From: Akkermansia sp.
GTDB taxonomy: Bacteria; Verrucomicrobiota; Verrucomicrobiia; Verrucomicrobiales; Akkermansiaceae
DNA length: 64,000 nt
Assembly (NCBI GenBank): GCA_017399165.1
Contig: JAFQEF010000109.1
Span: 1-64,000, forward strand
Direction: 5' to 3'
Numbering within the stretch: the stretch's first letter is position 1; every line of letters starts with the position of its first letter. The notes beneath the pieces are model-generated. The model made no database searches. It was not told the DNA's origin and saw only the letters and a list, made by a program, of their open reading frames with translations. Position numbers and translations under genes: made by a program. Shown here in pieces: positions 1 to 64,000 of the stretch.

Positions 1-1030
1 GTTTCTCGTTTATGAGCTTCTTATATCGCCTAAAGGAATTAATAACAAAGCGTATAGCACGAGAGAAGTTTTCAGCAGCATTTTCTGCTCGTTTCTGACT
101 ATGATCTTCACCAAAAGACACATCTAAACACCAGTGCAGCTTATTTTCTACGTCCCAATGCAGCCGTATGTATTCTCCAATTTTTGCTGCTGAAACACGT
201 TTCAAACTTGTAATATAGTAACGAACTTCGGTGTGTTCCGTTTCCTTTTTCTTATCATAACGTGTTGAGTCTATTCTTATGACAGATGACAAGCCTACCC
301 ATAATCCTGTAATAGTATGAATATCTCGATAAACTCGAACTGTGCGTTTTTCAATTCTCCCATGTCCACAATCTATTTCTGAGCTATAAGCCGAAGCAGG
401 TGTGAGTTTTGTTGTATCGATAGCTTCATCCTTGAGCTTTCCTTGATTTCCCTTTAACGCAATAATATAATCCCCTTTTTTCTCGAGGATTTTATTGACG
501 ATATCTTTTTGACATCCCATAGCATATATGGTAATGATGCTACCCTCAATATCCAAATTATCAAGTAGTTGGGGAATTGCCTTAATTTCATTTGTCTTTT
601 CATCAACCTTAAGCTGACCAAGTACTAAGTCTGCTTCATGAGACCATGCACTTATCATATGGACATACTTATGAGAACCTGGAGAATCACTTCCCTTAAC
701 GCTCTTTCCATCAATGCTTATAACGCCCTTTGGAGACATTTGAAAAACCTCTCTTACCCATCGCTGCAAACAATCTTCTAACTTGATAGGATCAATCAGA
801 GAAAACACTCTGTTGAAGGTGTCATGTGAGGGGATTCCATTTGGCAATTCCAAAAACTCTCGAAGCCATTTTTCGCGCATTCTGCCAAACAGCGCAATAC
901 CGTCCCAAGTTGTAACGCCGTTCATGATGGCTAAAATAGTTATGATTATAATATCTATAAGTTTGTGTTTTAAATTAAAACTATCTCTAGTATCTTCGAT
1001 GCAGGATATGTAATTAATGAGTTTTTCCAT
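1..1030 (-). CDS. ISAs1-family transposase, cut by window edge, second catalytic Asp changed to Tyr
   Basis: The minus-strand frame is open from an ATG at 1030 to the window edge (343 codons), so the C-terminus lies outside. The N-terminal part (about residues 15-80, with LPNGIPSHDTFNRVF) matches the region that precedes the DDE domain in ISAs1-type transposases. The DDE nuclease domain follows: the first acidic residue is D107 in ISIDGKSVKGS, and the Glu is E295 in HWDVENKLHW, followed by LDVSFGED. The second Asp, normally in a TIDAMGCQ-like motif, reads ITIYAMGCQ, so position 169 is Tyr (codon at 524-526, one base from GAT). With one ligand of the two-metal site lost, the enzyme is predicted to be inactive although the frame is intact. 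Base composition is AT-rich compared with the rest of the window, which fits acquired DNA. I could not identify terminal inverted repeats. Confidence 0.9.
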   Translation of the reverse strand, partial: MEKLINYISCIEDTRDSFNLKHKLIDIIIITILAIMNGVTTWDGIALFGRMREKWLREFLELPNGIPSHDTFNRVFSLIDPIKLEDCLQRWVREVFQMSPKGVISIDGKSVKGSDSPGSHKYVHMISAWSHEADLVLGQLKVDEKTNEIKAIPQLLDNLDIEGSIITIYAMGCQKDIVNKILEKKGDYIIALKGNQGKLKDEAIDTTKLTPASAYSSEIDCGHGRIEKRTVRVYRDIHTITGLWVGLSSVIRIDSTRYDKKKETEHTEVRYYITSLKRVSAAKIGEYIRLHWDVENKLHWCLDVSFGEDHSQKRAENAAENFSRAIRFVINSFRRYKKLINEK

Positions 1031-1201
1031 GCGCATATTATAATACATATTAGCATTGTACGCAATACTAAAATATTATATTAAAAGTTATTATTTATGT
1101 TTAATATTTTAAGAAATTCACAATCAATAAATAAGATATATTTGATTAATTTTGTATGACAAAATCCCAATGCGTTTGCCCTGAGGTACGCAGGAATAAG
1201 C

Positions 1202-1230
1202 TTGCAAAGTTCAACGAAAACTGCTATTGT
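1202..1230 (+). promoter_or_regulatory. sigma70-type promoter upstream of the acyltransferase gene
   Basis: TTGCAA (1202-1207, within AAGCTTGCAA), a 17-bp spacer and TATTGT (1225-1230). The predicted start near 1237 coincides with the first base of an inverted repeat. The element has the same GCTTGCAA form as the promoters of rnpB, dxr and others in this window. Confidence 0.55.
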
Positions 1231-1236
1231 TCCCTT

Positions 1237-1340
1237 GGTGTTTTGTGTGTTGTTTTTCATACGCCGATTATGAGTGTAATCGGCATAACCGCAAAACACC
1301 ATATATGTCATATTTTGTCATACCCCCTATGGGATGACAA
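1237..1340 (+). promoter_or_regulatory. structured 5' leader with nested stem-loops
   Basis: The predicted transcript starts with GGTGTTTTG (1237-1245), the perfect complement of CAAAACACC (1292-1300). Nested inside is a perfect 8-bp hairpin, GCCGATTA/TAATCGGC (1263-1270/1277-1284, loop TGAGTG). A second hairpin, TTGTCAT/ATGACAA (1315-1321/1334-1340), buries the first possible ATG of the acyltransferase gene. This fills most of the 303-bp gap between transposase and acyltransferase; I see no convincing gene in it. It could be a cis-regulatory leader, a small RNA or remnant mobile-element structure. Confidence 0.45.
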
Positions 1341-2392
1341 TGGTCAAATTTCACACCTTACATATCATGAACTCACACATAACACCACATACATTAAATT
1401 CAAGAGATACATACTGGGATACAGTGAAAGCAGTATTGATATTTCTTGTCATTTTTGGGCATGCTATTCAATTCATAGTATATCAAGGTGTAAATCATTC
1501 CAACTTTTGGAATGATTCTCTGTTTAAAGGCATATACATATTTCACATGCCTTTATTTATGTTGATTAGTGGTTATTTTGCAACCATAAGCTTTAATCGA
1601 AGAAAGCTTGCCTCAATCCCACGATATTTAAAACGTTTAGCTCTTCCTTGCATTGGTTTTGGCTTATTTCAATTATTTAAGAAAATATGGGTTGGTCATC
1701 CTATATCACCATTGCTCGTTTATCACCATTTTACGGAATTGTGGTTCCTTGTTGTTGTATTTGAATGTTTTGTGTTTTACGTTGTTTATGAGCATTATGG
1801 TAAAAACATTGTAAGCAAGCTCATATTGCTAATTCTACCTATTATTATAGCATTAATTATTCCAAGTTTGTATCCTATCTCTCTGCTTTGGCCTCACACT
1901 GCCTGTTTTACATTTTTATGGCCCTTTTTTATCACCGGAAGCTATATTTATAAATGTAATTTAATAAAACATATAACCAATTGGAGATGGGGTGGATGTG
2001 TAATCATTTTGTATTTAATATGTTTCTTTTTATTTAAAGAAACGTGGTATGTCTATAGAACTCCCATGAATTTTTCCTTAGAAAGAATAGGGATAAATGC
2101 TTTTCGCTACTTTTCCGGATTAATGGGTTGCCTTAGTTTTTTGTTTGTAATTAAAATGATTTCTAACATTATAAAATCAACATTTATTCAAAAAATAGGT
2201 CAGGCGACCCTAGCAATTTATATACTTCAATCGTTTGCAATAGGAAGATTAAGACCTTATATTCAGGAGTGCGGTTACTTAGAGGCCGTCTTTATCTCTC
2301 TTTTTATTTTAATTGCATTGTATTATTTTTACTATATAACAAGGCGAATCCCTGTCTTTAACTTATTTGCATACGGAGAAAGCAATAAATAA
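1334..2392 (+). CDS. acyltransferase family 3 membrane protein
   Basis: Integral membrane O-acyltransferase of the acyltransferase-3 (OatA/NodX-like) family, which transfers acyl groups to envelope sugars or peptidoglycan; the acceptor cannot be told from sequence. The N-terminal part has the hallmark pattern WDTVKAVLIFLVIFGH, where the His in the first membrane helix is typical of the family, followed by HMPLFMLISGYF. About ten hydrophobic helices run through 352 residues, near the usual length. Candidate starts are 1334, 1340 and 1367. The ATG at 1367 is plausible because it leaves the conserved helix intact and lies outside the hairpin that occludes 1334. The gene is AT-rich, like the neighbouring transposase, and unlike the housekeeping genes downstream, which suggests transfer. 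No partner gene is adjacent. Confidence 0.8.
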   Translation: MTMVKFHTLHIMNSHITPHTLNSRDTYWDTVKAVLIFLVIFGHAIQFIVYQGVNHSNFWNDSLFKGIYIFHMPLFMLISGYFATISFNRRKLASIPRYLKRLALPCIGFGLFQLFKKIWVGHPISPLLVYHHFTELWFLVVVFECFVFYVVYEHYGKNIVSKLILLILPIIIALIIPSLYPISLLWPHTACFTFLWPFFITGSYIYKCNLIKHITNWRWGGCVIILYLICFFLFKETWYVYRTPMNFSLERIGINAFRYFSGLMGCLSFLFVIKMISNIIKSTFIQKIGQATLAIYILQSFAIGRLRPYIQECGYLEAVFISLFILIALYYFYYITRRIPVFNLFAYGESNK

Positions 2393-2455
2393 AACTTGTG
2401 ACATATTTTATCTTTCTTTATTTTTTGAAAATAGGTAAAAAAATGCGTTTAAGCG

Positions 2456-2484
2456 TTGACTTAAGAGAAAATTAACACTATACT
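2456..2484 (+). promoter_or_regulatory. promoter of the DUF4236-like gene
   Basis: TTGACT (2456-2461), 17-bp spacer, TATACT (2479-2484), then ten bases to the ATG at 2495. The predicted 5' leader is only about 4 nt. Confidence 0.7.
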
Positions 2485-2494
2485 CACACATGCT

Positions 2495-2737
2495 ATGAGA
2501 CGCCGTTCTTCCTATCGTCGCACACCCGTTTACAAGAGAATACCGATTATACCCGGTATTCTTTACATCAATTTAAGCGCATCCGGTATTTCTCTGAGTT
2601 TTGGTTCCGCAGACACCGGGCGCGCTACTGTCAATGAGGATGGCGTAAGACTCAACAAAAGTATCGGAGGCTTCCGCATCGGCAAATCATTCAGCTTCTC
2701 CAAGCTTTTCGGTAAGAAGAAAAAGGAAGAAGAGTAA
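2495..2737 (+). CDS. small basic DUF4236-like protein
   Basis: Eighty residues with a basic, Arg-rich N-terminus (RRRSSYRR), a central stretch IIPGILYINLSASGISLSFG and a Lys/Glu-rich tail (KKKKEEE). The pattern of a proline-glycine turn followed by INLS-SGISLSFG resembles DUF4236 domains, short beta-rich modules of unknown function; that match is from memory and moderate. There is no signal peptide or membrane helix. It stands alone, with its own near-leaderless promoter, and converges on alr, which ends 25 bases downstream on the other strand. Confidence 0.6.
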   Translation: MRRRSSYRRTPVYKRIPIIPGILYINLSASGISLSFGSADTGRATVNEDGVRLNKSIGGFRIGKSFSFSKLFGKKKKEEE

Positions 2738-2761
2738 GCGTCTGTATTCCCCCTCCCCTCA

Positions 2762-3868
2762 TCAGGGTTTATAGACTCTGGGGACTCGGGAGGATATGCT
2801 GGTAATAATATTGCTGGGGATTGTTTTGGCGCGGGTTGTCAGCTCTGCCCAAGGAACATGGGGGCCCATAATCTCGGCAACATCTCCGGGGCGCACGCCC
2901 TCCATGTGAGATACATCGACCATAATTTGATCCATGGTAACGCGCCCCAGCACCGGGCAATACTCCCCGTTAAGATAAACACGAGCACCGGTATTGGAGA
3001 GATAATGTAAATACCCATCGCCGAAACCAATGCCTATAGTCGCTACTCTGGTAGGCCCTTGTGTGATATAGGTGTGGTCATAAGACACGCCATGGTTATC
3101 CGGCAGCTCACGCAGAAGAGTAACACGGCTATAGAGGGTCAGCGTATTGCGCAGTTCCTTGTTATAAGGAGACGGCATGGGGGAATAGCCATACAGAATA
3201 CGCCCCAAACGCACCATGTTGGTGCCGGGGGCTTTATAATTAAACACCGCAGCACTGCTGCAAAGGTGGCGATACGGCAGGTCAAGGCTGACGGAGAGCT
3301 CCCGTACGGCAGCCTCATACGCGCGTATCTGTTTGTGGGTAAAGGATATATCTTGAGAGGCGGCAGAAAGGTGAGAATACACACCCTCTATATTAAGATA
3401 CTCAAACTGACGCAGTTTGTCGCCCAGCCCCGGCATATCGTGCGGCAAAAAGCCGGCACGTCCCATGCCGGTATCCACATTAATTTGCAGATTTACCTTT
3501 TTGTTGTAAAGTTTACCTAATGAGTTGAAATGCTCAGCCTCCTCAATACTGCAAAGAGCCGCACGCCACCCGTGTTGCACAATCGCCTCTCGCTCTGCCG
3601 GGAAACAGGGGCCTAAAATAAACGGGCAAGTGTGACACCCCGCCGCATGAATACGAGCAGCCTCCCCCACGGTTGCCACACCAAAAAAACGCACATCCGC
3701 ATCATCCAGAGCTTTTACCACGCCCTCAATACCGTGGCCGTAGGCCTCTGCTTTAACAATCGCCATGCGACTGTGGTTCGGCATTACGCGGCGTACCACA
3801 TTGAGATTATGTTTCATGGCATCGGTGTCAACCTCTGCCCACGTACGGAAAGTACTCGTATCCTGCAT
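2762..3868 (-). CDS. alr: alanine racemase
   Basis: PLP-dependent alanine racemase that interconverts L- and D-alanine for peptidoglycan precursors in the cytoplasm. The N-terminal TIM barrel carries the PLP lysine in [12 protein letters not shown] (about residue 39). The C-terminal beta domain carries the second catalytic base, the Tyr in VSYDHTY (about residue 263), and continues with GIGFGDGY and the metal-free VTMDQIMVD signature. Its 368 residues are the normal length. The start is fixed by a -10 box (TAGAAT, 3875-3880) ending six bases before the ATG, so the mRNA is predicted to start at the ATG itself. It is transcribed separately from the Sel1-repeat gene upstream. Confidence 0.97.
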
Positions 3869-3874
3869 GCCTGT

Positions 3875-3903
3875 ATTCTATAACTCTTTTGCCCGCAAAT
3901 CAA
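3875..3903 (-). promoter_or_regulatory. leaderless promoter of alr
   Basis: On the minus strand TTGATT (3898-3903), a 17-bp spacer and TAGAAT (3875-3880), then ACAGGC and the ATG at 3868. The +1 position (seventh base after the hexamer) falls on the A of ATG. Confidence 0.75.
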
Positions 3904-3937
3904 GAGAATTTGCGGGAAACTGAGAGTAATTTGACTT

Positions 3938-5326
3938 TTAATTTTGGGGAGAGGAAACCGCTTTCTCCAACCACGGAGCGAAATGCCAGCTTTTGGTAGC
4001 AATAATAGCATCATACGCACGTTGAATTTGATCTGCGTATGCGGGCATTCGGTTCAACGCCTCTTTCAGATAAAACTCTGCCATGGAGGGATTGGGCGGG
4101 GTGTTTGTATTACCCAGAGCAGACAGGCCTGCGGCAATGGCATAAGCATAAACGCTGTCTTGAGCGGCATCAGCCGCCAAATAATTCATGGTGCGTTCCA
4201 TGTCAGGTTTCATTCCATGATAACCATGATAATAAACACTGGCCAATGCCTGATTAACCCATAAAGCACCTTTATCTCTGGCTGCAAGCATCATTTGAAC
4301 ACCTGTGTCAACATCTGCCTTACACCCTGCCCCCAATACTTTGCACAAGCCTACACCGGCAGTACCCTCTGCCAATCCACACAAGTGCGAGTATTCAAAC
4401 AATTTGTAAATGCGCTCAACCGTTACCCCCTCAATTTTTCCCAATGCATAGTACATGGCCAGCTGAGAAGCCGCCTCCGGGGAGCCTAACATGGCTGCAA
4501 TTTGAATAAGGCGAATCCCTTCTTCGGGGTTAGCCTGAATACCGCAGTCTATTTGATCAGCACTCATCAGAGCAATGCCGTACAAGAACATTGCCATAAC
4601 ATTATGCCGTTCTGCGGCAAGCTTTAGACGTTTCAGACTCTCGAGCTCCGTCTCATGAGGCAAAACAACCTGGCTGAGAATGTACGGGGCCGTGGCACTA
4701 CCATGCTCCATTGCAGTACTCATCCATTTGAGAGATTCCTGCTCGTTTGTTTGCAAAGAGGCAATAATCTCTTCCAAATAGTGATTTTTCTTTTTAAGCT
4801 CAGAGGCAATCTCCGGCAAGGTGAAGTTGCCTGCCGATAAACGGCCGGATTGCAACAAATACAGAGCACGAGCCTTGGCATTACCCATACCGCAAGCCTG
4901 CATTAAAAGCGAGCGAGAGGTCTGAGCATCCGTCTGTGCTTTGAGCTGAGATGCTAAAACCAAGGCGGGGGAATACTTGCCGTTCACGCCTCTATCCACC
5001 AAACGGGTTACCTCCGCCATGGAAGCAGCATCTGCCCCCGTGAACGGGAGCTTGCGCATGGCCACCCAGTATTGAGCAGCAGAGCTTCCGGCAGCAGCGG
5101 CTTTCTCCATAAGCGGCAGAAAAGCACTTTCATCGCCCGTGGTACGTAACACCAAAGCGGCGGCCTCATAAAAATCTTCACTGCCTGTTTTAACCATGTC
5201 TCTTAACACCGCTTGCAATTGCTGCGTGAGTTGGGCGTTATCAACAGCGACAGGTGCGGGTGCAGATTGTGCCGGGCAAAGCGGGGCCACGGCAAGTGCA
5301 AGCAACAAAGATGTAAAACGTGTCAT
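3938..5326 (-). CDS. exported Sel1/TPR-repeat protein
   Basis: 462 residues from the ATG at 5326. A Sec signal peptide (MTRFTSLLLALAVAPLCPAQS) is followed by helical repeats of the Sel1 kind through most of the protein, for example AAMLGSPEAASQLAMYYALG, with recurrent Ala-Ala/Gly-Tyr patterns at about 36-residue spacing. Such solenoids usually act as protein-protein scaffolds; no enzymatic motif is visible. An in-frame ATG five codons upstream is rejected because the start at 5326 gives a proper signal peptide and lies six bases after a TATAAT box. It probably resides in the periplasm or on the outer membrane face. The partner is unknown. Confidence 0.8.
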   Translation of the reverse strand: MTRFTSLLLALAVAPLCPAQSAPAPVAVDNAQLTQQLQAVLRDMVKTGSEDFYEAAALVLRTTGDESAFLPLMEKAAAAGSSAAQYWVAMRKLPFTGADAASMAEVTRLVDRGVNGKYSPALVLASQLKAQTDAQTSRSLLMQACGMGNAKARALYLLQSGRLSAGNFTLPEIASELKKKNHYLEEIIASLQTNEQESLKWMSTAMEHGSATAPYILSQVVLPHETELESLKRLKLAAERHNVMAMFLYGIALMSADQIDCGIQANPEEGIRLIQIAAMLGSPEAASQLAMYYALGKIEGVTVERIYKLFEYSHLCGLAEGTAGVGLCKVLGAGCKADVDTGVQMMLAARDKGALWVNQALASVYYHGYHGMKPDMERTMNYLAADAAQDSVYAYAIAAGLSALGNTNTPPNPSMAEFYLKEALNRMPAYADQIQRAYDAIIATKSWHFAPWLEKAVSSPQN

Positions 5327-5332
5327 GCCCGT

Positions 5333-5362
5333 ATTATACACGGCGACTCATGCCATAGGCAA
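5333..5362 (-). promoter_or_regulatory. leaderless promoter of the Sel1-repeat gene
   Basis: On the minus strand TTGCCT (5357-5362), an 18-bp spacer and TATAAT (5333-5338), then ACGGGC and the ATG at 5326. The bases between -10 and ATG nearly repeat those of alr (ACAGGC). Confidence 0.65.
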
Positions 5363-5383
5363 GCACTTTTTGCGTGCGAAGCG

Positions 5384-6547
5384 TCAGCAGCCAATGATAC
5401 GGGCAGCAGCTTCGCGAGCCAAAGCATCGTCCTCCAAGATGATATCCAAGCTCCCCTTATAATCGCGTGGGGTGAGAGATGCCAAGGCGGCTTCAACCGT
5501 GTGCCATATACCGGGGAAAGACAATCTGCCCTCCACAAAGGCCTGTACGGCTACCTCATTGGCAGCATTATACATAGCCGGGGCAGTACCGCCAATCAAG
5601 CCACATTGCCGGGCCAAAGAAAGCGCAGGGAAGTCATCCCAACGTGGGGCTTCGAACCGCAGGGAGGCAATCTCAGCCAAATTAAGGCGTTTAAGAGAAT
5701 TGGGAGTACGCTCCGGCCATGTGACGGCGTATTGGATGGGGAAACACATATCACTGCTGCTCAACTGTGCCAAAATGGAGCCATCCCGGAACTCTACCAA
5801 AGAGTGAACAATGCTTTGCGGGTGTACAATAACATCCACCTGTTCCATGGGAATACCAAAGAGCCAACGCGCCTCAATCATCTCTAAGCCCTTATTGAAA
5901 AGCGTGGCAGAATCAATGGTAATCTTGCGTCCCATATTCCAGGTGGGGTGTTTAAGAGCCTGCTCCAAAGTAACGGAGGCCAACTGCTCAGCAGGAGTTG
6001 TACGGAATGGACCGCCACTGGCAGTAAGAATAAGGCGGCTCACCTGCTCTGCACCACCGTGATTTCCCTGCAAACATTGAAAAATAGCATTATGCTCACT
6101 ATCTACAGGCAACACATTAATACACTTGGCTGCGGCACGGCTCATGACAACCTCTCCGGCCATCACCAAAATCTCCTTAGAGGCAATGGCTAAATCCTTG
6201 CCTGCATCAATAGCCTGCAAGGTGGGTTTAAGCCCGGCAGTGCCGATAATGGAAACCAGCACCATATCCGCCTGCTGCAAGGTAGCAAGCTCACACAAGC
6301 CCTCCAAGCCACAAAGAATGCGTGTATCTGCCGGCACTAACTCCTTAAGGCGAGCAACCCCCGCAGGGTTGAATATGCACACATCCTTCACGCCGAACTC
6401 ATTTACCTGCGCTGCCAACACCTCTACACTGCTGTGGGCAGCCAAACCCACCACCTCCATACGCTCCGGAATATCACGTGCTACCTTGAGCGCACTGGTG
6501 CCGATACTGCCTGTAGACCCGAGAATGACAACGCGTTTTTTGTTCAT
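5384..6547 (-). CDS. dxr: 1-deoxy-D-xylulose 5-phosphate reductoisomerase
   Basis: Converts DXP to MEP with NADPH, the committed step of the non-mevalonate isoprenoid pathway. The N-terminal Rossmann motif is GSTGSIGTSAL (residues 9-19). The metal and substrate site shows PVDSEHNAIFQCL (D and E ligands) and LTASGGPFR, and the flexible active-site loop has HPTWNMGRKITIDSAT. The C-terminal domain includes PAMYNAANEVAVQAF. The length of 387 residues is typical. No other MEP-pathway gene is next to it. It is transcribed divergently from rnpB, and its -35 TTGCAA mirrors the rnpB one across a short palindrome. Confidence 0.98.
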   Translation of the reverse strand: MNKKRVVILGSTGSIGTSALKVARDIPERMEVVGLAAHSSVEVLAAQVNEFGVKDVCIFNPAGVARLKELVPADTRILCGLEGLCELATLQQADMVLVSIIGTAGLKPTLQAIDAGKDLAIASKEILVMAGEVVMSRAAAKCINVLPVDSEHNAIFQCLQGNHGGAEQVSRLILTASGGPFRTTPAEQLASVTLEQALKHPTWNMGRKITIDSATLFNKGLEMIEARWLFGIPMEQVDVIVHPQSIVHSLVEFRDGSILAQLSSSDMCFPIQYAVTWPERTPNSLKRLNLAEIASLRFEAPRWDDFPALSLARQCGLIGGTAPAMYNAANEVAVQAFVEGRLSFPGIWHTVEAALASLTPRDYKGSLDIILEDDALAREAAARIIGC

Positions 6548-6556
6548 GCGAGCAAT

Positions 6557-6585
6557 ACTCTACCCTATATCTGCTCACTTTGCAA
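6557..6585 (-). promoter_or_regulatory. promoter of dxr
   Basis: On the minus strand GGCTTGCAA with TTGCAA at 6580-6585, a 17-bp spacer and TAGAGT (6557-6562), then nine bases to the ATG at 6547. Predicted leader is about 3 nt. Confidence 0.75.
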
Positions 6586-6606
6586 GCCTGAATAAACAGT
6601 TTAGGC

Positions 6607-6635
6607 TTGCAAAAACATGTTGATTAGTGTAGAGT
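6607..6635 (+). promoter_or_regulatory. promoter of rnpB
   Basis: GGCTTGCAA (TTGCAA 6607-6612), a 17-bp spacer and TAGAGT (6630-6635). The seventh base after the -10 is 6642, exactly the first base of the RNase P P1 helix. This independently supports the promoter consensus used for the leaderless genes. Confidence 0.85.
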
Positions 6636-6641
6636 TTGTCC

Positions 6642-7021
6642 GCCGTTCGGGTTCGGGTGGCCGCTGTGCTTCTTTGTGAAGTGTAGAGGAAAGTCCGGAC
6701 ATCACAAGGCAGCGTGTCCTCTGAAAAGGGGAGACACCCGGAGCCAATGCCGGGTGGACGGAAAGTGCCACAGAAAACAAACCGCCTGCAAGGGTAAGGG
6801 TGAAAAGGTGGGGTAAGAGCCCACCGCTCCGAAGGTAACGACGGAGGCACGGAAAACCCCGCGCGATGCAAGACGAACAGGGGAAGGGTAGCCTGCCCGC
6901 TCATAATCCCCGGGTATTAGTTGCACTTTGCTATAAACGCAAAGCACGCCCCACGGCGTGAGAAAAATGGCCACACAGCCCGCAAGGGTGGACAGAATCC
7001 GGCTTACAGAACCCGAACGGC
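6642..7021 (+). ncRNA. rnpB: RNase P RNA, bacterial type A
   Basis: Catalytic RNA of RNase P, which removes 5' leaders from tRNA precursors. The 5' strand of helix P1 (GCCGTTCGGGTTC, 6642-6654) pairs with GAACCCGAACGGC ending at 7021. The conserved core is plain: GAGGAAAGTCCGGAC (about 6688-6702), a central GGTAAGGGTGAAAAGGTG-like stretch and GGTAAACCCC-type bases in diverged form, and the 3' element ACAGAATCCGGCTTACAG (about 6992-7009). The length of about 380 nt fits type A. The 3' end is set by P1 pairing; processing beyond it cannot be seen. Confidence 0.96.
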
Positions 7022-7064
7022 TCCCAAATTTACTTCAAAAAAGCGCAACGTACACGCTTTGAGC

Positions 7065-7093
7065 TTGAAACTGCCGCGCAAAGCTGGTAGTAT
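7065..7093 (+). promoter_or_regulatory. promoter of coaE-rho
   Basis: AGCTTGAAA (TTGAAA 7065-7070), 17-bp spacer, TAGTAT (7088-7093), then eight bases to a GTG start at 7102. Predicted leader is about 2 nt. Confidence 0.75.
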
Positions 7094-7101
7094 CTGCCCC
7101 C

Positions 7102-8991
7102 GTGAAGGTAATTGTTGTAACAGGAGGCATCGCCTCGGGCAAATCCACCGTTGTAGAGATGCTCACCGAAATAGGGGGCAAGGGTGTAGAAGTATTCGAC
7201 TGCGATAAGGCAGTGGAAACCTTGCAAGAGAGCGGCAGGCTCTCCCGTGACTTGGTAACGGCATTCGGTGAAAACGCACTCACGGCAGACGGTGCCGTAA
7301 ACAAAGATTTATTGAGAGATATAGTACGCAACGACGCTGAAGGGCGCCGTAAGCTGGATGAAATCGTTCACCCGAAAATCGCTCAAATGTGTTTGGAAGC
7401 TCAAGCTGCAGCCCGCAGCAGTGAGTGTGTGCACACCTTTATTGTTGACATTCCGCTCTACTTTGAAAGCCCGGTAGAGTTTAAGGCAGACCGCGTATGT
7501 TTGGCCGCCACCACTACAGAAACCCAGATTCGCCGCATGATGGCAAGGGACGGTTTCTCACGTGAAGAAGCAGAGGCCATGATTGCTGCGCAAATGCCTA
7601 CGCAGGAGAAAATAGAAAAATCTGCTACCGTGTTCTGGAATGAAGGCTCCAAAGAGATTTTGCGCGCGCAGATTCAGTATTTTTTCACCGCAGAGCTTGC
7701 TAAGGATGCCGAGGCTGTACAAGCCCGCACCACGGTTATTGATATCAACCAATTGAGAGCCCTGCCCCTCAACGAGTTGCAAAAAGTGGCAGCAGGTACC
7801 CTCAAGCAAGGCACCGCCGGACTCACCCGTCCGGAGATTATTCATGAGCTGGGCAAGGCATACGCCAAGCTCGGCAACCAGGTATATGTGACGGGTGTGC
7901 TCGACTTCTCCAGAGAAGGCAATGTACTACTCAGAGACGAGCAACGCAGTTTCCGCCATTGCAAGGATGATATTCTGATAATGCCGGATGCCGTGCGTCG
8001 CTATCGGCTCCGTCCCGGCAATAAGATAAAAGTACGCTTGGCACAGGAGCAAAGCAGCAAGGCAAACCGCAATCTCAGAGCTTTTGATGTTGTAGAGATT
8101 GAGGGGATTCCTGCCAAAAAGTTCACTCAATTCAAGGACTTTGACCAGCTTACACCTCTGTTCCCGCGCGAACGCTTGATACTGGAAAACCCGGATCTGA
8201 AAATCCCCTCCATGCGAGTACTGGATCTCATCACCCCGCTGGGTATGGGGCAGCGCGCTCTTATTGTGGCCCCGCCCCGTGGTGGCAAAACAGTGCTGCT
8301 TAAAAGCATGGCAAAATCCATACGCGCCAATTACCCGGAGGCGGAGCTGCTTATTCTCTTGTTAGATGAGCGCCCCGAGGAAGTAACGGATTTTGAAGAA
8401 TCCGTGGATGCTCCTGTATACGCTTCAACGTTCGATGAGCCCTCCAAACGCCATGCTCAGCTGAGCGACTTTGTATTAGAGCGTGCACGCCGTTTGGTGG
8501 AACAGGGTAAGGATGTCGTCATCATGCTCGACTCCCTCACTCGTCTCTCCCGTGGCTACAACGCAAATCAAGTAGGTGGGCGCGTTATGTCCGGCGGCCT
8601 CGGCTCCAATGCGCTGGAGCGTCCGCGTAAGTTCTTCGGCGCCGCTCGTAATGTGGAGGAAGGCGGCAGCCTTACCATCATTGCAACCTGCTTGGTGGAT
8701 ACGGAATCCCGCATGGACGAAATCATCTTCGAAGAGTTCAAAGGCACGGGTAATATGGAAATTCGCTTGGACCGCGAGCTCTCAGAGCGCCGCATCTACC
8801 CCGCTATCTCCATCCCCCAAAGTGGTACGCGTAATGATGACCGCCTGTACCACCCCGATGAGTTTATCCGTATTCAACAACTGCGCCGCCAGCTGGCTAC
8901 CCTGCCCGGGTGGGAAGCCCTGGAAACTCTGCTTAAAAATATCAAGCGCACACAAAATAATGCGGAGTTGCTCATCAGCGGGATTCGCTGA
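7102..8991 (+). CDS. dephospho-CoA kinase / transcription termination factor Rho fusion
   Basis: One uninterrupted 629-codon frame from a GTG joins two full proteins. Residues 1 to about 205 are CoaE, the last step of CoA synthesis (ATP plus dephospho-CoA): P-loop GGIASGKST (8-16), VFDCDKAV (31-38), VHPKI and DIPLYFES. Residues about 212-629 are Rho: an N-terminal helical domain ([16 protein letters not shown]), an OB-type RNA-binding domain (261-312) whose usual FGFLR-like RNP motif is altered to NVLLRDEQ, Walker [10 protein letters not shown] (389-397), DERPEEVT, Walker B VVIMLDS and the R-loop [10 protein letters not shown]. Both halves keep their nucleotide-binding motifs and look functional. 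A Rho hexamer would thus carry six CoaE domains. The GTG is placed by the near-leaderless promoter and the intact CoaE N-terminus. A hairpin terminator follows. Confidence 0.95.
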
Positions 8992-9018
8992 TGAAACACA
9001 AAATAGAGTTTGCTCTAA

Positions 9019-9050
9019 CCCCGGCGGATACATTCTGTCGGGGCTTTTTT
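9019..9050 (+). terminator. intrinsic terminator after coaE-rho
   Basis: Ten-pair stem (two G-U pairs) CCCCGGCGGA/TCTGTCGGGG with a five-base loop, followed by C and six T residues. Confidence 0.8.
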
Positions 9051-9094
9051 CAATAAAAATTAGTGTTAAACAGACATTAAAACGAGAAAGATGC

Positions 9095-9123
9095 TTGAAA
9101 ACAAGCATAAATCGTGCTAGAAT
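9095..9123 (+). promoter_or_regulatory. promoter of the ADP-forming acyl-CoA synthetase gene
   Basis: TGCTTGAAA (TTGAAA 9095-9100), 17-bp spacer, extended -10 TGCTAGAAT (TAGAAT 9118-9123). Unlike most promoters here it leaves a leader of about 40 nt before the ATG at 9170; no clear Shine-Dalgarno site is visible in it. Confidence 0.75.
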
Positions 9124-9169
9124 GCTCTCAGAGCCGATACAGGCACCAATTTCACAACGTTATTATACT

Positions 9170-11251
9170 ATGTCACTCGAATCATTCTTCAATCCGAAGA
9201 GCATTGCCGTGGTTGGCGTATCCGCTGACCCCTCCAAGCTGGGCGCCGTTGTATTCAACAACATTATTGCTGCTGACTACAAGGGGAATCTTTATGGTGT
9301 AAACCCCAAGATGGCCGGTCAGGAGCTTTGCGGCAAGCCCTGTTATGCCAGCGTAGACACGCTGCCTGAGCCGATGGATTTGGTAGTAATCCTCGTGCCC
9401 GCTCGTTTCACGGAGCCCGTTGTAGATGCCTGCGTGGCCAATGGCACCAAGAATATCTCCATCATCACCGCCGGTTTTGCAGAGGTAGGTGAGAAAGAGC
9501 TCGAGAAGCGCATTGCTCAAAAGTGCCTGGATAACGGCATCAACCTGCTCGGGCCGAACTGCTTGGGCCACATCTCCACTTTCGACAACGTAAACGCCTC
9601 TTTCGCAGACGGTTTCCCTGCACGCGGTAACGTTGCCTTTGTATCTCAGTCCGGCGCATACTGCTCCGCCATCATGGACTGGGCAGCCGGCAAGGGTATC
9701 GGTTTCTCTCACTTCATCTCCATTGGTAACAAGGCCGTGATGGGTGAAGACGCTCTGCTTGCAGCCCTTAAGGATGACCCCAACACCAACGCTTTCGTAT
9801 TCTATCTTGAGTCCCTCAAGAACGGCAAGGAGTTCCTCAAGGTTATTAAAGAGGTATCCGACACCAAGCCCTGCGTTATCATGGAGCCCGGCAAGAGCGC
9901 CAAGGCCCAGGCCGCTTCTCTGTCTCACACGGGCTCTCTTGCCCCGAACTACCGCGTACTTGAGATGGCTCTGCAGGGTGCAGGCGCTATCCAAGCCTAC
10001 AACGACCGCGAGCTCTTCGGTTTGCTTGAGGTACTGCAATACTGCAACCACAACGAGTTTGACGGCCAGGTAGCCGTGTTGACCAACGCCGGTGGCGTGG
10101 GTGTGCTCACCTCCGACCTTTGCGAAGAGGCAGGTTTGGACCTTGCCCGCCCCAGCGAGAAGACCATTGAAGCCCTGCGCGCTGTGCTTACCCCCGAAGC
10201 TTCCCTCGGCAACCCGATTGACGTGGTGGGTGATGCCAAGGCAGATCGCTATGAGGCCGCCCTGCGCGTACTCTGCGAGAGCGGTGAGTACAAGAACATC
10301 CTTGTGCTGCTCACCCCGCAGCGTGTAACAGATTGCCCCGGCACTGCAGAGGCCGTTATCAAGCTGGCTCCTCAGTACCCCAATGTTAACATCTACTGCT
10401 CTTTCGTGGGTGGCGCCCGTGTGGATGAAGGCCGCGTTCTGCTCGACAAAGCCAAGATCCTCAACTACGAGTATCCCGCAGATATCGTGCGCCTGCTTGG
10501 CCTGCTGAAAGCTCAGATGGCTTTCCGCGGCAAGAAGCTTGCCACATGTGAGACCGGAGAGGTTCCCGCAGAGATTAAGGCAGCCGTTACCTCTGCCAAG
10601 GAAGCCGGCTTGGCCTCCCTGCCCCAGGAGACGGTTAACATGCTCATGGACCACTACGGCATTGATTATCCGAAGTGCGGTAACTTCACCGATAAGGAGG
10701 AAGCCCTTGCCTTCTGCAAGACCATCTTCCCGAACGCGGTGGTGCTCAAGCTTTCTGCTCCCGATGCCCTGCACAAGACCGAGATGAAGGGTATTTACCT
10801 CAACATTAATGATGAGGATTCCTTCACCGAGGCATGGGACGGCCTGTGGGGTTCCATCACCAAGTTCCAGCTCAAGGGAGCTTCCGTACTCATTCAAGAG
10901 ATGATTACCAAGGCCACCGAAACCATCATCGGTGTCAATAGCGACAAGAACTTCGGCCGCGTCATGGTATTCGGTACCGGTGGTATCTACACCGAGGTAA
11001 TGCGCGACACCACCATGCGCATCCTGCCCGCCAACGACTTCTCCGAGATGATTAAGGAGACCAAGGTAGGCACCATCCTTAACGGTGTACGTGGCGAGGC
11101 TCCCAAGGCTGTAGGCCCGCTGGCTGATACACTTGCCAAGGTGCAGAAACTTGTGCTCGAGATTCCCGAAATCACCGCTATCGACGGTAACCCCGTGCTG
11201 GTAACAGCTGACCGCGCCGTTGTGGTTGACTTCAAGATGATTCTCAAGTAA
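9170..11251 (+). CDS. acetate/acyl-CoA ligase (ADP-forming), fused alpha and beta subunits
   Basis: 693 residues from the ATG at 9170. Forms acetyl-CoA or other acyl-CoA reversibly with ADP/ATP, typically giving acetate plus ATP during fermentation. Domain order: CoA-binding Rossmann domain (about 5-125, FFNPKSIAVVGVSADP), succinyl-CoA-synthetase-like flavodoxin domains (about 145-460) and ATP-grasp domain (about 475-693, KLSAPDALHKTEMKGI). The catalytic phospho-His is H253 in SLSHTGSLAPN. The usual separate alpha and beta chains are one polypeptide here, as in many bacteria. Codon use is strongly biased, which fits high expression and creates a long antisense frame on the other strand. The frame stays open upstream to 8576, but the promoter and domain start support 9170. 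Confidence 0.92.
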   Translation: MSLESFFNPKSIAVVGVSADPSKLGAVVFNNIIAADYKGNLYGVNPKMAGQELCGKPCYASVDTLPEPMDLVVILVPARFTEPVVDACVANGTKNISIITAGFAEVGEKELEKRIAQKCLDNGINLLGPNCLGHISTFDNVNASFADGFPARGNVAFVSQSGAYCSAIMDWAAGKGIGFSHFISIGNKAVMGEDALLAALKDDPNTNAFVFYLESLKNGKEFLKVIKEVSDTKPCVIMEPGKSAKAQAASLSHTGSLAPNYRVLEMALQGAGAIQAYNDRELFGLLEVLQYCNHNEFDGQVAVLTNAGGVGVLTSDLCEEAGLDLARPSEKTIEALRAVLTPEASLGNPIDVVGDAKADRYEAALRVLCESGEYKNILVLLTPQRVTDCPGTAEAVIKLAPQYPNVNIYCSFVGGARVDEGRVLLDKAKILNYEYPADIVRLLGLLKAQMAFRGKKLATCETGEVPAEIKAAVTSAKEAGLASLPQETVNMLMDHYGIDYPKCGNFTDKEEALAFCKTIFPNAVVLKLSAPDALHKTEMKGIYLNINDEDSFTEAWDGLWGSITKFQLKGASVLIQEMITKATETIIGVNSDKNFGRVMVFGTGGIYTEVMRDTTMRILPANDFSEMIKETKVGTILNGVRGEAPKAVGPLADTLAKVQKLVLEIPEITAIDGNPVLVTADRAVVVDFKMILK

Positions 11252-11275
11252 GTCTTACTGACACACTTCTTCAAA

Positions 11276-11307
11276 GCCACGCTCCTTTTTCGGGGCGTGG
11301 CCTTTTC
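11276..11307 (+). terminator. intrinsic terminator after the acyl-CoA ligase gene
   Basis: Ten-pair stem GCCACGCTCC/GGGGCGTGGC (one G-U) followed by CTTTTCTT. The 160 bp that follow are AT-rich and hold only a weak candidate promoter (TTGCAT at 11416-11421). Confidence 0.85.
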
Positions 11308-11472
11308 TTACTAAAATTTTATAGAAAATTATAAATTCAGGCTCTTACAGCCCCGTTTTTTTAGTAAAATTTATAAAATTTTAGAATTTAATACAATGTA
11401 ATACACAAAAATTGCTTGCATTTTTGAGTAAAATAAGGCAGCATATCCCCCGGATTCAAGACAAAATTTAAA

Positions 11473-12960
11473 ATGAGCGGAAAAATCAAACTCGGCATCG
11501 TTCAAAGTGCCCCCCTCACAGCCGACCTCAGCCGCAATGTGCGACAAATCGTACAAGGCTATCGGGCCTGTTTAGAACGTGGTGCAAACCTCGTTATCGC
11601 CTCGGCTTATTCCCTGTGTGGCTCCGGTTTATTGGACCTTGCAGACCGCAACTCCTTTTTACAACAAACGGAAACGGCGATTGAATACTTATCTCAAGAG
11701 CTTGGCGATACACCGCTGTTACTGGGTGCATACGCCCCCATGCCCGGTCTGTTCCCCGTTGATATAGAAGATGACGAGGACGAGCTTTTTGACGCCTCCA
11801 TACCACAGCTTTATATACCCCGCCACGGTATAATTGTTCCGTTCTTGTTGGAGAACAACAGTGTAACCGAGCTGGAAAATGCGGATGTGGTAGATATTAA
11901 CGGATACTCCGTATATGTGGATGTAGACAATGAAACCGTTGTCATAGATGATTTGCAGCCCGACATTATTGTACACTTGCCCACGGAACCATGGCATGCA
12001 AAAGCTGCGCATACAGACGAGACAGAGCGCCGCTGGGAGGCAGACACCAACGGGGTACCCGTTGTTTGCGTGCGCCATGTAGGCACCTCCAACGGTGAGC
12101 TGTATGGCGGGGGCTCCGGCATTTATCTGCCGGGCAACTGCACACACACAAGGTTGCCTTTCTTTGAATCCGAGACCGAGGTGGTTTCCTTACATGACGC
12201 AGGTACAGCAAAAGCCCTGCCCGCTGATGATGAGCTGTTGGCTCAGGCCATTATAAGAGGCATACGAGACACTGTGAATAATAACCTCTATAATGGAGTA
12301 TGTATTCCGCTCGATGAGCCGGAATCCGCATTACTGGCAGCTCTTAGCGCCGAGGCTATGGGGACAAGCCATGTGCATGGTGTAACATTCTGTGGTAACA
12401 CTCATATTGCTGATGCGCTCAGCATTCATGCAACAAACCTGCAATTATCCACCCTGCCCGAGGAGCTGGCCAAGGCAGCCAATATCACCAAAACGGATAT
12501 TCTCAATGCCCGCTTGCAAAACACCCTGCTTACAACATACGCAGAGCAGAACGAACTAATGCCGTTGAGTGCCATTACTCGCCATGATTTAATGATGAAC
12601 AACTTTGTGCTGTACGGCAATGCGGGGGGCTATCTGGCACCCTTGGGTAACCTTTATTGCATGGATACCTACTTGCTCAGCAAGTATTTCAGCGAGAAAT
12701 ACGCCTCCTTGTTCGGCACGCTCAAAGAGCCCACTCACCCGGAGCAGGACCGTATCATTCATGAACTGGCAGACAAAAACATTGCAGCCAATCAATTGCT
12801 CAGTGATTATGTATGCCCCTTCAAAGAAAATGATGTAAGACAGGTACAGCGTCGTATCATCGCCTCTGCTCAAAAGCGTACACAAATTCCCACCGTGCTT
12901 TATGTGGATGAGGCAAGCCAAAGAAAAGCCTATCCGCATAACCATAGACTTAACGATTAA
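11473..12960 (+). CDS. degenerate glutamine-dependent NAD+ synthetase homologue, probable pseudoenzyme
   Basis: 495 residues with the two-domain layout of bacterial/eukaryotic NadE: an N-terminal nitrilase-like amidase (about 5-235) and a C-terminal NAD-synthetase domain (about 255-485). Landmarks align: VHLPTEPWHAKAAH for the usual NLSASPF stretch, GVPVVCVRHVG for GVPVVYVNQVG, ILNARLQNTLL for the IQARIRG helix and VLYGNAGGYLAPLGNLY for TLYGDMAGGFAPIGDLY. Catalytic parts are gone. The amidase Glu lies in a region now reading ASAYSLCG, and the Cys motif (ICEDLW-like) reads VYVDVDNE. The ATP pyrophosphatase loop SGGIDSA reads LDEPESAL (280-287), and the TTGNKSE motif is absent. It therefore should not make NAD. 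The frame is long and intact, so the protein probably has another role, for example binding NAD precursors or regulating a genuine NadE. Confidence 0.8.
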   Translation: MSGKIKLGIVQSAPLTADLSRNVRQIVQGYRACLERGANLVIASAYSLCGSGLLDLADRNSFLQQTETAIEYLSQELGDTPLLLGAYAPMPGLFPVDIEDDEDELFDASIPQLYIPRHGIIVPFLLENNSVTELENADVVDINGYSVYVDVDNETVVIDDLQPDIIVHLPTEPWHAKAAHTDETERRWEADTNGVPVVCVRHVGTSNGELYGGGSGIYLPGNCTHTRLPFFESETEVVSLHDAGTAKALPADDELLAQAIIRGIRDTVNNNLYNGVCIPLDEPESALLAALSAEAMGTSHVHGVTFCGNTHIADALSIHATNLQLSTLPEELAKAANITKTDILNARLQNTLLTTYAEQNELMPLSAITRHDLMMNNFVLYGNAGGYLAPLGNLYCMDTYLLSKYFSEKYASLFGTLKEPTHPEQDRIIHELADKNIAANQLLSDYVCPFKENDVRQVQRRIIASAQKRTQIPTVLYVDEASQRKAYPHNHRLND

Positions 12961-12981
12961 AGAAACGGCTCATTACGGCGG

Positions 12982-13923
12982 TTAATACAAATGATGAGCA
13001 GCTGAATAAACTGTTTGAAACAGTAATTGCATAAAAATAGGGGTAGAGCGTTTCGGAGGCTCACACTTGCATACGCGTAGTGCCAAATGGTGCAGCCTTT
13101 CTCGATAATGCGCGCCGGGAAAATCGTATCCACTCAGTTGATAGATATGGAGTTTTTCGGATAGAATCCATACTTGGGCAGCATAAAACGGCAAATCCTC
13201 ATCAGGTACGGCTTCCAAAATGCTTAAACATTGTTGAATATACTCATCCGCTTCCGCAGAGACAGCAGCGGAGGGTAGCTTAATATCTTCTTTATTTTTG
13301 TCTTGAAGTAACACTGAATCGTATCGGGAATAAGACTCAATTCTTAAGAGTTCCTTTTGCAAAAGTGCCTTGGGCTCTGCCGCTTTTTCGTTCAAAAAAC
13401 TCTTATTTTGTGAACACAAAAAAAGTAAAGCTTCCATGGATTGCGCCAATTTAATCAACGCATATACATCCGCAAAATATAAATCAGCCGTTTGAGAGTC
13501 CTGAATTTTAGCGGCTTTTGCAATTGCCCGATTCCACAGAAATGCGATTATGTCAACATTCAACAGTGGCACATCACGACTTAACTGTTGATTTTTCATC
13601 ATGCTGAGAGAACCTAGTTCCGGGGCCGGGACACCAGCGCTGCGTCTCCACATAGAGTAGTAGCTATTCTGCATTCTATCCATAATGAAAAATCGCAGTG
13701 ACAACTCATAAGTTTCAATCTTTGCACGTAAGGCTAACGGCATGTTGTGTGTATCAGAATATTCATACAGTCGGTCTAAAATGTGGTTAGCATCTTCGAA
13801 TCTTCCTAACTCATATAATCCTCGACTCAGTTCCATGAGTCGAATAGCTTCCTCTTGTTCAGCCTGCTTAGCAACTACAGCAGCGGGCAACATCAACGGA
13901 AATATCATGTAAGATAACCTCAT
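12982..13923 (-). CDS. exported helical (TPR-like) protein of unknown function
   Basis: 313 residues. A signal peptide (MRLSYMIFPLMLPAAVVA) is followed by an all-helical protein; the segment LSRGLYELGRFEDANHILDR (about 32-51) looks like one TPR unit. No catalytic motif is recognisable. The start at 13923 is supported by a TATAAT box ending seven bases upstream. It converges with the NadE-like gene, 21 bases apart. I do not recognise the family; a periplasmic scaffold role is only a guess from the repeat-like helices. Confidence 0.7.
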   Translation of the reverse strand: MRLSYMIFPLMLPAAVVAKQAEQEEAIRLMELSRGLYELGRFEDANHILDRLYEYSDTHNMPLALRAKIETYELSLRFFIMDRMQNSYYSMWRRSAGVPAPELGSLSMMKNQQLSRDVPLLNVDIIAFLWNRAIAKAAKIQDSQTADLYFADVYALIKLAQSMEALLFLCSQNKSFLNEKAAEPKALLQKELLRIESYSRYDSVLLQDKNKEDIKLPSAAVSAEADEYIQQCLSILEAVPDEDLPFYAAQVWILSEKLHIYQLSGYDFPGAHYRERLHHLALRVCKCEPPKRSTPIFMQLLFQTVYSAAHHLY

Positions 13924-13930
13924 GATTCAC

Positions 13931-13958
13931 ATTATATAAGACACATCCCGCAAGTCAA
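13931..13958 (-). promoter_or_regulatory. promoter of the exported helical protein gene
   Basis: On the minus strand TTGACT (13953-13958), 16-bp spacer, TATAAT (13931-13936), seven bases to the ATG at 13923. Confidence 0.75.
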
Positions 13959-14088
13959 GTAAAAACGGAACGCGATGAAATAGATGGGATTTTCAGCGCG
14001 TCCGAATATAAATAACGCGAGGGGAACAATTAGATACTTTGTGCTCGTTCAGGGGCGTGAGAATATAGCGCGGAGAACCGGAAGCAAC

Positions 14089-14137
14089 GGAATACCACGG
14101 CGAGGCTCGGGGGGGGGGCACCCCCCCCGGGTATTCC
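14089..14137. repeat. inverted repeat with G10/C8 homopolymer hairpin
   Basis: GGAATACC (14089-14096) and its perfect complement GGTATTCC (14130-14137) flank a run of ten G (14109-14118), a CA loop and a run of eight C (14121-14128). It lies 12 bases past the stop codon of the UGSC-like gene and could end its transcription, but no T tract follows on either strand. The rest of the 226-bp gap (13924-14149) holds the promoter above and nothing else I recognise. Confidence 0.7.
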
Positions 14138-14149
14138 TGTTATAGGTTA

Positions 14150-16057
14150 TCAGGGCTTTAAGGGTGTAACGTCATGACGTGGTTTCAGATAAAATGAGCG
14201 CAAGGGAGCATAGCCTTTTTCCTCCATCAATTGATCCCAATTATCAGGCAACTCTATGCGCACGGAACCGTAGCCACCACCGGGCAAACACATGGTTTTA
14301 TTGCGATCCGTATCCCCCGTTACCAGAATAGCGGTTTTCTCTTTTTGCATTACGGGTACAGTATCTAACGATTTTACCCCACACCAAGCGAGCCAAGGCG
14401 GCGTGGCTGTAGTCTCCGCATGTTCACTGCGTTTAAGTTTAGCTGCATGGCGGGATACAGTGTAAGTTTGAGGGTCAAAAGCACTACCGGGATTAGCCCA
14501 GTAATTGGCATAAGCACGCTCCATTAGCGGTCGACGGGCCGTTTTAATCAGCGCGGCCTCAAGTTCTTCTTTTGAGCGATACGATTTTGCTAAATTACCG
14601 GCTACAGATGGAGTCATCACAAAAGTACGGTACACAAACGGAGTGCCGGAGCCAACAGCAAACTGTTCATTTTGTGTGGCATCCCAAGCCAACAGCTCCA
14701 TAATTTTCTGCGGATTGGTGGTGGCGGGGGACATATTGTTACCCCACTCTAAAGCAGATGCCGCTGTGAGCACGTTTTCATTAACACCGTAACCTAATTG
14801 CACATGGTAAGGGCGCCAGCCCAAAGTGTAGGCGGCAGCATCATCCTCTGCCATACACCAAGGCATGAGATATCCGAATGTGCCCATGCGGTTAATAGCG
14901 GGATAATAACCACCTAAATTACGCATAGCCAAGTTAATAAATCGCCCTATAGCGGCATTGACGGGGGCACTGATTTCCCCGGCACCGGAATCTACCCCCA
15001 ACTGACGAGCCAAGGGGCCATTAAGCCAACAATAGGGATTCCAGGCATGGGTGCTGCTGAGTGTGCGCCGAAAATAACCATTACCCATGGCTTTGGTAAA
15101 GGCAATGAGTATGGGCATGTGCTCCGCCTTACACCCGGCCATAACCCCATTTATAGCCACATGCAAAGCCGTTACGGCACGGTTGGCTACGGGTAATACC
15201 GCCAGTTGAGTATCTGCGGTGTATGGGGAGAATCGCAAAAACTCAGCAACACGCTCTTGTGTAGGCGGTATGATAGGCAGCCCGTCACTCCACCCCTGTT
15301 GTGTAAAATAGGTGTTTACCTCATCCACGCTGCCGGTAAACACAACGCCCTTTTTTTCTTTTGAAGAAAAACGGGAGGCTTGTTTGCGTTCTGCATCAGT
15401 AATCGGCTCGGTAAGGGCCTTCTTTATCTGAGGCCAAAGTTTCTCTTGTGTATTTTTCAAAAGCTCCTCATGTGTATGGGTGGCAAATGCCCCCGGGTAT
15501 ATCGCCACACGTAACACCGGCACACCGGCGGCGGCTGCTGCGCATTGCGCCTGCTCTGCAAAGGCAGGGGCGGCAATCATGACAGAAGGCACCCCCATAT
15601 GCTCTGCTACGCTACAATTACCGGTCTCTTTGGGGCAACACAAACCACACCCGCCGTTGCCGGATATAACGGCATCCACCCCCAACTCTTTCAACTTTGC
15701 TTCAAAGGCCTCTTTGCGCTCACTGCGCATACCTGCCCCGGGAAACGGCCCGGCACTCCCTACCTCGCTGAGCACGTATACCTTGGCATCCGGGAATTCT
15801 TGCATAATAAGGCGTTTAAGCTCCGGATGCGTTACCTTTGCCATAAAACTACCACCTACTATGGCTATGGTTTTACCCTCCAAAGACTCTAATCGCGGTG
15901 CCTGCTTTATCATCTTAATATCCAACGCCGGCACGGGAGAATACACCCCGTACGCGTCTTCCCTGCTGCCTACCACGCAACCATCCGTACATACCTCCGC
16001 TGCATACGCCGTGGCAATGGAAACCACTCCTATAATGGTCAAAAATAATCGATTCAT
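14150..16057 (-). CDS. exported UGSC-like family protein with Cys-rich redox motif
   Basis: 635 residues with a signal peptide (MNRLFLTIIGVVSIATAYA). The first half (about 55-215) is a flavodoxin-like domain ending in DAVISGNGGCGLCCP (about 130-144), the site where UGSC proteins have Cys or selenocysteine (U/C-G-S-C); here it is Cys-Gly-Leu-Cys. The second half (about 250-460) shows the pattern WSDGLPIIPPTQERV, NGVMAGCKAEHMPI, LNGPLARQLG and NAAIGRFINLAMRNLGG, which I recall from longer UGSC proteins. Function is not established; a thiol redox or metal-handling role is suggested by the CxxC. Unlike most family members I know, it is exported. It is the last gene of a minus-strand run and is separated from hdeD by a terminator. 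Confidence 0.65.
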   Translation of the reverse strand: MNRLFLTIIGVVSIATAYAAEVCTDGCVVGSREDAYGVYSPVPALDIKMIKQAPRLESLEGKTIAIVGGSFMAKVTHPELKRLIMQEFPDAKVYVLSEVGSAGPFPGAGMRSERKEAFEAKLKELGVDAVISGNGGCGLCCPKETGNCSVAEHMGVPSVMIAAPAFAEQAQCAAAAAGVPVLRVAIYPGAFATHTHEELLKNTQEKLWPQIKKALTEPITDAERKQASRFSSKEKKGVVFTGSVDEVNTYFTQQGWSDGLPIIPPTQERVAEFLRFSPYTADTQLAVLPVANRAVTALHVAINGVMAGCKAEHMPILIAFTKAMGNGYFRRTLSSTHAWNPYCWLNGPLARQLGVDSGAGEISAPVNAAIGRFINLAMRNLGGYYPAINRMGTFGYLMPWCMAEDDAAAYTLGWRPYHVQLGYGVNENVLTAASALEWGNNMSPATTNPQKIMELLAWDATQNEQFAVGSGTPFVYRTFVMTPSVAGNLAKSYRSKEELEAALIKTARRPLMERAYANYWANPGSAFDPQTYTVSRHAAKLKRSEHAETTATPPWLAWCGVKSLDTVPVMQKEKTAILVTGDTDRNKTMCLPGGGYGSVRIELPDNWDQLMEEKGYAPLRSFYLKPRHDVTPLKP

Positions 16058-16133
16058 TACTAATCAGTAAAATATATTTGATATTGCACACATATTACAG
16101 AGGATTCCGCATGGCGTCAAGAATAAAACAAAC

Positions 16134-16159
16134 GCGCCGGGGCAAAATACCCTCGGCGC
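16134..16159 (-). terminator. intrinsic terminator after the HdeD-like gene
   Basis: On the minus strand GCGCCG/CGGCGC with extra inner G-C pairs, followed by GTTTGTTTT. It ends the SOD-HdeD transcript. Confidence 0.65.
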
Positions 16160-16189
16160 ATTGTGGTCAGAAAACGAATATGATATGGC

Positions 16190-16732
16190 TCAGTTCTGTT
16201 TATCTTTAGGCACAAGAGAAATGAAGAGAAGCGACCAACCTGAGAAAATCATTTCTACGGCAATAATGGTACCTACCAACCAGAGAGAAGACTCCGGCCA
16301 GCTCCACACCACCATGAGGCCTAAAATGATGGAAACAATAGCATTGAAGAAACGCCAAGTGCTCCCCTGCTCCTTACGCATGGAGATAGCAAGCATCAAG
16401 CGCGTAAGCCCCCCAAAGAGAAGGCATACGCCCAACACCATGGTGATAACGGAAAGCGAAGCCAACGGAAGCAACACCATGGCTGCACCTACGATAATGT
16501 AGACAATGCCGGATAACAGGCTCCACATTCTTTGCCCTCTAAGCGTGAATACATGCCATAAGTGCACTAATCCGATTATCACGAGAGCAATACCGGTCAC
16601 CCATACTGCTGCCGTGCCCAACAACATGGGAAAACTTAGCATGACAAAGCCCAATATCAGCTCCAATACAGCTAATATGGCAGCAAACCAAGAGTTACCC
16701 ACCACCCTATTCATAGAAATATCAGTACCCAT
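16190..16732 (-). CDS. HdeD family membrane protein
   Basis: 180 residues from the ATG at 16732 (MGTDISMNRVVGNSWFAAIL). Six hydrophobic helices in three pairs, with the repeated G-I-x-x-I-I/L-G-x-x-M-L pattern (SGIVYIIVGAAMVLLPLASL) typical of HdeD/DUF308 proteins, which in enterics contribute to acid resistance by an unknown mechanism. A start 21 codons further upstream is possible but would extend deeper into the SOD gene. The chosen ATG overlaps the SOD stop by 11 bases, which suggests translational coupling and a shared stress role. Confidence 0.8.
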   Translation of the reverse strand: MGTDISMNRVVGNSWFAAILAVLELILGFVMLSFPMLLGTAAVWVTGIALVIIGLVHLWHVFTLRGQRMWSLLSGIVYIIVGAAMVLLPLASLSVITMVLGVCLLFGGLTRLMLAISMRKEQGSTWRFFNAIVSIILGLMVVWSWPESSLWLVGTIIAVEMIFSGWSLLFISLVPKDKQN

Positions 16733-17366
16733 GGCTACAGCTCCTTTCAAAAATCTCTGCAACATTTTGCCAATTGACATGACGCATGAATGCATCTATG
16801 TATCCCTTGCGGTTATTATGCCAAGTAAGGTAATAAGCATGCTCCCATACATCACAGGCTAACAGCGGCGTAAAGCCGGGCACCATAACATCCTGATGCC
16901 GGCATATACCACATACCATCAAACGACGGCTAACGGGGTCTACACCCAGCACAGCCCAACCGCTCCCCTGCACACTCTCTGCAACCGTTGCAAATAATCT
17001 GCAAAAGGAGTCAAAACTACCGAAACTGTGCACCAGCGCCTCTCCAAACGCCCCCTGTGGCAAACATGGTGGCACGCCAATCATATTGTGCCAATAAAGA
17101 GTATGCAAAATATGCCCGCCCAAATGGAAAGCGAGTTTTTGCGTTGCACATGCAGCGTGTTCCGGGCCTAAAGACCCGTTGTTGATTCTGCGTAATTCAT
17201 CTGTGGCAGCATTGGCACCTGCCACATAAGCAGCATGGTGTTTATCATGGTGCAACAGCAATGTTTCTGCGCTCACCAGTGGCTCCAGCTCCGCAATATC
17301 GTATGGCAGAGGCGGTAGTACATAGTGACCATCAGCATATCCATGGGTAAGGTATATACAGTTCAT
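16722..17366 (-). CDS. iron/manganese superoxide dismutase
   Basis: 214 residues. Converts superoxide to oxygen and hydrogen peroxide in the cytoplasm. All four metal ligands are visible: His in LLLHHDKHHAAYV (about 40), His in HLGGHILHTLYWHN (about 87), and Asp and His in DVWEHAYYLTWHN (about 174-178). The helical N-terminal hairpin begins at YVLPPLPYDIAELEP. There is no signal peptide. Whether Fe or Mn is used cannot be decided by eye. The C-terminus after HRKGYIDAF-like sequence is slightly extended and Cys-containing. The stop overlaps the HdeD start. A TTGACG sits 17 bases from a poor -10, so the promoter is uncertain. Confidence 0.95.
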   Translation of the reverse strand: MNCIYLTHGYADGHYVLPPLPYDIAELEPLVSAETLLLHHDKHHAAYVAGANAATDELRRINNGSLGPEHAACATQKLAFHLGGHILHTLYWHNMIGVPPCLPQGAFGEALVHSFGSFDSFCRLFATVAESVQGSGWAVLGVDPVSRRLMVCGICRHQDVMVPGFTPLLACDVWEHAYYLTWHNNRKGYIDAFMRHVNWQNVAEIFERSCSHGY

Positions 17367-17414
17367 GCAGTAAAGACCCTAAAATCCCCCCATATCGTCA
17401 AAATATGCTAGATT

Positions 17415-18146
17415 TCAGGCATCCCAGTCCATCCCGATCACGGTTACATTGTCTGCATAGGGGCTCTCCAATGCACGGCATGCTTCCACCACCCGCGCTG
17501 CTAAATTCCCATTGCGTTCTTCAAAGATGTGTTTTACCGTATCTGTCAGCACAGGGGTGTACAACAAGTCATCCGAGCCATCCGTTGCCAACAATATGCG
17601 GTCCCCCGGTAACAAGGGATATGGGGTCATCGGTGCGTCTATCAGCTCCATATTGTCACCGGTTACGGCAGAACGCAACGAATGACCCATGGACAACGCC
17701 TCCTCAAATGTAAGGTTGCCCGCATGCACATATTGCATATAAACCGACCGCAAGGAGTGATCCTCGTTCAAACGTATCAGGCGTGAGTGCCGCCACAAAT
17801 ACAAAGGTGAATCACCCACGCTAATCCACCACAAAACACCGCCACCCACATAAGTGGCCAGCAACGTTGTGCCCCCAAAGGCTCCTGCTGTTGCAAACGC
17901 ATCCCCCACGGCATCATTAGCGGCCTCCAGAGCCTCTTGCAAGCGCAGAGAAATTGATCCGTCGGGCTCCGCTTCAAAAGCTTCCACAAACGCATTCACC
18001 GCGGTTTTAGAGGCCAAGGCCCCGAACTGATGCCCACCCATGCCATCACACACCACGGCCAGGGTTCCGGCAGGATAGTGCCGAACCATGTAAGCATCCT
18101 CCTGGTGCTCACGTTTACCGACCCACTGTGATATTACGGCATTCAC
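17415..18146 (-). CDS. PP2C-family serine/threonine protein phosphatase
   Basis: 243 residues starting at a GTG (VNAVISQWVGKREHQEDAY). Stand-alone PPM/PP2C phosphatase that removes phosphate from Ser/Thr in proteins. Metal-binding motifs are REHQED (about 12-17), VVCDGMGGHQFG (about 32-43), LLATDGSDD (about 191-199) and DNVTVI near the C-terminus, in the order of the family. There is no sensor or membrane domain, so it is presumably cytoplasmic. No Ser/Thr kinase gene is adjacent. The GTG start is supported by a -10 box nine bases upstream; a later ATG two codons in is in another frame. Confidence 0.93.
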   Translation of the reverse strand: MNAVISQWVGKREHQEDAYMVRHYPAGTLAVVCDGMGGHQFGALASKTAVNAFVEAFEAEPDGSISLRLQEALEAANDAVGDAFATAGAFGGTTLLATYVGGGVLWWISVGDSPLYLWRHSRLIRLNEDHSLRSVYMQYVHAGNLTFEEALSMGHSLRSAVTGDNMELIDAPMTPYPLLPGDRILLATDGSDDLLYTPVLTDTVKHIFEERNGNLAARVVEACRALESPYADNVTVIGMDWDA

Positions 18147-18155
18147 ACTTATCTT

Positions 18156-18184
18156 TCATTATCACAACAGGCTGCCTAAAGCAA
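18156..18184 (-). promoter_or_regulatory. promoter of the PP2C phosphatase gene
   Basis: On the minus strand TGCTTGCTT (TTGCTT 18179-18184), 17-bp spacer, TAATGA (18156-18161), nine bases to the GTG at 18146. Confidence 0.5.
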
Positions 18185-18251
18185 GCAAAATCTTGCCATG
18201 CTACCCCCTATGCCATAAAAACATATAGAGCAGGCTAATAGCAAGGTAAAC

Positions 18252-18282
18252 AAAAACGCCCCCTCCACAAGCGGGAGGGGGC
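18252..18282 (-). terminator. intrinsic terminator after lysS
   Basis: On the minus strand GCCCCCTCC/GGAGGGGGC (18274-18282/18258-18266), seven-base loop, then GTTTTTG. Perfect nine-pair stem. Confidence 0.9.
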
Positions 18283-18297
18283 AAGATGAAAGGGGGA

Positions 18298-19785
18298 TTA
18301 ATTGCGGTTCTTCAACTGCGGGAAGAGGATGATGTCTCGGATAGAGCAAGCACCCGTCAGCAGCATGCAAAGGCGGTCTATACCAATGCCGATACCGCCG
18401 GCACTGGGCATGCCACTCTCCAGAGTTTCGACAAAGTCATAGTCAATCTTTTGAGTTTCCTCGCCGGCCTGGTGCTTAAGATGCTCCAGCTGCTCAATGG
18501 GGTCATTTTGCTCAGAGTAACCGGGGCAAAGCTCCTGGCCGTTCATGACAAGCTCGAACACATCCACCACCTCGGGGTTCTCCGGGTTAGACTTGGCCAA
18601 AGGCACTAAGTCTCTGGCAACATGGCATACAAACAGCGGGTTGGCCTGTTTCTCCTCAACGAGCTTTTCATACACCTGCTGTGTTACAGCTGTATCATCA
18701 AGCTCTTCGCCGATTTGTATATGCAAGTCGTTCTCGGCACGGTTGCGACGCTGCTCGGGAGTCAACTCAAACCAATCAGCACCGGCAACTTCTTTCACCA
18801 GATCATTGTAATCTGCACGGCGCCACGGGCGCGTCAAATCCACCGTCCAGCGCACATTGCCATTTTCATCGTACTGATCAAATTTGAGCGTGCCGAACAC
18901 TTTCTCGGCAACGGTGCAAATCATCTCCTCCATCATAGAGGCCATGGTCTCATAATCACCACCGGCTTCATAAACCTCAAGCACTGTAAACTCGGGGTTA
19001 TGACGGCGGTCTACACCTTCGTTGCGGAAGTTGCGGTTAAGCTCGAACACCTTCGGGAAACCGCCCACCATCAATCGCTTTAAGAAAAGCTCCGGTGCAA
19101 TACGCAGTGTAACGGCCTTTTTGAGTGCATTGTAATAAGACTCAAAGGGCTTGGCAGCGGCACCACCGGCAATATCCTGTAGCATGGGGGTCTCAACCTC
19201 CAAGAATCCACGGTCTGTCAAATACTTGCGAATCTCCTGGATTATCAGAGAGCGTTTCACAAAACGATCTGCACTCTCGGCATTGCTCATCAAATCCAAA
19301 TGGCGGCGGCGATAGCGTAAATCCATATCAGCCAAGCCATGGAACTTATCAGGCATGGGACGCAGAGCCTTAGAAAGCACAGTAAAGGCATCCACTCGTA
19401 CGGAGGGCTCACCCGTACGGGTAATGAAGGTTTCACCCTCCACACCAATCCAGTCACCACGCTCCAACAATTTCCACAATGCCCAAGTCTCCTCCGTGCA
19501 GGACTTCTTAGTAAGCATGCACTGAATACCGCCCTTTACATCACTGATGGTAAAGAACTGCGTGCGGCCCATATCTCTTAACGCCGTGATGCGGCCCAGA
19601 ATTTTAACCTGTTTACCCTCCTCAAAATCAGCCTTAAGTGTACCGGGATCAGTCGTGACATCGAAACGGCAGCCATAGGGGTTCACCCCCAAAGCACGAA
19701 TCTTGTCAACCTTCTCACGGCGTACGGCAATCAGCTCCTCCTCGGAGGAACCCGGAGCGGTATTAACAGTTTGTTCTTCTGACAT
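18298..19785 (-). CDS. lysS: lysyl-tRNA synthetase, class II
   Basis: 495 residues. Charges tRNA-Lys with lysine. An N-terminal OB-fold anticodon-binding domain (about 60-150, with VKILGRITALRDMGRTQFF) is followed by the class II catalytic core: motif 2 FRNEGVDRRHNPEFTVLE (about 250-267) and motif 3 GIGIGIDRLCMLLTG near the C-terminus. The flipping-loop region and MNGQELCPGYSE match bacterial LysS. The ATG at 19785 stands nine bases after TATAAT, and the -35 region carries GCTGGAAATTC, shared with ilvD and the fumarase gene. It is monocistronic, ended by a strong terminator. Confidence 0.97.
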   Translation of the reverse strand: MSEEQTVNTAPGSSEEELIAVRREKVDKIRALGVNPYGCRFDVTTDPGTLKADFEEGKQVKILGRITALRDMGRTQFFTISDVKGGIQCMLTKKSCTEETWALWKLLERGDWIGVEGETFITRTGEPSVRVDAFTVLSKALRPMPDKFHGLADMDLRYRRRHLDLMSNAESADRFVKRSLIIQEIRKYLTDRGFLEVETPMLQDIAGGAAAKPFESYYNALKKAVTLRIAPELFLKRLMVGGFPKVFELNRNFRNEGVDRRHNPEFTVLEVYEAGGDYETMASMMEEMICTVAEKVFGTLKFDQYDENGNVRWTVDLTRPWRRADYNDLVKEVAGADWFELTPEQRRNRAENDLHIQIGEELDDTAVTQQVYEKLVEEKQANPLFVCHVARDLVPLAKSNPENPEVVDVFELVMNGQELCPGYSEQNDPIEQLEHLKHQAGEETQKIDYDFVETLESGMPSAGGIGIGIDRLCMLLTGACSIRDIILFPQLKNRN

Positions 19786-19794
19786 AGCGCGCGC

Positions 19795-19824
19795 ATTATA
19801 CGCTTTTTTCTCAGAATTTCCAGC
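19795..19824 (-). promoter_or_regulatory. GCTGGAAATTC-type promoter of lysS
   Basis: On the minus strand GCTGGAAATTC (19814-19824), 16 bp between TGGAAA and TATAAT (19795-19800), then GCGCGCGCT and the ATG. The nine bases before the ATG are identical to those before ilvD. Confidence 0.75.
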
Positions 19825-19935
19825 CTAAATTCACTTTTTTAGCTTTCAATATATGTTTTATTCGGGTTTTGTCCTGTTTTAAACAATATATCTACCCCTA
19901 CAACATCAAACTTAAAGGAAACACAAAAAAGAGGC

Positions 19936-19964
19936 TTGAGAACCATATGCCTATATGGTAGAAT
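19936..19964 (+). promoter_or_regulatory. promoter of the gene at 19974
   Basis: GGCTTGAGA (TTGAGA 19936-19941), 17-bp spacer, TAGAAT (19959-19964), nine bases to the ATG. Confidence 0.8.
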
Positions 19965-19973
19965 AAGCAAGCG

Positions 19974-20537
19974 ATGCTATTTGAACGGGAACCATTAACT
20001 CCGCAGGGAAAAGCAGACGTGTTGGCACGTCTGTTCGCTGAGGCTGCAGAGAAATGCGAGGGCAAGGTTCCCCAACTCGGGGTTGTACCGCGGGAGGTAT
20101 TGGAAGCATACGGGGATTTATCCACGCATGTTCGCTTCATGATAGAGGCCGCGGCACACACACCGGCCGGCAAAGAGGTACACAGGCAATTGAAAAAGAT
20201 TGAAAAATTGCTTGATACCCTGCCGGAGAGTATATTGATGACATTGCCGGCAACATCTGACTCAAACTGGATGCTTCTTTACCGTGCCTTGGTGCAATTA
20301 CACGGGCTGCTGGAAGACACCTTACCGGAGATGGATGCCGATGAATACACCTCCATCGTACAAAAATTGGTGCGCATGGCAGAGGCCGTTGCGGAGCATG
20401 CCGCAGTACGCATTAATTCTGCCTCCATGTTCACGCTGTTGCTCATGCAGGTACATTTACACAAATACTCCCCTACCCGTAAAAAAACACCCCGCAAGCC
20501 CAAAAAAGCACCACGTAAAAGAAAGGCGCAAAAATAA
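19974..20537 (+). CDS. uncharacterised helical protein with basic C-terminal tail
   Basis: 187 residues, predicted mostly helical, no signal peptide or membrane segment. The last 25 residues are a Lys/Arg/Pro tail (KKTPRKPKKAPRKRKAQK) of the kind that binds nucleic acid or acidic surfaces. I do not recognise a domain in the first 160 residues. It has its own near-leaderless promoter and shares a bidirectional terminator with the convergent ankyrin gene. A nucleoid- or RNA-associated role is conceivable from the tail alone. Confidence 0.75.
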   Translation: MLFEREPLTPQGKADVLARLFAEAAEKCEGKVPQLGVVPREVLEAYGDLSTHVRFMIEAAAHTPAGKEVHRQLKKIEKLLDTLPESILMTLPATSDSNWMLLYRALVQLHGLLEDTLPEMDADEYTSIVQKLVRMAEAVAEHAAVRINSASMFTLLLMQVHLHKYSPTRKKTPRKPKKAPRKRKAQK

Positions 20538-20550
20538 TTTTAACAGAAAA

Positions 20551-20585
20551 GGGCGAGCCGAAATAAATCGACTCGCCCATTTTTG
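20551..20585. terminator. bidirectional intrinsic terminator
   Basis: GGGCGAG (20551-20557) pairs with CTCGCCC (20572-20578). T-rich tracts follow on both strands (ATTTTTG on plus, TTTT on minus). It serves the convergent genes at 19974 and 20608. Confidence 0.85.
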
Positions 20586-20607
20586 TTCAAATCAGTAGAA
20601 CGATGGC

Positions 20608-22623
20608 TTATGCAGCAGGTTGCTCTGCAACGGGAGCCACAGGTGCATGTTCTGTTGCTGCTTTTACAGCAGCTTCGGCAGCGGCCTTAACGGCTTCTGC
20701 CTCAGATTTTGCAGCCTCAGCCTCTGCCTTAGCGGCATCTGCAGCAGCTTTAGCAGCTGCGGCCTCTGCCTTGGCGGCATTCGCGGCCTCTATGGCAGCT
20801 TTAGCCTCTGCTTCAACGGCTGCGGCATCTTTCTCAGCAGCTGCAGCCAAGGCTGCGTTCTTTTCGGCCTCAGCTTTAGCGGCATCTGCGGCAGCTTTTG
20901 CCTGCTCGGCCTCAATGCGAGCCTTATCAGCCGCAATCATAGCCTTAACAGCCATAGAGCTGTTATCATGGGCATGTTTGGTTGCCTGCTCAGCCGCTGC
21001 AATTTTCTCAGCGGCTGTCTTTTCGGCAAGCGCAAGGGCATCCTCACGGGCTTTAGCCTCTGCAGCGGCCTTAGCACGGGCTTCTTCCTCAGCCTTAGCA
21101 GCAGCCTCTGCTTCTGCTTTAGCCTTGGCAGCGGCCTCTGCCTTAGCCTTAGCGTATGCCTTATCGGAAGCCTCACGGCGAGTCTCAAACTCGAGGTCCT
21201 TCAACTTGAGAGAGGTCGGATTCACCGCTTGAAGCACAGCGCGAGAAGCATCTGCCTGCGGAATATCAGCCGTAGCTTCCATCATCTTAAGCGTCTCCTC
21301 GGCAGTTTCTTTAAGCTCAACCTTATCAACAGCAGCCAACACCTCTACCGTGCCGACATGACCGCCGAGAACAGCCAACATAAGCGGGGTTTTGCCATCT
21401 TTGTTCTTTTTGGTAATATCTGCACCAACATTGACGAGTTGATAGCAGCAAAGAACCTTGCCGGCCTTGGCAGCAATGTGCAGAGCCGTGTTGCCGGCGT
21501 CATCCGTCTTATTAAGAGCAGATGCCTCAACAGCGTATTCCTTCTCCATGTCAACAATGGCCTCGGCCTCAGCTTTCACACGATGGTGCAGGTCGATATC
21601 TGCTTCATCCAAGGATACCAAGGGGATAAGGGAGATAGCAGCACGAGTCTCGTCTTTCTTGGCAAGCTCGGCAATCTTACGCTCGGCACGGGATGCAGCC
21701 TGAGAGGCAAGCATTTCCATCTCCAACTCAACTTCAAGCTTGCTGAGCTCTTCGTCAGAAATCTTGCCCTTGTTTTCAGCTAACAACTTGCATGTCTCCA
21801 GGTAGGATTTTTCGCGATTCTCGGAGAATACAGGGCCGTAAATCCAAGAGTCACGCTTCTTGTACGCCTGTTCTGCATTGGCAGCCAACTGCGCGGCGGT
21901 AAGGTTATCCTTGTTCACGGCAGTGGGGTTAGCACCCATTTTGAGCAGCAAATCCACCACAGTAGCATTACCACGCATGGCAGCCAGCATCAACGGGGTA
22001 TAACCGTTGTACTCCGGCTGGTTGATATCCACCCCTTTTTTCACCAGTTTATAGGAGATAAAGCGCATGCCGCTCCATGCAGCCCAATGCAAGGCGTTGA
22101 AACCATCTACATCTACAGCATGAATATTGGCACCGTTGGCAAAGAGTTCATCAAGGTAGTAAATACGGTTGATGTCTGTCTCCTCTGCCTTTTCGGGGTC
22201 ATTGAAGTTAGCATACGCCGTCCACATAAGCGGGGTGCGAGCATTGGAATCCCGCGTATTGATAAAGTCGGCATCCTTCTCTTTACCTTCTTTAATTTCC
22301 TTGAGGAAAGGCTCGTCAATCTCCTCACCTTTCACATCTTTGACATCACCCTTGCGAATGAGGGACACCAAAGAGTCCGTGGGGGATTTGGGAGCAAAGG
22401 CATCCTTAAGCAGGTTACAGGCATAACCCAAAATGCCCATGATAACGAGCAGAATCAAGAAATCCTTGATAATGGGTGACCAGTCCGTCTTGACCTCAGC
22501 CTGAGGAGCAGCTTCGGTAACGGCAGGTTGCTCTGCAACAACGGGAGTTTCTGCCACAGGCGCATTCTTGGCCTTTACCTGAGAAGCGCCTTTCTTCTTA
22601 TTCTTGTAGTTCTTTTGAGACAT
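20608..22623 (-). CDS. membrane-anchored ankyrin-repeat protein with alanine-rich coiled-coil stalk
   Basis: 671 residues. A Lys/Pro/Ala-rich cytoplasmic N-terminus is followed by one membrane helix (about 50-70, FLILLVIMGILGYACNLL). Then comes an ankyrin array in two blocks (about 125-260 and 370-430) with units such as NGYTPLMLAAMRGNATVVDL and AGNTALHIAAKAGK. A roughly 180-residue stalk of Ala, Lys and Glu heptads follows (KAEAEAAAKAEEEARAKAAA and similar), like the helical domain of TolA. Pro/Ala motifs with VAEQPA occur near both ends. The layout suggests a protein anchored in the inner membrane that spans the periplasm and presents ankyrin repeats for binding. It lies 31 bases downstream of the MFS gene, probably in one operon. 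Function unknown. Confidence 0.85.
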   Translation of the reverse strand: MSQKNYKNKKKGASQVKAKNAPVAETPVVAEQPAVTEAAPQAEVKTDWSPIIKDFLILLVIMGILGYACNLLKDAFAPKSPTDSLVSLIRKGDVKDVKGEEIDEPFLKEIKEGKEKDADFINTRDSNARTPLMWTAYANFNDPEKAEETDINRIYYLDELFANGANIHAVDVDGFNALHWAAWSGMRFISYKLVKKGVDINQPEYNGYTPLMLAAMRGNATVVDLLLKMGANPTAVNKDNLTAAQLAANAEQAYKKRDSWIYGPVFSENREKSYLETCKLLAENKGKISDEELSKLEVELEMEMLASQAASRAERKIAELAKKDETRAAISLIPLVSLDEADIDLHHRVKAEAEAIVDMEKEYAVEASALNKTDDAGNTALHIAAKAGKVLCCYQLVNVGADITKKNKDGKTPLMLAVLGGHVGTVEVLAAVDKVELKETAEETLKMMEATADIPQADASRAVLQAVNPTSLKLKDLEFETRREASDKAYAKAKAEAAAKAKAEAEAAAKAEEEARAKAAAEAKAREDALALAEKTAAEKIAAAEQATKHAHDNSSMAVKAMIAADKARIEAEQAKAAADAAKAEAEKNAALAAAAEKDAAAVEAEAKAAIEAANAAKAEAAAAKAAADAAKAEAEAAKSEAEAVKAAAEAAVKAATEHAPVAPVAEQPAA

Positions 22624-22654
22624 GTTATCAGAAAATCAGAAGTTGTTATCAATA

Positions 22655-24133
22655 TCAGGCATTCTGGGGAGCAGCCTCCTCCTCAGAGGCATCAGAAGCA
22701 ACGACATCTCCGGCATCTTCCTCAGGTTTGTCAGACACAAAGCTGTCCTTGGTGAGGATAATGGCAATGGGGGAGATGAAAGCCATAATCATGTAGATAG
22801 TCCACATGAACTCGGGGGAGTTCCAGAAATCCACGTGCCCGGTATCCATCTTGGCAGCAATGCCGTCGTAGCAGTAGTAGGATACCAGCAAACCACCCAC
22901 CACGCCGTTAATAGGCTTGGCAATGAACATGGGCAACGCAGACAATGACATGTATGAGGCCACCTTATCCTTGGGTGCTACACGTGCCACGTACTCAGAG
23001 AAACGCGGGCTGAACAGCAACTCACCGGAGGCGAATACGATAATCTGGGCTACGATGGCTACAAAGTAAGCTTGGCCAATGGTCTCAACACCGGGGATAA
23101 TGAAGTACCACTCCGGCGGGACTGCCAGCAGAATCATGGAGCAGGCAGATATCGTCATGCCCGATATCATGAGTTTCACCGTGGAGAAACGGTTCAGAAT
23201 CGGGATGATGAGAATCAAACCGGTAATAATGATGAAGGGGTTAAAGGAGTTTACCAAGCCCAGGGAGAAATCATCACCAATGGCGCGGGTGTAGTACTGC
23301 GGCATCACCAGGAATTGAAGGGTGAACACCAAACGCACACCCAATGTAAGCACCAAGAACACAATGAGCTTCTGGAAGGGTTTTTCCTTGGCAACCTCGC
23401 AAATGAGCTGCAAGGGGCGGCGTTTGGCTGCCTCGTTCTTGGCGATACGCTCCTCGGGCACGGCGTAATTATCTTCATCAATCAAACGCGTGAAGATAAA
23501 GGCAATTACGTTGCAGGCGGTACCGATGTTAACCACCCACCACAAGCTGTTAATGGGGCCGAATGCAGCACGCAGCGGATCTACAATGGCGATACCGGCC
23601 AAGAATGCGCCGATATTCATAAACAGGTAGTAGAAATTGAATCCCGTGGGGCGGGCACGCAATGTGGTGAAACGGCGAATGGAGGTAGAGATACAAGGAC
23701 TCATGAAGGCGGTACCGAAGGAAAGGATGGCGATACCGAGAATCACGAAGTATTTGGAATCCTCCTGAGAAAGACCACAAATGTGCATACCGAAGTCTGA
23801 CCCCAAGCCCATGATAAGACGCCCGCCGATGAGCAGCGAGAAACCTATCAGGTAGGTCTTTTTCAACCCGATAATGTCACAAATGGTGCCCACGGCAAAT
23901 ACAAACATGGACAAGAACAGGGTGTACATGCCCACCCAGTAGGGAGCATCGGCATCATTGAAGCCACAATAATCCTTCAAGAACAGCGTGAATACGATAA
24001 TCAGCGTGAAGTACGACAGACCATCGAAGAACTGAATGAAGTTAGTGTACCAGAAGTCCTTGCTGCACTCGCGCAGCACCTTGAACTCCGAGAAGTACTT
24101 GGCTATGGGGTTTTGTTTTTTATCAGCGCTCAT
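22655..24133 (-). CDS. MFS transporter, peptide-transporter-like
   Basis: 492 residues with about 12 membrane helices. It opens with a conserved aromatic helix (FIQFFDGLSYFTLIIVFTLF) that resembles proton-coupled oligopeptide transporters (POT/PTR); the loop between helices 2 and 3 reads GTICDIIGLKKTYLIG, the MFS signature position. The C-terminus is acidic (EEDAGDVVASDASEEEAA) and cytoplasmic. The substrate cannot be fixed; peptides are a guess. A run of eight G in the 35-bp gap (about 24158-24165) separates it from ilvD upstream. It probably forms an operon with the ankyrin gene downstream. Confidence 0.8.
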   Translation of the reverse strand: MSADKKQNPIAKYFSEFKVLRECSKDFWYTNFIQFFDGLSYFTLIIVFTLFLKDYCGFNDADAPYWVGMYTLFLSMFVFAVGTICDIIGLKKTYLIGFSLLIGGRLIMGLGSDFGMHICGLSQEDSKYFVILGIAILSFGTAFMSPCISTSIRRFTTLRARPTGFNFYYLFMNIGAFLAGIAIVDPLRAAFGPINSLWWVVNIGTACNVIAFIFTRLIDEDNYAVPEERIAKNEAAKRRPLQLICEVAKEKPFQKLIVFLVLTLGVRLVFTLQFLVMPQYYTRAIGDDFSLGLVNSFNPFIIITGLILIIPILNRFSTVKLMISGMTISACSMILLAVPPEWYFIIPGVETIGQAYFVAIVAQIIVFASGELLFSPRFSEYVARVAPKDKVASYMSLSALPMFIAKPINGVVGGLLVSYYCYDGIAAKMDTGHVDFWNSPEFMWTIYMIMAFISPIAIILTKDSFVSDKPEEDAGDVVASDASEEEAAPQNA

Positions 24134-24168
24134 TATATTATTCTGAGTGTGTTATTAGGGGGGGGAGG

Positions 24169-25836
24169 TTAAGAGAGGACGGCACCTTTACTTGCGTTGG
24201 TTGCCAATTTGCGGTAGCGTTTCAGCCACTTACCGTCAATCTCTTGCATGGTGGGTTGCCATACAGCACGACGTGCGGCAATTTCTTCATCGCTGAGTTC
24301 AGCGGTGATGGAGCGGTTGGGAATATCAATGGAGATGATATCGCCATCCTTGAGCAGGCCTATAAGCCCACCCTCCGCCGCCTCGGGGGAGACGTGGCCT
24401 ATACAGGCACCATGTGTGGCGCCGGAGAATCGGCCATCCGTGATAAGGGCAACACAGTTACCCAAGCCCTTACCCATAATGTAGCTGGTGGGGGCAAGCA
24501 TCTCCTGCATGCCGGGGCCGCCTTTGGGCCCCTCATTACGGATAACGACTACATCGCCGGGTTTCACCTTGTCCGCCAAGATGCCGGCACAGGCATCCTC
24601 CTGGCTTTCAAAGATAACGGCAGGGCCGCGGTGCACCATCATTTCCGGCAGCACACCGGCTTTTTTGACAATGGAGCCCTGCTCTGCGAGATTACCGAAG
24701 AGCACAGCCAACCCACCATCGGGAGAATAGGCATTTTCCACGGTGCGAATCACAACGGGATCCTGGGTAGAAAGCCCCTCCATCTGCTCACCCAGGGTCT
24801 TACCGCTTACAGTCGGCAAATCGGTATGGAGCGCACCGGGAATCTTGTTAACTTCTGCAAGAATTGTCATGATACCGCCTGCACGCAACACATCATGCAT
24901 GTGGAAACGGGAGCTGGGAGCCACCTTGCATATATTGGGGGTACGGCGGGAGATTTCATCAATTCTGCGCAGGTCATAGTCAAGCCCGGCCTCTGCAGCA
25001 AAGGCGAGTGTGTGCAACACCGTGTTAGAGGAGCCGCCCATGGCCATATCGCAGGTGAATACATTATCAATGGATTTTTCCGTGATGAGGTCACGGGGCA
25101 GCGGACCGCCCTGATGGGCCATCTCCACAGCGCGGCGTGCAGCAGCGCGCCACAGCTCCTTGCGCTCTTCGGAAAGAGCAAGCAGGGTACCGTTACCGGG
25201 CAAAGCCAAGCCCAACACCTCGCACAGGCAGTTCATGGAGTTTGCCGTAAACATGCCGGAGCAAGAGCCCGCACCGGGGCAGGCATTGCACTCTACATAA
25301 TGCAGCTCTTCTTCGCTGATTTTGCCTGCCGTGCAAGCAGCAACCGCTTCAAACACGCTGTTGAGGTCCAAATCCTCACCATTGCGGCCTTTGCCCACCG
25401 CCATGGGACCACCGCTGCAAAAGATGGTGGGTATATTGCAACGCAGAGCCCCCATTACCATGCCGGGCACAATCTTGTCACAGTTGGGTATGCAAATGCA
25501 GGCATCAAAAGCATGAGCACTCAGCATCGTCTCCACGCTGTCGGCAATCAACTCTCTGCTGGCCAGGGAAAACTTCATACCATGGTGAGCCATGGCAATA
25601 CCATCACACACACCTATCAGGTTAAACTCAATGGGGGTGCCGCCTGCTTTACGCACCTCATCTTTAATAAGCTCAGCAACCTTGTTCAGATGAACATGGC
25701 CGGGAATCACCTCGTTAAAGGAGTTACAAATAGCGATAAAGGGTTTACGTATATCCTCATCACTCATACCCGTTGCGCGCATCAAGCTGCGATGCGGCGC
25801 ACGTTCTATACCCGATTTTGTGCGGTCAGATAACAT
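24169..25836 (-). CDS. ilvD: dihydroxy-acid dehydratase
   Basis: 555 residues from the ATG at 25836. Dehydrates 2,3-dihydroxy-isovalerate and -methylvalerate in valine and isoleucine synthesis, using an iron-sulfur cluster. Cluster and metal motifs are CIPNCDKIVPGMVMGALR (about 112-129), NACPGAGSCSGMFTANSMNC (about 183-202) and, at the C-terminal end, GPKGGPGMQEML and DGRFSGATHG. The length is standard. An upstream in-frame ATG seven codons earlier is rejected because the -10 TATCAT ends exactly nine bases before 25836 in a promoter of the same type as lysS. No other branched-chain gene is adjacent. Confidence 0.97.
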   Translation of the reverse strand: MLSDRTKSGIERAPHRSLMRATGMSDEDIRKPFIAICNSFNEVIPGHVHLNKVAELIKDEVRKAGGTPIEFNLIGVCDGIAMAHHGMKFSLASRELIADSVETMLSAHAFDACICIPNCDKIVPGMVMGALRCNIPTIFCSGGPMAVGKGRNGEDLDLNSVFEAVAACTAGKISEEELHYVECNACPGAGSCSGMFTANSMNCLCEVLGLALPGNGTLLALSEERKELWRAAARRAVEMAHQGGPLPRDLITEKSIDNVFTCDMAMGGSSNTVLHTLAFAAEAGLDYDLRRIDEISRRTPNICKVAPSSRFHMHDVLRAGGIMTILAEVNKIPGALHTDLPTVSGKTLGEQMEGLSTQDPVVIRTVENAYSPDGGLAVLFGNLAEQGSIVKKAGVLPEMMVHRGPAVIFESQEDACAGILADKVKPGDVVVIRNEGPKGGPGMQEMLAPTSYIMGKGLGNCVALITDGRFSGATHGACIGHVSPEAAEGGLIGLLKDGDIISIDIPNRSITAELSDEEIAARRAVWQPTMQEIDGKWLKRYRKLATNASKGAVLS

Positions 25837-25845
25837 AGCGCGCGC

Positions 25846-25876
25846 ATGATAGCACAATTCAACTTGAATTTCCAGC
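25846..25876 (-). promoter_or_regulatory. GCTGGAAATTC-type promoter of ilvD
   Basis: On the minus strand GCTGGAAATTC (25866-25876), 17 bp between TGGAAA and TATCAT (25846-25851), then GCGCGCGCT and the ATG at 25836. Confidence 0.75.
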
Positions 25877-25906
25877 TAAAAAATTTCGGCTGACTTCTTT
25901 TCCACC

Positions 25907-25935
25907 TTGACGCACCTTTCATCAAGGTGTAGAAT
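25907..25935 (+). promoter_or_regulatory. leaderless promoter of the OsmC-like gene
   Basis: TTGACG (25907-25912), 17-bp spacer, TAGAAT (25930-25935), seven bases to the ATG at 25943. Back to back with the ilvD promoter. Confidence 0.8.
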
Positions 25936-25942
25936 AGCCCGC

Positions 25943-26350
25943 ATGGTAAAGTGCAATATGACATATCAGGGCGGGCTGCATTGTCAGCTGCAGCATGGGC
26001 CGAGCGGTGCAACTATTTACACCGATGCTCCCGTAGATAACCACGGTAAAGGCGAGTCTTTTTCGCCGACAGACCTGATGTGTTCTGCCATGGCTGCCTG
26101 CATGGCCACCATCATGGGTATTTATGCAGACAAAGAAGGGTTAAACCTTAACGGCACCACCATTGAAGTAGGTAAAGAGATGAGTGCCAACCCTCGCCGT
26201 ATTGCCCGCATTGAAACCGTTATCTCGCTGCCCCTGCCTGCAGACACCCCGCATAAGGCCGCTTTAGAGCAATGCGTGCTCGGCAGCCCTGCCATGCTCA
26301 GTTTGCACCCGGACATTGAGGTGCCCATCACTTGGAATTGGCTGGGTTAA
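25943..26350 (+). CDS. OsmC family peroxide-reductase-like protein
   Basis: 135 residues. OsmC/Ohr-fold proteins reduce organic peroxides with a pair of cysteines. The first Cys sits in MCSAMAACMATIMGIYAD (about 46-63) on the central helix; the second is in LEQCVLGSPAMLSL (about 112-125), the usual CPV-type position. The N-terminal sheet includes GESFSPTDLM. It could be an OsmC-like thiol protein of another function, since the second motif is diverged. The frame could extend 12 codons upstream, but that would lie inside the promoter. A small membrane-protein gene follows after 13 bases. Confidence 0.88.
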   Translation: MVKCNMTYQGGLHCQLQHGPSGATIYTDAPVDNHGKGESFSPTDLMCSAMAACMATIMGIYADKEGLNLNGTTIEVGKEMSANPRRIARIETVISLPLPADTPHKAALEQCVLGSPAMLSLHPDIEVPITWNWLG

Positions 26351-26363
26351 GCAGTTGCGCTCC

Positions 26364-26819
26364 ATGAACAGGCTCAAATACATCTATTGGCTGACCCCGT
26401 TGATGATTCTGCTCAGCTGCGGCAGAATGCTCACTGATATGCTGGGCACGGGTTGGCTCATGGCAGCCTTAATCGTACCGGCAATTTTGCTCACTTGGGG
26501 CATTGTTTGGTTAAGATTGTTCAGCACCTCTGTTTTGCGACCGGAGTTTGCTATTCTCACTATCTTGCCGCAAAGCACCTATTTTGCTGTCAAGGCAACG
26601 GGCACAGAGCTGTTGCACCAACCCGTATGGCAGAACATTTACCTCATCAGTTGGGTAGCCTTTACCGTTGTCATTATATTGAGCCTTAAACCAAAACATA
26701 AACAGGACAAAATTCTTCCCCTCTCCAAAGATATCATATTCGGCATGATGTGCATACTCACCGTTGTATACGCCTTTACCACCATGGGCGCCTACGCTGC
26801 CGAAATTTGTTACCCCTGA
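26364..26819 (+). CDS. small four-helix membrane protein of unknown function
   Basis: 151 residues, starting MNRLKYIYWLTPLMILLS. Four hydrophobic stretches are visible (about 8-25, 33-50, 88-108 and 125-145), joined by short loops. No family is recognised. It follows the OsmC-like gene by 13 bases and precedes a lipoprotein gene by 29, so it is probably in one transcript with both. The frame is open further upstream, but the ATG at 26364 gives the cleanest membrane start. Confidence 0.65.
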   Translation: MNRLKYIYWLTPLMILLSCGRMLTDMLGTGWLMAALIVPAILLTWGIVWLRLFSTSVLRPEFAILTILPQSTYFAVKATGTELLHQPVWQNIYLISWVAFTVVIILSLKPKHKQDKILPLSKDIIFGMMCILTVVYAFTTMGAYAAEICYP

Positions 26820-26848
26820 CACCTTTTTTAACACATACCACCGATATT

Positions 26849-27445
26849 ATGAAAAGAACCGCTCTTACACTCTCTGCTCTGGCCATTGCGCTGAGCTCCT
26901 GTGACAACACCTACACCAATTGGGAGCTCCCCAATGTTATCCGCAAGAATCAACCGGTTGTCGCCCCTGCCCCCAAGCCGGCTCGTTCTGCTCAGGTGCA
27001 GCCCGAGTTCAAGAAACCCGAGCCCAAGCCTGCCCGCACCACCCAAGTGCAACCCGAGCTGCCCAAGCCCGAGGTGAAACCCGCACCGGTAGTAAAAGCC
27101 CCCGAGCCCAAACCGGCTCGCACAGCGCAGATTCAACCGGAGCCCCCCAAGGCAAAACCCGCACGCACCGAGCAGGTACAACCCGAGTTGCCCAAGTCCG
27201 AGGTTAAGCAAGCCCCTGCACCCAAACCTGTGGTAGAAGCTCCCAAGCCTCAGCCCGTTGTTAAGAAGAGTGCCGTAGCTGTTTCTTCCCTGCCCAATAC
27301 TCAGGTGCAGCCCGAATTCAAGAAACCCGCCCCCCAACCCGTACAGGCAGCACGTTACACGCCCCGCCCCGTCATGACACCTGCTCAAAAAGAGCAGTTC
27401 CCCGTCATGCCCGGTCAAAACCGCGCTCTTAAGCGCCGCCGTTAA
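26849..27445 (+). CDS. proline/lysine-rich repeat lipoprotein
   Basis: 198 residues. Lipoprotein signal MKRTALTLSALAIALSSC, lipid-attached Cys at 18. The mature part is low-complexity, built from about four copies of a unit close to PKPARTAQVQPELPK plus a degenerate copy (SSLPNTQVQPEFKKP), rich in Pro, Lys, Ala and Gln, and ending in a basic tail (RALKRRR). Such extended Pro-Lys chains are typical of proteins that reach through the peptidoglycan layer (as in TonB linkers); this role is inferred. There is no globular domain. It is four bases upstream of tlyA, so it is likely cotranscribed. Confidence 0.8.
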   Translation: MKRTALTLSALAIALSSCDNTYTNWELPNVIRKNQPVVAPAPKPARSAQVQPEFKKPEPKPARTTQVQPELPKPEVKPAPVVKAPEPKPARTAQIQPEPPKAKPARTEQVQPELPKSEVKQAPAPKPVVEAPKPQPVVKKSAVAVSSLPNTQVQPEFKKPAPQPVQAARYTPRPVMTPAQKEQFPVMPGQNRALKRRR

Positions 27446-27448
27446 TCC

Positions 27449-28177
27449 ATGGCTAAACAACGTTTGGATGTCATTATTGCTGCGCGGGGGCTATGCGACT
27501 CCCGCGAGCAAGGGAGGCGCCTCATTCTTAGTGGCGATGTCACGGTAGACGGCAAGGTTATCAATAAACCGGGCACCAAAATTGAAGACACCGCAGCCAT
27601 AGAGGTGCTCAATAAGCCTCGCTATGTCAGCCGTGGCGGGCTTAAACTGGAGGGCGCACTCAACGCGTTCCCCGTCAACCCGCAAGGAAAAGTTTGCCTG
27701 GATATAGGTGCCTCCACGGGTGGTTTTACGGATTGTTTGCTACAAAACGGAGCCACCCGCGTGCACGCCGTAGATGTAGGGGTGGATCAACTGGTAGATA
27801 AACTGCGCAACAATCCGCGCGTGGTGGTTAAAGAGCATTTCAATGCCCGATACATGACACCGGAAGATTTGGGGGAGAAAGTGCAACTTATTGTCAGCGA
27901 TGTTTCATTTATCTCTCTCACCCGCATTCTGCCCGCAGCCTACGCATGTTTGGAGGAAGGCGGCGATATGCTCGTGCTCGTGAAACCTCAATTTGAATTA
28001 CAACCGGAAGATATTGGCCCCGGTGGCATTGTACGCAACCCCGCCCTGCACCAACGAGCCGTCAACCGCATCCGCGATTTTGTCACCCGGGAGCTGGGCC
28101 GCCAATGGATGGGCGTAGCAGACTCCCCCATTAAAGGGATGGATGGCAATAGAGAGTTCCTGGCTTGGCTTAAATAA
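27449..28177 (+). CDS. tlyA: TlyA family 2'-O-ribose rRNA methyltransferase
   Basis: 242 residues. An N-terminal S4 RNA-binding domain (about 3-60, KQRLDVIIAARGLCDSREQG) is followed by an FtsJ-type SAM-dependent methyltransferase domain. Motif I is VCLDIGASTGGFTDCLLQ (about 75-92), with DVGVDQL and LIVSDVSFISL further on, the pattern of TlyA proteins that methylate 16S and/or 23S rRNA. The older name haemolysin is unlikely to describe its role. Start ATG at 27449. It ends before a bidirectional hairpin. Confidence 0.93.
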   Translation: MAKQRLDVIIAARGLCDSREQGRRLILSGDVTVDGKVINKPGTKIEDTAAIEVLNKPRYVSRGGLKLEGALNAFPVNPQGKVCLDIGASTGGFTDCLLQNGATRVHAVDVGVDQLVDKLRNNPRVVVKEHFNARYMTPEDLGEKVQLIVSDVSFISLTRILPAAYACLEEGGDMLVLVKPQFELQPEDIGPGGIVRNPALHQRAVNRIRDFVTRELGRQWMGVADSPIKGMDGNREFLAWLK

Positions 28178-28183
28178 TCAAAT

Positions 28184-28216
28184 CGGCGTGCCTCTCCATT
28201 CAACAGAGACACGCCG
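28184..28216. terminator. hairpin terminator between tlyA and the Pro/His-rich gene
   Basis: CGGCGTG (28184-28190) pairs with CACGCCG (28210-28216), extended by CTCT/AGAG across a bulge. A short T-rich stretch follows on the plus strand (ATTTTC). Both neighbours converge on it. Confidence 0.65.
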
Positions 28217-28244
28217 AGCTATTTTCTCTCAACTCAAAATCTTA

Positions 28245-28586
28245 TCAACGGCAATGGTGGTGCGGACCGTGCCCATGGTGATGAGGCCCATGGTGGTGCG
28301 GATGCTTCGGATGCCGAGGCTTGGGCGGTGGCGGGGGTAAAACGCGACGCGGAGGCGGTGGCGGACACACCCTGACAGGTGGGGGCGGTGGCACAACAAC
28401 CCTTGGCGGTGGTACTACGACTGCCGGACGCTGCGGCACCACGACAACGGGAGGCGGTGGTGGTGGCGGCGCCACAACAACGGGTCCCCCGACATTAACG
28501 GAGACGTTCACCCGAGCCTCTGCCTGTGAGGCCATGCACCCCACAGCCATTACCCCGGCCAATGCTATACTGAAAAGCTTTTTCAT
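28245..28586 (-). CDS. exported proline-rich protein with histidine-rich tail
   Basis: 113 residues. Signal peptide MKKLFSIALAGVMAVGCMAS; Cys 17 in AVGC could be a lipobox, so it may be a lipoprotein. The mature chain is a Pro/Val ladder with runs of seven prolines (APPPPPPPVVVVP) and ends in a His-rich segment (HHHGPHHHGHGPHHH, about 98-112) likely to bind Ni, Zn or Cu. No domain is known. An extended envelope protein with a metal-binding end is the simplest reading. The start ATG directly abuts the T run of a perfect 14-bp inverted repeat. Confidence 0.75.
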   Translation of the reverse strand: MKKLFSIALAGVMAVGCMASQAEARVNVSVNVGGPVVVAPPPPPPPVVVVPQRPAVVVPPPRVVVPPPPPVRVCPPPPPRRVLPPPPPKPRHPKHPHHHGPHHHGHGPHHHCR

Positions 28587-28633
28587 AAAAATGATGCGGT
28601 TATCATAGCTATGACTCCTACCGCATCATTTTT
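28587..28633. terminator. perfect 14-bp inverted repeat with T tracts, abutting a start codon
   Basis: AAAAATGATGCGGT (28587-28600) and ACCGCATCATTTTT (28620-28633). The loop contains the palindrome TCATAGCTATGA (28603-28614). On the minus strand it is a strong terminator for ruvX, with the T5 run immediately followed by the ATG of the Pro/His-rich gene. Confidence 0.8.
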
Positions 28634-28672
28634 GTTCAAAAAAAGTTTATTTTTTTTAAAGATTAAAAATCA

Positions 28673-29122
28673 CTAATAAAAATCAGGATATTCCATCATA
28701 TCAGCCGGAGGCCCCGTTCGTTCCAACCAAAGGTTAAGGATTTCCACCGCAGCGGCTTGATCTATGATAGGTTTAAAATCCTTTGCTCTTTTTCCGGCAG
28801 CGTGGAGTTTTTTTGCAGCCTCAATAGTAGTGTAGTATTCATCTACATACACAAGGGGGATATCGGGGAATTTTTTCTGCAATTCTGCTCCGAATTCCCG
28901 AACATACTCACAGGCAGAGCCCTCTGTACCATCTGCACGCAGGGGAAGCCCCAATACCAAGGTGCGGATACCGCGCTCTTGCACCAGTTGCGCAATGCGT
29001 GGTATTGGCTTGGTTTTATCTAAATGGATGCTCTCCACCGGGTGGGCAAGAATACCGCAAGCATCCGTAGCAGCGATGCCGATGCGGGCTTTACCCATAT
29101 CTATACCAAGCGCGGGGTGCAT
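28673..29122 (-). CDS. ruvX: RuvX/YqgF family nuclease-fold protein
   Basis: 149 residues, RNase H-like fold; acts on Holliday junctions and/or pre-16S rRNA 5' ends. Acidic site: GIDMGKARIGIAATD (first Asp, about 7), LVLGLPLRADGTEG (about 57-70), VYVDEYYTTIEA (about 92-103) and IDQAAAVEIL near the C-terminus. Length is typical. It lies 12 bases downstream of manC and is probably in that transcript. The C-terminus has a short extension (RTGPPADMMEYPDFY). Confidence 0.93.
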   Translation of the reverse strand: MHPALGIDMGKARIGIAATDACGILAHPVESIHLDKTKPIPRIAQLVQERGIRTLVLGLPLRADGTEGSACEYVREFGAELQKKFPDIPLVYVDEYYTTIEAAKKLHAAGKRAKDFKPIIDQAAAVEILNLWLERTGPPADMMEYPDFY

Positions 29123-29134
29123 GAGCAGATTCTG

Positions 29135-30196
29135 TTAAACAAGATTATCCGGCAACTTAGCCACCACGTTCTTGATTTTATCCGCCTGGTCTCGGTGTGC
29201 CACAAGCAGTGCATCCCCCGTGTCCACCACAATAAGGTCATCCACCCCCACTAAGGCAACATGTTTACCCTTGGCAGAGAAGACGATATTGCGGGCGGAA
29301 TCTTGAGCACTCAATGCAGTGTTAGCGGCGTTATCGGCAGCATCTTGCTCAAGATACTTGCCTACGGAAATCCAAGAGCCAACATCATCCCAATCAAAAG
29401 AGGCCTCAAAGTTAAGCACGCGGTCAGCTTTTTCCATGAGAGCAAAGTCTATGCTGATGGGGGTAAGCTTGGCAAACTCAGATGCAATAAAAGCAGGGAT
29501 ATCTGCCGCTGCGGTGAGGCGGTCTATAAAGTCGGCAAGCTCAGGAGTATGAGCAGCCAGCTGGGCACGCACATACGCCACATTCCAGATAAACATGCCC
29601 GCATTCCAAGTAAAATTACCGCTTGCAAGGTATTGCTCAGCCGTGGCGGCATCCGGCTTCTCACGGAATCTGACCACCTCATAGCAATCATGCGTAAGTG
29701 CCGCATCATTCAGTTTTTCTGCACGCTCAATATAACCATAGCTCGGGCAAGCCCATGTGGGGCGTATGCCGATAGTCATTAACGCCTTTTCGCGTCCGGC
29801 CAAATCAAGGGCATCTGCCGCCAGGGAGCGGAATGCCTTGTCATCTAATATAAGAGAATCACTGGGTATGACAATCATATTGGCTTGCGGGTCTCTGGCT
29901 GCAACAAGAGCCACGCCCAAAGAAACGGCAGGAGCGGTATCCCTGCGGGCAGGCTCGGCAACTATGTTAGCAGCGGGCAGCTCCGGCACTTGGTTACGCA
30001 CCTCTGCCTCTTGCAGCGCATTGGTCAATATAAAGATATTCTCTGTAGGCACAAGCCCGCCTAACCGGTTCACGGCTTGGCAAAGCATCGTACCGTTGCC
30101 GAACAGATCCAACAACTGCTTGGGTTTTGCATTGCGAGAAAGCGGCCAAAAACGTGTGCCGCTGCCACCAGCCAAAATAAGTGCATAATTTGCCAT
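29135..30196 (-). CDS. manC: mannose-1-phosphate guanylyltransferase
   Basis: 353 residues. Makes GDP-mannose from mannose-1-phosphate and GTP for cell-surface glycans. The N-terminal nucleotidyltransferase domain opens with LILAGGSGTRFWPLSRNAKP (about 6-25, pyrophosphorylase signature), followed by the sugar-binding stretch EKPDAATAEQYLASGNFTWN-like (about 167-190) and ALMEKADRV. The C-terminal part is a short beta-helix, without the fused isomerase domain found in longer bifunctional enzymes. The phosphohexomutase at 47431 could supply its substrate. Promoter with -10 TATACT nine bases upstream of the ATG. Confidence 0.93.
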   Translation of the reverse strand: MANYALILAGGSGTRFWPLSRNAKPKQLLDLFGNGTMLCQAVNRLGGLVPTENIFILTNALQEAEVRNQVPELPAANIVAEPARRDTAPAVSLGVALVAARDPQANMIVIPSDSLILDDKAFRSLAADALDLAGREKALMTIGIRPTWACPSYGYIERAEKLNDAALTHDCYEVVRFREKPDAATAEQYLASGNFTWNAGMFIWNVAYVRAQLAAHTPELADFIDRLTAAADIPAFIASEFAKLTPISIDFALMEKADRVLNFEASFDWDDVGSWISVGKYLEQDAADNAANTALSAQDSARNIVFSAKGKHVALVGVDDLIVVDTGDALLVAHRDQADKIKNVVAKLPDNLV

Positions 30197-30205
30197 TGCA
30201 ACATC

Positions 30206-30233
30206 AGTATACCGCTAACCGGTAAAAAATCAA
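30206..30233 (-). promoter_or_regulatory. promoter of manC
   Basis: On the minus strand TGCTTGATT (TTGATT 30228-30233), 16-bp spacer, TATACT (30206-30211), nine bases to the ATG at 30196. Confidence 0.75.
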
Positions 30234-30276
30234 GCAGAATTACGGTTTCAAACGGAATAACGGTCATATTTACTGC

Positions 30277-30305
30277 TTGCAAACAGAGGCATGATATGCT
30301 AATAT
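30277..30305 (+). promoter_or_regulatory. promoter of the topoisomerase gene
   Basis: TGCTTGCAA (TTGCAA 30277-30282), 17-bp spacer, TAATAT (30300-30305), twelve bases to the ATG at 30318. Confidence 0.75.
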
Positions 30306-30317
30306 AGCGAACGAAAT

Positions 30318-32165
30318 ATGGCAGGAGAATATACGGAGGATAACATTAAGTCACTGACGTGGCAGGAGCATATACGAGCACGCGCCGGCATGTATATCGG
30401 CAAGCTCGGGGATGGCAGCATGGCCGATGACGGCCCCTATGTGTTGCTTAAGGAGGTGATTGATAACTCCGTGGATGAGTTTGTGATGGGCGCGGGCAAA
30501 AAAATCATCATCCGCATTTCGGAAGATGGCCTGTGCGAGGTGCGCGACTTCGGGCGCGGGATTCCGCTGGGTAAACTTTTTGATTGCGCCGCTCAAATCA
30601 ACACCGGTGGTAAGTATGATAACGAGGCTTTCCAAAAATCCGTAGGTCTTAATGGTGTAGGTATTAAGGCGGTTAATGCTCTTTCCTCATACTTCCGTAT
30701 TCAAGCATTCAGAGAGGGACAAACCCGTAGCATCACCTTCTCCGCCGGAGAAATGATTGAAGGCACGGATATAACGGAAGCTACGGATGAGGCAGACGGC
30801 ACCAAAGTAACATGGATGATAGACCGCACCGTGTTTGCGGAGAACGCAGCCTATAACCCGGAGTATGTCACCCGCATGTGCCGTTACTACACATACCTCA
30901 ACACGGGCTTAACCCTTAATTTCAACGGTAAAAACCACGTATCACGCAACGGTTTGTTGGATTTGCTTAAGGAGGAAATGGGGGCAGAGCCGCTGTACCC
31001 GCCCATTCAGTTGAAAGGTGAAGACATTGAGGTTGTGTTTACCCACTGCGACCAATATGGTGAGGAGTACTACTCCTTTGCCAACGGGCAGCATACCACC
31101 ATGGGCGGTACACACCAAAGCGCCTTCCGTGAGGCCATTGTCAAAACGCTGCAAAACTTCTACAAAAAGAGCTATGAACCGGCGGATATACGTGCGAGTA
31201 TTGAGGCAGCCATCAGCATCAAAGTGATAGAACCGCTCTTTGAGTCTCAAACTAAAACAAAGCTGGGCAGCAACACCATGGGCCCGGGTAAAGAGACCAT
31301 CCGCACCTTTGTCAGCAATTTCATGGCCAAGGAGCTGGATAACTACCTGCACCGCAACCCGGATATTGCAGATGCGCTGGAAGACAAGATTAAAGAAAGC
31401 GAGCGCACTCGCAAAAAGGTAGCCGATGTACAAGGCAAAGTAGCCAAGGAACGCGCTAAAAAAGCGCGCGTTCATAATAAAAAGCTGAGAGACTGCCGCG
31501 TGCATTACGACACCAAGCACAAGCGAGCCAAGGAAACCATGTTGTTCATTACGGAGGGCGACTCTGCCTCCGGCTCCATTACTACGGCCAGAGATGCCGA
31601 AACGCAGGCTGTATTCTCCCTGCGCGGTAAACCTGCTAACAGCTTCGGCATGAACAAAAATGCCATTATGGAGAGCAATGAGGAGCTAGACTTCCTGCAC
31701 TTGGCTCTCAATATAGACCGCAGCATTGACGACCTGCGCTACAATAAAATTGTCATTGCAACAGATGCCGATGTGGACGGCATGCACATACGCCTGTTGT
31801 TGCTCACCTTTTTCATCCAATACTTCCCCGAGCTGATTCAGGACGGCCACCTGTACATACTCCAAACTCCGCTATTCCGCGTACGCAACAAGCAAAAGAC
31901 CATCTATTGCTACTCGGAGAACGAGCGAGACAAGGCCGTTAAAACCTTGGGCCGCAACCCTGAGATTACTCGATTCAAAGGCTTGGGTGAAATCTCCCCG
32001 CAGGAGTTCAAGGGCTTTATCGGCGAGGATATTCGCTTGGAGCCCGTATCCCTCGAAAACGCCAAACGCTTGAGGGATTTACTGCGCTTCTACATGGGTG
32101 AAAACACCACAGACCGCCGCCAATACATTATGGATAACCTGCGTATTGAGGAGGACCCGGCTTAA
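30318..32165 (+). CDS. type IIA topoisomerase B subunit (ParE/GyrB-like)
   Basis: 615 residues. ATPase/Toprim subunit of topoisomerase IV or gyrase. GHKL ATPase motifs: [13 protein letters not shown] (about 47-59), [11 protein letters not shown] and [15 protein letters not shown]; transducer domain [13 protein letters not shown]; Toprim [11 protein letters not shown] (about 410-420) and [20 protein letters not shown] Lys/Arg-rich insert [20 protein letters not shown] precedes the Toprim domain. The length and the absence of a GyrB-specific insert favour the ParE type. The A subunit is not adjacent, so parE versus a second gyrB cannot be settled from this window. A phosphatase gene follows 21 bases downstream. 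Confidence 0.9.
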
Positions 32166-32186
32166 CACCTTACACTTACAACCAAC

Positions 32187-32873
32187 ATGAAAACACTCAT
32201 CATAGCACGCCACGGCAACACCTTCCGCAAAGGTGAAACACCCACCAGAGTCGGCTCCCGCACCGACCTCCCCTTGGTAGAAGAAGAACGCGGACGCGGT
32301 ATCGGCAAATACTTAGCTAAGCTGGGCCTTACCCCCACCCGTATTCTTGCAGCACCCCTGCAACGCACCATGGGTACGGCTGCCCTTGCAGCAGAAGAGC
32401 TGGGCAACCCCTGCCCGGTGCAGCCCGATGCTCGCTTTATTGAGGTAGATTACGGCCCCGATGAAAACCACAGCGAGGAAGAAACCAAGGCCCGCTTGGG
32501 TGCCGATATTGCTAAGGCTGAGGGCAAAGACCCCGCCACCCTGAGTCCCGAGGAGCTGGATGCTTTGGGAGAAGCCGCCATTGAAAAGTGGAACGCAGAA
32601 GCCATTGTCCCCCCCGGCTGGAAAGTTGATGTAGAGCAAATTATTGCCAACTGGACTGCGCTTGCCGGCGAAGTGCAGGATGACGAGGTGCTGCTTTGCG
32701 TATCCTCCAACGGCACCATCAGATTTGCACCGTACATTACCGGAGACTATGCCGGGTTCTGCGCAGAGCACGACATTAAGGTTGCCACCGGTGGCGTATG
32801 CATCTTCACCAGCACAGACGGCTCCACATGGACCTGCCAAGAATGGGGTGTAAAAGCTTTCAAAAAAATCTGA
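32187..32873 (+). CDS. histidine phosphatase family protein with altered second motif
   Basis: 228 residues, phosphoglycerate-mutase-like fold. The phosphohistidine motif LIIARHGNT (about 4-12) is intact, with partner Arg in [11 protein letters not shown] and acidic residue in [10 protein letters not shown]. The motif that usually carries the second His (SHGG) reads [11 protein letters not shown] (about 171-181). This SNG form resembles what I recall from some family members, so the protein may be a distinct subgroup rather than dead. The substrate is unknown. It sits between the topoisomerase and mscL genes with short gaps and no visible promoter of its own. Confidence 0.82.
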
Positions 32874-32892
32874 ACAACAACCAGAAACAACC

Positions 32893-33306
32893 ATGGGTAA
32901 AATTACAACCGCAACAAAAGGATGGATTACCGAGTTCAAGGAATTTGCCTTGAAAGGTAATGTAGTAGACATGGCTATCGGTGTTATCATCGGTGGCGCT
33001 TTCGGCAAAATTGTCACCTCTTTGGTTAATGACATCATCATGCCGAGTATCTCTCTGATTGCCGGAGGCGATAAGAGCTTGGCAGCCCTTAGCTACAATG
33101 GTATTAAATACGGCAACTTCCTGCAAACCGTTGTGGATTTCCTGATTATCGCACTCTCCATCTTCTTGGCAATTCGCCTTATTTGCAAGCTGCGCTTTAA
33201 GAAGAAGACGGAAGAAGAAGCCCCCGCAGAGCCCCCTGCTCCGGCTCCCACCCCGGAGGATATCCTCCTGCTGCGCGAGATTCGTGACGCACTTAAAAAC
33301 AAGTGA
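32893..33306 (+). CDS. mscL: large-conductance mechanosensitive channel
   Basis: 137 residues. Inner-membrane channel that opens under hypo-osmotic stress. N-terminal amphipathic helix and TM1 [22 protein letters not shown]-type signature (key run [18 protein letters not shown], about 17-34), periplasmic loop, TM2 [17 protein letters not shown], then a cytoplasmic [26 protein letters not shown] helix bundle. All family parts are present. Its stop overlaps the GTG start of the HU-like gene by four bases, so the two are translationally coupled. Confidence 0.97.
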
Positions 33307-33548
33307 ATAAAAAACAGCTCATCGCCCGTGTACAACGCTACATGGGCCCGGGTGCAACCCGCTCCACCGCCTCTGCAGCTGTAGAGGCGGTGCTTGCATC
33401 CATCATTAACGGCTCAGCCGATGCAAAGGGTGTACATATCACCCGATTCGGTACTTTTTTCAAAAAAACTAAGGCAGATGGCAATGCTAAACTGAGTTTT
33501 CAGCCATCCAGACTCTTCCCGATTCCTAAAAAGGAGGACAAAGAATAA
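33303..33548 (+). CDS. short HU-like DNA-binding protein
   Basis: 81 residues from a GTG that overlaps the mscL stop (GTGA). N-terminal [20 protein letters not shown] and [18 protein letters not shown] resemble the helical dimer part of HU/IHF, and [14 protein letters not shown] matches the conserved GFGTF region. The C-terminal tail ([18 protein letters not shown]) lines up with the FKPSK end of the family, but the DNA-binding beta arm between is very short. A divergent HU-like architectural protein is likely. No ribosome-binding site is visible; translation is probably coupled to mscL. Confidence 0.75.
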
Positions 33549-33556
33549 CCCCCAAC

Positions 33557-33605
33557 AGCCCGACAAAGGCATCAACGGAGGCCAAGCTTTGTCGGGCTAA
33601 TTTTC
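33557..33605 (+). terminator. intrinsic terminator after the topoisomerase-mscL-HU operon
   Basis: Perfect 12-pair stem AGCCCGACAAAG/CTTTGTCGGGCT (33557-33568/33587-33598), 18-base loop, then AATTTTCC. Confidence 0.85.
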
Positions 33606-33610
33606 CTACA

Positions 33611-36271
33611 TCAATTGGCAGCCGGTGTAGGCAAGCTAAGTACAAACAGCGGGAGGTATGGAGTCTTTTCCTCTGCTGTGTGCGGTACCATCGCACCGTC
33701 TTTCATTACATACAAAGCATCCTCACCGGGGATTACACGAATCACATTACCCTGCGCATCCAAGAATCCGGCGTAAGTGGCAGTGGCATCTGTAATGGGG
33801 AGTATGGAGGCCAGAATCTCTGCCATGTAATCATGAGAGGCAATGGATTCAAAGAACTTAATATACGGAGTCTCGGTATTGAGCTTATGCCCCTGCATCC
33901 AACACCCGTATTGCTTATCTGCTACCTTGGGTAATTTCTTAAAAGCCTCTACATCCGCCTTAAGAGAAGGAGAGAAAGCAATGCCCGATGCCATGGGATC
34001 CAGCTCATCCATCACCAATACCATTTGGCGGAAGAGATAGGCGCGGGCAAATACCGGGCAAGCAGGGTCCGTAAAGCGGGCTACATTCATCAGCAACTGT
34101 GCCGGGGTAACAGTGCCGGCTTTAAGTTTCTCGGGGGAGAACCCCATCTCTGCGCGGCAATCGTGCAGGCGCACAGGAGCCAAGCCATCTTTTTTGGATT
34201 TCGGGGAAAGGATTTTACCGTAGAGCTCACCCTTAGAGTTATATTGACGCACCTTATCTTCCCCTATTTTGGCGCCGGTATATACCCAATCGCCATAGCC
34301 GACGACACGCACAAAACCCTTACGCCAAAAGCGCTTAGAGTCCGTACAAAGGTCTGTAATAGCATCATTGATAGCCTCATTTTTCTGCACAGCCTCATAA
34401 AGAGAGGTGCCATTCGCATATACGGACTTATATTTAAGCAACTGAGGCATCATTTGCTCCGGCGCGGCAACAGCATCGGTGGCCTTGAAGAACTCATTAT
34501 ACTTATAGGCACGCATGGCTGCATCCTCCTTGCCCACCATTGCCTCTACAGTAGATACCGGGACTGCATTCGGCACACGGTTATAGCAATCACCGCAAAC
34601 TTTCAGCGCCTCGATATATTCCGGCAGAGTTTTAATGGTAAGTAACTTTTGGGGCAACTCGTTAAAGAGTGTAAAGCGGCGTGAATAGTCAGCCAAAGAG
34701 GCACGCAAGGAGGGGTCAAGCTTCATGCTCTCATTGTACTTATCAAACTCGGCAACGATGGCAGTGGCGGCATCCGGGGTGGGGGCAGCAGCACTCATTC
34801 TGCTCAACTCCGCACTCACCGCAGCGGTAAACGCGCGGCGAATATCCTCATGCTCTTCGTAGGTAACCTTGAGCAGTTCTCTGCAATTAACGTACTCCTT
34901 ATACAAAGAATCCAGTTGTTCAAGCGTCAACTGAGAAGACGGGGAGGTAAAGCGAGAAAGCACCGTGGGGCGAATCTCTGCCATACTGTTGGTGTAGCTT
35001 TGAATCAATGACTTAACAGCTTCTTTTGCCTGATAGTTGAAACGGGAATCCAGCTCCTTGCAAATCTTGGTGGCTTTTTCTACGACAACAAGCCCACCTG
35101 TCATTTGTGCCGGGGTTACACCGGGGGAATTCAAAGCAGAAACAGCATCCTTAAGCTCACCCTCTATTTGCTCCAGCTGCTCACACAGTGCTTTATGTTC
35201 AGCCAACCAAGCGGCAGAAGCAGCAAGCTCGTCCTCATAAGATGAACTCAATGCGGTGCGCAAAGGCCGCAGCGGTTCAATACCCTCCACATAGTCTTGC
35301 ACCAAAGCCAAATTGCGCGCCGTACGGGCGTTACGCAGGGTGTCTGCTCGGGAGCCGGCCCCGGCAAAGGCATATATTACAAGCGCTACACTAAATACCA
35401 GTATGGTTATTGCAATACCGGCAATAGAGCTGATAATGGCTTTGCGGCGGGTCTGAGCAAAAAGGATAGAGCGAACTTTCTGTAATGTATCATTGATTCG
35501 CTTCTGCAAGTCCTCTGCCTCCGGTAACTCACGTAGCTCTGTAACGGCATCCAAGCAGCGTGTCAATTCCTCGCGGCTCAGTTTCAGGTCTGTTCCGGCA
35601 TTAACGCGCACCTTAATTTCCAGATAAAAGGCCTCTTGCTCACGGAAACTTTTACGCAGCTCCTCCAAATGGCAATGGTGTGCCCAATCCGCATGCACAC
35701 GGTCAATAAGAGCTTTATGCTCGGGCGTAAAGCTTAATTTTTTTGAAGCAGCAAATTTCTCTACACTAGCGGCCATGGCCTCACGCTCACGAATATCGGG
35801 CGTATCTTTCATCTTGCTGATGCCGGAGAGCAACATGGCGTTCCAATAACGGCGCTCTGCCTCATCCACCTTTGCCGCAGCGGTGCGGTACCCCGGTAAA
35901 TCGCAAAGTTGGCGTTCAGCTGCCATCATTCGCAGGCGCTTCACCAGCTGGGCAATACGGTTCAAATTACCATCCGACAATACGGCAGAAAGCTCGCGCG
36001 CAGCCTCCTTGTATACACGCTGCCCCAATTGCCGTTGCAGCTGCATGGCCGTTTCATCCTGCGGATTTTCCTTGAGCAATTGAAGCACAATGTTGAAGCC
36101 CTCCATGTCATTACCTGCATCAAGTGCCGCCTGCAACCTACGGTATAACACACGAGCATACGGAGCTGCTTCATCCGGCGTTTCCACAACAATCGTTTTC
36201 TCCGGATGCTGTTCATCCGGAATATCTAACGGCAATAACGGAGATGTTGACTTTTCTTCTGAATCGGCCAT
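33611..36271 (-). CDS. large single-pass membrane protein of unknown function
   Basis: 886 residues. An acidic N-terminus is followed by a helical, possibly TPR-like cytoplasmic region (about 35-275, including LKENPQDETAMQLQRQLGQR). One membrane helix (about 280-303, IISSIAGIAITILVFSVALV) leads to a 580-residue predicted extracytoplasmic part that is mostly helical. The far C-terminal 120 residues look beta-rich (ATATYAGFLDAQGNVIRVIP). No catalytic motif is recognised. It is monocistronic with its own promoter. The topology, a helical cytosolic domain tied to a long periplasmic helical domain, suggests a structural or transport scaffold. Confidence 0.8.
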   Translation of the reverse strand: MADSEEKSTSPLLPLDIPDEQHPEKTIVVETPDEAAPYARVLYRRLQAALDAGNDMEGFNIVLQLLKENPQDETAMQLQRQLGQRVYKEAARELSAVLSDGNLNRIAQLVKRLRMMAAERQLCDLPGYRTAAAKVDEAERRYWNAMLLSGISKMKDTPDIREREAMAASVEKFAASKKLSFTPEHKALIDRVHADWAHHCHLEELRKSFREQEAFYLEIKVRVNAGTDLKLSREELTRCLDAVTELRELPEAEDLQKRINDTLQKVRSILFAQTRRKAIISSIAGIAITILVFSVALVIYAFAGAGSRADTLRNARTARNLALVQDYVEGIEPLRPLRTALSSSYEDELAASAAWLAEHKALCEQLEQIEGELKDAVSALNSPGVTPAQMTGGLVVVEKATKICKELDSRFNYQAKEAVKSLIQSYTNSMAEIRPTVLSRFTSPSSQLTLEQLDSLYKEYVNCRELLKVTYEEHEDIRRAFTAAVSAELSRMSAAAPTPDAATAIVAEFDKYNESMKLDPSLRASLADYSRRFTLFNELPQKLLTIKTLPEYIEALKVCGDCYNRVPNAVPVSTVEAMVGKEDAAMRAYKYNEFFKATDAVAAPEQMMPQLLKYKSVYANGTSLYEAVQKNEAINDAITDLCTDSKRFWRKGFVRVVGYGDWVYTGAKIGEDKVRQYNSKGELYGKILSPKSKKDGLAPVRLHDCRAEMGFSPEKLKAGTVTPAQLLMNVARFTDPACPVFARAYLFRQMVLVMDELDPMASGIAFSPSLKADVEAFKKLPKVADKQYGCWMQGHKLNTETPYIKFFESIASHDYMAEILASILPITDATATYAGFLDAQGNVIRVIPGEDALYVMKDGAMVPHTAEEKTPYLPLFVLSLPTPAAN

Positions 36272-36281
36272 AACAAGTAGG

Positions 36282-36310
36282 TGTATACTGCGGGGTAAAT
36301 ACTATCACAA
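36282..36310 (-). promoter_or_regulatory. promoter of the 886-residue membrane protein gene
   Basis: On the minus strand TTGTGA (36305-36310), 17-bp spacer, TATACA (36282-36287), ten bases to the ATG at 36271. Confidence 0.65.
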
Positions 36311-36392
36311 AATCGCCACCGTTGGCAACAATATAATGCGTACGCATGCGTATACCGAGAATGGTACTACTATCCGGCATATAAAAATAAGC

Positions 36393-36421
36393 TTGCAAAA
36401 AAACACAGAGAATGCTACTAT
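36393..36421 (+). promoter_or_regulatory. promoter and hairpin leader of miaB
   Basis: AGCTTGCAA (TTGCAA 36393-36398), 17-bp spacer, TACTAT (36416-36421). Unlike its neighbours it leaves a leader of about 35 nt before the ATG at 36462; a six-pair hairpin GCAGGC/GCCTGC (36426-36431/36437-36442) lies at the very 5' end of that leader. Confidence 0.7.
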
Positions 36422-36461
36422 GCGGGCAGGCAGCAAGCCTGCATAATGACAGGTTTGCAAC

Positions 36462-37853
36462 ATGAGTACAGAGCACTCTACAACAACAACAATGCCAAGC
36501 GTACTGATTAAAACTTATGGCTGCCAGATGAACGAGCGAGACACGGAACAAGTGCTCAGCATGTTTCTGGCCGGGGGCTATGAAATCACAAAAAATGAGG
36601 ATGATGCAGATGTTATCCTCATCAACACCTGTTCTGTTCGAGAAAAGGCGGAGCTGAAAGCCCTGGGCAAAATGGGGCTGTTATGCTCTCGGCCCACAGC
36701 CAAACCATGGGTGGTATATGGGTTTATGGGTTGCATGAGCCAAAGCCGCAGCAACAGTTTGTTCCGGGATATCGCCAGGCTTGATATTGTTACCGGCACG
36801 CACCAATACCACAACGTCTACAGGCTTTGCAACAGATTATTGCGCAATCGCTTAGCACAAAACATAACAGAACCGATTAAGCGTGGTGCCCATATATGTG
36901 CCGTTGGGCATGAGGATGGATTCCAAAATGCGATAAAGGACCACCTACCCCCCGCCGGCAACTGCACGGCGTTTGTATCCATTATGCAGGGGTGTGATAT
37001 GCGCTGCTCGTACTGCATTGTACCCAGTACCCGTGGTGAGGAATGCAGCCGCCCGATGCCCGATATTTTGACCGAAGCCAAAGAATTGGTTGCACGCGGG
37101 GTCAAGGAAATCACCCTGCTGGGGCAAATTGTCAACCGCTATGGCAGGGATGAGCCCATCATCAACGGGCGCGGTGCCTTTGTACGCCTGCTGGAGGCCT
37201 TGCATGAGATAGACGGGTTAGAGCGCATACGCTTTACATCCCCGCACCCCATTGGGTTCCGGCAGGATTTGGTCAACGCCTACACCTATCTGCCCAAGCT
37301 GTGCAGCCACATTCATTTCCCGATGCAGAGTGGCAGCGACCGCATACTCAAGCTGATGCTGCGCCCCTACAAGAATGAGAAATACCTCAAACTGTGTGAG
37401 GATATGCGCGAGGCCCGCCCGGATTTAGCCATCACCACGGATATTATCGTTGGGTTCCCCGGTGAAACGCATGAGGATTACCTGCAAACCAAGGCTGCGG
37501 TAGAGCGCATTCAGTTTGATAACGCCTTCATTTTCCAGTATTCCCCGCGCAAGGATACCCCGGCAGCAGCCATGGCAGACCAAATATGCCTGCGCGTTAA
37601 AGAGGAGCGTAACCACGACTTGTTAGAATGTGTTAACCGCATTGCTACAGCCCGCAACCAAGCCTTGGTAGGCACCACACAAACCATCTTGGTGGAGGGG
37701 CCCAGCAAAAACAACCCGAACCGCTTGCAGGGGCGAACCTCTCAAAACAAGCCCGTCATTATAGATGGCGGCAGTGCTCAAGTGGGCACTATTGTACCCG
37801 TCACCATTACAGAATGCACCGGGTTTACCCTTTACGCTAACGTACAAAAATGA
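36462..37853 (+). CDS. miaB: tRNA-2-methylthio-N6-dimethylallyladenosine synthase
   Basis: 463 residues. Radical-SAM methylthiotransferase that adds a methylthio group to position 37 of tRNAs reading U-starting codons. The N-terminal UPF0004 domain binds the auxiliary cluster through Cys in TYGCQMNERD, NTCSVREKAE and GFMGCMSQS. The radical-SAM motif is CDMRCSYCIVPSTRGEE (CxxxCxxC, about 171-187), and the C-terminal TRAM domain holds TQTILVEGPSKNN. Order and length match MiaB. Its stop overlaps the ATG of the transglutaminase gene (ATGA). Confidence 0.96.
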   Translation: MSTEHSTTTTMPSVLIKTYGCQMNERDTEQVLSMFLAGGYEITKNEDDADVILINTCSVREKAELKALGKMGLLCSRPTAKPWVVYGFMGCMSQSRSNSLFRDIARLDIVTGTHQYHNVYRLCNRLLRNRLAQNITEPIKRGAHICAVGHEDGFQNAIKDHLPPAGNCTAFVSIMQGCDMRCSYCIVPSTRGEECSRPMPDILTEAKELVARGVKEITLLGQIVNRYGRDEPIINGRGAFVRLLEALHEIDGLERIRFTSPHPIGFRQDLVNAYTYLPKLCSHIHFPMQSGSDRILKLMLRPYKNEKYLKLCEDMREARPDLAITTDIIVGFPGETHEDYLQTKAAVERIQFDNAFIFQYSPRKDTPAAAMADQICLRVKEERNHDLLECVNRIATARNQALVGTTQTILVEGPSKNNPNRLQGRTSQNKPVIIDGGSAQVGTIVPVTITECTGFTLYANVQK

Positions 37854-38782
37854 AAATACACCAACTCATCACCACCGGCATCGCCATGATCAGCACTGCA
37901 TTTGCCGCTTGGCAACCTGAAGAAGTGCCGGATGACATCCGGCGAAATTATGTGGATGCCAATATGGTCATGTCTGAGGATCCCTGCGATTGGAGGGAGA
38001 CCGTGCGAGCCATCTTTGCACCTGCGGTTGAGCATTGCAACAGCCCCAGGGAGGCTGTGCTCTACATTGCAGAAAATATGACCAAGCTCACCGGTGCCTA
38101 CTACACCATTGAACGCCGCCGTGCCGACATGAATGCGCTGGAGGCTCTGGCAGAAAAGAAAATCTCCTGCTCCGGGCAAACGATTCTGATGGTATGCGCC
38201 TACCGTTCCATCGGCATACCGGCACGCGCCGTCGGCATCCCCACTTGGAATCATATTCGCGGCAACCACTCCTGGCCCGAGGTATACTTTGACGGTGAGT
38301 GGCACATGATTGAATTTAACGAAAAAGATTTCAACACCGGTTGGGTGATGGAAAATATCGGCATGCTGGATCCCAAGCATCCCATGCAGAAGATATTAGC
38401 CGTGCACCCCGGCGGTAAGTATTGTTTCCCGGTGTATCAAGACCGCCCCATACCGGCCATTGATGTTACAGAGCGTTACCGCAAGCTTTCCGCTGATTGG
38501 TACGCCAAATATGGTCCGCCCGCAGACCAACAGCGACTCATGGTAGATGTGGTACCCCGCCCCGAGGTTGCCCCGAACATTGAGCTGTTGAACGAGGAGG
38601 GCAAGGTTCTCGGCATCAAGCCCCTGCCCGTCAAAACGGATGACGTGCGATTCTTCGCCACGTTCTCCATGCCCCGCGAGGGTAAGCACTTCCTGCGCAT
38701 AGAAGGCACCACGCAACAGCTGGAGGTGCCCACCACGCCGGAGGCCGTGCAAGTGCTGCACCTTCAAATGGGTAAAAAATAA
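37850..38782 (+). CDS. exported transglutaminase-like protein
   Basis: 310 residues. Signal peptide MKIHQLITTGIAMISTAFA, so it acts outside the cytoplasm. A transglutaminase-like (papain-fold) core carries the triad Cys in EKKISCSGQTILMVCAYRS (about 107), His in IRGNHSWPEVYFDGEW (about 142) and Asp/Glu in IEFNEKDF. RARAVGIPTW between them is typical of the family. Bacterial members are often proteases or peptidases acting on peptides; the substrate is unknown. The C-terminal 100 residues form a beta-sandwich-like domain. Coupled to miaB by a four-base overlap, an odd functional pairing that may be only organisational. Confidence 0.88.
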   Translation: MKIHQLITTGIAMISTAFAAWQPEEVPDDIRRNYVDANMVMSEDPCDWRETVRAIFAPAVEHCNSPREAVLYIAENMTKLTGAYYTIERRRADMNALEALAEKKISCSGQTILMVCAYRSIGIPARAVGIPTWNHIRGNHSWPEVYFDGEWHMIEFNEKDFNTGWVMENIGMLDPKHPMQKILAVHPGGKYCFPVYQDRPIPAIDVTERYRKLSADWYAKYGPPADQQRLMVDVVPRPEVAPNIELLNEEGKVLGIKPLPVKTDDVRFFATFSMPREGKHFLRIEGTTQQLEVPTTPEAVQVLHLQMGKK

Positions 38783-38800
38783 AACTTATCTCCGTTAAAT

Positions 38801-38840
38801 AAAAATCCCCCGTACGCTCTGATGCGCACGGGGGATTTTT
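38801..38840. terminator. bidirectional intrinsic terminator
   Basis: AAAAATCCCCCGT (38801-38813) is the complement of ACGGGGGATTTTT (38828-38840), loop of 14 bases. It serves the transglutaminase gene (plus) and the dagK-like gene (minus). Confidence 0.9.
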
Positions 38841-38841
38841 C

Positions 38842-39819
38842 TTAAAATCTGCTAAAGCGTTTGATACGCGTTTTCCAAGCCTCTACCATGGGGTGAGCCA
38901 TAAAACGCCCCATAGGTGTAACCGGGACAGGGTTGAGTGGCACGCAGACATTCAAGCGGTGAGGCAAGCGCTCAATTACGGCAGATTCACCGGGTTTAAT
39001 GGTGCCCACATAATCGCCGTCCAGCTGGTAATCCAACTTACCCTCTGCCGTAATCACGCAAGATTCAAAGCGGCGCACATTAGTAAAAGCGCTGGTATTA
39101 CGCTGCGTTGCACCTTTTTGCATCATACTGCTCAGCACCTCAAAAAGAATCATGGGGCTCTCCTGGTGCATGATAACGGCATCCAACATGCCATCATCGT
39201 AACGAGCCTCTGCATGCAAGTGCGCTTCGCCTCCATAGCGTTTGCCATTACCCAGTATCACTTGGGTGCCATATACCTCTTCTCCATCGGGCAGGGTCAC
39301 GGTAATAATGGGGTGCCTGTCCATAGCCACACGCAGGGCCGTCACAATGTGAGATGCAGCCCCGAGCCAACGTTTCAAACGCGGGGTAATCAGCTTAATG
39401 ATACGGGCATCCATACCAAACCCGGCCATTTGCAAAAAGGGTTTGCCGTTTATGGTAAAGATATCCACGGGCTGAGAGACGCCATTCTGCATAGCATCCA
39501 ACGCCACATCGAAACGACGGGAACCGATGCCGAGCTCACGAGCAAACACATTCATGGTGCCGCAAGGCAAAATACCCAAGGCAGATTTTGTACCGATAAG
39601 CCCCTGCGCTGCACACATAAGAGTACCATCTCCACCGGCAGCAGCCACCACCGGCTCCCCGGATTCCGCCAACTTGCGCGCCTTAGCCGTTAAATCCTCT
39701 GCACTGTTGGTCGGCACTAAGGTAAAGGCGTCTCGGTGTGAGTCCAACCAAGCCTTAAGCCCGGAGCGAAACAGGCTCCCGGCGTTGGGGTTAATCAGCA
39801 ATGGTATTGTTAAACGCAT
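38842..39819 (-). CDS. diacylglycerol kinase-family lipid kinase
   Basis: 325 residues. Soluble lipid kinase with the DAGK catalytic domain: LLINPNAGS (about 7-15), VVAAAGGDGTLMCAAQGL (about 57-74, GGDGT motif), ILPCGTMNVFARELGI and, in the second domain, GYDDG-like ARYDDGMLDAV. It phosphorylates diacylglycerol or a related lipid; the exact substrate is undecided. The gene follows cdsA by three bases, so both sit in one phospholipid operon, which favours recycling of diacylglycerol to phosphatidate for CDP-diacylglycerol synthesis. Confidence 0.92.
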   Translation of the reverse strand: MRLTIPLLINPNAGSLFRSGLKAWLDSHRDAFTLVPTNSAEDLTAKARKLAESGEPVVAAAGGDGTLMCAAQGLIGTKSALGILPCGTMNVFARELGIGSRRFDVALDAMQNGVSQPVDIFTINGKPFLQMAGFGMDARIIKLITPRLKRWLGAASHIVTALRVAMDRHPIITVTLPDGEEVYGTQVILGNGKRYGGEAHLHAEARYDDGMLDAVIMHQESPMILFEVLSSMMQKGATQRNTSAFTNVRRFESCVITAEGKLDYQLDGDYVGTIKPGESAVIERLPHRLNVCVPLNPVPVTPMGRFMAHPMVEAWKTRIKRFSRF

Positions 39820-39822
39820 AGA

Positions 39823-40734
39823 TTAAAGAATCACAAGCACCGCTGCAAAGAACGATACGGTAAATGCAGGGGAGTCTATCAAATCAAAGATACCACCGAT
39901 TCCCGGTAACAGAGAGCCGCTGTCTTTAACCGCTAAACCGCGCTTAATAAGGGAGCCGGCCAAGTCACCCGCCACGCTCAGTATAAAGATGCAGGGCATC
40001 AACACACAGAAGAATTGCAAGGTGCTCAGCTCAAAGGGGAATGTGGTGAGCCCCAGCAGCCCCCAGGCACACAAAGAGGTAATGATAAAGGAGCCGATAA
40101 TGCCCTCCCACGTCTTTTTGGGAGAAACAACGGGGCTGAAACGGCGGGAGATAAACTTGCCGCCCAACAACACACCGCTCACGTAGGCCCAAATATCGCT
40201 CATCTTGGTGACCAACACCAGCCAAAGCAGAGTCTTAATGGCGTAATCATCATACAAAGCGCACAAGGCAAAGGAGAATAACCAAACGGGATAAATGAAG
40301 GAAAGGACGGTTATCCCCATGCTGCTCAGGGCTTGCGCGCCGCTTCTCCCCTTGTAATCCATGGCGCGCAACTCTGCAAAAAAGGCAGCTAATACAAAGA
40401 ACACCAAAGAACCTAACGCCACGGCCCCAAAATCAAAATTGAGCACCACGGCAGTGGGGTCGGCCTCATTGCCGAGCACCATACCATCCGTCAACATGCC
40501 GGCAGCCATTAACCACGGGTAAATCAGCCCGGCTACAAGTGCCAAGCCGCGGTTAGACTCCGCAGCACGCTCACGCAGCATGTTACACCACTCGTAAGTG
40601 GTCAAATTACAAAGCACACACACCAAAGCGGCGTACCCCCACGGGCTATTCCAAGCTACGGCACCGCCCAGCAAGGCAAGTAATATGACAGTACTGATAC
40701 CGCGTTCTATAAATGTTTTTAATTTAGGACTCAT
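39823..40734 (-). CDS. cdsA: phosphatidate cytidylyltransferase (CDP-diacylglycerol synthase)
   Basis: 303 residues, about eight membrane helices. Makes CDP-diacylglycerol from phosphatidate and CTP, the branch point of phospholipid synthesis. The family signature region reads SLIKRGLAVKDSGSLLPGIGGIFD, which keeps KR, KD and GG-D but replaces the usual His before GG by Ile and the following Arg by Leu. Upstream SPKKTWEG is intact. Similar variants are, to my recollection, known outside the enteric type, so activity is likely. Upstream of the dagK-like gene in the same operon and downstream of the fumarase gene, from which a hairpin separates it. Confidence 0.92.
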   Translation of the reverse strand: MSPKLKTFIERGISTVILLALLGGAVAWNSPWGYAALVCVLCNLTTYEWCNMLRERAAESNRGLALVAGLIYPWLMAAGMLTDGMVLGNEADPTAVVLNFDFGAVALGSLVFFVLAAFFAELRAMDYKGRSGAQALSSMGITVLSFIYPVWLFSFALCALYDDYAIKTLLWLVLVTKMSDIWAYVSGVLLGGKFISRRFSPVVSPKKTWEGIIGSFIITSLCAWGLLGLTTFPFELSTLQFFCVLMPCIFILSVAGDLAGSLIKRGLAVKDSGSLLPGIGGIFDLIDSPAFTVSFFAAVLVIL

Positions 40735-40770
40735 GGTGTGTGTCTATATAATGTTATGTTAAGTGGGTAA

Positions 40771-40805
40771 TGCCGCAGCACGGCATTAAGCGTCGTGCTG
40801 CGGCA
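40771..40805 (-). terminator. 12-bp hairpin after the fumarase gene
   Basis: TGCCGCAGCACG (40771-40782) pairs perfectly with CGTGCTGCGGCA (40794-40805). There is no T tract, so it may be an mRNA-stabilising 3' end or a weak terminator before cdsA. Confidence 0.65.
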
Positions 40806-40819
40806 GAGTTAAGGTTAAA

Positions 40820-42469
40820 TTAATGGGCGCAACCGGGGCATGCCCAGCCGGCGCGAATATCGGCAAAGAAATCATTGCCCTTGTCATCCACCAGAATGTA
40901 GGCCGGGAAATCCTTAACGGTAATCTTCCAGATAGCCTCCATGCCCAGCTCGGGGTACTCAATGCACTCGATGGAGGTGATGCAGTTCTTGGCAAGGTCT
41001 GCTGCAACACCGCCAATGGAGCCCAAGTAGAAGCCGCCGAACTTTTGGCAGGCATCCGTCACGCACTGGGCGCGATTACCCTTGGCAATCATAATCATGC
41101 TGCCGCCATGGCTCTGGAAGAGATTCACATAGGAGTCCATACGCCCGGCTGTGGTGGGGCCGAAGGACCCGGAGGGATATCCTTCCGGCGTTTTGGCGGG
41201 ACCGGCGTAGTAGATGGGGTGGTCTTTCACATACTGCGGCAGGTCTTTACCGGCATCCAACAGCTCCTTAAGTTTGGCGTGAGCAATATCGCGCCCCACG
41301 ATAATGGTGCCGTTGAGGGAGAGGCGGGTCTTAACCGGGTATTTGGTAAGCTCTGCCAACACCTCCGCCATGGGACGATCCAAGTCGATGGGCACACCGG
41401 CACTCTTGGTCTCACGCAGCTCTGCGGGGATATATTTACCGGGGTCGTACTCCAGCTCTTCAATAAAGATACCCTCGGGCGTAATCTTGGCCTTGGCGTT
41501 GCGGTCCGCAGAGCAAGATACACCCAATGCAACCGGGCAAGAAGCTCCGTGACGCGGCAAACGCACCACGCGAACATCCAACGCAAACCATTTACCGCCG
41601 AACTGTGCACCCAAGCCCAGTTTCTCAGCTTCCTTCTTAAGCTCATTTTCAAGCTCAATATCACGGAAAGCGCGGCCATGCTCATTACCCGTGGTGGGCA
41701 GGCTGTCGTAGTACTTGGTAGAGGCCAGTTTCACCGTCTTAAGGCAAAGCTCTGCACTGGTACCACCCACCACAAAGGCAACGTGGTAAGGCGGGCATGC
41801 AGCGGTGCCCAGGGTGCTCATCTTCTCAACCATGAACTTTTTGAGAGAAGCAGGGTTGAGCAATGCCTTTGTCTCTTGGTACAAGTATGTTTTGTTAGCA
41901 GAGCCGCCGCCCTTGGCGATAAAGAGGAAGTCGTACTCCATGCCATGGTCCGTAGCAAAGAGGTCAATCTGAGCCGGCAGGTTGGTGCCGGTGTTAATCT
42001 CTTTGTACATATCCAGTGCCACGTTTTGGGAGTAGCGCAGGTTGTTCTTGGTGTAGCAATCGTACGCACCGCGGGAGATGTACTCAGCATCATTGTAGCC
42101 GGTCCATACCTGCTGCCCCTTCTTACCCACGCAGATAGCCGTGCCCGTATCCTGACAGAGCGGCAGAACGCCCAATGCGGCTACCTCTGCATTGCGCAGC
42201 ATGGTAAGGGCTACGCTCTTATCATTCTCAGAGGCCTCGGGGTCACTGAGAATCCCCTGCACCATTTTAAGGTGCTCCGGGCGCAGGTAAAAAGCCACAT
42301 CATGCCAGGCCGTTTCAGCCAGCAGACGCAAACCCTCGGGTTCAACCTTCAAAATGGGTTTACCCTCAAACTCACTTACACTCACGTAGTCCTTAGTAAG
42401 CAAACGGTACTTCGTGGTATCTTCCCCCATGGGGAACATTTCCTGATAGACAAAAGGAGGTGTTGCCAT
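40820..42469 (-). CDS. fumarate hydratase, class I (iron-sulfur)
   Basis: 549 residues. Converts fumarate to malate in the TCA cycle using a 4Fe-4S cluster. Single-chain two-domain form. Cluster cysteines are in [11 protein letters not shown] (about 105), [11 protein letters not shown] (about 225) and VSCSADRN (about 319). The C-terminal domain contains [20 protein letters not shown] and TAGRMDSYV. The length is that of FumA/FumB. Start at 42469 is nine bases after TAAAAT in a promoter of the GCTGGAAATTC type. Strong codon bias gives a long spurious antisense frame. Confidence 0.96.
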
Positions 42470-42478
42470 AACGCGGGT

Positions 42479-42509
42479 ATTTTAACACAGCCTTATCAGA
42501 ATTTCCAGC
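42479..42509 (-). promoter_or_regulatory. GCTGGAAATTC-type promoter of the fumarase gene
   Basis: On the minus strand GCTGGAAATTC (42499-42509), 17 bp between TGGAAA and TAAAAT (42479-42484), then nine bases ACCCGCGTT and the ATG at 42469. Confidence 0.7.
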
Positions 42510-42559
42510 AAAATCGCCCGAAAATAGTAAATAGAGTCCCTTACTGGCGGAATTTAGGC

Positions 42560-42588
42560 TTGCAAGACACACCTTGACATGGGAAGAT
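42560..42588 (+). promoter_or_regulatory. putative promoter of the SDR gene
   Basis: GGCTTGCAA (TTGCAA 42560-42565), 17-bp spacer, weak -10 GAAGAT (42583-42588), nine bases to the ATG at 42598. Confidence 0.55.
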
Positions 42589-42597
42589 AGGGCTAAG

Positions 42598-43401
42598 ATG
42601 TACAGTACCGTCATAATCACAGGCGCCTCCTCCGGGTTCGGCAAAGGCTTTGCAGAGCGTTTAGCCCCGCATTGTCGGCGTATGATTCTTATCGCCCGCC
42701 GTGAATCCGTGTTGCAGGAAATGGCAACAGCCATCCATACCCAACACGGCACCACCGTAGATGTTTGGCCCTGTGATTTGGCAGACTCACAAGCTCGCGC
42801 AGCACTGTTGACAAAGCTTTGCACCGTAACGGATAAAAGCATTTTACTCATCAACAACGCAGGGTTGGGAGATTACGGGGAGTTCTGCACCGCTGAGCAA
42901 GAGCGCAATCGCGCCCTTATCGAGGTCAATATGACTGCCCCGGTTGAGCTTACAAGAACCATGCTGCCTGCCATGTTGCAAGCGGATAAGGCGGGCATCA
43001 TCAATATAGCCTCATTGGCGGCAGATTTGGCCATACCGGATTTTGCCATGTACGCAGCCAGCAAAGCCTTTGTTGCTTCATTTTCTGAGGCTCTGCGCAT
43101 AGAACTCAACAAGACCAACATACATGTTACTGCCGTGTGCCCGGGCCCTGTACACACCGGGTTCGGCGATGTTGCCCGCAGAACAGGCAAGAGCAAAAAG
43201 GAAGTACCGTTCCGCAAATGGTTTTACAGCACCGTACCTTGTGTTGTTAACACCGCACTCAAAGCAGTAGAGAAAAACAAGCCCCGCTGTTACCCCTCCT
43301 TAAAAATTCGCATAGCCGGGCTCTTTGTACGCTGCGCTCCCTTGTGGCTGTTACGGCTCATCATGAGCACACGCCCCCGAAAAGCTACCCCGATTACCTG
43401 A
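42598..43401 (+). CDS. short-chain dehydrogenase/reductase
   Basis: 267 residues. Classical SDR with Rossmann motif TGASSGFGKGFAERL (about 8-22), NNAGLGD (about 87-93), catalytic Ser in IINIASLAADL, and YAASKAF (Tyr-x-x-x-Lys, about 155-161). NAD(P)H preference is likely NADP from ARRES after strand 2. Substrate unknown. The C-terminal hydrophobic stretch (IAGLFVRCAPLWLLRLIM) is typical of the lipid- or ketoacyl-linked SDR subgroup. First gene of a run leading to ruvA. Start is set by motif and promoter; a frame eight codons longer overlaps the -10. Confidence 0.9.
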   Translation: MYSTVIITGASSGFGKGFAERLAPHCRRMILIARRESVLQEMATAIHTQHGTTVDVWPCDLADSQARAALLTKLCTVTDKSILLINNAGLGDYGEFCTAEQERNRALIEVNMTAPVELTRTMLPAMLQADKAGIINIASLAADLAIPDFAMYAASKAFVASFSEALRIELNKTNIHVTAVCPGPVHTGFGDVARRTGKSKKEVPFRKWFYSTVPCVVNTALKAVEKNKPRCYPSLKIRIAGLFVRCAPLWLLRLIMSTRPRKATPIT

Positions 43402-43405
43402 TGCA

Positions 43406-44839
43406 ATGAATCACAAAAGAAACCATAAAAAGAAAAGATTTCTGACAATGTTCAACCTCGGTATTCTTGCCATAGCGGGTGTGGGCGTAGGCTCTCTCTA
43501 TACACCGTATCCGGCGCAATTCATCAAAGAGCTCAGAACCCTGCAAGCACCGGAATCCCCTACTGCACCACAGGAGCCGCAGCAGCCTGCTGTCGAGCCA
43601 CCGCCGGCACAAGCCCCTGAGCAATTACCGCTTCAATCCACCTTGCAGGTTACCCCTTGGCAGCCTACAACATCATTCAAAATGGCAGAGATTCACCTGC
43701 CTCCGTTCCCTCCGGCTCTCCCCGAGCGTGTAGAGACCGGTAATTTTGAGCATATTAATGAGATGGAGCGTGGCATCAACATCAAGAGCAATGTCAACTT
43801 CTCCAAGGGAAGCACCGCCTCTCAAGACCGCAAAAAAAAGCAGGCCTATCAGGTAAAAGTATCGTTGGAGCTACTTACCCCCCATGCAGCCCAAGGCAAT
43901 GATTTGCTCACGGCTAACCCCAAGCTCAACAAAGTACTCAGTGCTTTTGATACACTCATGAAGGATGCCAAGATTTCCCCTTGGTATCATAAACTGTACC
44001 AATACAAACAAAACAGAATCAGAAAAAACGCCTCCACACTCTCTCGCCTGCTGGATCGACACAATTATTACGACACAGACACCATATTGGAAATTGCAGC
44101 CCCCAACAACGGCCGCAAAGCATTGTGGATTCAGGCAGATATGGATGTGGTATCCGATGGCTCGGACGGTGACCGCCTGCCGGACATGCCCAAAAAGATA
44201 AAAGAGAGCGAGTTCTACCAGCCCTCCACCTCTTACAAATGGCGCAAAAAGACTAAAACGCCCAACCCGCTGTTAGAGGGTTGGCAAAACCGTCTCAAAA
44301 AATACAAGGAGGAAAAGAATAAAGAGGGCATTGCGCGTGCAGAACGCGTTATCGGCGATCTCAAAATTTTCAGTTTCCTTCTTGCAGAGTACGATTCGTT
44401 TATTGTTGTGCCTTTAACCGTTAATGACAAAGGCACCAACACCAGGCAAGAGAACCACCTCAAACAATATCGCCCCGCCGCCGGTGATTACGCCGTTGTT
44501 ATTGTGGACAACAAGGTATACCCCGCCATTGTGGGAGACTTCGGCCCCAAGTTCAAAACGGGCGAGGCCTCATTAAGACTTTGCAAAACAATTAATGCCA
44601 AAGCAAGCATCAACAGTCGCCCGGTATCGCATTTGGGTGTATCTTACATTATTTTCCCCGGCACCAAAGAACCGGAAAACGGCCCGATTGATTACGACAG
44701 ACTGAACGCTCGCTGCCGCGAATTGCTCGCAGAGCTGGGCGGGCTGGGCACCGAGGCAGAGTTTGTAGAAATGAAAGACTTGCTCCCCCAACCCAAACCC
44801 GAGGAGCAAAAGCCACAAGAAACACCCAACAAGAAGTAA
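43406..44839 (+). CDS. membrane-anchored GH75 (chitosanase)-like protein
   Basis: 477 residues. Basic N-terminus and one hydrophobic anchor (about 15-33, FNLGILAIAGVGVGSLY), a Pro/Gln-rich linker (about 45-85), then a globular domain from about 210 to 440. The segment LWIQADMDVVSDGSDGDRLP (about 237-256) resembles the DMDIDCDG site of GH75 chitosanases, and AGDYAVVIVDNKVYPAIVGDFGPK with GEASLRLCKTI and GVSYIIFPGT fits the rest of that fold. Whether it cuts chitosan-like or peptidoglycan glycan is unknown. The C-terminus is Lys/Pro/Glu-rich. It starts four bases after the SDR stop and ends four before ruvA. Confidence 0.65.
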   Translation: MNHKRNHKKKRFLTMFNLGILAIAGVGVGSLYTPYPAQFIKELRTLQAPESPTAPQEPQQPAVEPPPAQAPEQLPLQSTLQVTPWQPTTSFKMAEIHLPPFPPALPERVETGNFEHINEMERGINIKSNVNFSKGSTASQDRKKKQAYQVKVSLELLTPHAAQGNDLLTANPKLNKVLSAFDTLMKDAKISPWYHKLYQYKQNRIRKNASTLSRLLDRHNYYDTDTILEIAAPNNGRKALWIQADMDVVSDGSDGDRLPDMPKKIKESEFYQPSTSYKWRKKTKTPNPLLEGWQNRLKKYKEEKNKEGIARAERVIGDLKIFSFLLAEYDSFIVVPLTVNDKGTNTRQENHLKQYRPAAGDYAVVIVDNKVYPAIVGDFGPKFKTGEASLRLCKTINAKASINSRPVSHLGVSYIIFPGTKEPENGPIDYDRLNARCRELLAELGGLGTEAEFVEMKDLLPQPKPEEQKPQETPNKK

Positions 44840-44843
44840 GCAC

Positions 44844-45440
44844 ATGATTGCTTTTTTACGAGGAACCGTTGCAGAGGCTCTGCCCCAATGCCTGATTTTG
44901 GATGTTGGCGGTGTGGGGTACGAGGTGCAAATCCCATTGTCCACCTTTGACCACATTAACCCCGTTGAAGGCCAAACCGTTACCTTAAAAACGCATTTTC
45001 ATATCCGAGAAAATGCGCAAGTACTCTACGGCTTCGCTACAGATGCAGAGAGAGATATCTTCCGCCTGCTAATCGAGCGCGTCAGCGGCATAGGCCCGGC
45101 CACTGCTGTCTCCATTCTCAGCGGGCTCAAGGTCAGCGATTTCAAGGCAGCCGTAGCTGCGGGAGATGCCCAACGCATTGCACGCGCCAAAGGAGTCGGC
45201 AAGAAAACAGCAGAGCGTATCGTATTGGAGCTTAAAGACAAAATCGGCTTGGCGGCCACCTGGGAGGCCCAGCAGCAAGGCACCACCAGCCCTGCCGCGG
45301 CAGATGCAGAGCTCGCCCTCGTGGCACTCGGGTTCAAACAAACGGAGGCCAGAAAAGCCATCAAAGCACTGCTTGCCGATACCCCGCAAGCCAATACGGA
45401 TGACCTCATACGCGGAGCCCTGCGCATGATGACCAGATAA
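44844..45440 (+). CDS. ruvA: Holliday junction branch migration protein RuvA
   Basis: 198 residues. Tetrameric junction-binding protein that works with RuvB. Domain I OB-fold MIAFLRGTVAEALPQCLILD (1-20); domain II with two helix-hairpin-helix motifs, VSGIGPATAVSILSG (about 80-94) and AKGVGKKTAERIVLEL (about 115-130); domain III VALGFKQTEARKAIK (about 158-172). Complete. ruvB and ruvC are not adjacent; ruvX lies elsewhere in the window. Probably cotranscribed with the GH75-like gene. Confidence 0.97.
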   Translation: MIAFLRGTVAEALPQCLILDVGGVGYEVQIPLSTFDHINPVEGQTVTLKTHFHIRENAQVLYGFATDAERDIFRLLIERVSGIGPATAVSILSGLKVSDFKAAVAAGDAQRIARAKGVGKKTAERIVLELKDKIGLAATWEAQQQGTTSPAAADAELALVALGFKQTEARKAIKALLADTPQANTDDLIRGALRMMTR

Positions 45441-45450
45441 TCACCCCCGT

Positions 45451-46014
45451 ATGCCCCGACTCCCGCTGCCCGGTAAACGCATGTTACTGATATGGTTGCT
45501 TGCAGCCGTATCCGCAGCGGTGTGCACCATCTGTATTCTACTGAGCATTCCCCGAGAACGCGCGGAAGCGCCGGAGATTCTACAAAATGACATACGCCCG
45601 GAAACGCTCTGCCGCATTGCCGCCACACCGTTGGAGGCAATACCGCAGGCCATAGAATCCGACACGCCCTATCTGAGGCTTCGGGAATACGCCCCGGGCT
45701 GCTATGAGCTGCTCTACTGGGGCAACCCCATTCGCAAGCATTATACCTACTCCGTCAGAAAAGTCAGTAACAACCGCTCCGTTTTGCTGGATTCTCAAGG
45801 CAAACGGCAAAGATGGTGCGAGCTGCCCGTTACCGTACCCCGCAGAGCAGATAAAAAACTTCCCCTGCAACCCGCAGTTAAGCTCCATTTGCAGCAAGAC
45901 GACCGGCATGAACACTACGCAGTAAAGGTATCCGTACACGATGGCACCACGAGACACATACTCTGCACGGAGGTCTACCTCATCAAAGGCTTCCCCGGTA
46001 CGTCTCATCATTAA
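45451..46014 (+). CDS. single-pass membrane protein of unknown function
   Basis: 187 residues with one N-terminal membrane helix (about 11-32, LLIWLLAAVSAAVCTICILL) and a predicted periplasmic beta-rich domain. That domain has YAPGCYELLYWGNPIRKHYT and three well-spaced Cys. No family is recognised. It lies ten bases downstream of ruvA, likely the last gene of that transcript, since a new promoter follows within its 3' region. Confidence 0.65.
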   Translation: MPRLPLPGKRMLLIWLLAAVSAAVCTICILLSIPRERAEAPEILQNDIRPETLCRIAATPLEAIPQAIESDTPYLRLREYAPGCYELLYWGNPIRKHYTYSVRKVSNNRSVLLDSQGKRQRWCELPVTVPRRADKKLPLQPAVKLHLQQDDRHEHYAVKVSVHDGTTRHILCTEVYLIKGFPGTSHH

Positions 46015-46018
46015 AAGC

Positions 46019-46047
46019 TTGACGAATAACATAACTTACCGTACAAT
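46019..46047 (+). promoter_or_regulatory. promoter of the membrane protein-L,D-transpeptidase pair
   Basis: AGCTTGACG (TTGACG 46019-46024), 17-bp spacer, TACAAT (46042-46047), eight bases to the ATG at 46056. Confidence 0.8.
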
Positions 46048-46055
46048 CCCCGCGC

Positions 46056-46709
46056 ATGAAATATCTCCTCCGCTCATTAAAAGAGTTCATTCTTCTCATT
46101 GTTATCTGTGCCATCATCATGGCATGCGTGGCAGGTTTAGGTCAAGGACTCAACACGGCAGCTTTCTTTGAAAGCTTGCAAAACCTGCAATATACGGATT
46201 TATACTTAATGCTCGGCATACTTTTCATTGCCCTGCAACTGGTAGTAATGCGGTGGAGCGGCTATGCCATGAACATGCTGCTTACCCTTACCAGCACACT
46301 GCTTTTTGCTCAAATGGTTACCATTGCCATTGGCCCGCATGTTTCTATGACCGCCTCCCTGCATCAATTGGCAGACAGCTTGGGCATGGTGCATCCGCTT
46401 AAGAGCAATACCGCTCTCTACTGGTTGATTCCGCTTACTTGGTTTCTCTGCTTGCTGGGGGCAAAAGACCAAGTGCGCACCTTCTGCACGGCCTTGGTTT
46501 GCTATGCGCTTTGGTTGGTCGGCACACCGCTGATGAACAGTGCTGTAGAAAAATGGGCAGCAAATGAGGATCCGGCACTTCCGCAAATCCTTGATATCCT
46601 CACCGGGGCGGACTGGATGCCCGCAGCCGTATGGGGCTGTTTCCTGTTGATTTTTGCCCTCATTGTCGGGGTGTTAGATGCACTGTTTCCGGAGAAAAAA
46701 GAGGCATGA
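46056..46709 (+). CDS. five-helix membrane protein of unknown function
   Basis: 217 residues with about five hydrophobic helices (near 10-32, 48-66, 70-92, 128-150 and 185-208). No motif is recognised. The start is set by the promoter at 46019. The stop overlaps the ATG of the L,D-transpeptidase gene (ATGA), which suggests that the two products are made together and may act together in the envelope. Confidence 0.72.
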   Translation: MKYLLRSLKEFILLIVICAIIMACVAGLGQGLNTAAFFESLQNLQYTDLYLMLGILFIALQLVVMRWSGYAMNMLLTLTSTLLFAQMVTIAIGPHVSMTASLHQLADSLGMVHPLKSNTALYWLIPLTWFLCLLGAKDQVRTFCTALVCYALWLVGTPLMNSAVEKWAANEDPALPQILDILTGADWMPAAVWGCFLLIFALIVGVLDALFPEKKEA

Positions 46710-47380
46710 AAACACTCTTAGCCATCTTATTATCGGGCATGATAACCATGGGAGCACAAAACAACCATCCAAAACCGCATGATCCGCCCAAGGTGCTCTT
46801 GGCCCGTGCCAACGTGTGCTACGAGTTTGGTGAGCATTTCGGCAAACCCGTTTTCATCCGCATCTTTAAGGAGGATTATGAATTAGAGCTCTGGGTGCAA
46901 AATGAAGACCGGGAATGGGAGCTATTGAACACATACGAAATTGCCGGAATGAGCGGGGATATCGGGCCTAAAACCAAAGAAGGCGATGAGCAGGCACCCG
47001 AGGGGTTCTACAGAGTATACCCCAAAAACATGAACCCCTACAGCAACTATCACCTGGCATTTAATGTGGGGTACCCCAACAAATACGACCGCGCACACGG
47101 GCGCACAGGTGGGCTTATTATGGTGCACGGCAGCGATGTTTCCCTGGGGTGCTTTGCCATGACGAATGAAAAAGTGGAGGAAATTTACACCTTGGTTAAT
47201 GAGGCTTTTAAAGCCGGTGTCAAGTCCGTACCCGTGCAAGTTTATCCCTTCCGTATGACAGATAAGCGCATGGAGCAGGAAAAGCTTAGCCCGCACTATG
47301 CTTTTTGGCAACATATTCGCCCCGGTTATTTGTATACCGAGGAGCATAACGCCCCATACCCGGATACAGACTCCCAATAA
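46706..47380 (+). CDS. YafK-like murein L,D-transpeptidase
   Basis: 224 residues from the ATG at 46706. Signal peptide MKTLLAILLSGMITMGAQ. The YkuD-type catalytic domain shows APEGFYRVYPKNMNP (about 100-114), NVGYPNKYDRAHGRTG, MVHGSDVSLGCFAMTNEKV (about 138-156). His in MVHG and the nucleophile Cys in SLGCF are both present. In Escherichia coli the YafK relative (DpaA) removes Braun lipoprotein from peptidoglycan; others make 3-3 crosslinks. Which reaction applies here is open. Coupled to the upstream membrane protein. Confidence 0.9.
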   Translation: MKTLLAILLSGMITMGAQNNHPKPHDPPKVLLARANVCYEFGEHFGKPVFIRIFKEDYELELWVQNEDREWELLNTYEIAGMSGDIGPKTKEGDEQAPEGFYRVYPKNMNPYSNYHLAFNVGYPNKYDRAHGRTGGLIMVHGSDVSLGCFAMTNEKVEEIYTLVNEAFKAGVKSVPVQVYPFRMTDKRMEQEKLSPHYAFWQHIRPGYLYTEEHNAPYPDTDSQ

Positions 47381-47391
47381 TAAAAAGAGGC

Positions 47392-47420
47392 TTGCAAGGA
47401 GGGGGATATTGCGGTATAAT
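47392..47420 (+). promoter_or_regulatory. promoter of the phosphohexomutase gene
   Basis: GGCTTGCAA (TTGCAA 47392-47397), 17-bp spacer, TATAAT (47415-47420), ten bases to the ATG at 47431. Confidence 0.85.
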
Positions 47421-47430
47421 CTCTGCACGT

Positions 47431-49377
47431 ATGATGGATAGCACTCTTCTTTCCACGCTCGAGCAGGCCGTTGCAGACGGCAAACTGCTTGCAACATCTC
47501 TTGAAAACATTCAACTGCTGCTGGCCGGCACGCAAGATCCCGTTGCCCCCGCAGCCATCAGCGAGCTTACCGCCGCAGGCGAGTGGGCTGAGTTGAACAA
47601 CCGTTTCTACAAAACACTGGCTTTTGGTACCGGTGGGCTGCGCGGACGCACCATCGGCATGGTCGTTGCCCCCTCTGAGCAAGGCAAAGGCGGTGTCAAT
47701 GGCCGCCCCGAGTTCCCCTGCGTGGGCACGGCATCCATGAACTACTTTAACGTAGGGCGTGCCATGCGTGGGCTCATCACCTATGTTCGCAGATTTGTAG
47801 AGGCAGAAGGCACCGGTCGCAAGCCCAAGATTGTAGTGGGGCATGATACGCGCCACTTCTCCCGAGACTTTGCAGAGTACTGCGCCAAGATTGCCACAGA
47901 TTTGGGCTGCGATTGCGCCCTGTTTGACGGCCCCTGCTCCACCCCCGAGGTTTCCTTTGCCATCCGCGAGCTGAATGCCGACACGGGTGTGGTGCTCACC
48001 GCCTCTCACAACCCTGCACACGACAACGGTTTCAAGGCATACTTTAATGACGGCGCGCAATTGATTGCCCCCCATGACAAAGCAGTGATTGCCGAGGTAA
48101 ACGCCCTGACGGGCGACACCTACGAGCCCCTGCCCGCAGACCAACAGGGTAAGCTGAGCATCCTTGGCCCCGAGTTTGATGCCATTTATATTGAAAAGCT
48201 CAAGGGTATTATTCTTCGCCCGGATGTCTTTGAAAAAGCAAGTGCTAAAGTGGTGTACACCAATCTGCACGGCACGGGTGGCCGCTGCATTGTGCCCATT
48301 CTCAAACAAATCGGCTGCAATGTCAGCACCGTAGCAGAGCAGGATGTGCTCGATGGGCGATTCCCCACAGTGGCCAGCCCCAACCCCGAGAACGCCCCTG
48401 CTCTCGACATGGCTATTGCTCAAGCAGATGCAGAGAATGCGGACTTGGTAATTGCCACGGATCCCGACAGCGACCGCATGGGCATTGCCGTGAGAGATAC
48501 CGCCACCGGCAAAATGCAACTGCTCACCGGCAACCAGACCGGCTGTCTTATGGCTTGGTACCGCTGCATGAGCGCCATAGAGCTGGGCATCATCACCCCG
48601 CAAAACATTGAGCACGCCGTCATGGTAAAAACCTTTGTGACCAGCCCCTTGCAAGATGCCATTGCCGCCTCCTTCGGCATCTCCACCGTCAATGTGCTCA
48701 CCGGCTTCAAGTACATTGCTGCCAAACTCGGCAAGTATGAGCAAGCCATACCCGCAGCAGAGCGTGTGGGCTACCGCAACATGACAGAGGCTCAAACTCG
48801 TGAGCTTCGCCTTAAGTACAGCAAATACTTCATCTTTGGCGGTGAAGAGAGCTACGGCTACCTGGCTCAGGATTTTGTGCGAGATAAGGATGCCAATGCC
48901 GCTGCTCTTTGCTTGGCAGAAATGAACGCCTACCTTGCCTCCAAGGGTATCGGCCTGCTGGAGTGCCTCAACAACATCTATACAGAGCTCGGCTATTACA
49001 TGGAGCTCGGTAAGAGCTTGGTTATGGAGGGCGCGGACGGTGCTGCCAAGATTGCAGCCCTTACCCAAAGTTACATGCAAAACCCGCCTGCCGAAATGGA
49101 CGGTGCCGCCGTGGTTGCCGTGCGAGACTTCTCCACCGGTACTCTTACCGATGCAGAGGGCGACCCCATCCCCGCAGAGAAGATGCTCTTTATTGACTTG
49201 GCAGATGGCCGCAGCTTTGCCGTGCGCCCCAGTGGCACAGAGCCCAAGATTAAATACTACCTCTTCGCTCACGGCGAAAAGGGCGCAGAGCTCTGCACCG
49301 CCAAGGCAACTGTGGAGACAGGCATTGCCTCCCTGTGGGCAGCTGTAGAGGCAGACGCCCGCACCCGCATGGCTTGA
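47431..49377 (+). CDS. phosphoglucomutase/phosphomannomutase family protein
   Basis: 648 residues from the ATG at 47431 (a second ATG follows at once). Alpha-D-phosphohexomutase fold: FGTGGLRGRTIG (about 68-79), phosphoserine loop TASHNPAHDNGFKAYF (about 190-205), metal loop ATDPDSDRMG (about 342-351), sugar loop GGEESYGYL (about 470-478) and phosphate-binding RPSGTEPKIKYY near the C-terminus. It interconverts hexose 1- and 6-phosphates. The large size resembles the long PGM2-like class rather than short ManB. It could provide mannose-1-phosphate to ManC or glucose-1-phosphate for glycogen. A 13-codon upstream extension is rejected because it covers the promoter. Terminator follows. Confidence 0.93.
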   Translation: MMDSTLLSTLEQAVADGKLLATSLENIQLLLAGTQDPVAPAAISELTAAGEWAELNNRFYKTLAFGTGGLRGRTIGMVVAPSEQGKGGVNGRPEFPCVGTASMNYFNVGRAMRGLITYVRRFVEAEGTGRKPKIVVGHDTRHFSRDFAEYCAKIATDLGCDCALFDGPCSTPEVSFAIRELNADTGVVLTASHNPAHDNGFKAYFNDGAQLIAPHDKAVIAEVNALTGDTYEPLPADQQGKLSILGPEFDAIYIEKLKGIILRPDVFEKASAKVVYTNLHGTGGRCIVPILKQIGCNVSTVAEQDVLDGRFPTVASPNPENAPALDMAIAQADAENADLVIATDPDSDRMGIAVRDTATGKMQLLTGNQTGCLMAWYRCMSAIELGIITPQNIEHAVMVKTFVTSPLQDAIAASFGISTVNVLTGFKYIAAKLGKYEQAIPAAERVGYRNMTEAQTRELRLKYSKYFIFGGEESYGYLAQDFVRDKDANAAALCLAEMNAYLASKGIGLLECLNNIYTELGYYMELGKSLVMEGADGAAKIAALTQSYMQNPPAEMDGAAVVAVRDFSTGTLTDAEGDPIPAEKMLFIDLADGRSFAVRPSGTEPKIKYYLFAHGEKGAELCTAKATVETGIASLWAAVEADARTRMA

Positions 49378-49408
49378 TGCCCTTCCCCATCCCCCCCCTT
49401 TATACAAG

Positions 49409-49438
49409 GCCCGCAGCTCACCCCTGCGGGCTTTTTTT
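49409..49438 (+). terminator. intrinsic terminator after the phosphohexomutase gene
   Basis: Perfect eight-pair stem GCCCGCAG/CTGCGGGC, seven-base loop, then seven T. Confidence 0.9.
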
Positions 49439-49472
49439 GCACACACAAATAATCAACGCACGTATTTTGCGC

Positions 49473-49502
49473 TGGAATCACCCCCGATTTTTATGCTAGA
49501 AT
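49473..49502 (+). promoter_or_regulatory. promoter of hsdM
   Basis: GCTGGAATC (TGGAAT 49473-49478), 18-bp spacer, extended -10 TGCTAGAAT (TAGAAT 49497-49502). The -35 resembles the GCTGGAAATTC class. The leader is about 33 nt, without an obvious ribosome-binding site. Confidence 0.6.
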
Positions 49503-49541
49503 ACACGGGTTAAAGATATAACGAGTTAATTTTTTCAATAC

Positions 49542-51047
49542 ATGATTACCGGAGACTTAAAAAATAAGGTTGATGCTATTTGGGACACCTTGTGGACAGG
49601 CGGTATCTCCAGCCCTATCACAGTGCTGGAGCAAATTACGTATTTGATGTTCATGAAGTTGCTGGATGATAACCAGCTCAGGGCGGAGGCAAATGCCAAT
49701 ATCCTCGGCGTGGAGTTGACCAATAAGGTGTTTGGTGACGGCATCTGCGTTATCAGCGAAACTCCCCGTATTGAAACAGATTATAAAAACCTGCGTTGGA
49801 GCATATTCCACAACTTTGAACCGACCGCCATGTTGGAAAACATCCGCAATTATGTTTTCCCCTTTATCAAAACGATTGGTCGGGGTAAAGATACGGCATT
49901 CAGCCGTTATATGAAGGACACCGTGTTCCTTATCCCCACCGGTGGCGTATTGGCAAAAGTGGTGGATGGCATTGATGCGCTGGACATGAACAACAAGGAC
50001 CTCATGGGCGATGTGTATGAGTACCTGCTCAGCAAAATTGCAGCCGCCGGAGAAAATGGGCAGTTCCGCACACCCCGCCATATCATTGAAATGATTGTTA
50101 AGCTCATGCAGCCCACCCTTCAAGATAAGATTCTGGACCCCGCCATGGGTAGTGCCGGTTTCTTGCAACAGAGTTGTGCTTATATTTGCAATAATCAACG
50201 TGCGGAGCTCATGAAAAGCAAAAACATGGCCTATTTCAAAACGGAGCTCTTCTCCGGTTATGATACGGACCAGTCCATGCTCCGCATTGGTGCCATGAAC
50301 ATGATGCTGCATGGGGTGGAGGAGCCCAATATCAAGTATCAGGACTCTTTATCAAAGGAAAATACAGAGAGAGATTGCTACACCCTTATCATGGCAAACC
50401 CGCCATTCAAGGGTAGTGTGTTCAAAGAGAATATCAGCAAGGATTTGACGGCGCTCTGCTCTACCACCAAGACGGAGCTGCTTTTCATGGCTCTCTTCAC
50501 CAAAATGCTCACCATCGGCGGGCGCTGCGCTTCCATCGTGCCCGAAGGGGTGCTTTTTGGCAGTTCAAAGGCGCACAAGGCTCTGCGCAAGGAGCTTGTG
50601 GAGAATCAGCAGCTGCGCGCCGTTATCTCCATGCCATCAGGGGTGTTTAAACCCTATGCCGGGGTATCAACCGCCATCCTCATTTTCACCCGCACAAATG
50701 CCGGCGGTACAGATAAGGTCTGGTTCTACGATATGAAGGCAGACGGCTACAGCCTCGATGATAAACGCACACCTATCGAACAGAACGATATCCCCGATGT
50801 TATCGCCCGTTTCTCGAACTTGGAGGCAGAAGAAAACCGTGAACGCACCGACCAAAGCTTCATGGTCTCCAAACAAGAAATTGTTGATAATGACTATGAC
50901 CTCAGCATCAATAAATACAAGAAAACAGTTTACGTGCCGATAGAATACCCCCCGTCCTCGGAAATTTTGGATAGCATTGAAGCCTTGGAATCGCAAATTC
51001 AAACAGAAATGGCTGAGTTGCGTAAGTTGCTGCAACAACAAATCTGA
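49542..51047 (+). CDS. hsdM: type I restriction-modification methyltransferase subunit HsdM
   Basis: 501 residues. N6-adenine methyltransferase of a type I system. The N-terminal helical HsdM domain (about 1-150, with EQITYLMFMKLLDD) is followed by the SAM-binding motif I DPAMGSAGFLQQS (about 200-212), catalytic motif IV NPPFKGS (about 285-291) and a C-terminal helix (LDSIEALESQIQTEMAELRK) that packs against HsdS. FRTPRHIIEMIV precedes motif I as in the family. Full length and intact. The hsdS start is 15 bases downstream. Confidence 0.96.
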   Translation: MITGDLKNKVDAIWDTLWTGGISSPITVLEQITYLMFMKLLDDNQLRAEANANILGVELTNKVFGDGICVISETPRIETDYKNLRWSIFHNFEPTAMLENIRNYVFPFIKTIGRGKDTAFSRYMKDTVFLIPTGGVLAKVVDGIDALDMNNKDLMGDVYEYLLSKIAAAGENGQFRTPRHIIEMIVKLMQPTLQDKILDPAMGSAGFLQQSCAYICNNQRAELMKSKNMAYFKTELFSGYDTDQSMLRIGAMNMMLHGVEEPNIKYQDSLSKENTERDCYTLIMANPPFKGSVFKENISKDLTALCSTTKTELLFMALFTKMLTIGGRCASIVPEGVLFGSSKAHKALRKELVENQQLRAVISMPSGVFKPYAGVSTAILIFTRTNAGGTDKVWFYDMKADGYSLDDKRTPIEQNDIPDVIARFSNLEAEENRERTDQSFMVSKQEIVDNDYDLSINKYKKTVYVPIEYPPSSEILDSIEALESQIQTEMAELRKLLQQQI

Positions 51048-51062
51048 ATTTGTAGGGGTAGT

Positions 51063-52190
51063 ATGGCTCGTTACCGACTTGTTTCAATCTGTCAAATCAT
51101 TTCAGGAAGCACACCTAAAACAGGCGTGCAAGAGTATTGGAATGGCGACAAGAAGTGGATTACACCTGCTGAACTTTCTGAATCTGACTACATCATCTAT
51201 GATACAGAAAGAAAACTCACTGAGGCTGGCGTAAGATCAGCAGGGTTAACACCTCTTCCGAAAGGAACTGTTATCCTTTCTTCTAGGGCGCCCATTGGCA
51301 AGGTCGCTATTGCCGGGTGCGAGATGTATTGTAATCAAGGGTTCAAGAACTTTGTATGCTCAAATATAATCAACAACAAGTATTTGTATTGGTATTTGAG
51401 GAGCAAAACAGATTTTCTCAATTCGTTAGGAAGAGGAGCAACATTCAAGGAAATATCAAAATCGATTGTAGCAGATATTGAACTCGATATCCCCGAACTT
51501 TCAGAGCAGTCTAAAAGAGTTGCACATTTAGAAAAACTTCAGTCAATAATCACCAGCCGGCGGATTCAGCTTGCGAAGCTGGATGAGCTCGTCAAATGCC
51601 GATTTATCGAAATGTTTGGGGATCCTGTAGCCAATCCGATGGGCTGGGCAACAAAGAGCATGCATGAGGTCGCACCCCATAGCCCCATCGAAATTAAAAC
51701 TGAGGATAATGATATCTGGCTGTTAAATCTTGATAAAATTGAAAGCCATACCGGTCGTGTAACTGAATATGTTTATAATCGCCCTAATGAGATTGGAACT
51801 TCTACATGTGGGTTTGATAATCGACATGTCTTGTATTCTAAGCTCCGCCCCTACTTAAACAAGGTGGTTGTCCCTAATAAATCTGGTATGGCTACAAGCG
51901 AATTACTCGCGTTGCGTCCTAATGAAGCATTAAACCGAGAGTTCCTTGCGCATCTTTTACGTAGCGATAATTTTGTAGGTTACATATCAGAAAAAGTTGC
52001 GGGAGCTAAAATGCCAAGAGTGTCGATGGATATTTTTCGATCATTCCCCTGCATTCTGCCTCCAATGCCTATACAAAACACTTTTGCCGACTTCGTCCAT
52101 AGAATCGACAAATTACGCATTGTCATCCGGCAATCCTTGGATGAAGCGCAGAAGCTATTTGACAGTTTAATGCAGGAATATTTTGATTGA
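51063..52190 (+). CDS. hsdS: type I restriction-modification specificity subunit HsdS
   Basis: 375 residues, two target-recognition domains (about 1-150 and 190-340). These are separated and followed by the conserved helical spacers IITSRRIQLAKLDELVKCRF with EMFGDPVANPMGW, and RIDKLRIVIRQSLDEAQKLF at the C-terminus. The two half-sites define a bipartite DNA target that cannot be read from sequence. The first domain is AT-rich compared with hsdM, the usual sign of exchange between systems. A weak purine stretch (AGGGGT) precedes the ATG. There is no second hsdS or inverted copy nearby, so no sign of shuffling. Confidence 0.94.
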   Translation: MARYRLVSICQIISGSTPKTGVQEYWNGDKKWITPAELSESDYIIYDTERKLTEAGVRSAGLTPLPKGTVILSSRAPIGKVAIAGCEMYCNQGFKNFVCSNIINNKYLYWYLRSKTDFLNSLGRGATFKEISKSIVADIELDIPELSEQSKRVAHLEKLQSIITSRRIQLAKLDELVKCRFIEMFGDPVANPMGWATKSMHEVAPHSPIEIKTEDNDIWLLNLDKIESHTGRVTEYVYNRPNEIGTSTCGFDNRHVLYSKLRPYLNKVVVPNKSGMATSELLALRPNEALNREFLAHLLRSDNFVGYISEKVAGAKMPRVSMDIFRSFPCILPPMPIQNTFADFVHRIDKLRIVIRQSLDEAQKLFDSLMQEYFD

Positions 52191-52215
52191 CCGGAATACC
52201 GAAGCATAGTAAAGT
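52187..52215 (+). promoter_or_regulatory. promoter of the yhcG-like gene
   Basis: TTGACC (52187-52192) overlaps the hsdS stop codon; 17-bp spacer; TAAAGT (52210-52215). The leader of about 28 nt carries AAGGAG (52235-52240), eight bases before the ATG, one of the few clear Shine-Dalgarno sites in the window. Confidence 0.65.
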
Positions 52216-52248
52216 AAAAGGGAGAAGAAACTACAAGGAGAAAGAGGC

Positions 52249-53400
52249 ATGGATGAGCTCAGTAATTATGATAGTGCGGTGCAAGTTATCAAGAGAGTCA
52301 TCTTGCAGCATCAGGTACAAGCTGCGCGGCAAGTGAATGCGGTACAGCTTGCGCTTTATTATAGTGTGGGTCAGTATATATCCGCCCATTCCCGGACCGC
52401 TCAATGGGGTAAGGGCGCTATAGATTACATTAGCCGACGGTTGCAGGAACAGTTGCCCGGGTTGAGGGGCTTTTCCTCTGCCAATATCAAATTAATGCGC
52501 ACTTTTTATGAAGAGTGGAGTCCCCAAACGTTGACCCAACTCTTTCATGGTAAAAATGAGCAAAGCAAGAGAGCTCAATCGTTTACTAATTCGCCAGTCG
52601 CGACTAGCGAATTAGAATGGCTACAAAAAAGTGACATTTTTGCAGTTACATTAGGGCTGACGCTTGAGGAGTTTCAGGCGGTATCTTTTACGCACCATAG
52701 CGTGATATTGCGAGAAGTCAAAGACGTTGCAGAGCGCGCTTACTATGTGCGGCTAAGCGCAACGGAACAGCTCAGCGTAACCCGACTGAAGTCCGCAATA
52801 GCCAACGATACGTACCGACACCGGGGGCAGATGCCGAATAATTTTGTACAGACGCTCAGTGACTCACGCTCCGCATTGAAAGCCGTAGAAATGTTCCGCG
52901 ATGAGTATCTGCTGGACTTCATCAATGTGGAAGAACTTGGCGCGAGAGACAAAGAAGATATTGACGAGCGGGTGCTGGAGAATGCCATTGTACACAACAT
53001 ACGAGATTTTATCATGACCTTTGGCCGGGATTTCGCCTTCATGGGCAATCAATACCGCATCGAAGCGCATGGCAAGGAGCATTTTATAGATTTGTTGTTC
53101 TATAACCGTGAGCTTTCTGCGCTCGTGGCTATTGAGCTGAAAACCGGGCCATTCAAGGCTGCGTATCTGGGGCAGTTGAATATGTACCTGCAATTGCTGG
53201 ATGATTATGTGCGTAAGCCGCAGGAGAACCCAAGCATAGGGATTATACTGTGCACTGATGCAGAAAAGCCTTATGTAGAATATGCGGTGCGAGACTATGC
53301 CAAACCGATGGGGGTGGCGGTATACAAGACCCGGGATGAAATGCCGGAGAAGCTGCGCCGCGCACTACCCAGCATGGAAGACTTGCGAAAATTCTTGTAA
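52249..53400 (+). CDS. YhcG/DUF1016 family PDDEXK nuclease-domain protein
   Basis: 383 residues. The N-terminal DUF1016 helical domain (about 10-170, ALYYSVGQYISAHSRTAQWG, LPGLRGFSSANIKLMRTFYE) and C-terminal PD-(D/E)xK nuclease-like domain (about 225-370) match YhcG proteins. The nuclease site reads FIDLLFYNRELSALVAIELKTG, with the Asp and the ExK present. Members often sit inside type I restriction loci, as here between hsdS and hsdR; their role is not settled. The gene has its own promoter and a Shine-Dalgarno site, so it may be expressed apart from hsdM and hsdS. Confidence 0.9.
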   Translation: MDELSNYDSAVQVIKRVILQHQVQAARQVNAVQLALYYSVGQYISAHSRTAQWGKGAIDYISRRLQEQLPGLRGFSSANIKLMRTFYEEWSPQTLTQLFHGKNEQSKRAQSFTNSPVATSELEWLQKSDIFAVTLGLTLEEFQAVSFTHHSVILREVKDVAERAYYVRLSATEQLSVTRLKSAIANDTYRHRGQMPNNFVQTLSDSRSALKAVEMFRDEYLLDFINVEELGARDKEDIDERVLENAIVHNIRDFIMTFGRDFAFMGNQYRIEAHGKEHFIDLLFYNRELSALVAIELKTGPFKAAYLGQLNMYLQLLDDYVRKPQENPSIGIILCTDAEKPYVEYAVRDYAKPMGVAVYKTRDEMPEKLRRALPSMEDLRKFL

Positions 53401-53417
53401 CAAACTTCTCTACACCT

Positions 53418-56400
53418 ATGAATCGGGAAGCGGTACAAACCAAGCTCACGCAAATACGCTCTGCGGCAAAAGCCGGAGACAAGGCACGATTGAGCCGGGA
53501 AATGCTCAAAGAACTCGTGGAGGGTGTCTATCTGTATCTCAACATCAGGCTCCCTAAAAAAGCTACCTTGCTTGAGTTGATAGACAACTCGGCAGTAGTC
53601 GACTTTGTCAACGATGCAGATGTGATGCAAGCCATGCATTATGTGCGCATTCTGGGTATGAATGCAGAGCATGAAGTGCGCATACGCAAGGCAGAAGCTC
53701 AACTTGCTATTGAGAATATTTCGGCTATAGCTGAACTCATAAGACATCGCGAGAGTACGCCAAATATCCCCTATAAAAAGCCTCCCTACATGAGCGAGGC
53801 AAATACCCGAAAATTGTACATTGATTTGTACCTGAGAGAGGCGGGATGGGAAGTACTTGAAACAGACAATGTTGCGCAACCGAGCAAAGCCGGAATTGAA
53901 ATTGCGGTAGAGGGCATGCCCAATGCAACAGGCTTGGGGTATTGTGACTATGTACTATACGGGCGAGATGGGAAGCCACTTGCTATAGTGGAAGCCAAGA
54001 GGACAGCCGTATCCCCGGAGAAAGGTCGGCACCAAGTGGATTTGTATGGTGAATGCATGAAAAAGCGCTATGGCTACAAGCCGGTGCTCTATTACACCAA
54101 CGGCTATACCACCAAGATAATGGATGGCCTGTACCCGGACAGGCAAGTGCTGGCCTTTCATACGCAAGAAGAGTTGGAGCTGATGCTCCATAAAAGAGGA
54201 CGCGCCGATATAACGGATTTTACCATTAACGATGAAATCACGAATCGACCTTACCAGAAAATAGCCATTACTCGACTTTGCGAGAAACTTAACAAAAAGC
54301 ATCGGCGAGGCTTGCTGGTGATGGCAACAGGAACGGGTAAAACGAGAGTATCCATTTCATTGGTCGATATTTTGACACGCAACAACTGGGTCAAGAACGT
54401 GCTTTTTTTAGCGGACCGCACCAGCCTGGTGCATCAGGCCAAGCAGAATTATGCCAAGCTCATGCCGAATACGAGCATCTGCGAATTGTCCGGCAGGGAG
54501 GAGCCGGACTACAATGCCCGCCTGATGTTCAGCACTTACCAGACAATGATTAACTACATTGATGCTGAGGATAAGCGGTTCAAGTCCGGGCGTTTTGACC
54601 TTATTATCATTGATGAGGCTCATCGCAGCATCTTCAACCGCTATGGTTCCATTTTCAAATATTTCGATAGCTTGCTCGTGGGGCTAACGGCTACCCCCAA
54701 GAATGAGGTGGATGCAAATACTTACAGTCTGTTTGCCTGTGAATCCGGCATGCCTGATTCAGATTATTCCTTAGAAGAAGCCATTGATGAACATTATCTG
54801 GTGGGGTACAAAGTCATTAACCAAACCTCTTTTTTGATTTCCGAGGGCATAGACCCGAGTAAATTGACACCGGATGAACGGGAACAGCTGGATGATTATT
54901 TTGCCGAGAGGCGTTTACCCACACCGGACCTTAATGTTCCGGGTAACGAATTATTCCGCTTTCTGTTCAATAAGAACACTTGCCGTCAGGTTATCGAAAA
55001 GTTGATGACGCAGGGCTTGAAAGTCAACAATGGAGAAACACTCGGTAAAAGCATCATCTTTGCGTACAATCACAAGCATGCTCAAATGATAGTGGAGAGT
55101 TTCCATGAGCTGTACCCGAATCATCCTGCCAACACCTGCCAATTGGTTGATAATTATGTGCAAAATGCCGATAGCCTGATAGAACAATTTGACACGAACC
55201 CGGAGTTCCGCATTGCTGTATCGGTGGATATGCTGGATACGGGTGTGGATATTCCGGCGGTACTGAATCTGGTATTCTTCAAGAAGGTGCGTTCCAAAAT
55301 AAAGTTTGTGCAGATGATTGGACGTGGTACGCGCTTGTGTGAAAACATCTATGGCCCGGGCCGACATAAGAGAGGCTTCTGCATTTTTGATTATTGTGCC
55401 AATTTTGAGTATTTCGGGAATTTGCCTGAGGGTAAGCCCGCTCAAGGTAATCAACTGAGTTTGACGCAACGACTCTACACCATGCAAGCTGATATGCTTT
55501 ATGGTTTGCAAGATATACAGTATCAAGAAGACGAATGGTTTAAGGGATATTACGAAGAACTCAAGAAGAATCTGCATCGTCAAATAGGAGTCATCAAATC
55601 CCATAGCAATCGAATACAGGTACGTGCAGAAATGCAATATGTAGATAAGTTCTACGATTGGGAGAACTGGACGGCTCTTACCCCTGTGGCATTGCAGGAG
55701 CTGAGAAAACATATCGTCCCATTATTGGACTCCGGTATTCAGGGGCATCCTCTTTCCCTTGCATTTGATTGTCGTATGTTGCATGTGGCATTGTCTCTTG
55801 TATGTAATGGCAACGTGAAAGGAGCAGGTAAGGATGTGAAGAAAATACGTGAGGTTGCGAACTACCTGCTTACAGAAAAAGCATCCATTCCGCAAGTGCT
55901 CGCAAAAGCATCTGACTTGAAACTGATTGTGGATAGCAACTTCTGGCAAGCCCCCGCTGTGCCGGAGCTGGAGCGTTTGCGACAAAGTCTGCGAGATTTA
56001 ATGCAGTTCCTTCAGGGTGAGAGGCGTGCACGGTACGATATTGATATTCAGGATGAAATTACTGACGGGGAGTATGAGCCGGGGAACACTATTATCGATA
56101 TCCGCACCTATCGGGAAAAAGTGATTGATTACCTGATGGAAAATATCAACAGCCGGGTAATTAGTAAGATTCATAACCTTGACCCCATTAACGAGGACGA
56201 CTTATTGGAACTTGAGCGCATTCTATGGCACGAACTGGGCAGCAAAGAAGATTATGCTAAAATCAGCGACCACAAAAATTTGGCGGCTTTTGTGAGAAGC
56301 TTGGTAGGACTTAATCAAAACGCCATCAATGAGAAGTTCAGTGAATATCTGAATGATAACACATTCAACGCCATGCAGCAGGAATACATACGCACGATTA

Positions 56401-56621
56401 TTAACTATGTGCGTGTAAACGGCGATATGGATAGAAGTGATGTGGTGAATACTGAACCATTCAATAATTATGATATTGTAGACCTTTTCGGCTCCAGATA
56501 TCAAGCTGTCATTCAGATAGTTCACAAACTTCATGCGCCCATAGAGGTTCCGATTGCATTTGAATACCCTGATGATGAAGAACATACTTTATCTATAGCA
56601 GACTCCGGTGAGAAACAATAA
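53418..56621 (+). CDS. hsdR: type I restriction endonuclease subunit HsdR
   Basis: 1067 residues. Motor and nuclease of the type I complex. The N-terminal PD-(D/E)xK nuclease has GYCDYVLYGRDGKPLAIVEAKR (acidic residues and EAK, about 173-195, split here by key residues D and E-A-K). The SF2 translocase has Walker A MATGTGKTRVS (about 300), DEAH box IIIDEAHRSIF (about 396), LVGLTATPKNE (motif III) and MIGRGTRLCE (motif VI). The helical C-terminal part contacts HsdM. Full length with no frameshift, so the locus is probably active. It starts 17 bases after the yhcG-like gene and may share its promoter. Confidence 0.96.
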   Translation: MNREAVQTKLTQIRSAAKAGDKARLSREMLKELVEGVYLYLNIRLPKKATLLELIDNSAVVDFVNDADVMQAMHYVRILGMNAEHEVRIRKAEAQLAIENISAIAELIRHRESTPNIPYKKPPYMSEANTRKLYIDLYLREAGWEVLETDNVAQPSKAGIEIAVEGMPNATGLGYCDYVLYGRDGKPLAIVEAKRTAVSPEKGRHQVDLYGECMKKRYGYKPVLYYTNGYTTKIMDGLYPDRQVLAFHTQEELELMLHKRGRADITDFTINDEITNRPYQKIAITRLCEKLNKKHRRGLLVMATGTGKTRVSISLVDILTRNNWVKNVLFLADRTSLVHQAKQNYAKLMPNTSICELSGREEPDYNARLMFSTYQTMINYIDAEDKRFKSGRFDLIIIDEAHRSIFNRYGSIFKYFDSLLVGLTATPKNEVDANTYSLFACESGMPDSDYSLEEAIDEHYLVGYKVINQTSFLISEGIDPSKLTPDEREQLDDYFAERRLPTPDLNVPGNELFRFLFNKNTCRQVIEKLMTQGLKVNNGETLGKSIIFAYNHKHAQMIVESFHELYPNHPANTCQLVDNYVQNADSLIEQFDTNPEFRIAVSVDMLDTGVDIPAVLNLVFFKKVRSKIKFVQMIGRGTRLCENIYGPGRHKRGFCIFDYCANFEYFGNLPEGKPAQGNQLSLTQRLYTMQADMLYGLQDIQYQEDEWFKGYYEELKKNLHRQIGVIKSHSNRIQVRAEMQYVDKFYDWENWTALTPVALQELRKHIVPLLDSGIQGHPLSLAFDCRMLHVALSLVCNGNVKGAGKDVKKIREVANYLLTEKASIPQVLAKASDLKLIVDSNFWQAPAVPELERLRQSLRDLMQFLQGERRARYDIDIQDEITDGEYEPGNTIIDIRTYREKVIDYLMENINSRVISKIHNLDPINEDDLLELERILWHELGSKEDYAKISDHKNLAAFVRSLVGLNQNAINEKFSEYLNDNTFNAMQQEYIRTIINYVRVNGDMDRSDVVNTEPFNNYDIVDLFGSRYQAVIQIVHKLHAPIEVPIAFEYPDDEEHTLSIADSGEKQ

Positions 56622-56638
56622 TTTACCCCAAGCCACAA

Positions 56639-57247
56639 ATGAAATACCCATTTATCATCATAGCAGTCACATTATTGCTGAGCAACTGCCGCAGTTATTT
56701 TGCGCACAATGTTATCAGTAATGCAAAATACGAGGCATATTGCGACACGGCTGATATTAAGTCCAATGCGAATCAAGTCATTATCAGCGACGGTAAAAAT
56801 TATTATATGGAGCTGCCGCGTTACCGTTGGAAACAAAGGAGCATAGATTTCATGGAAGGTGTGGGTGGCAAGCTCCGTACAGGAGAAAGACTTGTTGCCG
56901 TACCGGGTGAAAAAGATTTATATAAGCTACCTGCCAACTATGCGCGTTATCTGACAGGTCAAAGTAAAATTAAACCTAAAGAGGTTGTTTTAGAATACGT
57001 GGCAGATCAAGAGGCCGTACGCTCTCGCTGCAAAACGGAGCTTGCCGTAACAAGAGAATGTGATAGGGGCAGAGCGGGTCAGTTTACATATACATCCCCC
57101 TATGCCGGGCTTTACAAAGCACTGGGCTACCCGCTATATGCCGTGGATATTCCTTTATCCATAGCCGGGAATGCCTGTATGGTAGGGTGCATAGCCATCG
57201 GCGGTACCATTGCCATCATTTGTTACCCCATTGCTGCCTGTTTTTAA
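56639..57247 (+). CDS. putative lipoprotein, first of a tandem pair
   Basis: 202 residues. Signal MKYPFIIIAVTLLLSNC with Cys 17 as a possible lipid site (Asn before Cys is unusual). It shares with the next gene the motifs ISDGKNYYMELPRYR, KDLYKLPANYARYLTGQSK and YTSPYAGLYKALGYPLYAVD, so the two are diverged tandem duplicates. The C-terminal 35 residues are hydrophobic (ACMVGCIAIGGTIAIICYPI). No known family. It lies 17 bases after hsdR and could be read from that transcript. Confidence 0.75.
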   Translation: MKYPFIIIAVTLLLSNCRSYFAHNVISNAKYEAYCDTADIKSNANQVIISDGKNYYMELPRYRWKQRSIDFMEGVGGKLRTGERLVAVPGEKDLYKLPANYARYLTGQSKIKPKEVVLEYVADQEAVRSRCKTELAVTRECDRGRAGQFTYTSPYAGLYKALGYPLYAVDIPLSIAGNACMVGCIAIGGTIAIICYPIAACF

Positions 57248-57250
57248 CAG

Positions 57251-57928
57251 ATGAAACATCTACTTTACACCTTGATCTTATGCAGTTTGGCGTTACCAAG
57301 CTGCATTACGCATGTGTCAGATGCCTTTTTCGACAAAGCGGAGTATCAGGCATCTGCCGACACTTCGCTCATCGCCCCCGATAAAGGCTCTTATCTGCTC
57401 TCCGATGGTAAAAATTACTATATCGAGCTGCAACGTATAAGAAAGGACAACAGGCCTGATTCATCAGATTACGGGTGCTTGCAAGGTATGGCTTATTACA
57501 GTCTCCGAGATGAAAAAATCAGCGGCGTTAAGGATTTATACGCTGTACCCAAGCCGTATGCGCTCTACCTTGTGGGTAAAAGTAAGTATGCTGATAAAGA
57601 AAGAAAACTCACCTTTATAGAAAATGCCGAAGAAATTAAAGCCAAGTGTACAACAAAGCTCCCCATACGGAGTGAAACGGCATACAACAATTGTTACATA
57701 AGCCCGAGAACCGTAACCTCACCCCACGCCGCCACTTATAATGCTTTGGGGTATACCACAGCCGTGGTGGTGGATGTACCGTTGAGCTGCGTGGGTACCG
57801 CCATGGCCACCGTATTTAATGCCATTGTATGGCCGGTCCGGTTCATCATATCCCCCTCAAATGCAGCAAATGATTTTGCCGCAGATTTCGGCAGCCATTC
57901 TTTGCGGCGCTTTCTTGAGCTCAGATAA
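57251..57928 (+). CDS. putative lipoprotein, second of a tandem pair
   Basis: 225 residues. Lipoprotein signal MKHLLYTLILCSLALPSC, lipid Cys at 18. Counterpart motifs to the upstream gene are LSDGKNYYIELQRIR, KDLYAVPKPYALYLVGKSK and VTSPHAATYNALGYTTAVVVD. The end differs: a hydrophobic stretch and then a polar tail of about 25 residues. Function unknown. Start three bases after the upstream stop. Both seem to be envelope proteins of a family I do not recognise. Confidence 0.75.
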   Translation: MKHLLYTLILCSLALPSCITHVSDAFFDKAEYQASADTSLIAPDKGSYLLSDGKNYYIELQRIRKDNRPDSSDYGCLQGMAYYSLRDEKISGVKDLYAVPKPYALYLVGKSKYADKERKLTFIENAEEIKAKCTTKLPIRSETAYNNCYISPRTVTSPHAATYNALGYTTAVVVDVPLSCVGTAMATVFNAIVWPVRFIISPSNAANDFAADFGSHSLRRFLELR

Positions 57929-57985
57929 CGCACCTGACTGTTAATTAAATAGATTGCAAAGAACGCCGGAAAGGTATAAAAGGGG

Positions 57986-59191
57986 ATGCAAACCATGAGT
58001 AGCATCTTTTCCCCATCCCATTACCGTATTCACTTTGTTATCATCTTTTTGCTGGTCAGCTTTAATCTGCGCATGTGCTTTTCAGCGGCGGATCCGTTGC
58101 TGGTATTCCTGATGCGGGATTTGGGGCTGAGTGTGAGCAGCAGTGGCATGTTCGGGCTTTTGCCTATTATATCGTTGGGGGTAGCAGCCCCGCTCGGAGC
58201 CGTCCTGACACGGCATATACGCCCGCGCATACTCATTATCTATTCTTTAGTATGGGCAATAGCCGGCGTAGTATGGCGAAGCTACGGCGGCATTACGGGA
58301 TTATTCGGCGGCACCATCGTGATAGGGTTGGGGCTTGGCATTGCGGGCTCCGTCATTCTGGGTATCGGCAAGCAAGTAGTGCCGGATCGCCTACCGGAAC
58401 TGATGAGTGCCTACACCGCCTGTGTAAGCCTGGGCACAGCAGTGGGAGCAGGCGCAGCCGCCCCCATGGCCCTGCTGCTGGGGGGCTGGCAGAAGGGGCT
58501 GCTCTTTTGGGGGCTGCCCTTGCTGATAGCCACCATGCTTTGGGCAGAGTTGGTATGCCGTGTGCGCCCAAGCACCATGCAACAGCACACGCTCAAAACA
58601 CCCATGCTGCCACTGCTCAAGCAACATAAAGCCCGCATGGTTACTCTTTTTTATTTATTCCGTGTAGCCGGGGCGTGGCTGTTGATTGTGTGGTTATCCA
58701 CCCTGCTGCGGGACCGCGGCATGCCGTTAGTGGAGGCCGGGTTGGTATTATCGGTAGCCACGGCGTTTCAAATACCGGCCGCCCTGCTCTCCGACATCTT
58801 CAGTCGGTGGGTAGGAGGTATGGATAAACTGATAATCTTTGCCGTGCTAGCCTCTATAGCAGCCTGCTGGGGACTATTAGAGGCCCCCCTGCACTTTTGG
58901 CTTGTTTTCGCCATCATGCTGGGTGCAGGTTTAGGCTGTATTTTTTCCATAGGCATGACACTGATAGTGGAAAGCGAACCGGATGAAGCCGGCACTGTTG
59001 CGTTATCCGGCATGGCGCAAGGCATAGGGTTCACCTGTGGCGGGCTGCTGGCTTGGGTGGCGGGCATGTGCATGCAATGGCAACACCGAGACTTGTGGAT
59101 GGGCAGTATCTACACCCTGCTGGCTCTATCAGGGTTAGTATGTGGGCTTCAAGCCTTGAGAAAACAAACGATAAACGAGAAGAATGCTTGA
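57986..59191 (+). CDS. MFS transporter, CynX/NimT-like
   Basis: About 12 membrane helices in 401 residues. N-terminal region FNLRMCFSAADPLLVFLMRD and SSGMFGLLPIISLGVAAPLG resembles the CynX/NimT (cyanate/nitroimidazole-type) exporters of the major facilitator superfamily. ATG codons at 57986 and 57995 are both possible; TTGCAA (57954) with a 17-bp spacer to TAAAAG lies upstream, not convincing. Substrate unknown. The stop precedes lpxK by 32 bases, with the lpxK promoter overlapping the 3' end. Confidence 0.82.
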   Translation: MQTMSSIFSPSHYRIHFVIIFLLVSFNLRMCFSAADPLLVFLMRDLGLSVSSSGMFGLLPIISLGVAAPLGAVLTRHIRPRILIIYSLVWAIAGVVWRSYGGITGLFGGTIVIGLGLGIAGSVILGIGKQVVPDRLPELMSAYTACVSLGTAVGAGAAAPMALLLGGWQKGLLFWGLPLLIATMLWAELVCRVRPSTMQQHTLKTPMLPLLKQHKARMVTLFYLFRVAGAWLLIVWLSTLLRDRGMPLVEAGLVLSVATAFQIPAALLSDIFSRWVGGMDKLIIFAVLASIAACWGLLEAPLHFWLVFAIMLGAGLGCIFSIGMTLIVESEPDEAGTVALSGMAQGIGFTCGGLLAWVAGMCMQWQHRDLWMGSIYTLLALSGLVCGLQALRKQTINEKNA

Positions 59192-59216
59192 CATAGACCA
59201 CCCACAACGGTAGAAT
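59188..59216 (+). promoter_or_regulatory. promoter of lpxK
   Basis: TGCTTGACA (TTGACA 59188-59193), 17-bp spacer, TAGAAT (59211-59216), seven bases to the ATG at 59224. The -35 overlaps the stop codon of the MFS gene. Confidence 0.85.
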
Positions 59217-59223
59217 ATACGGC

Positions 59224-60420
59224 ATGAAATCACGCATGGATGAGTTTGCAGAATGGGGAACCGAAGTAGTGTTCGGGCGCGCCCATGGGTTCCGTGCGTG
59301 GATGATGCGCTGTGTGTTGCGCTTTGCCTCGTTCTTTTTCTACCTGTTGGTTAAAACACGTTTATTTTTATTCTCTCGCCGCATCAAAACCGTACGCTAT
59401 TTAGGCACTTTTGTTATCAGCGTGGGCAACATCACGGCAGGCGGCACCGGTAAAACCCCCGTGGTGGAGTTTCTCTCACGCGCGTTATCTGCCCGTGGCC
59501 GCAAATGCGCCATTTTAACGCGCGGTTACAAGAGCGAGCCACTTGATGAGCCGCAGGAGTGGTTGGATGCCGAGGGTAATCCGGTAAAAGACTTGCCTAA
59601 AATAGCCAGCGATGGTGTTACCCGCTATCTGAGCCCCCTATACGCGGGTGACGAGCCGTTTATGTTGGCTCGCAACTTGGATGGCGTGTCTGTACTGGTG
59701 GATAAAGACCGCGTTAAATCCGGTATATTCGCCATAGAACAGCTGGGCTGCAACACCCTGATACTGGATGACGGTATGCAGTATCTGAAACTCAAGCACG
59801 AGATTGATATTGTGCTGGTGGACTGCGGATTTCCCTTCGGCACGGGGTCTCTGTTGCCGCGCGGCACCATGCGAGAGCCCCGCACCAGCCTTGCCCGCGC
59901 CAGCTACATCATCCTGACCAAGAGCGGTGGTAAACCGCAGGATGAGCTCATTGCCACGATTCGCAAATATAACAAGGTGGCAGATATTATTGTAACCAAT
60001 CACGCCCCTGCCCATTTGGAAAACATCTTTACGGGAGAACGCAAGCCCCTGAGTTTCCTCAAGGATAAATACGTGGCCTGTATGAGCGGCATTGCCCGCC
60101 CCGAAAGTTTTGAAGGCTTGGTAGAAGGCTTGGGGGCCCATGTGGAGATACGCCGCCGCTACCCCGACCACTATTGGTTTGACCAAAAAGACCTGGAAAC
60201 CTTTGTAGAGCGTTGCGCCGACCGCGCTATGGATTTGATTGTCACCACGGAAAAAGACGCCGTACGATTCCTCAAACCCGGAGAAATGGAGGTGCCCATC
60301 TACTTCCTGCGCATTCAAATTGACATTGAACAGGGGCAGGAGTATTGGGACCGCATGATAGACCGCATTTGTGCCCTAGGCGAGCCCCAGCCCCCGCACC
60401 AGTGGAGCGACGCCCTGTAA
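59224..60420 (+). CDS. lpxK: tetraacyldisaccharide 4'-kinase
   Basis: 398 residues. Phosphorylates the lipid A precursor at the inner membrane, so the cell makes lipopolysaccharide or lipooligosaccharide. An N-terminal amphipathic or membrane-associated segment (about 20-50) is followed by the P-loop [20 protein letters not shown] (about 67-86), ILTRGYKS and [18 protein letters not shown] (about 180-197). Family length is usually 310-340, so this one is somewhat long. Convergent with comEC, ten bases apart. Confidence 0.94.
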
Positions 60421-60429
60421 ATCTGCGCC

Positions 60430-62478
60430 TCAACGTATCAGGCACGGGGAGTCTGTGTTTACCCGCCACATCTTTACCTTATCATCCGGCGGCAGCTCAT
60501 GCTCTGTAAAGGACGCGGCACTTGGCAGCAGTATCAATTGAGCCCCCGGTATACCCCCCGATACATGCAAAGGTGTAACAGGCAATGCCGGGTTGTAGCC
60601 ACAAATAACAAAGTCTGCCTTAAGCATGTACTCGGGAATACGCTCAAAAGTAAGCAGGGAGGCATCACCCACGTAGAGCACGCTCCGTGTCTCACCCTCC
60701 CACAACACAATGGGAGACGCATTTTGTACGGGCGAATCTTTTAGCTCTGCCGAGGCAGACACAACGGACACCGTACCTGCCGTCGTGGAGAACACGCGTA
60801 CCTCATCTTTCAACTGCCAGGCGGGCAACACTTGTAAATGGGGGTAATGCGCCTGCAACACGCCCTGCCCACCACTGCAGGAGGCACGCTTTTGGGTTGT
60901 TACCAGCAAAGACGGCTGAAAACCGGCATGAAACAATGCAGGTTGCGTACAAAAGCGCGCTGTTTGCTCATTACCACAGTTAATCAACACCCCGGGATTC
61001 CCCAATACGCAGAATGCATCATGATACCCGGTATGGTACACCATGAGCGCATCGGCATCTTGCGCGGCTTGATAAGGTAAATACGCATTAGGTAAATCTG
61101 CCACAAAGCCGACAATGCTCAAAAGCACCCCCGCGCAGGATAATGCAAAGGAATGAAACCAACACCCCACCCACGGTATCAGGCACAACAAACCACTTAA
61201 CATGGTGGGTAACAACAAGGGTGTTATAATGATATTAACAAAAACGCCGTACAGGTTAAAAGAGTGAAAAAGCCCCATGGTAATGGGCAAGGAAACCAAC
61301 CACGCGCTCATGGACATGATGACAACGCCGCGCAACCATAAATCCGCCTGCACAATTAGGCGCTCTTTTTTGTTATAGATGCGGGGCGGCACAAAGGGGT
61401 CCGGGCGCAACCATGCCCCGGGTTTCATGCCATAGCGAATCCCAATACCTATGGCGGCATAAACAACAAAAGACAGCAGAAACCCGGCATTGTGAATTTG
61501 CCATGGGCTTGTTAATAAAATAAGAAGAGCCGCGGCAGACCATATATTCACCATGCTGACAGGGCGTTTCAGCTCTCGCCCCAGCATAATGAGCGCCAGC
61601 ATTAAAAAAGCACGCAAAGCAGGCACTGCCAAACCGGTCATGAACACGTACAGGGCGGTGATAGCTAATAACAATATGGTTCTCAATCGGGTGCGCAGCA
61701 TGAATCTGCTGAGCACAAAATATACAATACCCGCAATAATACCAACATGCAGCCCGCTCACCGCAAATATATGCAAGCAACCGCCATATTTGAAAACATC
61801 CACCGTTTGCGGGTCGGAGTACGTTTTATCACCCAACACCAAGGCACACAATACTTGTGCTCGGGCATCATCCTCATACCCCGCAGGCATCAAAGAGGCG
61901 GCAAAAAATGCCCGCAAATCATCTGCCAAGCCACGAAATGCGGCAAATGAAAAAGTATTACCCAAAGATTCAGCCTTAATACAATAAGCACCCGTTGCTA
62001 TGCCTTGGCTACGCATCCATGCAGCGGAATCAAACATGCCGAGAATCGGCGCGGGAGAACTCGGCAACAGCTCTATATCAGCCACAATATACTCCCCCGA
62101 CTTAAACGCAGCCTGCGGGCCCCGCAATAGCACCGGCGCCCCGCTTTCATCATCTCTCACAACGCAGCCGTTTGTCAGGCTGCGCTCCACAATTCCGCAA
62201 ACACGCGGGGCTGCCACGGAATGAATTTTATTCAGAAGAGTCTCCTGCTCCGCATCCGTTTGCAACACATGCAACCAAGCCACCGCAGCACAAAGAACAG
62301 CGGCTATACAAACGCGCCATTGTTTACACACCGCTGCAAGCAAACAGGCAACAAAACTCAATCCCCACAGTTGACCTCCCCACAATGCGCCACAAACCGC
62401 CACCAACGGTATAAAAAGAGGCGAGGCCAACACCCACCGCCGCACAGATTCACGGATGCCACCCCGTTTGCCGTCCAT
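60430..62478 (-). CDS. ComEC/Rec2 family DNA uptake protein with degenerate C-terminal beta-lactamase-like domain
   Basis: 682 residues. Channel that carries single-stranded DNA across the inner membrane in natural transformation. The N-terminal DUF4131 region is followed by the Competence domain, with the signature GGCLHIFAVSGLHVGIIAG (about 231-249) and about ten helices. After about residue 480 lies a metallo-beta-lactamase-like domain in which strands can be matched (GVLINCGN, VLYVGDAS). However, the metal site LLTHxHxDHxGG reads LLVTTQKRASCSGGQ, and the HHGS motif reads ICGYNPALP. It should bind no metal and have no nuclease activity. It starts eight bases after the cysteine desulfurase gene, in one operon. 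Confidence 0.9.
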   Translation of the reverse strand: MDGKRGGIRESVRRWVLASPLFIPLVAVCGALWGGQLWGLSFVACLLAAVCKQWRVCIAAVLCAAVAWLHVLQTDAEQETLLNKIHSVAAPRVCGIVERSLTNGCVVRDDESGAPVLLRGPQAAFKSGEYIVADIELLPSSPAPILGMFDSAAWMRSQGIATGAYCIKAESLGNTFSFAAFRGLADDLRAFFAASLMPAGYEDDARAQVLCALVLGDKTYSDPQTVDVFKYGGCLHIFAVSGLHVGIIAGIVYFVLSRFMLRTRLRTILLLAITALYVFMTGLAVPALRAFLMLALIMLGRELKRPVSMVNIWSAAALLILLTSPWQIHNAGFLLSFVVYAAIGIGIRYGMKPGAWLRPDPFVPPRIYNKKERLIVQADLWLRGVVIMSMSAWLVSLPITMGLFHSFNLYGVFVNIIITPLLLPTMLSGLLCLIPWVGCWFHSFALSCAGVLLSIVGFVADLPNAYLPYQAAQDADALMVYHTGYHDAFCVLGNPGVLINCGNEQTARFCTQPALFHAGFQPSLLVTTQKRASCSGGQGVLQAHYPHLQVLPAWQLKDEVRVFSTTAGTVSVVSASAELKDSPVQNASPIVLWEGETRSVLYVGDASLLTFERIPEYMLKADFVICGYNPALPVTPLHVSGGIPGAQLILLPSAASFTEHELPPDDKVKMWRVNTDSPCLIR

Positions 62479-62486
62479 ACCGAGGT

Positions 62487-63605
62487 TTAACGATACACCA
62501 TAACCGGGCCGGTTACGGCAGACTGGACAGATTGAACCTTGCGCACCACCTTCACAACAATGGCAGCAGCGGCATCTACTTCATCTGCCGTGCTGAATCT
62601 GCTCAGCGAGAAACGCAAACTTTCTCGTATTTGTTTGTCGCCCAAGCCCATGGCTTTGAGCACATGGCTGGGCTCAGGCTCTGCACTGGTACATGCGGAC
62701 CCCGTTGAGCACAAAAGCCCCATGGGCTCCAACAACAGGGATAAAGACTCTGCACTGCAACCGGGTATACGCATATTGAGAACATGCGGCAAACGTGGCG
62801 CCGTGCCACCATTCTCAACTACCTCAATTCCTTCTGCACGAATGGCATCCAAAAAACGGGTGCGCAATGGGGCCAGCGCAGCATATTGATTTGCTGCGGC
62901 AAGAGCAAGCTCTGCCGCTTTACCGAAGCCGATAATACCGGCTACATTCTCCGTACCGGCACGGCGATAATCCTCCTGAGCCCCACCGGTAACACGTGGT
63001 GTAAAGGGCGTGCCACGGCGCACGTATAATGCACCCACTCCCTTGGGGCCGTGTAACTTATGGGCAGACAAAGAGGCAAAATCTATGGCATAATCATGCA
63101 AGGCAATGGGCAATTTACCCGCCGCCTGCACCATATCCACATGCACGCGGGCCCCGGCATCTGCCGCAGCGGCACAAAGGGAGCGCACCGGCTGAATCAC
63201 CCCGGTTTCATGATTCGCCCAAGCAAAAGAAGCACCGTCGTGCTCCGGCAGCATCCCTTTCCACAACAATAAATCAACCTGCCCGTTACTCAGCACGGGG
63301 CAAGCCTCGCCACGCACGGTTCTGAGCGTGGCAGGATGCTCCGTAGCCAAAGTAAGCGTATGCTCAAATTGGCTCAGTGCGGTTACGGTAGACTCCGTAC
63401 CGCCCGAGGTAAAAATAATTTCATCTGCATGGGCACCAACAAGGGCGGCCACTTGTTCTCTTGCCGTATCAAGAGCAGCACGCACCTGCTTGGCTGCCGT
63501 GTATGAGGCGGATGGATTAAAAAACGCCCCCTTCAAATACGGCAGCATAGCCTCCAATACCTCCTCCGCAAGAGGGGTAGTGGCGTTGTTGTCCCAATAA
63601 ATCAT
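62487..63605 (-). CDS. cysteine desulfurase, NifS/IscS type
   Basis: 372 residues. PLP enzyme that takes sulfur from cysteine for iron-sulfur clusters and thiolated tRNA. N-terminus IYWDNNATTPLAEEVLEAML; PLP-contact region FTSGGTESTVTAL (usual GTESNN is GTEST here); His in TEHPATLR; PLP lysine in SLSAHKLHGPKGVGAL (about 190-205); nucleophile Cys in LLCSTGSACTSAEPEPSH (about 308-325). A nearby scaffold gene (iscU) is not seen. Start overlaps the stop of the upstream coiled-coil gene (TGATG). Confidence 0.95.
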   Translation of the reverse strand: MIYWDNNATTPLAEEVLEAMLPYLKGAFFNPSASYTAAKQVRAALDTAREQVAALVGAHADEIIFTSGGTESTVTALSQFEHTLTLATEHPATLRTVRGEACPVLSNGQVDLLLWKGMLPEHDGASFAWANHETGVIQPVRSLCAAAADAGARVHVDMVQAAGKLPIALHDYAIDFASLSAHKLHGPKGVGALYVRRGTPFTPRVTGGAQEDYRRAGTENVAGIIGFGKAAELALAAANQYAALAPLRTRFLDAIRAEGIEVVENGGTAPRLPHVLNMRIPGCSAESLSLLLEPMGLLCSTGSACTSAEPEPSHVLKAMGLGDKQIRESLRFSLSRFSTADEVDAAAAIVVKVVRKVQSVQSAVTGPVMVYR

Positions 63606-63997
63606 CAGTATGTGTTGACGGCCTCAATAGCCTCATCAAGCTCTTTGCAATCGATTTCAAGCTCACCGATGCGCTCAATCTCAGCATTGAGCTGCTCCTG
63701 GAGCTTTTCGAGCTGCTTTTCATACTTCTCAGCCATGGCATCCATGGATTCATTCTCAGGGATTTCGGCCGGACCGGAGGAGCCCATAGCCGTTTGCTTG
63801 CCACCCACCAATTTGCCATAATGCTTCATGATAGTGGCGGCGGCTTTCTTGGCTGTTTTCTCGTTCTTTACCTTTTTAAGAGCAGATACTGCCTTTTTTT
63901 GGCGAGCAAGCTTCTTTTTGTACCAGTCGGCTGCGTCTTTCTTCTCCATGCGAGTTTCGGCAGCAGATTTGGGCGCATCACCCTCATCATCAGCCAT
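63605..63997 (-). CDS. coiled-coil protein of unknown function
   Basis: 130 residues, charged and helical, no signal peptide. A Lys-rich N-terminal half (KKKLARQKKAVSALKKVKNE) and a coiled-coil C-terminal half (EKQLEKLQEQLNAEIERIGEL) are visible. The ATG at 63997 is three bases from the window edge, so the frame may start earlier outside. The stop overlaps the cysteine desulfurase start, so the genes are coupled. No family recognised. Confidence 0.65.
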   Translation of the reverse strand: MADDEGDAPKSAAETRMEKKDAADWYKKKLARQKKAVSALKKVKNEKTAKKAAATIMKHYGKLVGGKQTAMGSSGPAEIPENESMDAMAEKYEKQLEKLQEQLNAEIERIGELEIDCKELDEAIEAVNTY

Positions 63998-64000
63998 TAC

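Follow-up and report, generated by a model that had tools for sequence, protein, structure and literature searches.

Two adjacent genes in an Akkermansia genome are the members through which a real, unnamed, genus-restricted superfamily of lipoproteins is seen. The anatomy of these proteins, the existence of the superfamily and the independence of the pair from the type I restriction locus that precedes it are, taken jointly, held with high confidence. The explanation as a whole, in which membrane-docked envelope lipoproteins were diversified by old duplication, is one towards which we lean slightly. The window, that is, the whole stretch of 64,000 nucleotides that was analysed, corresponds to contig C106 in a genome of 2.76 Mb with a completeness of 99.96%.

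The gene pair and its superfamily

The initial annotation had described two neighbouring genes on one strand behind hsdR, read them as lipoproteins and noticed three blocks common to both. The two open reading frames were confirmed, and so was the gap of 17 nt between the hsdR stop at 56621 and the first ATG at 56639. The genes are called here lipA and lipB (our own names) and are separated by 3 nt. Their features are as follows.

56639..57247, + strand: lipA, 202-aa lipoprotein, first gene of the pair; ATG 17 nt after the hsdR stop
56687..56689, + strand: lipobox Cys codon of lipA (LLSNC); Cys column invariant in 30/30 relatives
56786..56806, + strand: SDGKNYY block of lipA
56912..56968, + strand: KDLY..P..YA.YL.G.SK block of lipA
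57092..57160, + strand: TSP.A..Y.ALGY...VDxPLS block of lipA; VDxP Asp and Pro invariant in 30/30
57251..57928, + strand: lipB, 225-aa lipoprotein, second gene of the pair; 3 nt after the lipA stop
57302..57304, + strand: lipobox Cys codon of lipB (ALPSC); Cys column invariant in 30/30 relatives
57401..57421, + strand: SDGKNYY block of lipB
57530..57586, + strand: KDLY..P..YA.YL.G.SK block of lipB
57716..57787, + strand: TSP.A..Y.ALGY...VDxPLS block of lipB; VDxP Asp and Pro invariant in 30/30
57728..57850, + strand: hydrophobic C-terminal helix of lipB (model residues 160-200), from AlphaFold2 (mean pLDDT 79.6) and hydropathy

Over 200 aligned columns the two proteins are 34% identical (E=6e-31), and all three blocks are found among the invariant columns. 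When the whole genome was searched, the sole close relative of lipA was lipB and vice versa, the match of about 1e-27 being far beyond chance. In the tree, for which the programme warned of joined long branches, lipA pairs with one gene of G365 (support 93/90) and lipB groups with genes of G319, G192 and G365 (support 89/81). Because each gene groups separately with genes of those species, the split between lipA and lipB predates G365, G319 and G192, and the old tandem duplication proposed at the outset is supported by these sequence comparisons. Both N-termini carry a signal peptide and a lipobox (LLSNC in lipA, ALPSC in lipB), by which the proteins fit the definition of predicted bacterial lipoproteins (SPase II substrates), in agreement with the first reading of the pair.

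Scans of Pfam, NCBIfam, PHROGs and PADLOC matched neither protein significantly, in line with the earlier remark that no known family was recognised. PADLOC-DB 2.0.0 gave no match to lipA or lipB at E ≤ 1e-3, and the sole PHROG match of lipA fell on its signal-peptide end (E 0.08). Profile searches, the kind of check put forward in the initial annotation, led to no named family in Pfam or NCBIfam, and a large superfamily of their own emerged. With lipB as the query, matches were found in 24 of the 386 genomes of the order sample, all of them of the window's genus. The close-family profile reached additional ORFs in the rest of the window genome, about 200-260 aa in length, and many more were recovered with a wide alignment (A3). 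The profile A4, from an alignment of 23 own-genome members with their signal peptides removed, matched 26 ORFs in the fetched loci of the window genome at E ≤ 1e-3 and none of 1551 reversed ORFs; since the profiles include rows of the window pair or of its genome, the E-values are circular for those rows. An independent comparison, in which a profile of 21 own-genome members that excludes the pair was aligned with the mature region of the close family, covered 43 N-terminal columns with P 97.3 and E 2.3e-11, the reversed-profile controls giving P 1.3-1.4. On the evidence of these profiles, lipA and lipB are a small part of a large genus-restricted superfamily.

Across the genus, A4 matched 60 of 76 genomes, with 38 matches in G319, 28 each in the window genome and G291, 27 in G073 and 26 in G312; the superfamily was not detected in the other 16, which are mostly larger ones (14 of them of 2.7-3.5 Mb). 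With at most eight candidates scored per genome, matches were found in 51 of the 386 genomes of the order sample, all in one of 50 genera and none in the 49 others, and in 12 of the 387 genomes of the phylum sample, 11 of them inside the genus. The number of matches drops with distance from the window genome, and part of this gradient may be lost detection, the profile being from that genome. With its many paralogues in one lineage, the superfamily is a lineage-specific expanded lipoprotein family, and arrays of diverse lipoproteins are seen at G319:C35, G000:C67 and G000:C84. The only match outside the genus, a weak one (E 6e-6), belongs to another family of the phylum (G520:C50:25210-25656, in L194).

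A signal-peptide leader, ILATTALCLAAVGLSSC, is conserved as DNA at nine sites of the window's own genome, with a mean pairwise identity of 0.67 over the 75-nt leader; the value falls to 0.29 over the 60 nt before it and to 0.27 over the 75 nt after it. The sites are located in L195 (six sites), L197, L204 and L206 of G000, and the leader is also present in L068 (G319) and L073 (G391). Four of the nine belong to superfamily members and five to lipoproteins outside the profile, as if leaders had been exchanged between lipoproteins by recombination. Fic and Schlafen AlbA_2 proteins (L195:7384-8475, 10996-12465) share a 13.6-kb contig with leader-sharing lipoproteins. In two genomes, a hydrophobic protein of 193-226 aa lies beside superfamily lipoproteins (G000, L197:11554-12135; G319, L068:1697-2287 and 4269-4949), and the G000 copy has no Pfam match.

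Protein anatomy and proposed role

The lipobox Cys and the Asp and Pro of VDxP are invariant in all 30 proteins of the close-family alignment. In the wider superfamily the lipobox pattern is kept by 23 of the 26 own-genome ORFs, the exceptions (L111, L120, L119) being truncated or atypical. AlphaFold2 models of lipB (pLDDT 79.6) and of a distant member, the G000:C89 protein (pLDDT 81.3), present their elements in a like order: a short helix, strands, long strands and one long C-terminal helix, which spans residues 160-200 in the former and 142-184 in the latter (41 and 43 residues). The common anatomy, as shown by sequence or by model, consists of the lipobox, a beta-rich domain and a hydrophobic C-terminal helix of about 40 residues with VDxP. 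The hydropathy of this helix is only borderline for a transmembrane segment, with best 19-residue means of about 1.4-2.2, and therefore its insertion into the membrane is not secure. A cytoplasmic tail behind a transmembrane helix is disfavoured, the residues that follow the helix being mostly acidic or neutral and not basic. The core comprises about 190 residues, and the tails vary: none, short polar, Ser-rich, long helical-looking, ankyrin, CxxCxGxG zinc-type or strings of Asp/His/Cys. The ankyrin, zinc-type and Asp/His/Cys tails are carried by one branch. When the 30 relatives were scanned singly with Pfam, significant matches fell only in tails (ankyrin repeats, n=2; DnaJ_CXXCXGXG, n=2).

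Searches of the PDB with the models of lipB and the distant member gave no Foldseek match at E ≤ 0.001 and best VIA-align matches of Z 3.5 (rmsd 4.5, 45 residues) and Z 2.2 (rmsd 5.7, 82 residues), results that refer to the match lists, so that a fold family outside those lists could still fit. The sequence-profile search of the PDB gave no significant match (best E 0.31).

The mechanism that we propose starts from lipidation, which would hold the protein at the membrane. The C-terminal helix would be placed in or against the same membrane or pack onto a partner. The beta domain would face the periplasm or the outside and could recognise a ligand or partner that varies from one paralogue to the next. 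In one branch, the variable tails may serve as added binding modules. The copies would have been produced by duplication, with subsequent divergence under weak purifying selection. Such an envelope role in the binding of a ligand or partner is proposed tentatively and with some doubt; the neighbour genes of family members gave no significant clue to function. A broader picture, speculative and rather unlikely, would be a modular envelope-display system of one gut genus, with a constant VDxP-helix core, interchangeable C-terminal modules (ankyrin, zinc, Asp/His/Cys) and a DNA-conserved leader common to unrelated lipoproteins, in which the paralogues present different binding surfaces to host, phage or competitor.

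The rate of change was analysed between the window genome and its sister G312, where the orthologues of 17 own members are 92.6-98.4% identical. Pairs were reciprocal best matches with at least 60% identity and at least 80 codons, by which 17 of the 26 own family ORFs were retained, together with 69 neighbour pairs, 67 of them with a defined ratio. The median dN/dS was 0.287 for the family and 0.091 for the neighbours (Mann-Whitney p=1e-4), ORFs being picked by length alone and some neighbour pairs probably not being genes (e.g. L207:3916-4389). The ratio exceeds 1 in none of the 17 family pairs; below 1 and above that of the neighbours, it indicates therefore that the genes are kept by selection and evolve more rapidly than the genes around them. 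This rate varies within the family, three of the 17 pairs having values of 0.13 or lower. Both lipA and lipB, with 5 and 9 amino-acid changes, have a ratio of 0.48, compared with 0.03-0.05 for pgm, the MFS transporter gene and lpxK.

Fast evolution and arrays of diverse lipoproteins, such as the three mentioned above, would also suit immunity proteins of an interbacterial toxin system, that is, lipoproteins that neutralise incoming effectors. Sel1- and ankyrin-repeat genes recurrently adjoin family members, and excerpts of PMC3482391 place such repeats in polymorphic toxin and immunity loci. However, no toxin gene was seen next to the pair, and in a crude motif test neither Sel1 (3/156 near the family vs 1/463, p=0.05) nor Sel1 or Ank (5/156 vs 6/463, p=0.16) was significantly enriched. 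Moreover, immunity genes are expected to be less stable between sister genomes than 92.6-98.4% identity, so that the 17 members with G312 orthologues are steadier than such a function predicts, and we regard it as quite unlikely.

A still less probable function is that of metal-handling lipoproteins, with the core as a scaffold and tails that bind metal. Asp/His/Cys-rich ends were recognised by eye in 8 of the 30 aligned members (L019, L023-L027, L029, L033), and two members match the DnaJ CxxCxGxG zinc module, but lipA, lipB and the other members located after pgm have no such tails, the tailed ones being on other branches. A remote membership in the YceK/YidQ (DUF1375) lipoprotein family is equally improbable. 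Both YceK and YidQ have a lipobox and a C-terminal D-x-P-F motif, and PF07119 was touched by 3 of the 30 relatives, although the best E of 0.038 is under the curated cut-off and the own genome gave no PF07119 match at E ≤ 1. In the comparison of profiles, 16 columns aligned with P 1.4, no higher than a reversed control, the DUF1375 side comprising only two sequences, and YceK has just 75 aa.

The slot after pgm and the restriction locus

Both lipA and lipB reside in a variable slot after pgm, where one lineage also carries a type I locus. The other genes of this region of the window are the following.

47431..49377, + strand: pgm (phosphoglucomutase/phosphomannomutase), left border of the slot; Pfam PGM_PMM_I-IV; in 75/76 genus genomes
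49542..51047, + strand: hsdM, type I methyltransferase; slot occurrence restricted to the window genome and G312
51063..52190, + strand: hsdS, specificity subunit, within the type I locus
52249..53400, + strand: YhcG (DUF1016) nuclease gene, inside the type I locus
53418..56621, + strand: hsdR, restriction subunit, directly upstream of lipA
57986..59191, + strand: MFS transporter, which closes the slot on the right in the nearest relatives
59224..60420, + strand: lpxK, right flank

The window genome and G312 share the order pgm, hsdM, hsdS, yhcG, hsdR, lipA, lipB, MFS and lpxK. Eighteen relatives were compared. Seventeen come from the top 18 by pgm score, with G374 omitted, and G387 was added for its lpxK near pgm; contig ends fall inside the slot in some of the 18 (G362, G242, G192). 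The display used for the relatives covered 6 kb, and the lipoproteins of G312, which lie farther out, were placed from a separate comparison. A family gene follows pgm in five of the 18 (G319, G060, G192, G365, G312), and restriction genes are present in the slot in one of these five, G312. In G319, pgm is followed by an ankyrin-type gene, a lipB-like gene, MFS and lpxK, and in G192 by a family gene and MFS; in G060 a family gene comes after pgm, and in G365 a family gene on the opposite strand. G342 has pgm, an ankyrin-type gene, MFS and lpxK. All the family genes of the slot form one clade with support 100/100, which includes one G365 gene from another contig. Ankyrin-type genes occur in the slot after pgm in several relatives: L080 (G319), L163 (G342) and L164 (G371, by eye).

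The pair had been suspected of accompanying the restriction locus as accessory or passenger genes. In four relatives (G319, G060, G192, G365), lipoproteins of the same clade are found at this position with no restriction genes there, and therefore this reading fails; nor does the pair travel with type I systems, four of the five relatives with a family gene in the slot having none there. The refuting observation named in the initial annotation, occurrence in all relatives without the restriction genes, is borne out in part, for those four and not for all. Among the loci compared, the hsdM, hsdS and hsdR of the window had matches at E ≤ 1e-10, a search that detects similar subunits only, just at the G312 locus (L006 and shorter copies), and PADLOC, as stated, matches neither lipoprotein. 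It is thus very improbable that the pair belongs to the type I locus as genes co-transcribed with hsdR and maintained with it, in spite of the common strand, the gap of 17 nt with no promoter-like or terminator-like site in it, the same arrangement in G312, and a truncated family ORF (G000:C63:72414) that adjoins a YhcG-type nuclease gene with another hsdM on the same stretch. The scan for promoters and terminators found no more sites than in shuffles, and co-transcription of hsdR and lipA may in itself occur. The link of the lipoproteins to the restriction locus looks positional, a coincidence of location, and a later arrival of the locus is a simpler reading than several losses, although simplicity is no proof.

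Within the type I locus, the hsdS of the window (51063-52190) is 63.5% identical to the G312 copy (L006:3781-4947), hsdM, yhcG and hsdR being above 97%, which is a sign of specificity exchange. In G312, hsdR falls into two reading frames at about L006:7626 and may be broken or misassembled; the window copy is intact. In L197 (G000:C63:66000-79569) the N-terminally truncated superfamily ORF, whose G312 orthologue is longer, has another hsdM and a gene for a YhcG-type nuclease close by.

Significance and comparison with known systems

An estimated 1% or so of the genes of the window genome (26 ORFs in 2.76 Mb) belongs to this unnamed envelope superfamily. If it faces host, phage or competitors, the superfamily could serve to tell lineages apart within a genus that is under medical attention. 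The case is also a warning that adjacency to a restriction locus is a poor guide to function. No published description of the lipoprotein family was found in a search that covered few subscription journals and no preprints, and the word 'lipoprotein' is absent from the excerpts of PMC10540074. The kind, a lineage-specific expanded lipoprotein family, is already known, and this particular family seems to be undescribed.

The type I restriction-modification locus with YhcG (PDC-S02 in PADLOC) is the immediate upstream neighbour of the pair in the window and in G312, but the lipoproteins are also found in the slot without such a locus. The YceK/YidQ proteins (DUF1375, PF07119) resemble the pair in being small envelope lipoproteins with a lipobox and an Asp-x-Pro in a hydrophobic C-terminal segment, whereas their 75-110 aa leave no room for the beta domain. 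Staphylococcal tandem lipoproteins and the Borrelia Mlp proteins are examples of lineage-specific expanded lipoprotein families, and with families of this kind the superfamily shares its many diverged paralogues, its tandem arrays and its confinement to one lineage. The searches gave no sequence or fold match to a described family, and the superfamily differs from those of its kind in its VDxP helix and its variable tails.
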